NCBI GenBank assembly: GCA_008477525.1
Contig: SPDT01000002.1
Span: 2,046,001 to 2,110,000 of the forward strand
DNA: 64,000 nucleotides
Direction of reading: 5' to 3'
Source: Hypomyces perniciosus
Taxonomy: Eukaryota > Ascomycota > Sordariomycetes > Hypocreales > Hypocreaceae
Shown: piece by piece, positions 1 through 64,000 of the stretch
Position numbering within the stretch: the stretch's first letter is position 1
How the letters are laid out: each line of letters opens with the position of its first letter
The notes under the pieces: generated by a model
Seen by the model: the letters and a program-made list of their open reading frames with translations, nothing else
What the model was told of the DNA's origin: nothing
Databases searched by the model: none
Position numbers and translations under genes: made by a program

Positions 1-784
1 TATTCTCCCCAGAATGACGATCGACAAGCTCTGGAAGTCCAAGGACAAGTTTTTGTGGCTGGCCAACGGTATCAAGAAAATAGCAAACGATTCCATATAG
101 AGCATGGCGATTATTCGACCTCCAGCCATCGAACGCTATGTGAATCAGCCCTGGGGCTGCCGCCAACACTCGCTTTATTTCCTCTATGTTTTCTTCGTAC
201 ACCTTAAGGATGCGTCTGCGAACGGTATCGTGGGTGATATGTGCCTCGGTCGTCTTCACGAGGGGATTGAGGTACTCGAAAACTGCGCGGAGGTACGGAT
301 CTTCGCTTTGTCGGAAGGAGGAATTACTGTTGATGATCCAACAGACTACCAAGCGCTGGAAGGCTAATCGATCAAAACGGCCGATGATCTGGTTGGCAAT
401 CTGCTGTTCTCGCGAGTTATATGTGTTCAGCTTCATCATCTCGGCGATATTCCTTGATGACGTATTCTCTTTTGCTTTACTTGGCGGCTTCCGCCTGCCT
501 GAAGGATCCCAGATGCTGTGGTCGGTCCAGAGGTGGATCTCTGCGTTCTGTGTGCCATTCGAGGCAGTCGAGTGAGGTTTTTGCTTACTACTCTTTACGC
601 AGACCTTGCAAACCCATCGCCGCTTTGTATCATCGTCGCTCTTCTCGATATCGTAACCGAATTGCCATATCCATGACGATATGGATGCGCAACGCTGGGA
701 TTGAGTATACCCAGGGAAGTATTTCCAAGGGAAAAGGTCCCACAGGTTCTCCTGGTCCTCCTGGGCCTGTATCTGAGGATGCAT
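1..784 (-). CDS. hAT-family transposase, N-terminal part, continues off the left edge
   Basis: Reading the minus strand from the ATG at 784 gives an open frame of 261 codons with no stop, running off the window; an in-frame stop lies just upstream of the ATG. The N-terminal part has a BED-like zinc-finger pattern, CxxC (VCKVC, about residue 57) followed by HLWTDH. Further on, FEYLNPLVKTTEAHITHDT and LIHIAFDGWRSNNRHALYG match the hAT core start; the Asp in AFDGW is the usual place of the first catalytic Asp. The second hAT element in this window (31905-34861) has related residues (IFEYLNPLV, LIHVSFNGW) but is decayed. Normal base composition and the lack of stops suggest a recent, un-RIPed copy that may still be active. 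The C-terminal dimerisation domain would lie outside the window. No matching terminal inverted repeat was found to the right of the ATG. Confidence 0.85.
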   Translation of the reverse strand, partial: MHPQIQAQEDQENLWDLFPWKYFPGYTQSQRCASISSWIWQFGYDIEKSDDDTKRRWVCKVCVKSSKQKPHSTASNGTQNAEIHLWTDHSIWDPSGRRKPPSKAKENTSSRNIAEMMKLNTYNSREQQIANQIIGRFDRLAFQRLVVCWIINSNSSFRQSEDPYLRAVFEYLNPLVKTTEAHITHDTVRRRILKVYEENIEEIKRVLAAAPGLIHIAFDGWRSNNRHALYGIVCYFLDTVGQPQKLVLGLPELVDRHSGEN

Positions 785-1377
785 AGGGTTAATAAATTAT
801 GCTTATGGCGATTCCATTAATAAAAAATTCATATACGAAGTACATAAAACCCTTTCTCCTAATAGAAGTTCAACGCGCCTGAATGCGGTAACTAAGAACG
901 CGAAATCTCCACGCTCCTGGCTACCAAAAAAAAAAAATCTTCTATAATCACTACTAACATATGTAAGAGCAAAATGTATAGTGATTTGTTAGTGGTGACT
1001 TAAGTTTAGCGTCCCTCTAGTTTTATACTAGGCTAAGTGATGCAGGTATTTTTATAGCTTAACTTGATGCGAAAACCTGACAGTTATTACGGAGTACATA
1101 AATACAGTTTTTAAAAAAGATATTTATTATAATTGGAATAGAGTTGGCCTTTCTAGCAATATACTAAAATATATATAATAAGATTCATTTCTCTCTATAT
1201 AGCTATATATTAAATGCATATAGATTTAGTTTCGTTTACCTACTCTTCCAATGATATATAGGGTATGTTGGCGGAGGGTCAGGTAGAACAAGCACGGAGT
1301 CTCTGGTAATGATGTCACTGACTTGGGCAATGGTAAGTATACTATTTTAGGGTGATGATTAAGCGCCCCCCCCTGCT
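785..1377. other. AT-rich intergenic region
   Basis: AT-rich sequence without a convincing reading frame. It should contain the 5' flank and right terminal repeat of the hAT element, but no repeat end could be identified. A TACGGAGTA motif lies at 1088-1096. Confidence 0.4.
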
Positions 1378-1500
1378 TCCATTTCCATCCACGGGACCCT
1401 TCCGTGGATGGATGGATTATGTAATGGCAGGCGCGATGGAATGGATGGAAATGGATGCACGGGCCATCCATTTCCATAAATGGACGCCCGTGGAAATGGA
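1378..1500. repeat. Cluster of inverted repeats built on CCATTTCCATCC
   Basis: CCATTTCCATCCACGGG near 1379-1395 is answered by CCCGTGGAAATGGA at 1487-1500. Further copies of ATGGATGGAAATGGATG and CCATCCATTTCCAT lie between them in both orientations, so the stretch can fold into several alternative hairpins. It could be the subterminal region of a hAT-type or MITE element; no target duplication was identified. It abuts and appears to replace the 5' part of the methyltransferase relic. Confidence 0.6.
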
Positions 1501-1507
1501 CGTGGAA

Positions 1508-2018
1508 TGGATCGCCACCCTGCGCACACTACTGCGGCCGGGAGGGCTCCTTATGTGGGACGAATTGGGTTACACGACATGGCAGTGCCTGCCGATGACG
1601 GAAAGCTTTATGAAATGGATCAGCACAGACGTGCGATACGCCGCCTCAGTCGGCCGTGATATAACGTGGGCTTTCTTATCCTGATAAGCAATGTAAAGCC
1701 TGGTCACTGACACTATGATACAGGAGCCCTCTCTATCTCCGGAGCCACATGCAGCGAGCAGGCTTCACCAAATGCACGCAGCAGACTTTCAGCACTTTCG
1801 GCGAGCCATTAGAGTTGCAGAAACAGGCCGGCAATGCCCTTGCCTCGGCTGCATCCCAGTCCTTGCATGGCATATTGGCTGGCGGCGGCTTTGAATGGGT
1901 GCAGTCTAGTGAAGAGATTGATGAGCTTATTGTTGCCCTTAGAGCAGACATTGATAATGGGAAAACCCAGGTCGGCTTCTCTATATACTGGATTATCGGT
2001 CAGAATCCCGAGAAGTAA
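1508..2018 (+). pseudogene. Relic of a class I SAM-dependent methyltransferase, C-terminal half
   Basis: Two plus-strand frames, 1508-1684 and 1725-2018, read as one protein end. The first holds LRTLLRPGGLLMWDELG, the late strand of a Rossmann methyltransferase (LRPGG motif). The second holds AGFTKCTQQTFSTFGEP and a C-terminal GFSIYWIIGQNP, as in fungal secondary-metabolite-type methyltransferases (family judged from general knowledge). The frames are separated by a stop (1682-1684) and a gap of about 40 bases too short for a normal intron. The N-terminal SAM-binding part is absent and replaced by the inverted-repeat cluster, so it is called a pseudogene; a badly annotated spliced gene is the alternative. 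Confidence 0.5.
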
Positions 2019-3173
2019 TTGCGACGTTGTTACGGGTTAAGGTCGGCTAAGCTGGGTGAGCAGCTCACCAACAACGATATTGGTATCCCTCAGGATTCAT
2101 AATCAAGGGTAAGTAGGAACTGAGAAGTACTACTCTGTACTGTAACCGAGCAGGCCTATATACGCTTGCTTATTTTCCGTTAGACTGTGAACCAGACGCT
2201 GTTGAAAAGCTAGGCATAGTTTCTCTCATCTCTGTGTGATGTCTGGTTGAGTGAATGCCTCACCAGAACATTGGTTCTAGTAGAAGACTTCGCTGGTGTA
2301 GATGTTCCTCGCGGCCGATGAAGAAGCTCTTTCGAAGCGATGGTGTCAGCTGAATTCTTAGTTAGCTTTGTTAGCTTACTCCTGTCAGGTTTGTTCTTAA
2401 GACCAGGGTAGCTAAGTACAAACTCTCTTCTGGGAAATAAGCTCGGTAGGAGACAGAGACCTCGGGCTTATGTTCGCTACGTTTCGCCGGATAAAGGAAA
2501 TAATTCGAAGCCCAAGACTCCAAGATTCAGGAACCAGGATGGAAAACCCTCCTTGCATAGGGGAAAAACCTGAGCACTAGCTGCTGAGACCATAATGAAG
2601 TTCAGCAAGTGGTTCGGGGAAGGCTGAGACCTACAGAGAAGCCTCTTGCGAGGCAACGTTTGGCGGCAGCAGAGCTACGCAGATTGTGAGGTCAGCTCTG
2701 CAGGTGAAACTCTCCTTTTTATTCCTTTTTATGCGCTTTTAGGACCCGATAAGTCCCAGTGGAGAGACAGACCAGTTGGCCTGCAAAAATACCCGATGGA
2801 AGATTACCTCAGTTTCGTTTGATTCTTTAACCTCCTCCTCCATTCATGCTAACTTTTTGCAGCTTTTACATTCTGTATTTCCAATAGAGATGAAACACTC
2901 GACATGCTTCACAGCTGGATTAAATCACAGCCTTCTGTAACACGCACCCGAGCGACCAGAGTGCTTTGGTTTATTGAAGCTGAAATTGATTACTGAAACA
3001 TGCCCGAGATGCTCATGATTAGACCTGGCGTCTGTTGCCCAATCAGAGCATGACGGGAAATCATTCTTGCGGTTTAAGGGGTGAATAGGCCAACTGGTCT
3101 GTGCGTTTCTCACACTGCACTCTTCTGATCCTTCATGCATTCAATGTCATACCCATAATACTTATTCACAGCC
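2019..3173. other. Intergenic region, no gene seen
   Basis: Base composition is normal here but no frame with recognisable protein features was found on either strand. The last few hundred bases presumably carry the promoter of the gene starting at 3174. Confidence 0.5.
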
Positions 3174-5639
3174 ATGGCGCCAGGCGAGACGACCTGCTAT
3201 ATTGCTGCGCGGTACTGCGCTCTTTGCAGGAATCCCTTGCCCTGGCGCAAACCTGGAGATCCGCCAGACCGGATTGAACACTGCGAATGGGAGCTGGATG
3301 TCATTGGTTGTATGTTCTCCGTCGACTGTCGGATCTGAAGGCTGGAGCTGACATCTTGAGCTTTCTTGAAGTCATTGACCTATCGGGAGATTCATTGCTC
3401 TCGCCAGATATTTACTCATTCCACACCAACCTTGCTGACTCCAGTTTCCTCTCTGACCGGCCTCTGGTGTTGAAACACCGTCGAGGCAACACTCGGGCCA
3501 TTGAAGTCTGCGACAGCCTGTCTTGCCACCCTTCGTGTGACCCCTCGCGACCAGTCTTCTTTATCCACGCTTGCTGCTTGAAAGCTGTCCGCATAGTACA
3601 GCCGCATTTCTTACCGCTTGACTTTTACAAGCTGTCGCAGAATCTGCACCCGATCCTTCCTCATCATGGTCAATCTGATGCTACACCATGGCAGCTTGAT
3701 AGCTTCCCAGATTTTGCCTCGAAGACGTCGACAGACTTGGGCATTCTGCTTACCAGGTGTGCCAGGCTCCCCCGCGAGCTTCAGAGGCACGTCGTGCAAA
3801 TGACACCTTCAAAAACTTTGCCATTCTTTTTAATGGCTGCTTGTCAAACTGCATCTTTTTACGCATCACACCGTGACTCTCGCCATGGACCCGTTTGCAA
3901 ACTTCAGAAACTTAGCATCGCCAGTCGCACGGTTAGATCTTGGATTCAAGCCAGCTTCACGTCCGTATTTGGCACCTCATACCTACGCCACATTCGGCTG
4001 TCCGATCAACCCCCAGTTCACATTGGCACAGCCCTTAAGTTAGGGACTGACGAAGTGAAGTGCGTGATGTATGTGGTTGGGTTGCATGGAATCCGAGCGA
4101 TTCGGCTTGAATTCAATAACGGATCTATGACAGATTGGTTGGGATGTCCTGATCAAGGCTGGCATAGTTCAACGATTAGTTCACCGGTCAACAACTTGAC
4201 TCTCTTACATGACGTATGTGTCAGTTTCCCCGTAATGCGATCTATGCAAACGGCTCATCAATAATGTACAGGATCTCAAAATTCTTCGGATAGAGTCCAA
4301 CCATGGTGAGGGAAAACTCCTGGCGCCTTCGATCGGTCGCGGCCTTTGGGATTCCGACCCCTATCGGCTTCAGCAATATCGCATGTGCGTCGCCCAAATG
4401 GGCCACTTTGTTGGGAATACCGCACACTATTCAGATCGACATTTATTCCAGTATTTGCCTCTGGAGATTAAGGGGCTATATGCCACCGGTTTCACCGTCT
4501 ACAACGACACTTTTGGCACTTGCCGAATCATCGTCCACAGAAAGGGATACCATCATGTTGCGGCAGCGAGTGACCTCGGAACTCCGAGATTCTTTAGCCT
4601 TCGCCATGGCGAAAAGGTCACGATGTTAGGCTTGGTATCTCAGGGGCGCGGCGCATCCCAATTCGGGCCATATCTGCTCGTAAGCCACCGCATCATTTCT
4701 CTTTGCTTTCTAACTCGACCACCTCACGCATGGCATTATTCTGACTGGTTTTTGTCATGTGATTCTAGATAAAGACAAGTCTTGAGCGTACATGTTTCTT
4801 CGGCCCCGCAATCTTTCTTCGGCATCCCTCAGCTAGGCTGGCATGTTTTGTTTCTGATGCCCAAGACGTGGCCAAAAGCACTGTGGCTGGTTTTATTGTG
4901 GATATGGCTATGATAAAGAGGGCTTGTTTCAGATCGATGGGGTGTAGCACGCGTTTCTTGGAAGAAATTTCCAATCCCAACGGAGCACAAACAACTGGTT
5001 CTCCAGGTCCTCATGAAATCAGCATGCCGTCCTCAATCACCACCCCGATCTTTCTCCAACAGAATTGCTACGGATCTCAGACGCTTGCTAGGATGAGCAG
5101 TGTTAGGCGACTCGCGATCCAAAAACGGAAAGTCTTGAATATCGAAGGGAAAACGCGCACACGCTACGCTGGTTTGTGCATATATCATACGGATGGCTCC
5201 ATTGAAACCCTTGGACAATGGGATGGCTCTCGTATGCACGATTCTACTGTCATTTATGATGCCGCGTCTGATGGCCTCCTCGATTGTCTCGTATTTTGCT
5301 TCGAACGTGGTCGTGGATGGGAAAAGGCTTTACACACATGCCATTTTGTCGTGAATATTCATGCTCAATCCCTGCAAGCAGAAGACATTCTCGATAAAAA
5401 GCAAGATGAGGCCTATTCTGAACCTCTCAAAGACGGCTCTCCCTTCTTGTGGGTTGTTTCGGATCATTATGCGGTTAGTATACCAGTCTTGTCTGATTTT
5501 TGCCAAGTCGCTAACAGGCTGGCAGTGGATGGAGTGGTGGTTCACTGAATATCATGATTACATAGCCCCTTGCCGCTCAGCGAACCGCAATATTCGCATG
5601 GTAAATCACGATGAGGCGGGGTATTTCAGCCCAGAATAG
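3174..5639 (+). CDS. F-box-like uncharacterised fungal protein, five exons
   Basis: Proposed exons: 3174-3309, 3372-4213, 4272-4679, 4769-5473 and 5526-5639, giving 734 residues. Introns start GTATGT, GTATGT, GTAAGC and GTTAGT and end AAG, CAG, TAG and CAG, and the frame is kept across all four. The N-terminus has a CALC pair and further Cys/His that could be a small zinc site. A motif LPRELQRHVVQMTPSKTLPF at about residues 190-210 resembles an F-box-type helix pair, known in fungal proteins that act as substrate adaptors of SCF ubiquitin ligases. Later parts (LHGIRAIRLEF, GRGLWDSDPYRLQQYRM, YAGLCIYHTDGSIETLGQWD) look like repeated beta blades, and the protein ends with WWFTEYHDYIAP. This layout fits a large uncharacterised fungal family. 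No stops or RIP-like changes are seen, so it is probably functional. The first intron could start at 3307 instead; both keep the frame. Confidence 0.75.
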
Positions 5640-6172
5640 AAAGGAGCGTATGCTACCGGCATGGATTACCGGATTTAATGATGGACAGGTGTCATTATTA
5701 GGATACCCTTTAGCAAGCCTGTTATTTACGACCCGAGCGAATCTTACCAAATATTTCTGTTTTATCTGAATGTATTTTTCTTGGATAGGTGACTTGTATC
5801 ACTATTCATCATCATTATATCATTAAACTAGGTAGGGTTCGATGCACCCAAGCAGAACTAGTAGATCTCTCTTTAAGAACCCTGTTATCTGGATAATCAG
5901 CGCGCTAAACGGTTGTGTCTAGGCTCTGTCAAGCTGCCTACCTGTTTCCTTGTTGATCGACTGCATTAATAGCTTAATAAAGCAGAGAAAGTTAGGTATA
6001 AGATAAAATTAAGTATTACATTACTTGTATTTAGCTAGTATCTCTTTTATTATATAACCTAACTATAACCTATATCTATAATACAATTTCGTATAGTATA
6101 ATATTAACTACTTTAAGCGCCCTTTATTTTTTTTATTTTTTTATTAACTTTAATTAAACGGATTTTTTATAA
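5640..6172. other. 3' flank grading into RIP-mutated AT-rich DNA
   Basis: Composition is normal to about 5980, then the sequence becomes strongly AT-rich. No gene is seen. The change marks the left edge of the RIP-affected block. Confidence 0.5.
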
Positions 6173-7070
6173 AAATTACTATTTATATAGGTCCAAATGT
6201 CTATTTATACAGGAAGTAGGTGTCACAGGCTAGGCCATGTCTCCCGGAATCACGACTACGCCGAATCCGGAAATACGACCAATACTAGACCGCTTACCTA
6301 ATTAGGAAACCACCTCGGCCACAACCCTATACGCACAACTATATAACGCATACATAGCTAGTATAGAGCTTCCTTCCTTCAGCTATAGATAGACAATACA
6401 GAAGTGCCCTAACTGCATACTTTCCAGTTAGGCTACACCCGTTACAGTAGGGTAGACTTTTTTTTTAGCTAATCTTATATTGCCTATACCGCTACACTAA
6501 ATTATAATAGAAAACCCTATATAAAAAAGGAGCGCTAAAAGAGCCTAGGCTAATTAAAGCTATAATTAAAAACTTTTCTTTATTAATAGCACTGCCTGTT
6601 ATAAAGCTATCACTAATGCAATAACTTAAAATAAACCTAAATTTTATTCTTAATATACTTAAAGGCTTTAAGCCTATTACATTTACTTAATCAAATAAGC
6701 TTACTAGTTTTTATAATGCCTCTTTTTAATAATAACTATATTAGTCAGCTAATTCCGCCTTTATTACTGCCGTAATCGTTTAATATATATGCAGATATCG
6801 AGAATTTCCTCCGCGACTTTTATATTAATAATAGTGCCGCCTTTATTAGGCAGCTAATTTCCGAGAAGCGAGTGATCGATGGCATTAGCCAGCCAACGTT
6901 TATTTCCCTTATTTGCGATAAAGGCCCGCGGCGGCTATCGCAAAGCGCTGGTCTTCGCAATCTATGCAACACTATGAAAATTTAGTGGCGGGGTATAGCA
7001 GTGGGGAAGTGGGTCTGAAAAGTGGATTTCCTGTGCAAATAGACATTTGGACCTGTGCAAATCGCAATTC
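6173..7070. mobile_element. Small DNA transposon or MITE with about 42-base terminal inverted repeats
   Basis: The right end read on the minus strand contains CAGGTCCAAATGTCTATTTG with flanking GAATTGCGATTTG. The left end (6173-6214) carries the same sequence with only C-to-T and G-to-A changes, for example TAGGTCCAAATGTCTATTTA. Without the 226-base LTR insert the element is about 670 bases. Its right end abuts codons of the kinase-like gene (the frame starts at 7073), so it inserted into that gene. No clear target duplication is seen. Internal sequence at 6780-6990 has a short frame (FYINNSAAFIRQLISEKRVI) of unknown kind. Confidence 0.65.
6221..6446 (+). mobile_element. 226-base solo-LTR-like element, copy 1, TSD GTAGG
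   Basis: Starts TGTCACAGGCTAGGCC and ends CACCCGTTACA, with a perfect five-base duplication GTAGG at 6216-6220 and 6447-6451. Three more copies of the same length are at 12775-13000, 35386-35611 and 53284-53509, each with its own duplication. CpG sites are kept although the neighbourhood is RIP-mutated. Confidence 0.9.
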
Positions 7071-7410
7071 TCATCGACAATTACCTTCTTATCGACCTAG
7101 CACAGGCTATCTACCCTGACAGAAGCGCAGCACACTATGAGCTGTGGCGTAAAATCCGATAACTTATTTTCGAGGCCGCCGTAACGCTTGTATGGGAAGG
7201 GTATACGATTCTTTTAATGGCGTGCCTGGCAGTGAAGGATACAGACTTCGCCGTCTTCCGTGAATATTTCGCCATGGTCCGCGGCACTAATATACCGCTC
7301 TTCTGTGTCAACCTCTGTCGTGAGCAGGCTATCCTGGAGCAGCGGGCGGCGAGCACGAAGCGCTTGGAATGTTTGTTTGTTTATTTTATTATTTACGTCC
7401 ACTAAGTAAA

Positions 7411-7812
7411 TGTCACGACCCGACCATGTCGAAGACCAGGTCACGAGGGCACGGGAGAATATCGGCTGCACCGATCAATTATCAAGAAGTAATCACCGCG
7501 CTAAGAGTGATCACTCAACCGCTCACTACACCAAGAAGTGTAATCACTTACTCGATTACTATACTATCGCAGTAATTGCAGCAACGCTTACTAGGAGATC
7601 AGTGATTATATATAGATTTCCTTTATATATATACGACTAGCTTATTATTTAGTAGAGTTACTTAAACAGTCGTTAATAAATTGCATTTACTAGAACCACC
7701 TGTTCTATAGAATTGTAACTATATTACCCTGCTCAGTATTTATCCTTAACCTCTGTTAACATAAACCTATAGACCTCGGTTTATCCCTTAAAAATCAACC
7801 CGGATCGTTACA
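7411..7812 (+). repeat. 5' LTR of the Gypsy element
   Basis: Direct copy of 14959-15362; less RIP-altered than the 3' LTR (keeps TGTCACGACCCGACC where the 3' copy has TATTATAACCCGAC). Confidence 0.9.
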
Positions 7813-7899
7813 CGTTAATGACTTTTATTTAGAAGGCCACTAAGAATCCTGAGTAATATTGTAAATATATCTGCTGCAGCATCCTCTTCTAATAACCCT

Positions 7900-10800
7900 A
7901 ACACTCTACCCTCTGTTCTACCTCCTCGCTAAGGGCAGGACGATAACGGAGACAACAATATAAATGGAAGCGAAGATAAGGATAAAGTTAATGAAACGGA
8001 ACAACTATGTATCCGCATAGAGGAAGCTTTTTAATGTATAGAAGCCAACCGCGTGGAATAGGAGTAATGCTATTAGTATTTAATTACTGAAAACGCTAGG
8101 CTTAACTAAATAATTCACTAACAGCAAGCAACTATTATAGACTTATAGAATTAAGCGCCGCCTACATTTAACCTAAACTTTATACTAAACTATAAAGGGA
8201 ATTAACCTTTAAAGGACTTAAGGGAGTCACTTAAAATACAACCCCTTAAACACTTTAATAAAAGCATTATAGCGCTTTAACTATTTTTTACTTAATTATA
8301 TAATTATTTCACCTACTTCTTAACTAGCTTTAATATAAAGACTAGTAAAGTCCTCTTGGCTGCTAAATAACTTAAAGGGAACGCCTTAAAGTAATTTAAA
8401 CCTACTTAAAGGGATTTCCTTAATAATAGAAGTAAAGCCGATAAATAAATATAGCTTATATTCGCTAGCTATAATTAGTTTAAGGAAAAACTAAAGAATA
8501 TCTTTAATAATATTAATAAAGAATATACTGTAGAAAATAAACTTATAAACTTAATCTAGAAAGGAAAATGCTTTAACTATACTGTATACTTTAAGAACTA
8601 TACTTTTAAAGTTAAATAGGGAAACTTTGTGTTTATTAAATGCTTTTATAATAGATTTAAGCTAAAAGTTAAAAGGGAAGCCTATAAATTCTCTTGCAAT
8701 AAAGGTATTACTAAGTTTATTAAAAATGTATAGATGCAGATAATTTACTTTATAAACTCTATTTAAATATAAAGAAAGGATAACAGTAATCTAAATAAAT
8801 TTATAAGTATTAAGGATATATAAATTAAAGTAAAAAGCAATAAGAATATATCGCTAGCTTTAATAATAAAAGATTTAATTAAATAGATTTAGATGCTATT
8901 TAAAAGGGAAAGGTGAAAGTTATTTATTATAACTGTAATAAGCTAAAATACTTTTTAAGGGACTGTAAAGCTTTATAAAAGCTATAAACTAATAAGCCCT
9001 AAAAGCCTTTACTAAAACCTAGATAAAAGGTTAATATAATTTTAAAAACCATTAATTATATATTATTTAACTAGACTGTATATTATAATAATAGCTGCTT
9101 TATTTATAAATCTAGTAAAGATAAAAGTAAATAGTACTTAAAATAACCTAGAAAGATATTTATAATAAACTAAAGGGGATACTGGTTAAAACCTAGATCT
9201 TTAACTTTTAAAGGTATTTTTAAAGAAGATAAAGTAAATAGGTATTTACTATATTTAAATAATTTAATGGAACGAAATCTAGACTTTAGTTATATAAAGT
9301 TAGATAGGGATAACAGTATCCCAGATAAATAAATAATCGCTATAATCGACTATTAACGTCTTAATTAAATTACTGCAGGCAATAAAAGATAAACTAGCAG
9401 CAGTAACTTTAATAATAAAGATAAGAATAACCCTTTATAATATAAACTATCACTATATAATACTATACTTTTGGAACTAGAAAATATACTACTAATATAT
9501 AGTAATCTTAGGAATAACTTAAATAAATATTACCTTTACCTGGTCAAAAGGATTAATATAAGTATATAACGAGATAGGATATATTTACGTTTATATAAAT
9601 AACTTTACGCGCAAAATAGAGCCAATAACAAAATAGCTATTAAAGCAATTCTAACTGCCTTAGCTATATAAGCAGAACCTATATATATATACAGACAGGG
9701 AGACTATACTGTAAATAACCCTAACTATAAAGAATATTATACTATATCCTGGGTTACTTGCGTTATATATAGCTGTATAATACACTTTTAAAAGAAAGTA
9801 AAATATAATATATTCCCGATTAAAATCCTATTTTACTTTATAGAAGAGGTATAAGATTGTAATATTTTCAAAGAATAGATTATAACTATATAGTATTAAG
9901 ACTTTAAGATTATTATTATTAAACTAAATACTGAAACCTTAAAGGAATATCGCTAGCTATAAAGATTTAAAGGATATAAGTTTAAAGGATACTATATTTA
10001 CTGCTAGGAAAAATTAATAAAGTAGTATTTCTGCTATAATAAAAGGTTTAAGTGCAATTAATAATACTACTTAGAGTGCAATAGATTAAAGTATATTATA
10101 TATAAGCGAAATAAATTATAGGATTGGCATTTATAATAAGCCAATAATACATTATACTTATCGCTAGATTATATATACTGCTAGAAAAATAAATGCATTA
10201 CCTACTTACAAGGAAAACTTTAAAAGTAGTAAACGTAAAAGTATATAGGGTATAAACCTACTTTAAAAGATAGAAAAATTAATTAGATTATAAAAGAACT
10301 GCACTGAAACCAGTTTAACTTTATTACCTATAAAGGAACCGCCTATAATAGGAAAAGGTAGCATTTACTTTAAAAAACCTTAATTAACTGCGAAATTTAT
10401 ATAAAAAAAAAGAATTAAGAAATAATTAATAGTACCTGTAAAAGGGCTATAAAGTAATAATCGATAAATTATATCTTTTAAAATATTAAATAATAAAAGT
10501 AATAATAAAGATTTATTATATTTTAAATTAGAGATAATAGTTAAGTGATATCGGCTATATATATTAGTAGCTAGCAGAGCAATAAGCAATTTTATTGCAC
10601 CTATAACTATAAATCGCTTACAGTTACTTTAGAAAAAGAAAACTAAATTATATTAATTTTATTAGGCAAAAGGAGGAGCCTTTATATATAATAACAGTAG
10701 GTTAAGCGAAAGACTAATTATCTTGAACTTGAAATCGCTAAATATAAAGGAGTAGTTTTTTGCAATATAGCGAATATTGATAGGTATAATATTATTTTTG

Positions 10801-13800
10801 GTTATTTTTAGTTAAGATATAATAACCTTAATATTAACTGGGAGAAAGGCTAGCTTTATTAGCGCAATAATAAAGTTTCCCTAGCGATTAAAATTATTAG
10901 AAAGGCCTTAGCTGCAAGGCAGAAATCCTATATAGAACCCCTAGGTATACTGAAGAAAGGAATTAAAAAAGTTACCTTTAATTTAATTATAGAAATAATT
11001 TACTTAAAAATAAAACTTAAATAGAGTAAGGGGAAGGATAAACGAATCTAAAAAATAATTGCCTTTTTACAGAAAGCATTTAATAATATTAATAAAATAC
11101 TTAAAATAAAAAGCCTTAAAATAATAGCATTATTAAAATAGCTATAGAATATCCTTAAAGAATACTGGAAGTATAATAAACTGTTTAAGGAAATATTTAA
11201 TATTAAATTACTGGAATATAGTTAATAAAACTATATAATTAAGCTTAAGGATAGTGTAAGCACTACCTTCTATAAGATTTATAATCTAAATAAAAAAAAG
11301 CTTAAAAGCCTATACGATTATTTAAATAATATATTAGCTAAAGGGTATATTTAACCCTCTTTATTGGAAGCAGGCTATCCTATTATATTTATACTAAAAA
11401 AAAGAGGTAAACTACAGTTAATTGTAGATTACTGACAGCTTAATAAAGCTACTATTAAAGATAAAACTCTACTATTATTAATTATAGAATTATAGGATAG
11501 ACTATACAGGAAAAAGTGGTTTATAGTGCTAGACTTTAAGGGCGCTTATAACCTTATTTAAATTAAAGAAGGATATAAATAGCTAACCGCGTTCCGAACT
11601 AAATACGGCTTATTTAAATATCTAGTTATACCTTTTAGTCTTATTAACGCCCCTGCAATATTCTAAAAGATAATTAATAATATATTAAAAGAGTACCTCG
11701 ATATCTTTATAGTTATTTACCTAGATAATATCTTAATCTTTTTAAATACCTTTAAAGAATATAAGGTATATATCTATAAAGTATTATAAATACTATAAAA
11801 TGCTAAACTATTTATAGAACTAGAGAAATGCAAATTCTATATATAGAAAGTTATTTTCTTAAAGTATATTATTACCTTTAAAGAAATTTATATAAATCTG
11901 TTAAAAGTATAAGCGGTATAAAACTAGCCTATACTTATTACAGTTAAAGAAGTCTAAAGCTTTTTAAGATTTACTAACTATTATTAGCAATTTATTAAAA
12001 GCTATAAAAGTATTATATAAACCTTTTATAAATTTACTAAAAAGGATTAAAAGTTTTTATAGGCATTAAATGTATAGGAGGCCTTTAATAAACTTAAGCA
12101 GCTTATCTTAAAAGAACCTATATTTATTATATTTAACCTATTTAAAGAAATAAAAGTTAAAATAGATACTTTAACTTTACTGTAAAAGTTAAATTTAATT
12201 AAAAGGATAAAAACAGTAAACTATACCCTCTTGCCTTCTACTTTAAAGCACTATATAGCATAGAATTAAACTACTTAATATATAATAAAGAATTCTTTAC
12301 TATTATTCTTGCATTTAAGGAATAGCGATATTACCTATTAAAAGGAATATATAAAGTTAAGGTATATATTAACTATAAGAATATTGTATATTTCGCGATA
12401 GTTTAATAACTTTTTAAAAGGCAGGTCCGCTATATAGAATACCTTTTAGAATTCGACTATATATTAATCTACTGAAAAGGATTTAAGAATAAATAAACAG
12501 ACGCGCTTAATAGATAAGCCAATTATAACCAGGGAAAGATTAAGTACACTAGGCAGATTTTAAAACAGACCCTTAAAGGATATTACTAATAAATAGCACT
12601 TTAAGCTATATATAAAGTATTAAGTAATAATGCTATACTTTAATGCATTAAAGAGTACTATATTACTTAAAATAACAATAAATTCCTAAAAGATATAGAG
12701 TTTAATAAAAAAGGAACTTAACAATAAAATAAAAAGATCTAGATTTTAGATAAACTTTAAAAAAATATAGTTATTGTAACGGGTGTAGCCTAACTGGAAA
12801 GCACGCAGTTAGGGCACCTCTGTATTGTCTATCTATAGCTGAAGGAAGGAAGCTCTATACTAGCTATGTATGCGTTACATAGTTGTGCGTATAGGGTTGT
12901 GGCCGAGGTGGTTTCCTAATTAGGTAAGCGGTCTAGTATTGGTCGTATTTCCGGATTCGGCGTAGTCGTGATTCCGGGAGACATGGCCTAGCCTGTGACA
13001 GTTATAGAAGTTTATTAATACCTAATATATAAATATAAAGGTATTTGCAAGACCTGTAAATAAATATAAAGGTATTTTAAGTTTTAAAGGCTTAAGAAAG
13101 TAATGCAAGATATTATTTCTCGCTATATAATTTATAAAACAGTTAAACCTTTAAAATATAAACTATATAGTAAACTCTAACCTTTACTAATACTAGAATA
13201 ACTATAAAAATTAATTTTATTAAACTTTATTATTAAACTACCACTATTTATTAAACTAAAATTAAAAATTAAATATAATAGTATTTTAATAATTATAGAT
13301 TAATTTACTAAATACTTTTACTTCCTTTTATATAAAAAAGTAATAGATATAAAAACACTAGCCTATATATTTTTGCAATTTATTGCAGTTAACTATATAA
13401 TTCCAGTTAAAATTATTTTTAATTAAGGATTAACTTTTATATTTAAATTCTAGTAAGTATTTATAAATTAATTAAGTATAAATTATAAGCTTAATACTAT
13501 ATATTACCTATAGATAAATAGTTAAATAACATATATTAACTAGATTGTTAAAACTTATCTAAAAAGTTATATTAACTTTAATTAAAATAATTAAATAAAG
13601 AAGCTATTAATTATATAGATATCCTATAATAGCAACATTTTAGAGTTAACTAGATTTAGCTTTATATATATTAACTATAGCTTTATACTAGATATATATA
13701 AAGCGCTAAGGAAAAGACTATATATTAATAAAGTATAAATTAAAGCTAAAAATATAAAGTAGTTATATGAAGAAATACAGGTATACCTTTACTTTATATA

Positions 13801-14340
13801 AAAAAAAAAAAAAGTATATTAATAAGTATAAATTAAAGGGATTAATCTTTAAAGAGGGAGATATAGTCTACTTATATTATTATTTACTAGGGAAAAAGAC
13901 TATAAATATTAAAACAATGCAATTAAGCGATAAATTAAATTTCAAGAAACTTAAACTTTACCTAGTTAAAAAGGTTATTTTAAAAGTTATTTATAAACTT
14001 GCATTACTAGACAGTATTTGGATTTACCTAGTATTTTATATTTTACTACTTGAAAAAGTATTATAAAATAAATTAGAAAATAGATTAATTATAGATTTAA
14101 TCAAAGTATTACTAGTTAAAGAAAAATATAAAGTTAAAGAAATTAAAGCTATAAAAATAAAAGGCAGTAAACGCCAATATTTAGTAAAATAGAAAAACTA
14201 TAGAAAGGAATATAACTCCTAGGAATTTAAAGAATACTTTAAGTACTTTTAGACGACTTTATAGCAATTCCACTAAAATCTAGGCCTTTTAATAAAGGGT
14301 CTAATAAAGCGTTAAAAGTGAGAAGATTAATACCCTGAAA
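7900..14340 (+). pseudogene. Gypsy gag-pol polyprotein remnant, RIP-degraded
   Basis: Reading the plus strand through the stops gives the order gag, zinc knuckle, RT, RNase H, integrase, chromodomain. The zinc knuckle is near 8930-8975 (YNCNKLKYFLRDC). RT is near 11400-11830 (LDFKGAYNLI, AFRTKYGLFKYLVIPF, and YLDNILIF in place of YLDDILIF, a G-to-A change at the catalytic Asp). Integrase core is at 13200-13450 (ILIIIDQFTKYFYFL). A chromodomain is near 14150-14240 (KRQYLVK, then a TAG where Trp is expected). A Cys-pair segment (KCTRCILKSDC) lies at about 14700. Stops are TAG/TAA at Trp, Gln and Arg positions throughout. The short open stretch 13767-14066 is only part of this remnant. Confidence 0.85.
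12775..13000 (-). mobile_element. 226-base solo-LTR-like element, copy 2, TSD GTTAT
   Basis: Reverse orientation (starts TGTAACGGGTGTAGCC, ends CTGTGACA), inserted inside the Gypsy pol between RNase H and integrase. Perfect duplication GTTAT at 12770-12774 and 13001-13005. Its CpGs are intact inside heavily RIPed DNA, so it arrived after the Gypsy was mutated or was never a RIP target. Confidence 0.92.
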
Positions 14341-14958
14341 GTCCTGAACCTCTAAAAGAATTTCCGATTCCTGCCGCTCTAGATCTTCCAGTTTATCCAA
14401 GGATTCTAACCTATACTCGACTATCTCTTTACCTTTAGTCCGCAGCTGTCGTTTCTGACGATAAAGACGCTTTAAATGATTTAAGGCCTCGTCTATTTCC
14501 GCCTAGGCTTTGCAAAGGGCTTTACGACAAAGCAATAAAAGTTCTTCCGCCGATTCCTTAGCGGAATTAAGATATCGCGACTTAGAAACAATACTTAATA
14601 CTAGGAAACAGTCTTAGCTATAATACTGAAAAAAAGACTTTAAGCAAATATATAAAAGCTTAATGTAACCCTTGCACTATTATATAGACGACCAATATAA
14701 ATGCACTCGCTGTATTTTAAAGAGCGATTGCTTATATAATACTTTAAGCTGCGAGAAAGATAATAAAAATAAGGCATAACGTTAAAGCCGTCAATATTAA
14801 TTAAGTCTGTAAGTTTGCGATAATAGAAGGTCGATTTAGTATAAGTAGGCTGTAAATTGTTAGATATAATAAACAGTTAAGAAGAAGGATATTATATATA
14901 AGAAAGGGGAAGGGATTAAATAGGTTTTGAGGATAAAACTAATAGGAGGGGGATATTA

Positions 14959-15362
14959 TATTATAACCCGACTATATTGAAGACTAGGTTATAAGGGCAC
15001 AGGAGAATATCGGCTGCACTGACTAATTATTAAAAAGTGATTACCGCATTAAGAGTAATTACTTAACCGCTTACTATATTAAAAAGTGTAATCACTTACT
15101 CGATTACTGTATTATCGCAGTGATTGCAGTAACGCTTACTAGGAGATTAGTGATCATATATAGATTTCCTTTATATATATACGACTAGCTTGTTATTTAG
15201 TAGAGTTATTTAGATAGTCGTTAATAAATTGCATTCACTAGAACCACCTATTCTACAGAATCGTAACTACATTACCCTGCTCAGTATTCATCCCTGACCT
15301 CTCTGTTAATATAAACCTACGGACCTCGGTTTATCCCTTGAGAATCAACCCGGATCGTTACA
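14959..15362 (+). repeat. 3' LTR of the Gypsy element
   Basis: Direct copy of 7411-7812 with extra G-to-A and C-to-T changes. Confidence 0.9.
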
Positions 15363-18033
15363 GTAAACTAGTTATATAAATCCCTTATAGGCAATAGGAT
15401 ATTAGGAGCTGGCGGCTTGCGTTACTGTTTGCTGAGTTTTAATTTATAAAGGAAAAAGGGTTAATCTAGGTAGTATTAATTTATTTCTGCTAAAAGGGGG
15501 GACTATAAAGGTCTGCTTCTTTTATTAGTTTTTAAAAAGCTTTATTTCCTATAAGTTTAAATAGATAAAAGAGGGGGGTTTTTTTTAAAGGGAAGTCTAA
15601 AAGGAAAGGCTTAACTATTTTATATTCTGCAAAATAGCTTTATCTTTCTAGTTTACTGCACTTGCCGATAGACTCTTTATTATGCCTGAAGTGTTTATAG
15701 TATTCCTGGAAGTCCCTATATCCCAATCTTTCTGCTAGAAGCCTGTAATGGATAGGGCGTGTGATGCACAATGGGCTGAAAGGAGTGGAAAGGTGATAAT
15801 AAAGGATAAAGGGGGAAGGAAAGGAAAGGAAAGGGAAGGATACGCTTTTATGCGTATCAGCGTGGGAGTTTAAGTTTTGGGGGGGAAGCTGGGGCCCCGA
15901 GTCTTTATTATCTATAGCCTTCCGGGGTTTTACTAAGCCAATCTCGCCCCTTTACCTCTGCGACTTTTTCCTTAATCTATCTTTTAATATATATAATTAT
16001 AGCCTAGTTCTATAATACAGCAGGGAAAGCTGCGCTTTATTTAACTAAATAGTCGGCTTATTCGTTGCCTATAATATCCTTATATCCTGGAACCTATAAG
16101 ATAAAGGTCCTGTAAGGCGAGATACTTTGTGCTAGTTTCTAGAAGTATATATACGCTCTTTGTATAAAAGGGGGGGGGCTTATTAAGCAGCCTATCGATA
16201 ACTGATAAATTATCTAGGAAAAGGAAGGCTGTTTAAATCGTGCAGTTTTCCTTTATGCGTCTAGCCATTAGCTCTATAGATTTTAGGGCGGCCTGTGCCT
16301 CCGCGTCGTAGACCTCTGTGTTGCTGAGGCGTCTAGCGTCTATGGTTGCTCTTGCTCTGTGGTAAGCGACCGCTCCCTAGCCTGTGTTCCCTCCAATTTG
16401 GGACTTATCGGAGTAGGCTAGGATTGAGTGGGAGGGGGGGGACTCGACTATTTCTAGGTGTTTCCTTACTGCAGTTAGTTTACCTATACCTCTTAGGTCA
16501 GGGCCGGGGAGAACATATAGGGACTTTTGGCGAAGAGTGTGGGTCTGATGGTCCTGCTAACTAGGGCGGCGGTGCGCTGAAGTCTGGTTCGTGGTAGCCG
16601 GGGAGGGAGTTTCTTGTTAATGCGTCGAAGCGCTTGGAAGGGACCAAGACCAAGTTAACAAACATTGCCATTCTCTAGAAGTTGGTTAGTGAACATCGAC
16701 TCCTAAGACCGTCTCGATGCGACGCCGAGCTGGCTACACTTATTGTTGAGACGTTGGATGTGAGCGGTACGGTGGAAGGGGCGGTTAATGGTCTTCTATA
16801 TATACTCATCATGGGACGCCTTTTCCCACGACTTGCCCTTCTGGTCTTGACCCTAAAGTCTAAAGCAACTAGTCAAGATATTATTCCGAAGTATGCCTCA
16901 GATTGTGTTCGCTCTGACTCGCGTTACCCAGCCTCGGATAGGCCTTGCAACATGCTGGTAATTGCAGTATGGCTCGAGTCGATGCGAGCCGAGTATGCAG
17001 ACAAAGAAACTGCCGTCGAAAGATATGTCTACGAGATCCACGACAGTGTCGGATCCGATTATTTGCAGTTTAGCGAGTTTGAGGCCCGTCCTTCAGGACA
17101 TCTGCGGTTAGTTGACTACGGCGCCAAGTACTTTTATACCATAAACCTCGACCGTGAAGTCCTCACCATGGGCCATAGCATATACTGGAGGCTGTGGAAT
17201 ATCCCTCACCAGGACAACCTCTGGCTTCGCGCTATCGCAGAGAGCGTCTATCACAACAAGCTCACTATCTCCCTCGACATTTGCCTATAGGAACATAAGG
17301 CCTCACTGGCTTTAGAGCTTCCCAAGCGAAACAAGCACATCGAATATACCTTTTGCATGGTGGACCCGAGGACACGAATCGCAGAGGCGCGAAAGGTCTT
17401 TCACACATATCTTATAGCAAACACGCTCGTTACATACCAAGGCGAGATCATTAGATTTGGGACGGACTGGTTTCTTTTCCGGAAGCTGACCTTTGCATTC
17501 ATCTCGGTTGCGTCTGGTCAGGCCAAATTCCATTCTTTGCCCGCTCAACTGAACTCTCGAAATTGGGCCTAATGAAACAGCAACTCCAACCACCTGCCTA
17601 GGTCAATTGGATGGCTTGAAGAAGAGAGGCGAGTAGCAGCGTTCTATCGCTGTAGTGTGTCTTCATATCCCATCGACCAGACCAGCCCTCAGGGGCGTCG
17701 CCCACGGAGACAATGTACTGGTTCGAGGACGTCTCGTGATTAACAGGGGAGCTTTCACGAAAGCGATTACTTGGCAAATTAAACTAGGACGTATGAACTT
17801 TAACATCATTATCCTACCACTCTTTTAAGTAGCCTTAGCAGAAGTTTTATTTGAAAGTATTACAAAACTTATAATATTATAACATCTAAATGGCTTTGAA
17901 ATAAAACTAAAACGAATAAAAAGTTTAAAACCATATTTATGAGTATATTGAGAAAGAGAGTTGAAGATTAACCGTCAATGTAATAATAATATAAAAGTAC
18001 AGTTAGTAATTAAACTAATTATAAAAACCGATA

Positions 18034-18788
18034 CCCGTAGGCTTGAGACCGGGGGGGAAAGTCGACTAAGGCTAGGCCTTAGTGTCACGACCCTACCATG
18101 TCAAAGACTAGGTCACAGGGACACTCGGGAGAATATCGGTTATATCGACCAATCATCAGGAAGTGATCACCGCGCTAAGAGTGATCGTAGCAATACTCAC
18201 TAGAATAACAGTAATTATACGATTAGCTTATCACTCATTTAGTATAGTTACTTAAACAGTTATTAATAAACTGCATTTACTAAAACCGCCTGTTCTATAG
18301 AATTATGACGACATTACCCTGTTTAGTATTTATCCCTGACCTCTCTGTCAATATATACCCATAAACCTTGGTTTATCCCTTAAGAATCAACCTGGATCGT
18401 TACACTTAGTCGGGCAGAAAAAGCCGGGACAGGCATAAAACTCTAGGACACCTATTTTCTTGATATCCGATGTTAGTAAAATCAATTAATAAATATAAAT
18501 AAGTCCACTATTATATAAAGATATCAATTACCAGATTTGAAATTATAAAGATTTTCCTTTAATTAGTTATATATCTATCTCTGTTTTATTGAAAAGTTAA
18601 GAAAAAGTCGAAAGCCCCGAAAAATAGTGGGGGTCCTCTGAAGTATCTTTATATATAATTCTATGTATAATTCTATATATAAAGGTACTTAAAATGTCAA
18701 CTGTCCCGGACTTTCTTGCCTCTCCCGGCTTTTTCTGCCCGACTAAGGCCCAGCCTTAGTCAACTTTCCCCCCTCTCAAGCCTACGGG
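18034..18788. mobile_element. MITE-like element with long terminal inverted repeats, TA duplication
   Basis: The left end CCCGTAGGCTTGAGA is followed by a G-run, GACTAAGGC and GGGCAGAAAAAGCCGGGA. The right end is its reverse complement (CCCGGCTTTTTCTGCCC, GCCTTAGTC, C-run, TCTCAAGCCTACGGG). A TA lies on each side (18032-18033, 18789-18790), as for Tc1/mariner-type elements. About 430 bases remain once the nested LTR is removed. The inverted repeats are about 90 bases long and palindromic in part. No transposase is present. Confidence 0.8.
18083..18404 (+). mobile_element. Solo LTR of the Gypsy family, internally deleted, TSD CTTAG
   Basis: Starts TGTCACGACCCTACC and ends GGATCGTTACA like the LTR at 7411-7812, but is about 80 bases shorter; the loss is in the middle. 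The duplication CTTAG (18078-18082, 18405-18409) lies inside the left inverted repeat of the MITE, so the MITE was there first. Confidence 0.88.
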
Positions 18789-18817
18789 TATAGTTAATTA
18801 CTTTTGCGAGAGATATT

Positions 18818-19090
18818 TTAAAATAATAAACGTAAATAATGAACTAAAGGTTTTGCTAGATTTAACTTTATTTCCATAAGTAGCGCTTTAAAAGTTAGGA
18901 TATATAACTCTGTATCAGCCAAGTACTCCCTTTCGCTGCTCCATTTGGCCGGTGTCAGAAGCAGAATCTGCACTGCATAGCAAAGGATCAAGGCAGTGAT
19001 ATCAGTAACACAGCTCTTGCTTCTAAACACATGACTTAAGTATTGGGTTAAAGGTTGGCAGTTTGTTGTGCGAAATAATGGTGTCGACAA
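18818..19090 (-). pseudogene. Fragment of an unknown gene, homologous to the fragment at 19294
   Basis: A 90-codon minus-strand frame contains ITALILCYAVQILLLTPAKW followed by SSEREYLADTE. The plus-strand frame at 19294 has a matching stretch (VPALMLCHSVQIFLFVPTDW), and the DNA is also similar, so the two are an inverted pair of related fragments. Family and function are not recognised. Short and without a clear start, so treated as a gene fragment. Confidence 0.4.
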
Positions 19091-19293
19091 ATTCTAGTTG
19101 TTGGTTATTTGGGTAGGCTCGTACAACAGGCTTCCCAAGATATTACGCCTAGGGGAGCCGTGTTGGCATCATCCGCATATACGACTCTTCCGAATCGGTG
19201 CGAGCGGTTACCGACACTGTTGCTAGTCACTGCCAGGCGCTAGCTTTTATCCCCTTGATATAATCTGCCATCAAAACCAGTAACGAATCAGAC

Positions 19294-19845
19294 GTGATTC
19301 ACGTGCCTGCGTTGATGCTGTGCCATTCGGTGCAGATATTCTTATTTGTGCCGACTGACTGGGGCAAGAATCGCGTGTATTCGAGAGATGTCGATTCATA
19401 CCCTCGTCATTACCCAGAACCGCTAGCGACAGAGACCCAGGTCGGGGGTAAGATTTTCTTGGAGCACTTGAATCGCGCCGCCGTTATGTTTCAATACGCC
19501 ATTAATAGGCGGTTTCAGTCAAATCTCAACATCGTAAGCAAACGAAGGCAAGCTCACAAGACTGCTCTATTCAAAGGGTACGCCGATCCAACACTCGAGG
19601 GATACCAAGATAATGATAGCCTTAATGCGGCCGAGAATGCTACCATACCTAATGCCATGTAACAGACTTTGGGCGCATCGAAAGATAATAGCGAGGACGA
19701 GGCAGAGCCTGTGAATGTCAGACCAGAGTCCGTGCGCGAGAATGAAGATGACTCTATCAGTAATACCCCTGCAAAGTTAGCTGAGAAAGCGCCCCAGGCT
19801 GAAAAGCCAGATTTGATCGAGGGTGTCGACGCTATATCCATATAG
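19294..19845 (+). pseudogene. Fragment of an unknown gene, with one stop
   Basis: The plus frame runs 19294-19662 to a TAA, then continues in frame to a TAG at about 19845 with an acidic, Ser/Glu-rich tail (NSEDEAEPVNV). It contains VPALMLCHSVQIFLFVPTDW, which pairs with the minus-strand fragment at 18818-19090. The part HLNRAAVMFQYAINRRFQSN looks like an amphipathic helix. Not recognised. It may be a remnant of a larger gene rearranged at this site, or a small gene with a poorly placed start. Confidence 0.4.
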
Positions 19846-20078
19846 GTATTATAGGGACATGTCTCGCCAAGTCTCGCCAAGTCTTATCTTCTTTAATTTT
19901 GCTTACTGGCTTTTTAGTTTTGCCCCTTTTCTTTATTTTTAGCTTATATAGATATGCCTATTAACTATATAAACGCCTATAAATCTCACATCTTTTCCCA
20001 TTCCTCAACCCTCCAAGTCTCCAAGCCATCTCAACCTTTTAGTAAAGATATCATCTTGACGATCTCCATCTTATCAAT

Positions 20079-20587
20079 ATGCTCTATCATTCTCTTATCT
20101 TTATGGCTATTCCAGCTGCCCTTGCAGCGGACTGCTACCCTCGCCCAAATCCTGACTTTACTATCACTCAATACCAGCAAGTAGCGAATGCACTTTGCAC
20201 CGGAGGCAGCCCATCCGTAACGCAACAATTTGGCGATACTGGGGCCCCCTTTAACATGAAAAGAACGATTGTGGCTACATATGTGGGAAATGGGATAACC
20301 AAGATTCACTGCCAGGTAAGCATTGTTCTATATCTAAAGCATCACAGGTCCTATTACGGATCACCTGCTCCTCACAACTCATATGGATCTTTATGAATTA
20401 CACAAGACATATGCAAAATACCTAGTCACTCTGTATTCCTATCTAATTTGTGCTATAGGATGCTTTCAGAAATATTTTATCTCAGTGTGTGCAAGGCTCT
20501 GGAAGAGAAGGGGGTACCTGGAACTGGAATCAGGGCAATAAAATCACTGCAAGCTACAAGATCTTTACGCAGTTGACTGCAGCCTAG
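20079..20587 (+). CDS. Small secreted cysteine-containing protein, two exons
   Basis: Exons 20079-20315 and 20459-20587 give 121 residues; the intron starts GTAAGC and ends ATAG and keeps the frame. The first 17 or so residues (MLYHSLIFMAIPAALAA) are a clear signal peptide with an Ala-rich cleavage site. The mature part has four cysteines, in DCYPRPNP, NALCTGG, IHCQDAF and SQCVQGS, which could form two disulphides. The end pattern C-DAFRNILSQC-GG-W resembles fungal secreted glycan-binding (Y3-like) and effector-type proteins; this is a weak family guess. It stands alone between gene fragments. No stops or RIP-like mutations. Confidence 0.65.
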
Positions 20588-21193
20588 ATATAACACTCTG
20601 CTTATGCAACCGATTACAGAGTCTTCTATCTCAGACTCGCCAAACTTCATTCACAATGGATCCTCATTACTAGCTTACAGTTAGCTATATAGTTATTATA
20701 GACCAACGAAATTCTCGTGTCGCTATATCAAGCCAAGTTTTCACAGTAGAAAGTATAAACCTTAAATTAAATCACGATTTACAGCTGAATGCAGGTCTAA
20801 GAGACATAAACTAGCAATTAAATAGCTGAGGTAATATCTAGGTATCAGCGAGTTGTCTCTAATATTTAGACTAATCTTGTTTATCTGTTACTATAATAAG
20901 GAACGCCGTGAAGATTAGCACGATTTAAAATTCCTTATCCTTATCATTGCTAAAGTAAAGTCGGAGATAAGGTAATTGTTGTTCTCGGGGTTAGGAGGTA
21001 GCGCTGGTCTAGGTATTATCATTAGTAAGTAAGCTCTATTATTGCTAATAGCTAATCTTAAGATTAATATTCTCTTACGAGTACATGACTTTTATTCGTA
21101 TAGTTTTCTATATATAGAGTACTTGTCTTACATAATAATAAGGAACATGGTTGTATCCTGGTTAACAACAGGTATAGGTTAAACTTGGATCCA
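20588..21193. other. AT-rich intergenic region
   Basis: No gene, repeat end or clear motif seen; composition is moderately AT-rich. Confidence 0.45.
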
Positions 21194-22710
21194 TAGATAT
21201 CAAGTGCGTTATACAGAATGGTGCGAACCTGTCTGCGAAGAATCGCAGTGGCGAGACTGCATTTTATATTGCAGTAAAATCAGAAAGCATTGATACAGCC
21301 AGGACCATTTTGGAGGGCGATTTGGATAAGGCTGATCTTCCGGACCTGAGACGTGATACACCGCTCTACCACGCTTGCAATCACAACAATAAAGAGATGG
21401 TCCAGTTGCTCCTCGAAAAACAAGGTAACCTGAGTCACGAATATTCACTAGGCTGGAGGCCGCTGCATGCCGCCGCCATAGACAGCAACATCGACGTCAT
21501 GAATCTGTTAATGCTGGTGCTGACCACGACGCCAGGAGTAATTACCAGCCCACCCCAGTCGTCTTGACATCTTAAGCCGGGCAGGAAGACGCGGTATACC
21601 TGAGTCTTGATAAATGCCAATGCAATCATTTCAACCGGATCTTCTACATTGCACTGTACCGCTCTAAACGGCTACCTGGAATGTGTGAAGTTGCTTGTCA
21701 AAACCAGAGCGGACTTCGACACCCCCAAGAAGAGTGATCTGATTCCACTGTACTCAGCTATCAGTAACTCTCACGACAATATCGTCAAGTACCTTGCCAA
21801 GCGCGGCACCAACGCCAAAGTTAACGGCTTAATCATTGGCAACTCACTACAAGCCGCTATCAATTCCAGGAACTTTGACCCCGGCAGGCCGTTGGTTCAG
21901 ACACTCGTAGCAGCCACGCCAAGATGACTCTAGCACGAGTCAGGTGCGGAATTTGTTCAAAGAGGTGTCGCTCTTCACACTTCAAAACCCAGCTACGTTT
22001 GTCTTTGAGTTTCCCGGAGAGACCCTACGACACACTATTTCCTCGGTTTGTCGTCAGGGCGCCCTGATGCTGATTGAGTCTAGCGCAAGCATTAAGCAGG
22101 CTGGAGGCGTATACCATGCCGTGCCGCGATTCAGTTGTTTACCATAGTTCTAAGAGGCGAACACCTTTGATGCCAATAGTGTATAGTGGGCGTCTCCTTC
22201 AATTTCGGCGCGGCATCTTCTATAGAACAAAACAACATTACAGTTGGGGACAGTGATCCAGTAATCATGTTTCACAGCCACATGATTGGCAAGGAGTGAG
22301 GTAAGCACCACTAGGCAGTCACCTTGGAACTTGGGGCTGGCATTGACCAAAATCCATATTTCGTGGAAGCGCTAGCAATTGGCAAAACTGAAATCACACT
22401 CAGCAACGGTCCATGTGTTATAGAATACAATGCCAGGGCTTCGAGTCGTTAAACCCCGAAGCAAGGACATGACTTCTTCAGGGAGTATATCAATATGCTT
22501 GAACACTTCAAGGTCCATGGCCCTGCTTTCCAGCACAGGTTCGTTCTTGTCACTTGAGGCTTCATGGAATCTGACGGTCTATTTGGCAGGCTTGCTAGCT
22601 TTCTTTAGTTTGTTCTGCTCCATGGCCTTGAAATTTTGTTGCGTCAAAATATTCTTTGAAATTATGGCAGCAATATTGTCGTCTTGCTCCGTGATCGTAG
22701 TTGGAAAATC
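21194..22710 (+). pseudogene. Ankyrin-repeat protein gene, decayed
   Basis: Successive plus-strand segments read as ankyrin repeats: NGANLSAKNRSGETAFYIAV, DTPLYHACNHNNKEMVQLLL, GWRPLHAAAIDSNIDVMNLL, and after a frame shift STLHCTALNGYLECVKLLV and LIPLYSAISNSHDNIVKYLA. A later section at 22321-22700 (LELGAGIDQNPYFVEALAIG, then HDFFREYINMLEHFKVHGPA and ILLRQNIL) carries TAA, TGA, TAG, TGA and TAA in one frame. Most are single C-to-T steps from Gln or Arg codons. Ankyrin repeats bind proteins; such genes are numerous and often decayed in Aspergillus. No intact start is seen, and frame shifts lie near 21510 and after 21927. Confidence 0.7.
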
Positions 22711-22909
22711 ACTATTTAATGGAACGGTTCAATATGGAAGCCCCGCCGGCCTTACCTGCAAGTATAGGACAGTACATATAAGCATTTATTAACCAAGGTA
22801 TAAATGTTATTGGGCAGGATATACAAGAATAGAAAACTCTCTACCAAGTCGCTGGTATCCGGAAAACTTCCTATCGAAGTTGAAGGCGTCTATGATCATG
22901 CTGTGCCTA

Positions 22910-23656
22910 TTATAGAGGACATATATAGTCCATCACGCTGCAAAGAAGGTGTGTTTCAACTCTGCATTCATCACCAGGTTGCCCAGGACCCCTAAATCCT
23001 GGTTGCAGCCATTGCCTAATGGTATCATCATCAACACCGCTAAAGTTGTGTTGGGCGATGATACCGAAAGCCGCCAAACAAGTAGTTGTAGATTCGCCCG
23101 GCTTAGAGGGTGGGAGATGGCTGCCGTTGTATTGGGTCACAAATGAAAGAGCAGCACTTTGCTTCCAAGTATCCGTTGTGGGCATTATGTGTAACCCTAG
23201 TGGCGACTTGATTGATTCTTCAACCGCCGTCTCTCTGGGTTCCATAATCGCAATGTCGTTTTCGCGGATTGCCCTCAGATCTTGCAGTGCGCAGGAAAAA
23301 GAAGCAGCTGGTCTGGTCCTCGGTTCAATTGGGGGTTCGCCGCAACGACTTCCCAAAATTTGTTGAGAGTTAATTGTAGGTTCCAAATTTGCTTCTGACT
23401 CATTAATGGTCGAATCGGAACTGAGCTCAGTGCTGTTTTGCAACCTTTCCACCTCTGCAGCAAGTTCTTCGATGCGGGCATGAGCAGCGAGAAGCTGACG
23501 CTGGGCCTCCGCCAACCTGATTTCGAGATCGGTAATATTTGCCTTAACTCGAGCACGATGCCGTCTCTGGTTGTTCCGCACACGGTTGGCTTTATGGTCG
23601 GGTGATTTCGAAGACCATTTGGTCATCATGGTTGGCGGTGGTGAGATTTTTTCCAT
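22910..23656 (-). CDS. bZIP transcription factor 1 of the arsenic cluster
   Basis: One exon of 248 codons on the minus strand. The basic region at about residues 22-38 contains NQRRHRARVK and the bZIP signature N-x7-R (Asn28, Arg36). A zipper follows with hydrophobic heptad positions Ile41, Leu48, Leu55, Ile62 and Val69. The C-terminal end (IRQWLQPGFRGPGQPGDECR, HLLCSVMD) is a conserved tail seen in fungal bZIP proteins. It is divergent from arsM with a 518-base shared upstream region, so it is a strong candidate for its regulator. In yeast the bZIP Yap8 senses arsenite through cysteines and activates ACR2/ACR3; here two Cys lie near the end (DECR and LLCS). Whether this one senses arsenic is inference. 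Confidence 0.82.
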   Translation of the reverse strand: MEKISPPPTMMTKWSSKSPDHKANRVRNNQRRHRARVKANITDLEIRLAEAQRQLLAAHARIEELAAEVERLQNSTELSSDSTINESEANLEPTINSQQILGSRCGEPPIEPRTRPAASFSCALQDLRAIRENDIAIMEPRETAVEESIKSPLGLHIMPTTDTWKQSAALSFVTQYNGSHLPPSKPGESTTTCLAAFGIIAQHNFSGVDDDTIRQWLQPGFRGPGQPGDECRVETHLLCSVMDYICPL

Positions 23657-24174
23657 GTTAGGAATCGTAAGCTTATGCCGCTACAGAAGACTCGACTCCA
23701 GATGGGGTTTAGGAGAGGTGTCCCGCAACGTATTGTTTCTAGGAAGTGATTAATGAAATCGAGTGAAACGATGAGAATTTCTAAGATCTCAGGCGTTCAG
23801 CGATATACAGATCTTCCCATCCAATGCATATTTGGCAAAGAAGCGATGACATATCGACCTCTTTCCCAAATGGGAGTAGCGGGGATGTTGCGTCACCGCC
23901 AAGAATCATGCTTGGAATTGTGCTTCTCAATCACCACCATTTCTATATTGGGCAATAGATGGATGACATACTCAAATGTGGGGAGCATTACTATCCGCAT
24001 CATAATCTTCCTCGGCGAAAACTATGAGCGCTCATCAGCTGTACCTGGAAAAATTGTCTATAAATTGGCATTCCTCTGACTTGGTGCATTTTTAATATTA
24101 CCACTCAGAAGGAAGTCATTATACATAAGCACTTTTTAGGACTCCCAGAATTTTCTGCTAAAAGCATCGCCACC
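23657..24174. promoter_or_regulatory. Divergent promoter region, bZIP 1 and arsM
   Basis: These 518 bases lie between the two divergent starts. Short open frames inside it have no protein features. The arsM start is preceded by GCCACC, a good Kozak context. No defined operator was identified. Confidence 0.6.
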
Positions 24175-25225
24175 ATGAATGCCCAAGACATCTACACCGA
24201 AGTCAGTAAACGTTACACGGCTGCTGCTAAAGGCGTAGACGCCCAATACGGACAATCTGTCGCAACGGCTTTTGGATACTCGGAACAGGACTTGGCTAGT
24301 ATTCCCAAAGATGCAAACTTGGGACTGAGCTGCGGTAATCCCCTCGCCATCGCGACACTCCGAGAGGTTCGTCGTGTTTGTTTCAGCTTACAAAAGATAT
24401 GGGGCCCATTAAATTAATACATCCCTAGGGTGAGACGGTTATTGATCTTGGCAGCGGTGCTGGGTTTGATATCTTCCAGGCTGCCAACAAGGTTGGGCCC
24501 AATGGGAAAGCCATTGGTGTGGACATGAACAAGGTGAACCTGCTCAGCTTACACCGGATTCAATTCCCTGACGAGAACAGGACATGCTCGCAAAAGCCGA
24601 AAATCTCAAGGCAATCTCCGGTAAAGCCAACACTGAATTTGTGGAATCGGAAATCACAAGAATTGCTCTTGGAGATGGCATCGCAGACTGCATTATTTCC
24701 AACTGTGTCGTCAACCTCGTACCCGAGGAAGAGAAGCAGTTGGTGTTCAGCGAGATGTTTCGCCTGCTGAAGCCCGGTGGGCGGGTTGCTATCTCCGATA
24801 TTCTCGCCAAAAGGCCCCTACCCGATAAGATTAAGAATAGCATTGCATTGTATGTGGGCTGCATTGCTGGGGCAAGTGAAGTGGCGGCCTATGAAGGATA
24901 TCTGAGAGAAGCCGGCTTCAAAGGTAAGGATGAACATGGGTCCTTGGAGACCTTCTTTCGCTGAGATCCTCGCGATAGACGTTCTAATTACGGATTCTGA
25001 CAACGACCTCAATGTCTATCGCATAACAACTCAAGATACCATGGGAGAATGCTGTGCCGACAACGAAGGATGCTGTGGCCCAAACAAGGATAATCTACAT
25101 GAGCTTCCGGACATTGACTTTAACGAGTGGACGGGTAAGTTAAAGGTCGGCTCTCCATTGTATGTACTACCCATGCTAACCATACTTCCTAAGCTTCATA
25201 CAAGATCTATGCTGTCAAGGCTTAG
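24175..25225 (+). CDS. arsM: Arsenite S-adenosylmethionine methyltransferase ArsM, five exons
   Basis: Exons 24175-24366, 24429-24533, 24581-24923, 24979-25134 and 25194-25225 give 275 residues; all introns are GT-AG and the joined frame is open. ArsM transfers methyl groups from SAM to As(III), giving mono-, di- and trimethylated arsenic in the cytosol. SAM motif I is [11 protein letters not shown] (about 68-78) and the [13 protein letters not shown] strand is at about 161-173. Three cysteines that would bind As(III) are in place: Cys53 (LGLSCGNP), Cys141 (SNCVVNLVP) and Cys193 (YVGCIAGA). Near the C-terminus is the Cys-rich [14 protein letters not shown], found in many ArsM proteins. The second intron is only 47 bases. 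The fourth exon start was chosen because only the acceptor at 24978 gives the family sequence [14 protein letters not shown]. It is followed in the same direction by arsH. Confidence 0.95.
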
Positions 25226-25966
25226 AAACACACGTGGGAAGAACCTGGAATCTTTCAGTGCCTTGTTGACGCAAGCATCCCGCTCTTCATGCCGTGTTCA
25301 GAGTAGAGTAGAGCAGCTACAGTTACTGAAGAAATCCTGTCAACCCCAAGATACGATTGGTACAAAGCGTCCAGATATTGTGCAAGCACCCCGACAGCTA
25401 ACATTTATCGATCCACGGCCGACAATATGTGGCATCATCTGTGACTCTATTACTCCGTAGAGCTTGTAATAATCCATGTTAGCAAGGAGAAGGATATATA
25501 GATATAACGCCAGGTAAGTGTGGAATTGGCATCTCACTACTCCGTATTCACAAGAGTCTGGCCGCATCCCCCTGGCCATACCACCCGCTGAGTGACATTG
25601 ATCACGGAGGTCATCGGCATCGAAACGAACGTCATTAGGCGCGTAAAACAGTTTCCCTTTGTCTCTTCGCGAAAATACACCCCGATGGTACCGGGTACAA
25701 TACGGTTCGCATGGCTTTTAGTTACAACATTTCGCGCTGGCTGTTTTTTTAACGGGGCGCCGATGTGTCACTCCTACACTACCATTGGCCAGTAACTTCA
25801 ACCCTGCTACAGGGACTCACATAGCCTAAGCTAAAGCAGGAAGACATGTGCCTGGCACCAGTAATTGATTTTCAATAAATAAAAGCTGATTCTACTCAAC
25901 TGAGTCAGTTTCTCTTGCAAGCTGCAGACCAGTACATTTACGTGGTATCACCAATTTAGGCGTGCG
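25226..25966. other. Intergenic region between arsM and arsH
   Basis: No gene. TACTCCGTA motifs occur at 25451-25459 and 25538-25546. The distal part presumably holds the arsH promoter. Confidence 0.5.
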
Positions 25967-27217
25967 ATGCGGCCAATGAACCGCATTCAGAAGGCATTGC
26001 TATTCTTCCCACAAATCTGTCGTTTGAAACAATCTGGGTCCAATCTCCATTCAGCACAACCTCGCCCGCTTCCATTCCGGACATTCCACGCCCGCACGAC
26101 CTCTGCACAGCGACTGCGCTACGGTCTCGCCATGAATGGACATGGGGACTTGAACAATTCCCATGCTTCACGAGAGGCAGTTGAGCTCACAGGTGATCCT
26201 GCCTATCGGCATCAATCCTTTGCGATTAAAGAGGAGGATGATAATGCTACTGTCCGGCGCATCTACCGACCCTTCCTCTTGCCCAATCTTCTTGTTGCCG
26301 ACGACTGGGTTGCGCAACTGGAGCTCAGTACGGGACTTCAGTTTGTAGAGTCCGAGCTGCTAAGCAGAAAGCGCGACCGTATCCGCATCCTCGTCCTTTA
26401 TGGCAGCTTGAGGAGTAGGTAAGTAGCATCAGTAGCTGGCCTATCCCAAGTCAGATTTCAAGGCTGTTGTAAGCCTTTGCTTACTAAATATGCTCATAGA
26501 TCCTACTCGCGCCTGCTGGCCTATGAAGCGGCTCGAATTCTCTTCCGCTTTGGCTGCGATGTCCGAGTCTACAACCCAGCTGGCCTGCCTCAGAAGGACG
26601 ACATACACCATGCTCATCCAAAGGTTCAGGAGCTCCGTGAGCTCAGCAAGTGGAGCGATGGCCACGTATGGGTCAGCCCTGAACAGCACGGAAATTTGGT
26701 ATGCCACACTACGTCTTACGCCTCACAAGTTGGCTACTAATCCATCACCTCGTAGACTAGCATTTTCAAGCAGCAAATTGACTGGATCCCGTTGTCGTCG
26801 GGGGCAGTTCGGCCGACCCAAGGTAGGACTCTAGCCATTGCTCAGGTCAGTGGTGGATCGCAGTCCTTCAACGCCGTGAACTCGCTGCGGATCCTCGGCC
26901 GCTGGATGCGTATGTTTGCAATTCCTAACCAGAGCTCTGTTCCAAAGGCGTACACGCAATTTACTCCCGAGGGGGAGGGCAGCCGCATGATCCCCGGGTC
27001 GAATCGCGACCGACTTGTCGACTGCATGGAGGAACTCGTCAAATATACTATTGTTATGCGACCTCATTTTGACCTATTCGGCGACCGCTTCAGCGAGAGG
27101 GAGGAACGCAGATTCAAGGAGTCCCAGGCAGAGGTTGAGAGGATGGCGACCAAGCTTGAGAATGTTACAAGTGATAAAAGCGGAGGATCAAAAGACCTGG
27201 AGAATGCAAATGAATAG
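25967..27217 (+). CDS. arsH: ArsH NADPH-dependent FMN reductase, three exons
   Basis: Exons 25967-26418, 26500-26698 and 26756-27217 give 370 residues. ArsH proteins are flavodoxin-like FMN reductases that oxidise trivalent organoarsenicals and reduce quinones with NADPH, protecting against methylarsenite and oxidative stress. The phosphate-binding loop is [20 protein letters not shown] (about 143-162). [40 protein letters not shown] and [16 protein letters not shown] are hallmark family stretches. The first 55 or so residues are an extra, Arg-rich, acid-poor leader that could be a mitochondrial presequence; an internal ATG at 26132 (MNGHGDL) would remove it. It follows arsM and fits its product: arsM makes methylarsenicals, arsH detoxifies the trivalent forms. 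Confidence 0.94.
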
Positions 27218-27718
27218 ACGAAGTGCAGTAAACAGGCGTTAGCATTGGATATCCGGCTGGATATCTTGCTGTTAGATTTCATAGACTGCGCTATTAGTAC
27301 GGAACGCCACCGCATCCTATCCAAAACTGCCGACAGTACCGCTATTGTAATATATAAACCTAAATGCATTGTAACGTTGGAGTCGGTTGCCCAGCGCGGC
27401 CAAACTGGGATTGCCGAGCTGCGCCATATCCCACTCCAAGGAAAAGGATCCCGCTGCTTGCACCATGACGGTATATAGTGCGGAGCAAGCTTCGGCGTTG
27501 CCTCTGTCAACAAAGATTGGTAGAATATAGAGTATTCCGCATTAGTCGACTATGTGGTTGAGACGGCACAGAGACAGAATAGGCTCAATGGATTTCGGAG
27601 TTCGTAGACGCGGCCTGGGTGAGATTCACAACCAATATATCAATGTAAAAGTTAGAAATGTTAGTAGTATATTGTAGCACAATATCTTGCCCTGGCCCGT
27701 TTATCATCTTGAACTTTA
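27218..27718. other. Intergenic region between convergent arsH and bZIP 2
   Basis: A 77-codon plus frame (27245-27478) has no recognisable features. Both neighbours end here, so only terminators are expected. Confidence 0.5.
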
Positions 27719-28645
27719 TTAGCCGAGCTCATCCATCAGACTAAAAATCATCGTGTTTTTAACAGAGCAACTGGTTGCTCCTATACAACCGAGAGCAGCA
27801 CGAGCCCGCACAGGGTCTGTCTTGCCATGAAGTTCGACGAGGATCGCCGCCGCCGTGTCACATGATGTCTCTAAGCCCTCCTTGCCGCCGGTATCTGCTG
27901 CCGAAGGCACTGGCGGACAAAAGCAATCAGATACTGGCGGAAGTATATCGTCTACCACGCCATAATTGAAGTATCTGATTTGCTCGAGGTTTCGATGATT
28001 GTCATGGTCTGACCCTCGACAGCACTCCCCCCCGTCATGCTGCAAGTGTGAACGGGTTTCGTCGAGGCTGAGCCCAGTGGCAGGTGCAATCCGCCCCTGC
28101 CTGGGAGGGACTATCTCTGACGTTGGCACTGAAATCCTCCGCCCGGCAGCAGCTATTGATATGGAGCGAGTTACAATCGAAGATGAAGAATCTTCGCACG
28201 GAGGGCGAGTATCCAGCATGTTGTGGGCCAACGTCATGCTTCCGGTCCGTTCAGAAGGTGAGAGGGCGCGTTTCTGACTTGTATACTTGTGGTTGATCGG
28301 GCCAGTTTTTGGCGTTTCACTGGCGGCATGCCCGGGCGATGCCAAATACTGGTCGATATCACCCTGGGAGACGCCGTGTAAGCTGAGCAAAGCCCGCAGG
28401 CGTTGGTTCTCGGCAACGACGGCCCTTGCCGCTGTTTGCATCTCTAATGATGCCGCAACACCTCGTCTCTTGTACTCGTCTAATTTTCGGGATAAGTCAA
28501 CGATGAGCTCTCTGCGCCGGGCTCGGGAGCGCCGCTGGCTTTCACGGTTTTGAGCATTTGAATCTGTCGTCTTGAATTATAGGCCGTGAGAGGCTGCTAG
28601 TCTGATGAATTGTGGTGGAGAAATTTACGTTACCTTCCTAGGCAT
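27719..28645 (-). CDS. bZIP transcription factor 2 of the arsenic cluster, two exons
   Basis: Exon 1 is only 12 bases (28645-28634, MPRK), followed by a 63-base intron (28633-28571, GTAACG to CAAG) and exon 2 at 28570-27719; 287 residues. The basic region is NAQNRESQRRSRARRREL with N-x7-R at Asn12 and Arg20. Heptad positions are Ile27, Leu34, Met48, Val55 and Leu62, and a long conserved helix follows (NQRLRALLSLHGVSQGDID). Cysteines are concentrated in GECCRGSD, DCFCPPVP and toward the C-terminus (TSCDTAAAIL, LGCIGATSC). This places the protein among fungal bZIPs of the arsenic/AP-1-like kind, but a direct match to Yap8 cannot be claimed. The cysteine pairs are a plausible metalloid sensor. 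Without the tiny first exon the start would be lost in the middle of the zipper. Confidence 0.82.
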
Positions 28646-29036
28646 CGTGCCAAACAATGCACTCTCTCTTCAAGCATCGATGTCTGATTCACGGGGGGTT
28701 GGGAACGGCGATGGATAGGCATGAATTTGAACATGTGGAACGATAGCTACCTTAGCTGTGGGCAGGGAGGCAAGGTCATAAGTACCTGCGTCCTGGTACG
28801 TACACAAGTTTCGCAAAGTGGAGCTGCCTGCCAGCCCAGCCCCCACATAGTGATAAACACGCCACGATTGAGACTTTTGAGGCTTTGCCGTATTATTTCA
28901 CAGCGCTGCTGAGCACCCAATGTACGAGCCGTATTGGCACTTACACCAAGAGTATAATCAAACAAGAAAGGATTTCAGACAGAGGAAAATCACGATGCGA
29001 ATTACAAGTCGAATTTTCAGGCTCAGTGAGGGAGCC
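28646..29036. other. Intergenic region between arsC and bZIP 2
   Basis: Lies upstream of bZIP 2 and downstream of arsC (both minus strand). Overlapping short frames here lack protein features. No defined site seen. Confidence 0.5.
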
Positions 29037-29766
29037 TCAGTTAGTTGGCCAAGCGGCAGCGTCATACTCATCCATCCACTCCACAAATTCGCCACCCGCC
29101 TGTGCCCAGCCCTTGATGCCTTCGTGGAGGATCACGCTCTCTATAACATCGCTGTCCCCGCAATCGATGATGTGGTCTTTGAGCCAACCAGCAGCTCTAG
29201 CACCGCGCCCTCGGGATGAGGCTACTAGCATGTTCAGCAACTAAGAGTAAGAGCGAGGAGACACAAGGAACCCTGTAACTCACAACAGTACCATACGACC
29301 TTGGGCACACCAGCAGCCCGTATCATGTTGTAAAAAGTCGGAATGGTTGGGTAAAGGCTTTGCGCCGGAAGGTTTATGGAGCCTCGAATTGTGCCACCCT
29401 AAGAGTTGGAGTATAAATGATCGCATCCAGGACAGAGCTGCCTTAGGGAATGGTCAACGGTTTGGGTAGACGTACCTCGTAGTCATTGCGCCGAAGATCA
29501 ACGAGCACAAAATCGCGGCCAGCAGTGCTCCCGCTCCTTTTGAGCAGTTTCAGTAGCTCCTCACGTGTCATTTTTTCTGGCTCTAGATGCCTCGGGGTAG
29601 GATATGCGGCGTGCCAAGGCGGAGGGCTGGTGAGACTTGGATCTTGTGGCATCGCGAATTTTGTGACAGTTGACGTTCTATAAAGATTTCTTGATTGCGC
29701 AAGGAGCAGCACTGCAGACTTTGGAAGAAAAAATCCGGCTGCAAATCTCGCACCAACTCTGAGCAT
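29037..29766 (-). CDS. arsC: Arsenate reductase, rhodanese/Cdc25-type, three exons
   Basis: Exons 29766-29476, 29398-29284 and 29221-29037 give 196 residues. This class (yeast Acr2p) reduces As(V) to As(III) with glutathione/glutaredoxin. The rhodanese domain has FVLVDLRRNDYEGGTIRGSI (about 86-105). The active-site loop is WYCSSSRGRGARAAGWL, with nucleophile Cys135 and Arg141 in the HCX5R-like C-x5-R arrangement, and a C-terminal GIKGWAQAGGEFVEW. The third exon start was chosen because only the acceptor at 29222 restores the loop. The N-terminal 40 residues (MLRVGARFAAGFFLPKSAVL) look like a mitochondrial presequence, although an internal Met is present just after (AMPQD). Divergent from acr3, whose substrate it makes. 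Confidence 0.93.
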
Positions 29767-30160
29767 GGCTATGGAGAGATATGGCTATAAATGGGATATT
29801 GGGCGACTTATAAGTTATTTGGGAGGGCATCCTAGTGTGTCACGATCCTATTATGATTGGCTAAAGCTACTACGGAGTACGGGCTTGGAAAAAGTCGTGG
29901 GATGTACTTCGTAGCCCCGTTATTCTGACTAAATTCCCGCCACTCCCTTGTCTTCTGGTGCATTCCTACCCCATGTGTCACGTCCTGATGGTGATTGGCT
30001 GCGCCGCCAATGCAAGACATTTCAGGTGGAGCTACATCTTTGGCATGCAAGTTTATATTTCAAAGCCCAAACTGCCTGCCGACCAGAACAGTCGAGAGCC
30101 CACAAACATACATGTTCAAACATGGCAGCATACACCTGATAGAACTTCTCCGCCACAATC
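29767..30160. promoter_or_regulatory. Divergent promoter region, arsC and acr3
   Basis: This 394-base spacer separates the two starts and allows co-regulation of the reduction and export steps. It contains TGTGTCACGATCCTATTATG and TGTGTCACGTCCTGATGGTG, two similar 20-mers near 29836 and 29975, both followed by ATTGGC (CCAAT inverse). They are candidate paired control sites. TACGGAGTA lies at 29871-29879. Confidence 0.6.
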
Positions 30161-31562
30161 ATGTCCGCAGAACCAAACTCCAAGGAATTCCCCGCGTCGT
30201 CTTCGGAAGAGCAACCAGATCGCGCCCCCATTGGCACTATTGATCTAGAGAGCCAACCTGAAAGAGATGGCGACGGCTCGAAAGACAGCAGTATATCAGC
30301 ATTCAAGGCGCTGGGATGGCTCGACCGCTTCCTTGCCCTGTGGATATTCCTTGCTATGGCCGTTGGCATCATTCTCGGCAATTGTGTACCCTCAACGGGC
30401 CCTGCTCTACAAAAGGGCAAGTTCGTCGGCGTATCGGTGCCAATCGGTGAGTACTTGCGTCCTAGCTCGAGTCTACCGTTATCTAGATACTTGGAGCTGA
30501 TTGCCTCTTAATTATAGCCGTGGGCCTCTTGGTCATGATGTACCCGATCCTGTGCAAGGTCCGATACGAGTCGCTGTACAAGCTCTTATCCCAGCGTGCT
30601 ATGTGGAAGCAGATACTTTTCAGCATTTTTGTAAACTGGGTCATTGCCCCGTTCCTTATGGTAACTTGACTCTTCACCCATACCTATGTCCACTATTAGG
30701 TATATAGCTGTATTGTATAATGCTGATTTATTTACCCAACTTGCTAGCTTGGCCTCGCCTGGGCCTTTTTGCCCGATAAGAGCGACCTGCGCATCGGTCT
30801 GATCCTTGTTGGGCTAGGGAGATGCATTGCAATGGTTCGAATAACCCACAGACCCCATCTGATTTTCCCAGCCAATGGGCATAGACTAAAATGTACGAAA
30901 CCTAGGTTCTCATCTGGAACGGCCTGGCTGGCGGCGATAACGAATACTGCGCCATCCTTGTTGCCATCAACTCCATCCTCCAGATTGTCATCTTTGCTCC
31001 CCTTGTCGTCCTCTTCATTCGCGTTATCAGTGAGGAGACGGGAGGCAGCGAAATTTCGTACGAGGTTGTCGCTACAAGCGTTGCGGTCTTCCTCGGCATT
31101 CCCCTAGCCGCCGCCATTATCACACGCGTCACTCTACGCATGATTGCTGGGCCTGCCTGGTACGAACGCGTATTTCTCCGATTCGCCGCGCCTTGGTCTT
31201 TGATTGGCCTACTATATACAATTCTAGTCCTCTTCGCGTCTCAGGGGCGACAGGTGGTCCATCAAGTGGTGTCTGTGATCCGCGTTGCAGCACCACTAGT
31301 CGTCTACTTTGTCTTAATCTTCTTTATTACGCTGCTTATTACGTATCGACTTGGTTTCAAGTATTCCTTCTGCGTAACACAGAGCTTCACTGCTTCTAGC
31401 AACAACTTCGAGCTAGCTATTGCCGTTGCTGTTGCCACTTTTGGACCAGATAGCGATCAGGCACTTGCGTCAACTGTAGGTCCGCTTATTGAGGTTCCCG
31501 TCCTTCTTGGCCTGGTGTACCTTATGCGCTTGATACGGAGGAGATGGAACTGGAAAGGTTGA
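30161..31562 (+). CDS. acr3: Arsenite efflux permease Acr3, four exons
   Basis: Exons 30161-30446, 30518-30660, 30748-30834 and 30906-31562 give 390 residues; all introns are GT-AG. Acr3 is a membrane antiporter of the BART superfamily with ten membrane helices that expels As(OH)3, normally from the plasma membrane. Visible hallmarks are WIFLAMAVGIILGNCVPS (helix 1), VPIAVGLLVMMYPILCKV, GLGRCIAMVLIWNGLAGGDN with the conserved Cys needed for transport, CAILVAINSILQIVIF, and SFTASSNNFELAIAVAVA and GPLIEVPVLLGLVYL near the end. The hydrophilic N-terminal tail of about 45 residues is Ser/Glu-rich. Length and motifs match the family, without stops. Paired with arsC. Confidence 0.95.
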
Positions 31563-31904
31563 GAGAACGAACATTTTGTCCAAGCTAACCTGAGAACCTT
31601 GGTATGGAGTTGTGTCTACTAGCACAATCTGGTCGGCAGCATAAGTGAGCGGGACGTGGAGTATAATAATTGACATTATAGTATTGAAACTGCACGATAC
31701 AACCGTATCAGCACCCAACAGCGGTTTATTAGAATCATATCCTTTTTCGTGATAGATAGTAGGCATAATTTGTCGTGTGGCATACTAGCGAAATGGAGTT
31801 CTTTCGTTGTTTCCAATGGCAGTACGCTCCCTGCCCAAAATGCATGATAGCAACCGAGATAAACAATAGTTTGCATTGACCAAAACTTGCCATGGCGTTC
31901 GTCG
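31563..31904. other. Intergenic region after acr3
   Basis: No gene. It ends at the left terminal repeat of the hAT element. Confidence 0.5.
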
Positions 31905-34861
31905 GCAAGGTTGCAAACCACTCAATTCAATCAACCAAAAGCTTCAGTGGCGTTGAGTTGACCAGGTCAACCATATTTTCCAGTTGAGTTGATCAATCAG
32001 ACGTCTAATTGAGTTGAATGTCCACTAGTGGAATATGTTGACCTGATCCCGGCCTATTTCCACCCTTGCTCTTCGCCCGCCTTGTTTTCAGATTCCATAG
32101 TCAGCCACGATATTTCGCTCCTCTCATCATCACTGTTCTTCTCAATAGGAAGAAGCAGCACGGCCAGGTCCTCAATTACCCCAGCCCGTAGCTACGACCG
32201 TAACACTTGGCATATCCCTATAATATCAGCATCAAGCCGACTTCGCAGAGGCATCACCATACGTCCTGCTGCTGCAAACAGCCTCTCACATTCAGCCGAC
32301 ATTGGTTGAATCGTAAGAAAATCCAGCGCTATTCGTGAAAGACGAGGATATCGTCGTCGGCGCTCATGCCAATACCATATTGGGTCTCTAACATCGTTGT
32401 CCCCGTCCTCCCACGACGACTGCCATAATTCGAGCTCGTCAATGTCATCGTCGATGTGGTTGGGCGAAGAATCTTCCCCTTTCACCACGCTGCATTCTGA
32501 GACTGGCCGAGTGCGTTCACAATACGCTTGGAACGGGTTGTAGTACTTCCGCTTCTGCTTCGCAGCTAGTTTATCCGCTACGGGACTTCTTACCGGCTGC
32601 AGGCGACGATATTCCGTCTCCCACACTTCTCGAACTATCTGCTTCGCCCTCGTCACCCAGTCGGTATTACCCTTCCACTCGTTCTCGAAATATCCCCATC
32701 GGAAAGCCGGGTGCAGCGCTAGAGCCGTATAATAGATCGGCGTCTCGTCCAACATGCTGTAATATTTATTGAGCTTTTCCCAACCCAAATTAATATTGAT
32801 TCTGAAGTGCTCCGTGTCGGGCATCTTAGACGCAAGCTGCTTATAGTTCTCTAGGGCCTCTAAGAGGAACTCGAATCCCTGGATAACCTCCTATATATTC
32901 CCGTAGGAACCAGCCTACCCTCGTTTTCGCCTGCGCTGCCGACCATCGCCTTCCAAAGTCTTAACGGCATCCTCGTAAAACCCCAGAAGCTTGGTTAGAT
33001 GTTCAAGCACCTCCCAGTCGTTCGTCGTTAACTGGTTTTCCTCTAAGCAAATCCGCAGCTCCTTAGCTGACTTCCTGACATTGCCCGTCCTCCTTAACCT
33101 ACTATCCTGCTCCCATTGTTAACGATACTTCAAAATCGGCTGTTCGAGAAATGGCCGAAGACTGAGGGCGCGCCTGATTATGTATAGTTGCGAAAGCCAC
33201 CGGGTATTGTTGTCAATAACCAAATCCAGTGGTTTCCTTGCTCTGACCCTGGCATCCGAAAATATATCAAATTCACAACGTTGTATACTCCGTAGTAGAT
33301 AAGTAAACTAGTCCGACCTCCTAACGTCAACTACGAGATTATGAAGCTTCCCTACAGGCCCTTTTCGCCGCTAAAGTGCATGCTTTGCCTCGGACAGGGC
33401 CGCTGCACCCGACAGCTACTCTTCAAAAGCCTCAACATTATAACCAAAGAGCAGCGCTTTAGCCGAGAGATTCAACGTATAGCCAAAGCAGCGGCCACGC
33501 CTCATCGATCCGACAAACCCGAGCTCACCACCAATCACCCCCATAGCTTTATCATTGCTTTCTGCATTATCTAGTGTAAAATACCCAATCTTCTCCTAAA
33601 TCCCATACGCATCAGGGACATCAAGTATCTCGGCCGCAATGTTGTGCCCAAAATGGCGCATCTATAACTCGGGGACGCTAAGCACTAGCTTGTGCGGCTA
33701 GCTATTCTCGTCCTGGAAGAAACAGGTAATCCTATACAGACTGTGCCTATTCCCTAACTTCCACCCATTAAACGAGACGTGAATCAGGCCGCATAACTGC
33801 TTCAACACCGCTATAACCTTATCCTTATACATTTCATAGGCCGAGAGAACTTTATGGCGGATAGTTGTCCTGGTAATGTTGGCATCGGTAATGTTGACAA
33901 GTGGGTTAAGGTATTCGAATATTCTGCGCAATCTTCCCTGCTTGCAGACGCGAAATGAGTGGTTTTCCTTGATGATCTATTCGAGAAGCAGGCACTAGAG
34001 ATGCTTGCGGTCAAAGCCCTTGATAAGGCTATTTGCAATGTCCTGTTCGCGAGGGAGTCGCGTATCGAGCTTTATTATATCAGCAATTGACCTCTGATCT
34101 TTACTCTTGAACTTCTCTGCTTTCTTCTGGGCCGATGATTTCGTCGCTTTAGCAGGAGCGCATATTCTATGACCTTTAAACAGATGAGTGTTCGCGTTTT
34201 AAATGCCTTTCTCTGCAAAGCTTTTAGATCTTGGACTCTTGTTCTGAATGCAGCGTTTGCAAACCTATTGGCGGCTGCCATTAGAGCTCTGGATATCGTA
34301 CCCAAAATCCTATACACAAGATAATGTATCGCGAGCGCGTTGTGACTACATGTAGTCGGGAAAACAGCGCTAGAGGTATTGATGGCCTGGATCTTCATGA
34401 GGTGTTTCTGATTGTATACTAGGAGCAGGCGTTGCTAGAGCAGCTGCTCCAGTCGACTTACGAGAAAGCGTGTCGATGTTGTTGTTTGTGGAAGGCGTGG
34501 CAGGTTCCATTTCGTCTAATGCACTACGGGGTTAACTGTAGTGTTAGAATACGGTCAGCCGAAATGCAGTAGCAAAGTTGGGCTTACTTTCAGGGCCTTA
34601 CCCATTTAGGGCTTAATGTATTAGAGAAAAGGGGCTGGATCTCGCCTTTACTGCTGGGACTAGTCCGTATACGATGTCACCGAATGGCGGGATAACAAAA
34701 TCTCCTACCCTAAATCAATGAGTTCAATCCATTCAATCAACACAAAATAAAAATGGATTACTGTATTAGATAATCAGATCTGATATTGATTGAGTTTAAT
34801 TGACGTTGGTGTCCCAGTTAGTCAACGAGGTTGAATAACGTTGAGTGGTTTGCAACCTTGC
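31905..34861 (-). mobile_element. hAT-family DNA transposon, decayed, with 21-base terminal inverted repeats
   Basis: Begins GCAAGGTTGCAAACCACTC (31905-) and ends with its exact reverse complement (34841-34861); 2957 bases. Subterminal regions carry many GTTGA/TCAAC motifs, typical for hAT elements. No eight-base target duplication is present. The right flank continues a Copia LTR, but the left flank does not contain the other part, which suggests rearrangement. Confidence 0.85.
32192..34510 (-). pseudogene. hAT transposase, disrupted
   Basis: Start at 34510 (MEPATPSTNN), then stops and frame shifts. The region at 33698-33931 reads IFEYLNPLVNITDANITRTT and LIHVSFNGWKLGNRHSLY, with Asn in place of the catalytic Asp (GAC-to-AAC). 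The last 633 bases (32192-32824) hold the C-terminal dimerisation domain: YPRLSRIALDFLTIQPMSAE and CERLFAAAGRMVMPLRSRLD. A TAG follows where Trp is expected (VLRSW). The transposase cannot work. Confidence 0.85.
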
Positions 34862-35002
34862 TATTAGATCAGATACAATTCAATTGCTCAGTTCGATATT
34901 GTTCACCCAGATACTCCCAGTCGTTTCCTCATTGCTGCGTTGAGTGCAGCTTCCTAGAAGCTGTACCCCAATGAGGTTCAGTATAACCTTGTTATTTGAA
35001 CA
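34862..35002 (+). repeat. 3' end fragment of a Copia LTR
   Basis: Similar to the last 140 bases of the Copia LTR at 42855-43433, including GCTGCGTTGAGTGCAGCTTC and the end CTTGTTATTTGAACA. It begins exactly where the hAT right end stops. Confidence 0.8.
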
Positions 35003-35080
35003 GTATTATCCCTGACCTCTCTGCTAATATCAACCCATAAACCCCGGTTTATCCCTTGGGAATCAGCCTGGATCGTCACA
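35003..35080 (+). repeat. 3' end fragment of the Gypsy LTR
   Basis: Matches the last 80 or so bases of the LTR at 7411-7812 (ATCCCTGACCTCTCTG to GATCGTCACA), directly joined to the Copia LTR end. Confidence 0.8.
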
Positions 35081-35385
35081 CTATCCTGAGGGATATAGGA
35101 CCTTAGAGATCAACAAACTATTGTTGTGAGACCTACCTATGAATTCCCAGCATACTACCAGTTATCCGCCTATCATTCCCTTGTAATCCGACTTCAAACC
35201 TTCGGCACTTTTCTCCAGGGTTGCAGCAGCCTTTGCCCGACTCGTCGGTCCTATAAGGACCTCTGACACCAGCAGAGAAGAACAATATAACGACCAACCA
35301 ATCAGCAATAGATCATTAGGATTATCAGGAATTATCACAGCTTCCCTCCTATATCTATAGGTACCCCTACCTTTAGGTGCCTATG
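35081..35385. other. Intergenic region
   Basis: No gene; normal composition. Weak similarity of the stretch near 35330 to the LTR-like end at 38150-38410 suggests a retroelement end, unproven. Confidence 0.3.
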
Positions 35386-35611
35386 TGTCACAGGCTAGGC
35401 CATGTCTCCCGGAATCACGACTACGCCGAATCCGGAAATACGACTAATACTAGACCGCTTGCCTAATTAGGAAACCACCTCGGCCACAACCCTATACGCA
35501 CAACTATATAATGTATACGTAGCTAGTATAGAGCTTCCTTCCTTCAGCTATAGATAGACAATACAGAGGTGCCCTAACTGCGTGCTTTCCAGTTAGGCTA
35601 CACCCATTACA
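35386..35611 (+). mobile_element. 226-base solo-LTR-like element, copy 3, TSD CTATG
   Basis: Starts TGTCACAGGCTAGGCC; ends CACCCATTACA. Duplication CTATG at 35381-35385 and 35612-35616. Confidence 0.92.
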
Positions 35612-35616
35612 CTATG

Positions 35617-38410
35617 CACAGTAAAAATCACCACCTTTTGACTAGCTACTAAGAAAATACCTTTAAATCCCCCCTTGCCTTTCCTAGGCCCTTTAAGCAA
35701 GATAATAGCCGCCTTTATCCTTTTAAACACTTAACCTACCTAAATTACTATCGCTGCCAGGCTAGCAATAAACCCTTAAAATTAAAGAGAGGCTACCTTA
35801 ACTTTTTTAAGCATTATAAACCTATTTGCGCTGCCTATTACACTTAAAAAGCGCTTAATTAAAGAAATCTGCTTTAGAAACGCTAAAGCCTTAAAAATTA
35901 ACTTTAGCAATAAAACCCTTAAACCTAGCCTTAAAAGAACAGCCAGCCTATATAAACCCTTTAATATATCTCTTTATAGCCGCTGATTAAAATAGTATAT
36001 AGAAAAAAAAGAAATTAAAAACACTTATAGGGAAATACTATTAAATACCTTTAAAGCTATTAATATTTACTTTACTATATTTAAAGGAAAATATTATAAA
36101 GCTGCTGCTTTATAGATTATAAAAGCCTTTTAGAAATCTTTTATTAATTTTACTATTACCTAATATTATAACCTAAAGGGTATTTTAACCTTTAAAGAAT
36201 TAAGCACTAATAATAATAATATTTAATATCTTAAAGCTATAAAGAAGTAAGCTTTTATATTGCCTTACCTTTAGGAATAAAATAAGCCAGTAATAAATAC
36301 TTTAGCTATATAGATAATATTACTTTTTTAGCTATAGGCCTTTATATAGGCTATACTTTAGTAATATTATAGAATAAGTTAGATAAGGCGGTCTAGTAGA
36401 GTTAAGAAAATGCAATCTTTTTCGCTTTAAATAAAGCTAAACTCCTTTACTTTTACAGAAGATATAGACTTAATCCTTAATACTTAGTTATATTAAAAAA
36501 AGATAGGTTAACCTTAAAGAATATATAAAATAGCTTAGTGTTATTCTTGACTTTAAGCTGTTATTTAAAAAATATATAGAAATTTAAGTGGGTAAAGCCT
36601 TAAAGACAGCCAATTTCTTTAAAAGTCTTAATAAAACCTAAAAAGGCTCCCCTTTTAATATAGTAGCTATAGCGGCTAAGGCCTATATACTACTAATTGC
36701 TTTATATAGTATAGAGGTATAATAGCCTAGTTTAAAGAGAGAATTTAAAAGTAACCTAAATAAGACAGTAAATATAAGTATTAATAACTTTACAGTAAAA
36801 CTAGATAAAGCCTTTAAAACTGCAGCCTGCGCTATCCTTTTAGTTTAAAGGATTACCTTTATCCTAATACTTTACAGAAAATCTAGCGTTTTACCTGCAT
36901 TTATAGTATTTACCTAAATAAAGCTAAAAAACTCTGCCTAACTTATAGGCCTAGATTATTTTTACCTACTAGCTAATAAACTTAATAAACTAACTATCTA
37001 GCTCTTTACAATATATTTATAGAGGATAGCTAGATTTATCAGCAGGTTTATTTAACCTATTCTCTTTACCTATAAACCTTATTTTATTAAAGCCGGTTTA
37101 AGTTTTAAGATATTTAAGAAAAAGATAGCTATATAGAAATACTTTAAATTAATAGATTTAATGCTAGCTTTAATAGTTATAGTTTATTTAAATAACTTTT
37201 ACCTTAATAAAAAAATAGAATAAAAAGTAGTAGTATACTATAAAGTTAAAGTCTATAAAGACTGCAGGCTATTTATTAATATAGAGGTCTATAACGTAAA
37301 AGTTATAAAAGCTATTAAAGTAATTAAAATAATAGCCAGACTTATAAGGAATAACCCTAGAGTTAATAAAATATATATATATTTTTTAATAATATACTAA
37401 TAGTTAAAGGCCTATTACGTAAAGCTTTAACTTTATTATAAAAAGAGTTTATATAGTTTTAATATATAGTAGAAAAGATATACCTCTATAAAGTATTTAT
37501 TTCTTAAGTGCTAGGCTATAAATATATATAAAATAATAAAATAGTAAATAAACTAGTAAAAGAAAGGATAGCCTATAACCTCCCCTTTTAGAGTTAAAGT
37601 ATACTAGTATATATTAAATATTAAATAAAAGCAGAAAGAATAACCCTTTAAGAGAAATACTAGAAGATAAATGCCCCGGAAAGCTATTAACTATAAAGCC
37701 TAAAAGCACCTATAAACCCCCTAAAACTAAAACTCCTTTATCTTATTTTATATAGGCTGCTGGCAGAAAAGTCTAATTATAAAGACTTTTAAAGCTACTA
37801 TAACTATTTTAGCTATAATATATAATCTTATTATAGATACGGCTCCTTTAAAGAGCCGGGGTATTTTACTAAATACTATATAATAAAGAGCTTCCTCCCT
37901 AAAACGCCTAGAGGTAAGAGACTAGTTATATACCTATTAAGGCCTAAAGGAAGTAAGGCTTTCTAGAAGCTAGTAAAAGAGGTAAACCTATATAGCCCCC
38001 CTTTATAAAATATAGATTAAAAATATATTAAAACTTCCCTTTATTTAGCGAAATATAGTAAATAGGGTCTAGACCCCTAGCTCCTATTAACCTATTGCCT
38101 AAACAAGGCTATTATACTTAAATATAGAGTGGTTGTAAATAGTAGTAAAAAAATAATAATAATCAGGAATTACCAGAATCGATAAATAATCTAGATGATC
38201 CAGATGATCCAATAGAGATCCTATAGTATATAGATCGATAGCTCCTATCATTTAGATAGATAGAGATCAGTCGTTAATAAAATTGATTCACCAGAGCTAA
38301 CTACTCTACCTGAATCTGTGACACCGCCTGCTTAAAACTACGCCCTAATCCTATGCTTACATAACCCGACTTACACGGTTTATCCCCAAGGAATAACCCA
38401 GCCCGTCACA
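35617..38410. mobile_element. RIP-degraded retroelement remnant ending in an LTR-like terminus
   Basis: The block is AT-rich with in-frame TAG/TAA throughout. Plus-strand reading gives coding-like stretches (for example LPKTPRGKRLVIYLLRPKGS near 37900) that were not assigned to a domain. The right end, read on the minus strand from 38410, starts TGTGACGGGCTGGGTTATTC and contains GGGATAAACCG, closely like the start of the Gypsy LTR on the minus strand (TGTAACGATCCGGGTTGATT, GGGATAAACCGAGG). This marks an LTR of a related family. The left end and target duplication were not found. Confidence 0.55.
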
Positions 38411-40191
38411 ACACACATTTACTTAACGACAACCGACAGGGGAACCTGTCCCGGGGATGCGCGGCTCCAGCTTCAGTCAGGTAAATCTTCTCTTCATATA
38501 CCAGCGAGACATCTCTCTTGGTGTCGCCATCGATCTCGTCGTAGCATTCCTGCAGATCGAACTCACGGGCAAGGATAGCCAAAAATGCCTTGACCTCCTT
38601 CATAACTAATGCCTGGCCAGTGCAATTGCGCACGCCCCATTCGAAGACGCGCCAGGCTCCCTTGGGCGGGTAGAGCTCGTGACCCGGCTCTACCAGCCAC
38701 CGCTCGGGGATGAACTCACTAGGCCGGGGCCAGTATTTCGGGTCGTGGTGTATGGTGATGTGGTTGAACTGAAGGGCGCAATGCTCAGTCGGGAACTCGG
38801 TGCCGTCCTCGGCCTTGAGTACCAGGTCTGGACATCCCTCGCGGGTGCCATTGGCCGGAGGATAGAGTCGCATCGTCTCCTTGATAACTGCATTGGTATA
38901 TGGTAACGAATTGAGAATCGCCGGGTTTGCAGCTATAATATCGGCGCAGGCAGCCACGTTCCTTCCAAAGACCTTGTCGTGCTCTGCGCGAAGCTTCGCC
39001 AGGACTTCAGGATATTTCCATGCCGTATAGCAACAGTAGACCATGGTCGCTGCGGTCGAATCATAGCCGGCAAAGAAGAACATGCGCATCTGGGCGTAGA
39101 GCTTCTCGAGGAACCTAGAGTCGACCTTGCTCGAGGCGTCCATCCCTGGTTGTGAAAAGTACCATTCAAGGGCGACATCCAGAATGGACTTGAAATCGGC
39201 TTGGTCCTCACGGGCTTTGGATGACTGATGGGCCCGCACTCGCCTGAGCACCTGTGCCTTGATGTGCAGATTTAGGAGGCGATTGTTGTTCCAGATATTG
39301 AACCAGTTAAATGGGCTTAGGCGGAAGAGACTCTCCATGACATTGTACGATCCAAACTTTGTCTGGAGCTGACGAATCATTCTATCGGCGAGCGGGTGCG
39401 ATTTTGACTGGGCTCCCAGCTCGGCATTGAAGACAATGTTTCCGATGATGTCGTTCATACAGGCCTGGGTGAGAGGCTCTAGGTTGAATAGCTCACCGGT
39501 GGTGGCCTTAACTCGCAGCTTATCGCGATATATGAGGAGCTGCTCAATAACCACGGGCATGGCGGCATCGAGGTTGCTGTTGCTGAAGGCAGGTAGGAAC
39601 ATGTTGTGGTCGCGCTTCCACTCAAGCCCGTTCTGCGTGAACAGGTTATGACCACCGCTGATCGGCCTGAACCAATCAAGAAGAGTATGGGGCTTCTCAG
39701 CACCGGTGTACGAGTGACTGATGGCTTGGCTGGCCATCTTTGGGTCCGCGACGATAATCATGGGACGAGTCACCGGCCAGGTATCGAAGTAGAAAGCCCC
39801 CTTGCTGCCATACTGCTTAATAAGGCGGTCAATAACGTAGGAGCTATGTGCGCCCGGTGGCATCCCGTCGAGGGCTGCCTTTGCGGATAGTAAATGGCCC
39901 AAGGCTGGATTCCATGGAGGCATCGGCTGGACATATATAAGCTACTAGAAAGATCACAGGGACCATGAGAGAAGTCCTTACTCGTCCTTCGCTTCTCAGC
40001 TTGGCGAAGACACTCCTTGCGGCCCATCCATTCAATGCAAAGTGATAGATACGAGCCACGGTAATGACGAGGAAAAGTCCAAGCACGGCTGTGACGAACA
40101 GGCTTGAACTGGTGGCCTGAATCTCGGCAGCGTGGAGGAGGTTGAAGGGCGCTGTGGAATTGACGCGCTGTTGCGAATCTAGCGCGTCCAT
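38406..40191 (-). CDS. Cytochrome P450 monooxygenase, two exons
   Basis: Exons 40191-39982 and 39926-38406 give 576 residues. A single membrane helix near the N-terminus (SLFVTAVLGLFLVITVARIY) anchors it in the endoplasmic reticulum. P450 hallmarks: I-helix AGYDST (about 356-361), K-helix ETMR (about 420-423), PERW (about 477-480) and the haem loop FEWGVRNCTG with ligand Cys near 505. Such P450s oxidise fungal secondary metabolites; the substrate is unknown. The upstream ATG at 40215 would add MRLHFLFI; the later start is preferred. The last codons and the TGA stop (38408-38406) lie in the first bases of an inserted LTR (TGTGACGGG), so the natural C-terminus is lost, but all catalytic parts remain. 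It stands alone, so the cluster it once belonged to may have been broken up. Confidence 0.9.
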
Positions 40192-41204
40192 AATGAATAG
40201 GAAATGTAGACGCAATCTATGTCATTGAGACTCCTCGTACGGAGTACAATTGCAGTCTACCTAAGCACCTCCGAAAGAAGAAGATAAAATAAGCGGCGGA
40301 ACCTGGTCCACGTGAAGATATTTTTACAAAGAATCCTGCAGGATATGGCCGGTTCTAAAATCAATTATAACTCAAAAAGGCGGACACTCGTTCCGGTCGA
40401 CCCTGTATACTCCGTACGTGGTCCATGCTTAGAAATCCGCAAAGAGTGTAAAGAGGACGCCCATTTCGCTCCCAACTGTACTGTACTAATAGGACATGCC
40501 GATTAATTTGGCGGTATCTAACATGGTACGGGAGCTAGATCAGTAGCGTGCTGTGCCTGTATATTACTTCTGTATGGATTGTTGATTCTTTATGTATATG
40601 GTACATGTGGAAGCGGGATCAAGGGGTCTATTGTGTGAGTTCATTCTGTCTGCTTTAACGCATTATCCGTTTAACTTTTAGCCTTCTAGTTGAGCAAAGT
40701 GGTGGGTGCCTTATCTCTCAAAGCAAGGATGGACAAAGCATAAATATCGGATTAGTCTTAGAAACCGAGTGGAGCCCCGTGCAGCAACCGACGCAAATGG
40801 TTGGTGGATTGACTGTGGAACGAAAAATGGACAATGCCCCGGCCCGGCTTACGTAGTCAACCCGCCGAATATAAGCGATATGACGGTCATAGTTGCAGGT
40901 TGGACTCACCGTCGAATGCTTCAGTAATAAATTGTCGAACGCTGAAAAATGGCTATGCTTTCCCGGCGGACTCAATTATCGGTCTGGAGCCGTGTGGCTT
41001 ATTGTCATTGGTCAAGGCGACATGTCCAGAGGCTTCACCGACGGCCCATGCTCTTCTGTGCTGTCCGCTATTGAAACGTAGAAGATGCCGAAGCAACAGG
41101 TGGGTCAGAGTTTCAGTAAGCGACATTGGTGTAGTGGCTGAGGTGGGGGCTGTGTATCCCGAGTGCTAGAAATATTTTTTCTTTACACAGTTAGGAGCGA
41201 AATG
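40192..41204. other. Region upstream of the P450 gene, no gene seen
   Basis: Contains TACGGAGTA at 40238-40246 and TACTCCGTA at 40408-40416. Short frames at 40312, 40706 and 40834 show no family features and overlap in conflicting frames. The start probably holds the P450 promoter. Confidence 0.5.
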
Positions 41205-41256
41205 GGGGAGCCCATAGGTGCGCGGGATCCCGCGCAAATTATATCAGCACAGCCAA
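41205..41256 (+). repeat. Left terminal inverted repeat
   Basis: Pairs with 63566-63617. GC-rich and un-RIPed in contrast to the AT-rich interior. Confidence 0.9.
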
Positions 41257-42324
41257 GCAAATTACGCAAGTTAGGCCAAGTAAATTTTATACCTTCAGCT
41301 AATGCAGTATAACTATTTTGTTTATATTACCTAAAAGTATCTCTTTAATTCCTTATATAGCTATAGCTTAATTATTTCTTGAGGATTGCCTCCCTCTAGA
41401 GCAGGAATATAGCTCGCGGAATGCGCTATTTAAGTCTATTAATACCTAGGCAGTAAATTATAGTTATATATTTATAACCGGCAAATCAGTTAAGGAAAAG
41501 AGCGGTAAATAGACTGTTATATATGCCTATAATCAATATCGTTAACCCTTTAATTTATTTAAAGAATGCAGCTGAAAGACTATAACCTGTATAACTGGCT
41601 GCTAATTCTCTATTACTGCTAAAGAGTCTTTTAATAGTATAGTCTAGAGTATATAATATTATCTAGATAAGCGCTTCTCGATATATAACTATAAACTAAG
41701 CTTATATCCATCTATTTATACAGCTTATTGCAAGCTAGCCGCTTAAGAAAATATAAATTTAAAAAAGCTAATAACTGCTAGTATTACTTTAAAAGATATC
41801 TAGACCTATATACACTAATAGGATAATAGTAGTTTAATAATATAGTAAAATATTTATAATTAAATTATTTATATAAAATGAAAGATTTGCAAAGGGCAGA
41901 GTATAATTTATACCTTTATTAATTAAATAGGTAGTAAAGGGTTCTAGAATTAAATATAATTTAATAAAAATAGCCAAGTAACTATTATTTTTTTTGCCTA
42001 TTTTAACTTATTTAAATATTTTTAAGTATATCTAGATCTTTTATTATTAAACAATACTTATAAGATTAATAAATATTAAATGCTGCTTTTTAATATAGTT
42101 AGCGTTAATGCTTATTAGTAATCTTTTTATATTACATTTATATTTTTTAGTAGCGAGTATAAAAAAGATTATTTTTAAGTATTAGATCGGCTTTAATCTT
42201 TATATAAGGTATACAGTATTAGACTTTTATTTATAGTGTTAACTAATTGCTGCTTACTTATATAAATGCAGTTTTAATAGTGTTTTTATTAGCTTAATTA
42301 TTATTTTATATTTAATATATAAAT

Positions 42325-42495
42325 ATTATGGCACGGAAAGGCAGGTTAGGGCAAATATCGTTATTGTGCCGTGGAGAGCGAGAAAGCCCTGAGGCTTTAT
42401 AGAAAGCTATAGCTAGGAACGCGTTGGGGCCTAGTCATATAACCGGGGCTTATATAACAGGGCGTCAATATCGCATCACGGTTAGTGCTGTAACA
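42325..42495 (-). repeat. 3' LTR of the nested Gypsy
   Basis: Contains GGAACGCGTTGGGGCCTAG, shared with 62229-62400. Confidence 0.8.
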
Positions 42496-42854
42496 GTACC
42501 CCCCCTCTTTATCACGCCATTCAGCCGCGAATAGCTATATTGCTTGCATAAATCGAAATTCCAGGTAATATATCTTAATACTTCCGATACAAGGGTAAAT
42601 AGGGCAAATTATACAGTATTTAGTGTTAGTAATATATAGTTTAGTTATAGGCTTTGGCGCAGTATAGTCTTTAGTTAGCGCTCTGTAGGCATTAGTTTCT
42701 TTCTAGTTATTTCCTCTTTTTCCTTTTTTATAATTCTTTTTAATACTTATTGCAGTAGGCCTAGCTTTTTTAGGTTTCTCCTATAAAAGTCTTATATTAC
42801 CCTCTTTTAGCCTTATAAGTCCCTAGCTAATTGCTATATAGTAGCGTAGTATTT

Positions 42855-43433
42855 TGTTAAAAAGGAGGGCTAAAAAGCAAGGATTTCTGTGTAATTGGGT
42901 AACCTTCCTATTCTGGCTAGACCCGGAATTAGGCCCGACACTAGGACCGAGTTCCGGAGGAACTTCGGTGTAAGTCAGGAAATTTCTGTTATCTTTAACG
43001 ATAACAATTAAGCTAGGACCAGCTACCCCGCCTACCCTAGACTCAATACAATGGCCATAATGGCTATTGTGAAAAATCTGACCAAAATGGTTTCCTGTTT
43101 GTATGGCCGTGAGTCGATTTGACTGATTTTATATATAAATGAATTTTGCGGAAAATAGGAATGCGGCCACGAACCCAATTCTGCCACCGCACACCTATTG
43201 TTAGGTCGGAGGACTATTGTAGAAGACAAAGCTATTGTTTATACAATTCACTTCTACACCAGCCGTACATTACTAGATATTGTATAGCTTTCTAGCTATT
43301 AGTTCAGTTACAATTCAATTGTTTATCTATTGTTAACCCAACTAGACTCTCAGTCGTTTCCTTATTGCTGCGTTAGGTGCACCTTCCTAGAAGCTGCACT
43401 TAAATAAGGTTCAGTATAACCTTGTTATTTCAA
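42855..43433 (+). repeat. 5' LTR of Copia A
   Basis: Carries the variants AGCTTTCTAGC and TTCAGTTACAATTC shared with the LTR at 53996-54576. Confidence 0.9.
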
Positions 43434-43452
43434 GGTTATAAGCCTAGGAGAG
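43434..43452 (+). other. Primer-binding site of Copia A
   Basis: GGTTATAAGCCTAGGAG here, GGTTATGAGCCCGGGAG in Copia B at the matching place. The complement contains GGGCTCATAACC, the anticodon stem-loop of initiator tRNA-Met, as in half-tRNA priming of Copia elements. Confidence 0.65.
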
Positions 43453-43879
43453 TTTTCCTTGGGTCTCTATTAGTGGATTTTTCTAGTGGTTACAGCACTT
43501 CCCTTAGCGCTACTATAGCACTTACAGTGGGTTTTTTATAGTGCTTATCCTAGTATTTACAGCACTTCCCCTAGCGCTACTACAGCACTCATAGCGGGTT
43601 TTTATAGTGCTTATCCTAGTGCTTATATTAGCACTTTTAGGATTCTTGGCTATTTAAAGCTATTCCTAGGCTTCTACTGTAAATACTATTACAGTTATAG
43701 TAGTACTGCTACTATTTTCACTATTTTTAGTGATTGATATATACTATATAGTATATTCCCTATTTTTATAGGATATAGGTCTGACATTAGCAGTATAAGT
43801 CGACCTATTAGGGCTCCTAGCAGCCCTATTTCCTTAATTGAGGATAATAGCTCTCCCTAGCAGTAAAGGGATTTATTTA

Positions 43880-46800
43880 TTTAGGTGCAGAATATAGAAT
43901 AAGAGCTTTAGGCACAAAAGGCTCTTACTAAGACAGTCAAGGCACAGCTAAAGGGTCAGAATAATACTATAACTCAGTTATCTAATACTCTAGCTAGCCT
44001 AGCTGCTGCTATATTAGGGCTTCAATAATAGACTATTAGTCTAATATAAATTAACCCTATAGCCCCTATTTTAGTGCTAATACAAGCTCCCACTCCTATT
44101 CTTATACCAGTCCACGTTCTATTTACATTTATTCCTTAACCTTAGACTACTATTTCTACTCTAAATAGTAGTTTTATTAAAGAGGCATTAAAAAAGGTCT
44201 ATAGCTTTCTAGAAAGCTATAAGCTAGTAGGCCCTAATAATTTTGATTAGTGGAAATAGTCTTTAAGTATTATATTAAGGGCTATGGATTACTATACTTT
44301 TATAGAAAATCTTATAGTTACTGATTCTTTATCTAATTCAGAACAGGCCCTGTTATTTATGCTAATTAGGGATAGTTTAATAGCTATTCCTGCTATATCT
44401 ATTACTTGGATTCAAAGCCTAAAAGAAGCATTTTTAGCATTAAAGAGATAATATAGTTACTCTAATACTCTATAGAGAGATTCCCTTTATAGGGAATTTT
44501 ATTTATTAAATTATAGTAATTATAAAGGATCTTTAACTGAATTTAATACTACTTTTAATAGTTTATTAGCTAAGTTAGCTATTTTAAAGGTTAATATTAA
44601 TATACTAGACCAAGTAAATCAATATTTAAATTCCCTAAAAAAGACTTATCTTTAATAGGCTAAAAGGATTAAAGGAACTATTAGATCTAGTAGAGCTATT
44701 AGGCAATTAACTGAAGGTTTTAAGATTTAGTTTTTTATAGCAGATATATTAAAAGAGACTAGGAATCTATCTTTAACTGTATATAAGGTTAATAAGGCCT
44801 TGGGCCCTTTTAAGTCCTTTAATTAAAAGCCAGCTTTAATTCTAATAAAAGGAAAGGAAATTAAAAGAAGTAAAGAAATTAAAAGAATTAAAATTAACAA
44901 AACTAGAAGCAAACTATAGAGGATACTGCTTTTGCTAGTATATATCATTTAGCTACTAGGGAGTGTAGCGCAGAAGAGCTATTAAAAGAGTCTTCTACTA
45001 AATCTAGTAATAGTTTAAATAGTAATCGAGATCTTCTATATACCCTAAACGCTAAAAAAGGCAAAAAGCCTTTTAAGCCTTCTAAATCTTTTAAAAAACC
45101 TAAATCCCCTAGACTTCCTATTTAAGATAGTCTATTATATAATACTAAATCTATAGTTTATATAGTTAACTCTAGGAAATAGTTTATAGACTATAGACTT
45201 AATAAAGGGGATTTAGGTATTATCTATACTAGCAGGGGCCCTGTTACCCTTAAGGGAATAGGTATAGCCACTTTTAATATCTTTAATAAAGATAATAACT
45301 ATAAAGAGATAAAATTACTAAATACCCTTTATTGCCTATAGCTAAATATAAACCTTATAAGTGGTTTAAGGTATTACTAAGCTAAAGGATATATATAGTA
45401 TAATACTCTTTTTATAAAAACTATATAGCCAATAAGGCTATTAAATCCCTTAAAATATAGTTTTTTTCCTTATAATTAAAGGATATATTACACTATATAG
45501 CCATATAAATAGCTATAGAGCTTATAGCTTTATATAGGTTTAAATTCCTATTATTAGTAAGGAAAAGGCTTAGGAATATATTGCTATTCCAGAAGCAGTA
45601 GCTTTAATAAATAAACAACTAACTAGATTTAGCCTTAGGCTTATAAAGAGGAATTATCCTAAGGAAAAGGATCCCTTTAAACTCCCTGAAACCCTAGGCT
45701 AAGTAGAGGAAAAGGGGCCTTATATACCCCTATTGCCTAAGGAAATAGGGGGGAATAAGCCTATAAAGGATACCCTTATAGAGGAAAGGCCCCGTATACC
45801 TAGGGAATCCTCTATTACTAAAGATCTAGAAGTTGTTAAGCTATTTAAACTAGAAGGAGATACTATTATTAATAGTAATTCTAGCCATAAACTGCTAAAG
45901 CTAGCCCTCTTATAGTATAAAAGACTAGGTTATATTAGCTTAAGTCTATTAAAGAAAAGAGCTAAAATAACTACTAGAATTCCTAACTTTAATTCTATTA
46001 AAGAGACTAAATTCTACTGCCTAGTATATAATAAAGGAAAAGCTATTAAAAAGCTTTATTTAAAGCCAATTCCTGATCCACTAGCCTCTCTAGATTATCT
46101 AAAAGCTAATACTTTCTCTATAAAGCCAGTGCCTTATAATAAAGCCCTTATTAGTCTTCTAATTATCAATAGAAAATCAAAATATAGGTGGCTATTCCTT
46201 TTAAAAGATTATAATAGACCTACCCTTCTAGCTACTATATAAGGCTTTATAAATAGCCTGAAAACGCAATATAACCAGTATCTTAAAGAATTTCATTATA
46301 ATAGCAGAAAGGAAATTAATTAAGAACTTTAGACCTAGTTCTTTTCCTTAAAAATTATATATTCCTATAGTAGGCTTTACATTTATAAGTAAAATAGTCT
46401 AATAAAATACTTTATTAAAGTTTTATTAGATAAGCTATAGGCTACTATTATAATAGCTAACCTGCTATTATATCTCTGGAATTTTATTATTACTGCAGTT
46501 TTTAAATTAATTAACTATATAACTATTACTAATAGGGACTCTACCCTATATTAAGAATTATATAAAGACCTAGACCTTAATAAGGATTATAAGCCTAATC
46601 TGTAAAGATATAGAATTATTGGCTTTTATTATAAGGTATTTATTTTACAAAAACAAAAGGCTAAAGGCTATAAATTAGCCTTTAAGACTAAAACTGGGAG
46701 ACTGCTAGCAGTTTTAGGTAGTAATGCCTATTTTATTTATATTCTAACTAGATATATAGTCTTTAAATTATTAACTATAAAGCTATATAAAGATAAAATT

Positions 46801-48720
46801 CCTAAGCTTTAAATCTTAAAGCCTACTATAGGTTAGGGTAATAAGGAATTAAAGGGAGAAATAGAGCTAGATTCTATAGATTAAATGATTCCTAGCTTTC
46901 AGGATATTAATCCCTTACTCCCTAACCTTATTTTAAAGGGAGTACCTACTACTATTCCCCCTATTCCTAGTCTTATTCCTATACTAGTTATACAAGACTC
47001 TGCAGTTATAGAGGATCCTATAGATATAGATATATCCCACTTTCTCTATAATAGCGTTAGAAAGCTAGCCTTTCTAGCTGCTGTAGCTTAAAACCCTTAA
47101 ACGCTTAAGCAAGTACTTTATAGTCCTAATAAAACTAAGTGGCTAGCAGCGATTTATAGCGAATTTGACTAGCTAATCGAATAATATACCTTTGCTTTTA
47201 TTAAATGTAATAGTCTTCTTAAAGGCAGGAATCCTATTACTAGTCGATTAGTTTTAAGATTAAAAAAGACTAAAATAATAAAATAGTTAAATTTAAAGCT
47301 AGGCTAGTTGCTAGGGGCTTTTACTAACTAGAAGGAATAGATTTTAACTAAACGTTCGCCTTAACAGCTGTTCCTTTTACCTAGCGGCTTTTATTAGCCC
47401 TAGCTACTATCTATAACTAGGAAATCAAACAAATGGACTTTATTAATATATTCCTTAACGGGATATTTAAGGAAACTATTTTCCTTAACTTCCCTAAAGG
47501 ATTTAAAGACTATACCAGTTAAGCTTCCCCTGAGATTAAGTCTATTTTTAGAAAGCTAGGTTATAACCTTAATATAGATCAGGTTATTTAGCTACAGAAA
47601 GCTCTTTATAGCCTAAAATAGTCCCCTAAAGAATAGTAACAGGCTTTATAAGCCTTAGGAAATAAACTAGGATATAATCCTTTAATTTCTAACTCTGCTA
47701 TTCTCTATAATCTAAACAACAGTATTTTTATCATTACTTATATAAATAACTGTCTTTTTATTAGACTAAATAAAGAAGCTATAGCCTAGCTAAAGCTAGC
47801 TTTTAATAAAGTCTATACTATAAAAGATAAAGGCGCTGCCTTTTTCTTTTTAAGGGTTTAGATAATTAGGGATAGAAAAAGAGGCCTTCTTTAGCTTTCC
47901 TAGAAACAGTATATTACTAAAGCTATAGAGTTTTTTAACCTTCAAAACTCTAAGCCTATCCAATTACCCCTATAGCCCTCTATTTTAGCTAATAAAACTA
48001 CAATTAAACTAGATAAAGCTAATACTAAGCTTTTCCAAGCTATTATTAATACTATTATCTACTTAACAATTTATACTTAAATAAATACCAGCTTTCCAGT
48101 CCAGTGGCTAGCTAGACAATTCCAAGGCCTATATAAAAAGCACTTAAACGCAGCCCGCAACCTATTATAGTATCTAACTAGTACCTAGAATCTAGCTATT
48201 TAATATACTAGAAAATCTAGTCCTATACCTATTAGTTATTGCAATAGTGATTTTACTAGGGATAAAGAATTAAGTAAATCGACTTATAGCTATATTATTA
48301 TAGTTATTAATAGGGTAATTAACTGGAAATCGAAAAGGGGCTTAACTATCTATCTTTTTACGCTAAAAGCAGAGTTTATAGCTTTTATAGAAGCTACTAG
48401 GGAGATTTAGTGGCTTAGTGGCCTATATAAAGAGGTAAATCGACTAATTAGACAGCTAATCTCTCTACTTAACGACAATAAAAGTGCTATTTCTACCTTA
48501 AATAACCCTACCCTTTATAATCGAATAAAATATACTCTATTACGGTTTAATTATATTAGGGAACAGGTTAAAAATAGCGTTATTACAGTTAGCTATCTGG
48601 AAACTAGTAAAATAGTTACTGATAGGCTTACTAAGCCTTTTCTAGGTCTGAAATTGAAGAACTTTATAAGTCTCTTTAATTTTAAGCTTTTACTTAAGGT
48701 CTATACCTAAGGTTTATACC
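43880..48720 (+). pseudogene. Copia gag-pol remnant
   Basis: Reading through TAG/TAA: gag (44160-44700, FIKEALKKVYSFLESYKLVG), integrase (about 46000-46560), RT (47330-47850, AFALTAVPFTQRLLLALATI and FINIFLNGIFKETIFLNFP) and RNase H (48230-48650, SDFTRDKELSKSTYSYIII and TLKAEFIAFIEATREI). This gag-integrase-RT-RNase H order defines Ty1/Copia. Every domain has several stops. Short open pieces at 45733-45915 and 46885-47091 are parts of it. Confidence 0.88.
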
Positions 48721-48894
48721 CTTTTCTTTCTTATAGTTACTAGCTATTTTTTAGTTATTAGCTATCCTGGTTATTCCTATTATTTTCAGCTATATTTAGC
48801 TATCCTTTTTATTGTTATATCCTAGTTACTTTTCTATATCTAGATCCTATATCTACTTTAAAGTTATATAGGATAGTATCTATTTTAGAGGGAG

Positions 48895-49475
48895 TGTTAA
48901 AAAGGAGGGCTAAAAAGTAAGGATTTCTGTGTAATTGGGTAACCTTCCTATTCTGGCTAGACCCGGAATTAGGCCTGACGCTAGGACCGAGTTCCGGAGG
49001 AACTTTGGTGTAAGTTAGGAAATTTCTATTATCTTCAACGATAACAATTAAGCTAGGACCAGCTACCCCGCCTACCCTAGACTCAATACAATAGCCATAA
49101 TGGCTATTGTGAAAAATCTAACTAAAATGGTTTCCTGTTTGTATAGCCGTAAATCGATTTGACCGATTTTATATACAAATGAATTTTGCGGAAAATAGGA
49201 ATGCGGCCACGAACCTAATTCTGCTACCGCACACCTATTGTTAGGTCGGAGGACTATTATAGAAGATAAAGCTATTATTTATACAATTCACTTCTACACC
49301 AGCCGTATATACACTAGATATTCTATAGCTTCTAGCTATTAGATTGTTTATAATTCAATTATTTATCTATTGTTAACCCAACTAGACTCTCAGTTGTTTC
49401 CTTATTGCTGCGTTAGGTGCACCTTCCTAGAAGCTGCACTTAAATAAGGTTCAGTATAACCTTATTATTTTAATA
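48895..49475 (+). repeat. 3' LTR of Copia A
   Basis: Carries the variants ATATACACTAG and AGCTTCTAGC shared with the LTR at 59951-60531. Confidence 0.9.
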
Positions 49476-52400
49476 ACTATAAACAGGACTGTTATCCTAG
49501 AATAGATTTACTGCTATCTTTTTAATCGAAAACCCTTTAAACTTAAATTAATAAATAGTAAATCCTTCCTAATATAAACTATACTATTCTTTATATATAA
49601 TATCTATATTAATATAAAAGCTTTAATAAATAGCAGCTATATACTTTAGGCTTTTACTAGCTATACTTTTATTAAGCAATTTAATATTATTACCTAATAA
49701 TTACTATTTACTAGGAATCTTTTATTTATTAATAAAAGTATAGCTAATAAAATTTTAGACTTTTTTATTATATAAACTATAATTAACTTTTATACAAAAC
49801 TTTACTTTTTCTTTATTATAAATATCCTTAATAATATACCTATAATTTTTAGCCTTTTATAGCTAAGAAAATATAACTTTAATATTAACTAGGAAAAGTT
49901 AACTATTACCTGTAAATCCTATTACTATTATAACTACTATCTTTTAAAAAGTATAGCTGGCTTTATATAGGTTTTAATAGTAGTTAAGATAAAAAATAAC
50001 TTTATTAAAGCTAATATAAAGAGTATATATTACTAATAACTAATAGTTAAAGATACCTTAAATAAGGCAGAGCTTAACTTAATTAAATAAAGAACTATAT
50101 TATATTAGCAACTATTAGTTGAGAATATTTTAAAAGAAATAAACTATAACTTGATTAAAGAGGGGGCCTTTAAACTATATATTTTATAAACCTTAACACT
50201 AAATTAAAATTACTATATAACCTATAGGTATAGTAGAACTAATAATAAGGAAATATAGGTATAAATAATCCTAAACTAAGTATATATAAGGCCATTACCT
50301 GCTTTTATAATCTATAGTTAATAATAAAAAGGGAAACCTTTATTAAAGCTATTATTATTACTTTTCAGTATACTATTTCCGCAAAATTAAATTAAACTTT
50401 AAAATTAGGAAATATACTTAAATATAGTGGATATATAGATAGTGGCAGTTATAAACTTTATTACCTTTTATCGATAACTATATATCTGCGCAATAAAAGT
50501 AATTTAAGAAAAGATTAACTAAGCTATTAAAACTAAAGAATTAATATTTATTACTTTACTAAAACTTTTAAATAAGTTTTTCTAATAAATATTTATAGGA
50601 TAAGGAGACTATATTAAAATAAAAATAATATTACTTAAAGAAATATATAACTTTATCGATAAATACTACTTTTTAATATAATTTAAAAAAATTATAGCTG
50701 CTAATATTAAGAAATTTATAGCAGGGAAACCTAAGCTTAGTAAGCCAAATATCTTAAAAAAACTGCCATTTTAGCTATATAACTTATATAATACCTTCCT
50801 GTTAAAGACAGTAAATAAGCTTCCCTTATAATAGGCCTAAGACTATAAAATTAAAATACTGCTAAAAAAAGACCTACTATATTAAAAGAATAGGCTATTT
50901 TTATTTAATAAACTGCAGGAAATAAGAAAATAGTTAAATAATAATTTAGTGAAAGGATTTATTTATAAATTGCAAGTATAATATACTACTCCCTTCTTTT
51001 TAGCTGCAAAACTAAGAAATAGCGTTTATATCTATTAAAATTATTAAAGGTTAAATAATATTACTATTAAGAATTAGTATTTATTGCTATTAATTTAGGA
51101 AACCTTTAATGCTTTAAACTATATAAAGGTATATATAAAACTCGATATTATTGCTGTATTTAATAACCTTTATATTATTAAAGGGGATATATAGAAAACA
51201 GTATTTATTATAAGGTTTAGCCTCTTTAAGATATTAATTATACCTTTTAGCCTCTATAATATACCTGCTATATTTAAATATTATATTAACTATACTCTCT
51301 ATAACCTTTTTAACTATATCTATATAATATACTTTAATAATATCTTTATATATTTATTATATTAAAAGGAGTACTGAAAATATATATATAAAGTAATAGC
51401 CTACTTTTTAAATACTGGCCTTTAAATTAATATTATTAAATATAAGTTTAAGATAATAAAAATAAAATACTTTAACTTAATTATTACTTTAAAGGGATTA
51501 AAAATAGATTCTAAGAAAGTTAAGGCTATATTAAACTAGCAATTACTTAAAAAAGTAAAGGACCTATAAAAGTTCTTTAACTTTATAAATTTCTATTACT
51601 ATTTTATTTAAAAATATTTTAAAATAACTACACTATTAAATAAACTTTTAAAAAAAGACTAACTATATATTTAAAGAGAGAAATAGCAGGAAGCCTTTAA
51701 TTTAATAAAATATACCTTTAAATTAGCTTTAATCCTAGCCCTTTTTAACTATAATAAATAAATAGTCTTTAAGACTAATGCCTTTAATTAAGTATTAGGC
51801 AGTATTTTATTGCAGTATAATAAAAAAGGCATTCTATACTTTATTATATTCTTTTCCGTAAAGTATAACGCCTAAAAATGCAATTATAAAATTTATAATA
51901 AAAAACTTTTAGCTATTATTAAAGTAATAAAAGAGTAGCGCCTAGAATTATAAAGCTTATAAGAGTTTAATATTATTATAGACTATAAAAACTTTAAATA
52001 CTTTACTTTAATAAAAGCCTTAAACTAACAGTAAGTCTAATAGTTTAAATTCCTCTCCAGCTTTAACTTCTGCATTATTTACTAATTTAACTTTAAGGCT
52101 ATAAAGCTTAATGCTTTAAGTAGAAAAGCAGAAAATAGGCCTGCGAAATCAGACCCCTTTAATAACTAAATTCAAAACAGGCAATACACTATCCTTTTAT
52201 AGAGTTTTTTTAGCCTTAAAGCTTAGGCAATATTCTAAAAAAAAGTCTTATTAGATATTAAACTATTTATAAAGGCTGCCCTTATAGCTATAATAATACT
52301 AGTAGAAAATAGACTAATTAATAACTTAATTGCAGCGGTATATAAATGAAATACTATAGTGAGAGAAATAGTAACTGCGCTTTAAGACCCTAATATCTGC

Positions 52401-53995
52401 TAATAGCTAAAACAGCTCTGCAAAGAACTCTAGATTACAATAAACGACTGCCAAGTAATGTATAGTAGAATTTACTATTAAGAGCAGCTCTTTATTCCCT
52501 TTAATAATAAACTTGAAATATAAATCTTATTTAGAAACTATTTAAGCGGCCTAGCCATATACCTAGGCAGGTTTAAAACTCTAAACTTTATTAGCTGGAT
52601 ATACTAGTAGCTATAGATCTTAAAAGATACTAAAGTATTTATATAAGCCTGTAAACTATATATTAAAACAAAAGCCTTGCAATCTTTATTATAAACTTTC
52701 CTTTAATAATTACTAGTTTTATTTTATATATAATTAAATATCTTTATTAACTATATTATACTACTGCCTAAATCCTATTAATATAATATTACTTATAAGC
52801 ATTTACTAGTAATAGTTTACTGCTTTATAAAAATATATTATTTTATACCTATTACTTTACTATTAGTAAAAGAGTTAGCTAATATATTTATTAATAGGAT
52901 TTACTGCCTTTATAGTATACCTAACAATATTATATTAGACTGCAGTATATAGTTTATATTAAAATTCTAAAAATAACTCTCAAAGTAATTAAAAGTTATA
53001 TTAAAATAATTATTAGCCTTTTACTTTAAAATTAATAGCTAGACTAAAAGGATTAATATAAGTATAAAATAATACCTATAAGCTTTTATTAACTTTTACT
53101 AGGATAACTAGGCCTATTAGCTTCTATTAACTAAATTCGCTGTAAATAATATAATATTTAAAATTATTAGTATATTGCTATTGTTCGCTAATTATAGTTT
53201 TAACCCTCGCTTAAAGATAAAGCCTTTATAGCCTTACCCGCTAAACCTCTCTGCAGTAAAAAAAAGAGAGTTTTTTTTACACTTGTAACGGGTGTAGCCT
53301 AACTGGAAAGCACGCAGTTAGGGCACCTCTGTATTGTCTATCTATAGCTGAAGGAAGGAAGCTCTATACTAGCTATGTATGCGTTATATAGTTGTGCGTA
53401 TAGGGTTGTGGCCGAGGTGGTTTCCTAATTAGGTAAGCGGTCTAGTATTGGTCGTATTTCCGGATTCGGCGTAGTCGTGATTCCGGGAGACATGGCCTAG
53501 CCTGTGACAACACTAATGCTATTGCCAAGCGATTTAAATATATTATTATACAGCTAAAAGCCTTCGCTAAGGCTTTAAGAAAAAGATATAAAAAAAACGC
53601 AAATATACAGAGAAAGGCATTACTAGTCTATACTATTAGGCAGGAAGTCTTTATTAATATGCAAAATATAAAGACTAACTAGCCAATAAAGAAGCTAGAT
53701 AATAAATAGGCAGGGCCTTATATAATAATAAAAGTATACCTATAAGCTTACGCTATTAGCCTGCTAGAAAGTATAAAATTTTTTTTAGTTTTATATAACT
53801 CTTTCCTATAACTTAAAACAGCTACTTTACTGTATTTTAGGTAAAAGATAATTAATAAAGCTAAGTTAAGGAATATTTAAGGCAGAATACTGGAAAAAGA
53901 AAATAGTATAAATAAAGTATAAAAGAAATAAAAGTTTAAAGCGCTTTAAATTATTATAATAATAATAGATTCCACTATTTTATTAAATAGAAATA
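49476..53995 (+). pseudogene. Inverted protease-pol segment of the nested Gypsy
   Basis: Plus-strand reading gives aspartic protease (near 49620, KALINSGSYTLAF), RT (51150-51430: FITRFSLFKILIIPFSLYN and IYFNNIFIYLL for YFDDILIYS), RNase H (51770-52150, GSILLQYNKKGILYFIIFFS and NALSRKAENRP), integrase (52740-53200) and a C-terminal end near 53640-53830 (NKQAGPYIIIKVY, YNSLLLLKTA-like). It is interrupted by the 226-base LTR at 53284-53509. The direction is opposite to the LTR/PPT polarity of its parent element; the inversion between the two Copia copies explains this. Confidence 0.85.
53284..53509 (-). mobile_element. 226-base solo-LTR-like element, copy 4, TSD ACACT
   Basis: Starts TGTAACGGGTGTAGCC, ends CTGTGACA. 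Duplication ACACT at 53279-53283 and 53510-53514, inside the Gypsy integrase region. Confidence 0.92.
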
Positions 53996-54576
53996 TGTTG
54001 AAATAATAAGGTTATACTAAACCTTATTTAAGTGCAGCTTCTAGGAAGGTGCACCCAACGCAGCAATAAGGAAACAACTGAGAGTCTAGTTGGGTTAATA
54101 ATGGATAAATAATTGAATTGTAACTGAATTAATAGCTAGAAAGCTATAGAATATCTAGTGATGTGCAGCTAGTGTAGAAGTGTATTGTATAAATAATAGC
54201 TTTGTCTTCTACAATAGTCCTCCGACCTAACAATAGGTATACAGTGGCAGAATTAGGTTTATGGCCGCATTCCTATTTTCCGCAAAATTCATTTATATAT
54301 AAAATCAGTCAAATCGACTCACAGCTATATAAACAGGAAACCATTTTGGTCGGATTTTTCACAATAGCCATTATAGCCATTATATTGAGTCTAGGGTAGG
54401 CAGGGTAGCTGGTCCTAGTTTAATTGTTATTATTAAAGATAATAGAAATTTCCTGACTTACACCGAAGTTCCTCCAGAACTCGGTCCTAGTATCGGGCCT
54501 AATTCCGGGTCTAGCCAGAATAGGAAGGTTACCCAATTACACAGAAATCCTTACTTTTTAGCCCTCCTTTTTAACA
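53996..54576 (-). repeat. 3' LTR of Copia B
   Basis: Shares variants with the 5' LTR of Copia A, not with its own 5' LTR. Confidence 0.9.
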
Positions 54577-54699
54577 CTCCCTCTAGAATAGATACTATCC
54601 TATATAACTTTAAAGTAGATATAGGATCTAGATATAGGAAAGTAACTAAAATATAAAGAATAAAAGGATAGCTAATATAGCTAAGGATAAAATAATAAG

Positions 54700-57600
54700 G
54701 ATAGCTAAATAGCTATAAAATAGCTACTAGCTATAAAAAGGGTAAGAACCTTAGGTATATACCTTAGGTAAAATCTTAAGATTAAGGAGATTTATAAAAT
54801 TCCTTAATTTCGGACCTAGAAGAGGCTTAGTAAGCCTATTAGTAACCATTTTACTGGTTTCCAGATAGTTAACTATAATAACGCTATTTTTAACCTATTC
54901 CTTAATATAATTAAACCGCAATAAAGTATATTTTATTCGATTATAAAGGGTAGGGTTATTTAAAGTAAAAATAGCACCTTCATTATCGTTAAGTAGAGAG
55001 ATTGGCTGTATAATTAGTTAATCTACCTCTTTATATAGGCTAATAAGCCACTAAATCTCCCTAATAGCTTCTATAAAAGCTATAAACTCTGCTTTTAATA
55101 TAAAAAGATAGATAGTTAAGCCCCTTTTTAATTTCCAGTTAATTAGCCTATTAACAACTATAATAATATAGCTATAAGTCGATTCACTTAATTCTTTATC
55201 CCTAGTAAAATCATTATTGCAATAACTAATAGGTATAGGACTAGATTTTCTAATATATTAAATAGCTAGATCCTAGGTACTATTTAAATACTATAATAGG
55301 TTACAGGCTGCGTTTAAGTGCTCTTTATAAGGGCCTTGAAATTATCTAACTAGCCACTAGACTGGAAAGCTAATATCTACTTAAATATAAATTATTAAAT
55401 AGATAATAATATTAATAATAACTTAAAAAAGCTTAGTATTAGCTTTATCCAGTTTAGTTATAGTTTTATTAGCTAAACTAAAGGGCTATAGGGGTAATTG
55501 GATAGGCTTAGAGTTTTAAAGGTTAAAAAACTCTATAGCTTTAATAATATACTGTTTCTAGGAAAGTTAAAAAAGGCCTTTTTTTCTATCTTTAACTATC
55601 TAAACCCTTAAGAAAAAAAAGGCAGGGCCTTTATCTTCTATAGTATAGACTTTATTAAAAGCTAGCTTCAGCTAGGCTATAGCTTCTTTATCTAATCTAA
55701 TAAAAAGACAGTTATCTATATAAGTAATAATAAAAATACCGTTATTTAAATTATAGAGAATAGCAGAGTCAGAAATTAAAGGATTATATCCTAGTTTATT
55801 TCCTAAAGCTTATAGAGCCTGTTGCTATTCTTTAAGGGACTATTTTAGGCTGTAAAGAGCTTTATATAACTGAATAACCTAATCTATATCAGGGTTATAA
55901 CCTAGCTTTCTAAGAATAGACTTAATTTTAAAGGAAGCTTAACTGGTATAGTCTTTAAATCCTTCAGGAAAGTTAAGGAAGATAGTTTCTTTAAGTATCC
56001 TGTTAAGGAATATACTAATAAAGTCGATTTATTTAATTTCCCAGTTATAAATAGTAGCTAAGGCTAATAAGAGCCGCCAGGTAGAAAGAACAGCTGTTAA
56101 GGCGAACGTTTAGTTGAAATCTATTCCTTCTAGTTATTAAAAACCCCTAGCAACTAGCCTAGCTTTAAATTTTACTATTCTATTATTCTCGTCTTTCTTA
56201 ATCTTTAAAACTAATCGACTAGTAATAGGATTCCTGCCTTTGAGAATACTATTACATTTAATAAAAGCAAAGGTATATTGTTTAACTAGCTGGTTAAATT
56301 CACTATAAATCGCTCCTAGCCACTTAGTTTTATCAGGACTATAAAGTACTTGCTTAAGCGTTTATGGGTCTTGTGCTGCAGCAGCTGGAAAAGCTAGCTT
56401 TCTAATACTATTATAAAGAAAATGGGATATATCTATATCTATAGGATCCTCTATAACTGCAGAGTCTTATATAACTAGTATAGGAATAGGGGGAATAGTA
56501 GTAGGTACTCCCTCTAGAATAGGGTTAGGGAGTAAGGGATTAATATCCTGAGAGCTAGGAATCATTTAATCTATAGAATCTAGCTCTATTTCTCCCTTTA
56601 ATTCCTTATTATCCTGACCTATAGTAGGCTCTAGGATTTAAAGCTCAGGAATCTTATCTTTATACAGCTTTATAGTTAACGATTTAAAGACTATATATCT
56701 AGTTAGGATATAGATAAGATAAGTATTACTACCTAAAACTGCTAGTAGTCTCGCAGTTTTAGTCTTAAAGGCTAATTTATAGCCTTTAGCCCTTTATTTT
56801 TATAAAACGAATACCTTACAATAAAAGCCAATAATCCTATATCTTCGCAGATTAGGTTTATAATCTTTATTAAAGTCTAGGTCTTTATATAATTCTTAAT
56901 AAAGGGTAGAGTCTTTATTAGTAATAGCTATATAGTTAACTAATTTAAAAACCACAGTAATAATAAAATTCTAGAGATATAATAGTAGGTTAGCCGCTAT
57001 AATAGTAGCCTATAGGCTATCTAATAAAACTCTAATAAAGCATTCTATTAAACCATTCTGCTTATAAATATAAAGGCTGCTATAGGAATATATAATTCTT
57101 AAAGAAAAGAACCAGGTCTAAAGTTCCTAATTAATTTCCTTTCCGCTATTATAATAAAATTCCTTAGGATACTGGTTATACTGCATTTTCAGGCTATTTA
57201 TAAAGCCTTATATAATAGCTAAAAGGGTGGGTCCACTATAATCTTTTAAAAGGAATAGCTACCTATATCTTGATTTTCTATTAATAATTAAAAGACTAAT
57301 AGGGGCTTTATTATAAGGTATTAGATTTATAGAGAAAGTATTAGCTTCTAAATAATCTAGAGAGGCTAGTGGATCAGGAATTAGCTTTAAATAAAGCCTT
57401 TTAATAGCTTTTCCCTTATTATATACTAGGCAGTGGAATTCAGTCTCTTTAATAGAATTAAAGTTAGGAATTCTAGTAGTTATTTTAGCTGTCTTCTTTA
57501 GTAGACTTAAGCTAATATAACCTAGTCTTTTATGCTATAAAAGGGCTAGCTTTAGTAGCTTGTAGCTAGTACTATTAGTAATAGTATCTCCCTTTAGTTT

Positions 57601-59600
57601 AATTGGCTTAACAACTTCTAGATCTTTAGTAATAGAGGATCCCCTAGGTATACAGGGCCTTTCCTCTATAAAGGTATCCTTTATAGGCTTATTCCCCCTT
57701 ATTTCCTTAGGCAATAGGGGTATATAGGGCCCCTTTTCTTCCACTTAGCCTGGGGTTTCAGGGAGTTTAAAGGGATCCTTTCCCTTAGGATTCTTCCTCT
57801 TTATAAGCCTAGGGCTAGATCTAGTTGGTTGTTTATTCGTTGAAGCTACTGCTTCCGGAATAGCAATATATTCCTAAGCCTTTTCCTTGCTAATAGTAGG
57901 GATTTGAACCTGTATAGAGCTATAAGCTCTATAGCTATTTATATGGCTGTATAGTATAGTATATCCTTTAATTGTAAAGAAAAAACCATATTTTAAGGGA
58001 TTTAATAGCCCTATTAGCTGCATAGTTTTTATAAAAAGAGTATTATACTATATATATCCTCCAGCTTAGTAATGCCCTAGGCCACTTATAAGGTTTATAT
58101 TTAGCTGTAGGTAATAGAGGGTATTTAGCAATTTTATCTCTTTATAGTTATTATCTTTATTAAGGATATTAAAAGTGGCTGTTCCTATTCCTTTAAGGGT
58201 AACAGGGCCCCCGCCAGTATGGACAATACCTAGGTCCCCTTTATTAGGTCTATAGTCTATAAACCATTTCCTAGAATTAACTATATAAACTATAGATCTA
58301 GTATTATATAATAAACTATCTTAAATAGAAAGTTTAGGGGGTTTAGGTTTTTTAGAAGATTTAAAAGGCTTAGAAAAATTAAAAGACTTTTTTCCTTTTT
58401 TAGCGTTTAGAGTATATAAAAGATCTCGATTACTATCTAAACTATTAATAGATTCAGTAAAAGACTCTTTTAACAGCTCTTTTAAGCTATACTCCTTAGT
58501 AGCTAGATAATATATACTAGTAAAAGCAGTATCCTTTATAGTTTACTTCTGGTTTTATTAATTCTAATTCTTTTAATTTCTTTATTTCTTTTAATTTCCT
58601 TTCCTTTTATTAAAATTAAAAGCTGGCTTTTAATTGGGGGACTTAAAAGGGCCCGAGGCCTTATTAACTTTATATACAGTTAAAGATAGATTCCTAGTCT
58701 CTTCTAATATATCTGCCATAAGGAACTGAATATTGAAACCTTTAGTAGATTACCTAATAGCTCTGCTAAATCTAATGGTTCCTTTAATTCTTTCAGCCCA
58801 CTAAGGATAAGTCTTTTCTAAGGCATTTAAATATTAATTTACTTAATCTAGTATATTAATATTAACCTTTAAAATAGCTAGCTTAGCTAATAAGCTATTA
58901 AAAGTAGTATTAAATTCAGCTAAAGATCCTTTATAATTACTGTAATTTAATAAATAAAATTCCCTATAAAGGGAATCTCTCTATAGAGTATTAGAGTAAC
59001 TATATTATCTCTTTAATGCTAAAAATGCTTCTTTTAGGCTTTGAATCCAAGTAATAGATATAGCAGGAATAGCTATTAAACTATCCCTAATTAGCATAAA
59101 TAACAGGGCCTGTTCTGAATTAGATAAAGAATCAGTAACTATAAGATTTTCTATAAAAGTATAGTAATCCATAGCCCTTAATATAATACTTAAAGACTAT
59201 TTCCACTAATCAAAATTATTAGGGCCTACTAGCTTATAGCTTTCTAGAAAGCTATAGACCTTTTTTAATGCCTCTTTAATAAAACTACTATTTAGAGTAG
59301 AAATAGTAGTCTAAGGTTAAGGAATAGATGAAAATAGAACCTGGATTAGTATAGGAATAAGAGTAGGAGCTTGTATTAGCACTGAAATAGGGGCTATAGG
59401 ATTAACTTATATTAGACTAGTAGCCTGTTGTTAAAGCCCTGATATAGCAGTAGCTAGGCTAGCTAGAGTATTAAATAACTGAGTTATAGTATTATTCCAA
59501 CCCTTTAACTGTGCCTTGACTGTCTCAGTAAGAGCCCTCTATGCCCAAAGCTTTTGTTTTATATTCTGCACTTAAATAAATAGATCCCTTTACTGCTAGG
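54700..59600 (-). pseudogene. Copia gag-pol remnant of element B
   Basis: Minus-strand copy of the polyprotein described for Copia A: RNase H near 54830-55230, RT near 55600-56120, integrase near 56900-57400, gag near 58700-59300, all with TAG/TAA stops. The 57535-57744 and 59596-59844 frames are pieces of it. Confidence 0.85.
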
Positions 59601-59950
59601 GAGAGCTATTATCCTTAATTAAGGAAATAGGGCTATTAGGAGCCCTGATAGGTCGACTTATACTGCTATCAGACCTATATCCTATTAAAATAGGGAATAT
59701 ACTATATAGTATATATAAATCACTAAAAATAGCGAAAATAGTAGCAGTACTACTATAACTGCAACAGTATTTGCAGTAGAAGCCTAGGAATAGCTCCTGG
59801 TAGCCAAAATCCAAGAATACTGATATAAGCACTAGGATAAGCACTATAAAAACCCGCTATAAGTGCTGTAGTAGCGCTAGGGGAAGTGCTGTAACCACTA
59901 GAAAAATCCACTAATAGAGACCCAAGGAAAACTCTCCCGGGCTCATAACC

Positions 59951-60531
59951 TGTTAAAATAACAAGGTTATACTAAACCTCATTTAAGTGCAGCTTCTAGG
60001 AAGGTGCACCCAACGCAGCAATAAGGAAACGACTAAGAGTCTAGTTAGGTTAACAATAGATGAACAATTAAATTGTAAACGATCTAATAGCTAGAAGCTA
60101 TAGAATATCTAGTGTATATGCGGCTGGTATAGAAGTGAATTGTATAAACAATAGCTTTGTCTTCTACAATAGTCCTCCGACCTAACAATAAGTGTGCGGT
60201 AGCAGAATTGGGTTCATGGCCGCATTCCTATTTTCCGTAAAATTTATTTGTATATAAAATCGGTCAAATCGATTTACGGCTATACAAACAGGAAACCATT
60301 TTGGTTAGATTTTTCACAATAGCCATTATAGCTATTGTATTGAGTCTAGGGTAGGCGGGGTAGCTGGTCCTAGCTCAATTCTTATCGTTGAAGATAATAG
60401 AAATTTCCTGACTTACACTAAAGTTCCTCCGGAACTCGGTCCTAGCGTCGGGCCTAATTCCGGGTCTAGCCAGAATAGGAAGGTTACCCAATTACACAGA
60501 AATCCTTACTTTTTAGCCCTCCTTTTTAACA
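59951..60531 (-). repeat. 5' LTR of Copia B
   Basis: Shares variants with the 3' LTR of Copia A. Confidence 0.9.
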
Positions 60532-62228
60532 ATAGTTAACCTCTGCTTACGACTTTTAGTAAAAGTTAATCTTTTCTTTAGTTTATAAGTTAAGTTTAGG
60601 TTCTTGATAGGTAGGTTTAGCTAAATTAAAGTAAACTAAAAGTTAATAGGGCAGCGCTATTATTATTATCTTTATTAATACTTAAAGAGGGTATATTATT
60701 TAAAGCCTAGATTTATAAATTACTTAAACAATATAGGTAATATTAGCGCGCTATTAAAGTTTAATTATTATACTTTACTAAGCTATTTTATTATTAGTTT
60801 TAAAGTATTATTAAGTTAAAGTATAGCTAGTATAGCTAAACTTAGCGGTTTTAATTTTATATTTAGTATAGATTGCTTTAATATATATTAAACTGCTTTT
60901 TTTTTATATTTATTAAAGCTATAGCCTGCTTTTTTATAGTAAAAGTAAAGTCCTTTAGTAATATATTCCTTATACAAGACTTAAAGGTAAGGTAATAGGG
61001 TATATATAGTATTTAATTATATTAAGTTGCTAGCTAGCGCTAAGGCAGCAGCTTAGTTATTTTACTGGTCTTAATAATATTACTATTAATACTAATACTG
61101 CTGCTGTTAATAGCTTTATTAACGCTAGCCTATTTAGGCAGTATAGACAGTATTATAATAGGCGCCCTTTTAAAGCCTATTATAAATAATTTAATAGAGT
61201 TAATACTATTTAGTAAAGTTAAATTTATCTAGTTTAATTATTTAAATCTTTATAGTCTTAATAAACTTTTAAGAGACCTTTATCTTTAAAGCTTTAATTA
61301 TTTATTTAATAGTTTTATTGTATTTACTCTTTAATATAGATAACTTTATTATAAAGTTTTAAAAAAGCTTATTTAATATATATAGGTTATTAAAGGACTA
61401 TAATACCTTTTAAAAAAGGTTAATTATTTTATATTATTTATTAAAATTAATAAAAAGTACTATATTAATCTTTTAATATTATTAAGCAGGGTTATTAAAA
61501 CTTTTAATAATAGTATTAAAGTTTTTTTATTACAGTTAATATATATCTCTTTTAAAAGACGTATAATATATAAAATCTTTTTAAATTTAATTAAAAAAAT
61601 CGATTAATTGCCTATAAAGGTAATATTAATCTAAAAACACTAATTAATATATTTTTACTAATATTTAGTAATATCCTTTTATTTACTATTAAATTGCTTA
61701 AAGTCTTTAGTTTAATAGCAGCCAGGTAGGTTATTATTTCTAGGGCTTAATAGTAAAACTGCATTTAAAGTTTTAACCTAAACTTTAATTTATACTTTAA
61801 AGTTTTAATTTTCAACTACCTACTTTAAGATTTTTTATTTAAAGGTTTATTTTTATTCTTTTTATTAAGCTAGGCCCTTTTTAATTATTTAGTTAAAGAG
61901 GTGGAATTAATAATTACATTTATTAAATGTATATAATCGCTATTAACGCTAGATTTTTATAAGGTTTTAAAAAGAAAAGGGAAAAGTATAAGCTTTATAG
62001 CTAAAACTATAGTCTATTAGGCTAGGTTAAGCTGCAGGGCAAGGTTTAGGGTATTTATATTTATTTTGCTTATAATTGGTTTCCTATAGATATAGGGTTT
62101 AAAGGATAAGGGCTAGGCTATAAAGGCGTTATTATAGGTTTAGGAATAAATAGGGATTTAAGGGGAATTTATAATCGGTTAAGTATATACCTCGCGATAG
62201 CGCAGCTAAGTTAAAGGACAGCATAAAC
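60532..62228 (-). pseudogene. Gag region and leader of the nested Gypsy
   Basis: AT-rich, RIP-mutated; by position it is the 5' part of the minus-strand Gypsy. No domain can be read with confidence. Confidence 0.45.
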
Positions 62229-62400
62229 TATTACAGCACAGAAAGGCAGGTTAGGGTAAATATTATTGTTATACTGTAGAGAGCAAGAAAGCCTTAAGGC
62301 TTTACGGAAAGCTATAGCTAGGAACGCGTTGGGGCCTAGTCACGTGACCGGGGCTCACGTAACAGGGCGTCAACATTGCGTTACAGTCAGTGCCGTAACA
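62229..62400 (-). repeat. 5' LTR of the nested Gypsy
   Basis: Direct copy of 42325-42495; minus-strand start TGTTACGGCAC. It keeps CACGTGACCGGGG, where the other copy has TATAACCGGGG, so it is less RIP-altered. Confidence 0.8.
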
Positions 62401-63565
62401 ATAAATAAAGCTATTATTTCATATTACCTACTACTTTTTATAATATAAAAGCGTTTAATTACTTTATTAAAAGGCAATATTACAGTAATTAAAGTATCTA
62501 GATCTAAGAATTAAGATATATTTTATTAATTCTAGCATTTAATTATTAATTTATTTACTAAGGCAGTCTTTATAGAGTAGGTTTTATAATTTAAACAGTA
62601 ATATCTTTTAGACTATATTAAAAAAGTTATATATATTAAATTAACCTGGCTATAGTTATATAAAGAAAGTTTTATTAAGGCTTAGGTTAATTAATATATA
62701 TACTTTAGTAATATAGTTATATTTTAAGTTAAAGGTATTTATATACTTTTAAAGTTTTATTTAAAGATATTTATATTAGATCTCTTTAAGGCTTAGAGAG
62801 CAATAAAGTATATTTTATTAAATTAACTACTAAAGCTGCGATTAAATTAAGCTAAACAGTAAAGCTAAAGATTAATTAATATCTTAAATTACTTATATTC
62901 TACTATATATAGCTAGGTTTTATATAAAGTATTACAGAAAGTTAAAAAGCAGTAAAAGCTTTTATAAAAAACAGATCCACCTCCTTTACTTAACTATATT
63001 AAAGCTTTTATATAATTATTTTGTTTACCTTCCCTTTATTAACTAAAATCTTTATAAAGCAGAATTAGATTCTTCTTTTATTATATTTTTATTTATATTG
63101 ACATCTATAATGCCCCAGAGAACTATTATACTTATTAAAGCCTTAAAGACTTAAATTATAAATAAATAGGTTAATATTATAAAACCTTTTAGCTAAAAAG
63201 AGACTGGACTAAGGAAGAGATAATGGTATATTTTAATTAGTTAAATAATAAAAATAGCTGCATTAAGGCCTTTATTATATAGCAGTTCATAGATAATCTA
63301 GTTAAAGGCAGTAAATAAGGCGTGGTATATATCTGGGAGGAGATTAAGAAGGATAGTGAAGAATAGCAGTGTTTATATTTAATTGAATAGCTAGCTTTTA
63401 ATTTTTATCCAATTCAAACAGCAAAACCTCAATAAAGCTTTAAAAAAATACCCCCTAATATATGCTGGTGTAGCATACATTAAGGGATTACTTCCTGCGT
63501 TTATATACTTATACAAATATCTTAGTCTAACTATCTGGTATCTGATTGGCTGGGGCCCACTCTAG

Positions 63566-63617
63566 TTGGCTGTGCTGACATAATTTGCGCGGGATCCCGC
63601 GCACCTATGGGCTCCCC
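63566..63617 (-). repeat. Right terminal inverted repeat
   Basis: Pairs with 41205-41256, one mismatch in 52. Confidence 0.9.
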
Positions 63618-64000
63618 TCCGTATTCTATTCTTGACTCAGGCTACACCCCACATGTCTCTTGGCGTCTCCATATTAATACTATTAGACACCAAAAGTCTC
63701 ACTATTCGTGGAGGTTAATCTACAGTTTATGTCTTATGCGCTCCAGTGTCCTCCACTGCCCATCTCAGATCTGTCGTATATCTTCAGGGCGTTCGTCCCC
63801 GTGAACAGCAAACCATTCCCTACCAGATTCCTCAGTCGTTTTCTGTCTTTATGTATGTTTCTTTACTTCGGGTTCACCCTATACTAGACTGAAGAGATTC
63901 TTCCTTACGCTTCTTTATCAAAGACAGCTACAAACACTTCAGCAGCAATAACGAGAGCAACCGCAATAGCAAAATCTCACACGTTAACTCGCTCGATAAA
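63618..64000. other. Unique DNA to the right of the repeat block
   Basis: Normal composition again. CT-rich stretches and many CA/TC runs near 63800-63980 look like a fungal gene upstream region, but no coding start is seen before the window ends. Confidence 0.4.

What the first reader, a model, noticed from the sequence alone, without database searches (positions are those of the whole stretch)
42850..60536. Two Copia elements with exchanged target duplications record a segmental inversion
Copia A has flanks TATTT (left) and ACTAT (right); Copia B, read on its own strand, has ACTAT before its 5' LTR and TATTT after its 3' LTR. Neither element has matching flanks, but the flanks match perfectly between elements. 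LTR variants agree: A-5' and B-3' share AGCTTTCTAGC and TTCAGTTAC; A-3' and B-5' share ATATACACTAG and AGCTTCTAGC. This is what homologous recombination between two inverted elements leaves behind. It inverted 49476-53995 and explains why the Gypsy pol there faces the opposite way to its LTRs and polypurine tract.
Basis: seen in the sequence. Interest (0 to 1): 0.9.

Follow-up and report, generated by a model that had tools for sequence, protein, structure and literature searches.

The report
Inversion between two nested Copia retrotransposons
In a fungal genome, two old retrotransposons lying in opposite directions inside a third one recombined with each other and flipped the DNA between them, a well-known kind of rearrangement that is recorded here unusually completely.

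Summary
Copia A (42855-49475, +) and Copia B (53996-60531, -) carry exchanged 5-bp target duplications, TATTT and ACTAT. LTR differences that RIP cannot make number 2 (A-5'/B-3') and 1 (A-3'/B-5') across elements, 5 and 6 within them, and 0-2 in 11 control elements with matching flanks. The surrounding Gypsy decides it: in every scored hit pair that could be matched (21 of 21 and 20 of 20) its middle segment lies the other way round, with 5-bp overlaps at the junctions. The RT there reads + (Ty3 RT, E 5.8e-16); Gypsy LTRs and polypurine tract read -.

Added here: the crossover lies inside the elements, near 44.7-45.2 kb, so 13-14 kb was inverted, not only 49476-53995. Nearby, A and B share a 384-bp identical tract although 91.7% identical overall; the longest run in 35 other pairs among nine copies is 113 bp. 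This looks like gene conversion after RIP.

Assembly error cannot be excluded without reads. It is a new member of a known kind (Galileo-type inversion).

The parts
42319..42323 (.). Gypsy target duplication, left copy (TTTAT on Gypsy's own strand)
   Evidence: read from sequence printed; matches 62401-62405
42324..42495 (-). Gypsy 3' LTR
   Evidence: direct repeat D3; ends read
42496..42510 (-). polypurine tract next to the Gypsy 3' LTR (AAAGAGGGGGGG on own strand)
42850..42854 (.). target duplication TATTT (element a), left of Copia A
42855..49475 (+). Copia A, inferred chimera: 5' part from element a, 3' part from element b
42855..43433 (+). A 5' LTR (terminal CA missing)
44130..44513 (+). 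384-bp tract identical to B 58943-59326 (inferred gene-conversion tract)
44733..45199 (+). inferred crossover interval in A
   Evidence: non-RIP markers switch between 44709 and 45062; sharing with L076 alone switches between 44733 or 45132 and 45199
48895..49475 (+). A 3' LTR (element b type)
49476..49480 (.). target duplication ACTAT (element b), right of Copia A
49476..53995 (.). internal Gypsy segment, inverted relative to the rest of the Gypsy
50910..51596 (+). degenerate Gypsy reverse transcriptase, reading opposite to the Gypsy LTRs
   Evidence: match to Ty3 RT 4ol8, E 5.8e-16
53284..53509 (+). solo LTR of another family nested in the Gypsy segment, TSD acact 53279-53283 and 53510-53514
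53991..53995 (.). target duplication TATTT (read on B's strand), element a, after B's 3' LTR
53996..60531 (-). Copia B, inferred chimera: 5' part from element b, 3' part from element a
53996..54576 (-). B 3' LTR (element a type)
58247..58723 (-). inferred crossover interval in B
58943..59326 (-). 384-bp tract identical to A 44130-44513
59951..60531 (-). B 5' LTR (element b type)
60532..60536 (.). target duplication ACTAT (read on B's strand), element b, before B's 5' LTR
62229..62400 (-). Gypsy 5' LTR
   Evidence: ends read
62401..62405 (.). Gypsy target duplication, right copy (TTTAT on own strand)

Best explanation
A Ty3/Gypsy element of about 6.7 kb on the minus strand (42324-62400, own TSD TTTAT) received two insertions of one Copia family in opposite orientation: element a at TATTT and element b at ACTAT. 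Homologous (ectopic, non-allelic) recombination with a crossover between the two inverted Copias, near 44.7-45.2 kb in A and 58.2-58.7 kb in B, inverted the roughly 13-14 kb between the crossover points. Both Copias became chimeras (A = a-left + b-right, B = b-left + a-right), and their LTRs and target duplications were exchanged. The inner 4.5 kb of the Gypsy now faces backwards. A 384-bp stretch near the crossover was also made identical in the two copies, most likely by gene conversion after most RIP had accumulated. Shown here: flanks, LTR pairing, orientation, the usual order of the Gypsy, a marker switch inside both Copias, the identical tract. Inferred: that the marker switch is the crossover, that crossover and conversion are one event, and the life-cycle stage at which it happened.
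For: Flanks and LTR site patterns. LTR non-RIP differences 2 and 1 across elements against 5 and 6 within them, with 0-2 in the 11 of 15 control elements whose own flanks match, two of those allowing a transition. Gypsy: in 20 fetched copies the middle piece is opposite to the adjoining outer piece; the overlap is exactly 5 bases in 17 of the 18 that span the left junction (6 in L031) and in 20 of 20 at the right junction, 10 of the 38 needing extrapolation over 2-4 unaligned end bases. Across capped hit lists, 21 of 21 and 20 of 20 paired hits have this order and 0 the window's. Gypsy RT on the + strand against LTRs and polypurine tract on the - strand, with a matching Gypsy TSD. Internal switch: of 25 informative non-RIP sites (8 of them in the LTRs), those up to 44709 are 8 of 10 A-like-L075, and those from 45062 on are 15 of 15 A-like-L076. 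Variants shared with L076 alone: in B 9 of 13 lie at 43316-45132; in A all lie from 45199 on, apart from two columns of a tandem-repeat indel. The 384-bp identical tract is expected about 2e-13 times at the overall divergence.
Against: Raw LTR distances do not separate the pairings for A5. Two of the ten informative non-RIP sites left of the switch point the other way (43490, a 67-bp tandem-repeat indel, and 44125), and 4 of 13 sites shared by B and L076 alone lie right of it. Informative transitions show no clean switch: left of 44709 they lean to the first type only slightly, and at 47500-48680 they lean the wrong way, 19 to 11. At 48687-48814 B carries variants of a third type found in neither L075 nor L076. 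L075 and L076 are only proxies for the parents, and L076 was singled out among seven copies after looking. A's own haplotype over 44632/44709/45062 occurs in 4 of 17 other copies. The identical tract lies about 200-700 bp from the inferred crossover, not on it. No uninverted allele from another strain was available.
Confidence: 0.9

Rival explanations
1. Assembly error: the DNA is uninverted in the fungus, and the assembler crossed between the two similar inverted Copias, placing the middle segment backwards. This would give the same exchanged flanks and chimeric elements.
For: The two copies are 91.7% identical inverted repeats and share a 384-bp exact tract, where a short-read assembler could switch. 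No reads were available.
Against: 44.0 Mb in 23 contigs, one of them 6.9 Mb, suggests long reads (inference). Copies that differ at 543 of 6520 sites are easily told apart by reads longer than the elements. The marker switch lies outside the exact tract.
Confidence: 0.07
2. The inversion arose by replication template switching between the inverted copies instead of a crossover that repaired a double-strand break.
For: It would leave the same flanks, chimeras and orientation; sequence alone cannot separate the two (from general knowledge).
Against: None specific. The identical tract is of the size of meiotic conversion tracts in fungi (crossover-associated 432 bp in Zymoseptoria, 284 bp in Neurospora; PMC10294615, passages seen).
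Confidence: 0.1
3. No inversion: two independently recombined Copias whose flanks match by coincidence, in a Gypsy copy rearranged some other way.
For: Recombinant elements seem to exist elsewhere: 2 of 15 control elements carry the two main LTR haplotypes at opposite ends, two more differ at one or more of the four markers, and none of these four has exactly matching flanks.
Against: A two-sided flank match between copies with non-matching own flanks is seen in 0 of 28 control pairs. The Gypsy is reversed exactly between the same two 5-bp sites.
Confidence: 0.01

Closest known systems
Galileo-generated inversions of Drosophila buzzatii, such as 2z3 (PMC2775673; abstract lines and passages seen)
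   Same: Two copies in opposite orientation at the ends of an inverted segment, exchanged target duplications, both copies chimeric.
   Different: Galileo is a DNA transposon; its inversions are chromosomal and were compared with non-inverted chromosomes. Here the elements are LTR retrotransposons, the inverted segment is about 13-14 kb inside another transposon, and the uninverted order is known from other copies of that transposon, not from the same locus.
BuT5-generated inversion 2s of Drosophila mojavensis (PMC3355041; passages seen)
   Same: Exchanged target duplications taken as evidence of ectopic recombination.
   Different: DNA transposon, fixed chromosomal inversion.
Recombinant LTR elements of fungi: Mycosphaerella fijiensis, 125 LTR elements with different flanks (PMC3562529; passages seen), and Podospora crapaud, 7 of 150 copies with disparate ends (PMC10787394; passages seen)
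   Same: Fungal LTR elements with mismatched flanks or LTRs explained by ectopic recombination or gene conversion.
   Different: In the passages seen, single elements are counted and reciprocal partners are not matched. Here both partners, the inverted segment and the likely crossover region are identified.

Membership tests
TE-mediated inversion by ectopic recombination | two homologous copies in opposite orientation flank the inverted segment | tested here: met
   inverted repeats I1-I16, 86-95% complementary
TE-mediated inversion by ectopic recombination | target duplications exchanged between the copies | tested here: met
   background
TE-mediated inversion by ectopic recombination | both copies chimeric | tested here: met
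   LTRs and internal non-RIP markers, with proxy parents; transitions do not show it cleanly
TE-mediated inversion by ectopic recombination | a single copy of each target in the uninverted sequence | tested here: met
   in other copies of the Gypsy, not at the same locus
TE-mediated inversion by ectopic recombination | uninverted allele at this locus in another strain | not testable with these tools
   no other strain held
Ty1/Copia | integrase region upstream of RT; Copia-type domains | tested here: met
   on B's strand Pol_BBD (4.7e-6), then gag_pre-integrs (0.0049), then RVT_2 (2.2e-4); only Pol_BBD passes its curated cut-off, and 4 of the 7 fragments gave no Copia domain. That this order is typical of Copia is recalled
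Ty1/Copia | TG...CA LTRs and 5-bp target duplications | tested here: met
   TG or CA often read TA, as RIP would leave them
Ty3/Gypsy | Ty3-type reverse transcriptase | tested here: met
   4ol8 E 5.8e-16; Pfam gave nothing significant
RIP-mutated repeat | excess TpA, depleted CpA/TpG | tested here: met
   TpA/ApT 1.5-1.6 in A, B and the middle segment against 0.6-0.7 in the P450 gene and in 1-6000; of 490 A/B transitions 243 are in CpA/TpG context and 247 are not, so the context preference is not clean

The most novel reading that the evidence does not exclude
The exchange took place between copies that RIP had already driven about 8-9% apart. The 384-bp tract differs by 28-37 transitions from each of the seven other copies compared and still holds 14 CpA/TpG sites, yet A and B do not differ in it, while outside it about 60% of such sites differ by a rough count. 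RIP divergence would then not shut off ectopic crossover and conversion between linked inverted copies, and RIP mutations can serve as a clock for the event.
Probability: 0.5. Interest if true: 0.5.

Novelty: new member of a known kind. Interest (0 to 1): 0.35.

Why it matters
In the two fungal papers of which I saw passages, elements with mismatched ends are counted singly. Here both partners, the inverted segment, the likely crossover region and a conversion tract can be read from one locus. If the conversion really postdates RIP, it bears on the suggestion made for M. fijiensis in PMC3562529 (passage) that very degenerate copies may not be targets of ectopic recombination.

Tried and rejected
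Solo LTRs as controls: in the best LTR hits L002-L008 no internal Copia sequence adjoined the LTR (L004 holds a second, divergent LTR with internal sequence nearby), so they could not give LTR pairs. Paired 5'/3' LTRs were fetched instead.

Second exchanged pair elsewhere: other inverted Copia neighbours were looked at. The C23 minus element (L083/L082) has intact flanks atatt/atatt, so it is not the partner of the mismatched L037/L038. The C10 plus element has intact flanks actat/actat. On C8 the one comparison possible does not match. On C4 the 5' ends were missing or broken, so it is undecided. On C22 a minus element's 3' flank and a plus element's 5' flank are both gatta (L092, L094), but the other ends were not found. 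Left open.

Crossover inside the identical tract: considered, but B shares L076-only variants at 44610, 44691, 44721, 44733 and 45132, and non-RIP markers at 44632 and 44709 agree, which puts the switch to the right of the tract. Over 44632/44709/45062, B's combination G-T-A occurs in 0 of 17 other copies, the two inferred parents in 4 and 5, and A's own in 4. Linkage in this family is weak, so this is suggestive only.

Pfam on nine short Gypsy ORF fragments and on two longer frames with X at stops gave nothing significant; a sequence comparison with solved structures did. No tRNA and no Rfam match at gathering score in the window. A literature search limited to years up to 1990 returned nothing; a search on Xylariales and RIP was seen as a listing only and not used; so was one on RIP and premeiotic recombination, apart from PMC10294615. 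No LTR tree was built; site patterns were used because RIP-type transitions dominate distances.

Rows dropped: 15 of the 19 fetched LTR pairs were used (L051/52, L069/70, L071/72 and L073/74 left out for broken, missing or poorly aligned LTRs). In one search, 19 elements were used, typed: 16 of those 19 pairs (including L073/74) and 3. In one search, 39 of 44 LEFT rows, 35 of 91 MID-right rows (those that reach the junction end), 39 of 45 RIGHT rows and 38 of 69 MID-left rows were typed; the window's own rows and short, partial or weak rows were left out. All these lists hold only the 40 best-scored candidates of several hundred. The 20 Gypsy loci were picked by hand because pieces lay side by side in the hit lists. 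The Fisher value counts a 12-base indel as 12 columns and uses a cut chosen after seeing the data; it is not relied on.

Full report
Setting. The window lies at C5:2046001-2110000 of a 44.0 Mb genome in 23 contigs. A P450 gene at 38406-39941 has its best relatives at 60-64% identity in Pseudomassariella, Hypoxylon, Daldinia and similar genera, which I recall as Xylariales; the host is probably a Sordariomycete near that order. The species was not identified. A, B and the middle segment are A+T-rich with RIP-like dinucleotide indices.

Anatomy. A Ty3/Gypsy element occupies 42324-62400 on the minus strand, with 172-bp LTRs (42324-42495 and 62229-62400), a polypurine tract beside the left LTR and a matching own target duplication TTTAT on both sides (read). 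Two Copia elements are nested in it, A (42855-49475, +) and B (53996-60531, -). Domain order on B's strand, Pol_BBD then gag_pre-integrase then RVT_2, fits Copia, though only Pol_BBD passes its curated cut-off.

Observation. Flanks and LTR variants are as described. A's flanks are TATTT and ACTAT; B's on its own strand are ACTAT and TATTT. Among 19 other Copia copies, 11 have exactly matching own flanks and 13 do if transitions are allowed; cross-element matches occur in 6 of 342 ordered pairs.

LTRs. RIP makes transitions, so I counted only transversions and gaps. Within A there are 5 such differences and within B 6; A5-B3 has 2 and A3-B5 has 1. In 15 control elements, the 11 with matching flanks (two of them allowing a transition) have 0-2. 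The four others have 14, 8, 5 and 3. The window pairs therefore look like true LTR pairs only when taken across elements. Raw distance is less clear: A5 is nearer A3 (32 substitutions) than B3 (35), while the other three LTRs are nearest their cross partner among the four. Two main LTR haplotypes run through the family, so the agreement alone would not be enough.

Gypsy test. Three window pieces (42300-42854, 49476-53995, 60532-62450) were compared separately with 20 other copies. In all 20 the middle piece is opposite to the adjoining outer piece. The overlap at the junction is exactly 5 bases in 20 of 20 at the right junction and in 17 of 18 at the left (6 in L031); L035 and L036 do not reach the left junction, and 10 of the 38 values were extrapolated over 2-4 unaligned end bases. 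Over the capped hit lists, 21 of 21 and 20 of 20 paired hits have this order and none has the window's. In the window the RT of the middle segment reads on the + strand (Ty3 RT, E 5.8e-16), against the LTRs. The middle segment is inverted in the window.

Crossover. Seven full-length copies were aligned with A and B. Taking L075 and L076 as relatives of the two parents, 25 non-RIP sites are informative (8 of them in the LTRs): up to 44709, 8 of 10 have A like L075; from 45062 on, 15 of 15 have A like L076. Variants found only in L076 and one of the pair lie in B at 43316-45132 (9 of 13, the other four scattered to the right) and in A from 45199 on, apart from two columns of a tandem-repeat indel. 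So the crossover is probably at about 44.7-45.2 kb in A and 58.2-58.7 kb in B, and 13.0-14.0 kb was inverted. Informative transitions do not show the switch cleanly; at 47500-48680 they lean the wrong way, 19 to 11. At 48687-48814 B carries a third type of sequence. The family recombines a good deal, so the location is less certain than the inversion itself.

Identical tract. A 44130-44513 and B 58943-59326 are identical over 384 bp; the next longest A/B run is 90 bp, and among the other 35 pairs of nine copies the longest is 113 bp. At the overall A/B divergence such a run is expected about 2e-13 times. The tract differs from each of the seven other copies by 28-37 transitions, not polarised, so it has a mutation history of its own, which A and B share. 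It has 14 CpA/TpG sites, none differing, while by a rough count 59.6% of such sites differ outside it; of all A/B transitions 243 are in CpA/TpG context and 247 are not. The simplest reading is gene conversion between the two copies after the last effective RIP. It lies 200-700 bp left of the inferred crossover, so it may be a patchily repaired part of the same event or a separate one. Its length is like conversion tracts reported for Zymoseptoria and Neurospora (PMC10294615, passages). A fault of assembly or polishing could also make such a tract.

Order of events. Gypsy insertion; two Copia insertions in opposite orientation; RIP; crossover with inversion; conversion tract. The place of the inversion relative to RIP follows from the tract only if both belong to one event. 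The nested solo LTR (53284-53509) could be older or younger.

Comparison. The pattern meets the criteria used for Galileo in Drosophila: opposite orientation, exchanged target duplications, chimeric copies (PMC2775673, passages). The phrase 'exchanged target site duplications' was found in two papers of the held library, both on Drosophila. Other searches listed fungal work on ectopic recombination, of which I saw passages of two papers; I cannot say that no fungal case is in print.

Verdict. A real, well-documented inversion of a known kind, subject to the untested chance of assembly error. Its special value is the completeness of the record and the conversion tract that seems to postdate RIP.

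Noticed in passing
53284-53509: Solo LTR (226 bp, TSD acact) listed at 100% identity (rounded) in 40 places, this one included, the list being capped; six pairs of places lie about 5194 bp apart, which suggests intact, very young LTR elements whose LTRs RIP has not touched.
   Followed up: partly
L037/L038 (C23:3048493-3055429), L041/L042 (C3:967400-974077), L065/L066 (C22:3160811-3167363): Other Copia copies with different LTRs at their two ends (14, 5 and 8 non-RIP differences) and flanks that do not match exactly (L041/L042 match at 4 of 5 bases); possible recombinants whose partners were not found.
   Followed up: partly
L092 and L094 (C22:3273500-3281720): A minus Copia's 3' flank and a neighbouring plus Copia's 5' flank are both gatta, a possible half of a second exchange.
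   Followed up: partly
C23:3030290-3043530: By coordinates a Copia (minus, flanks atatt) is interrupted by another Copia of the same family (plus, flanks taaat).
   Followed up: partly
L022, L026, L034: Gypsy copies flanked on both sides by pieces of another Gypsy copy: apparent nested insertions within one family.
   Followed up: no
43490 (67-bp indel): Tandem repeat after the Copia 5' LTR that is present in some elements and absent in others.
   Followed up: no
8000-14000 and 36000-38000: Further A+T-rich blocks (GC 0.23-0.25) in a window whose other parts reach 0.52 GC.
   Followed up: no
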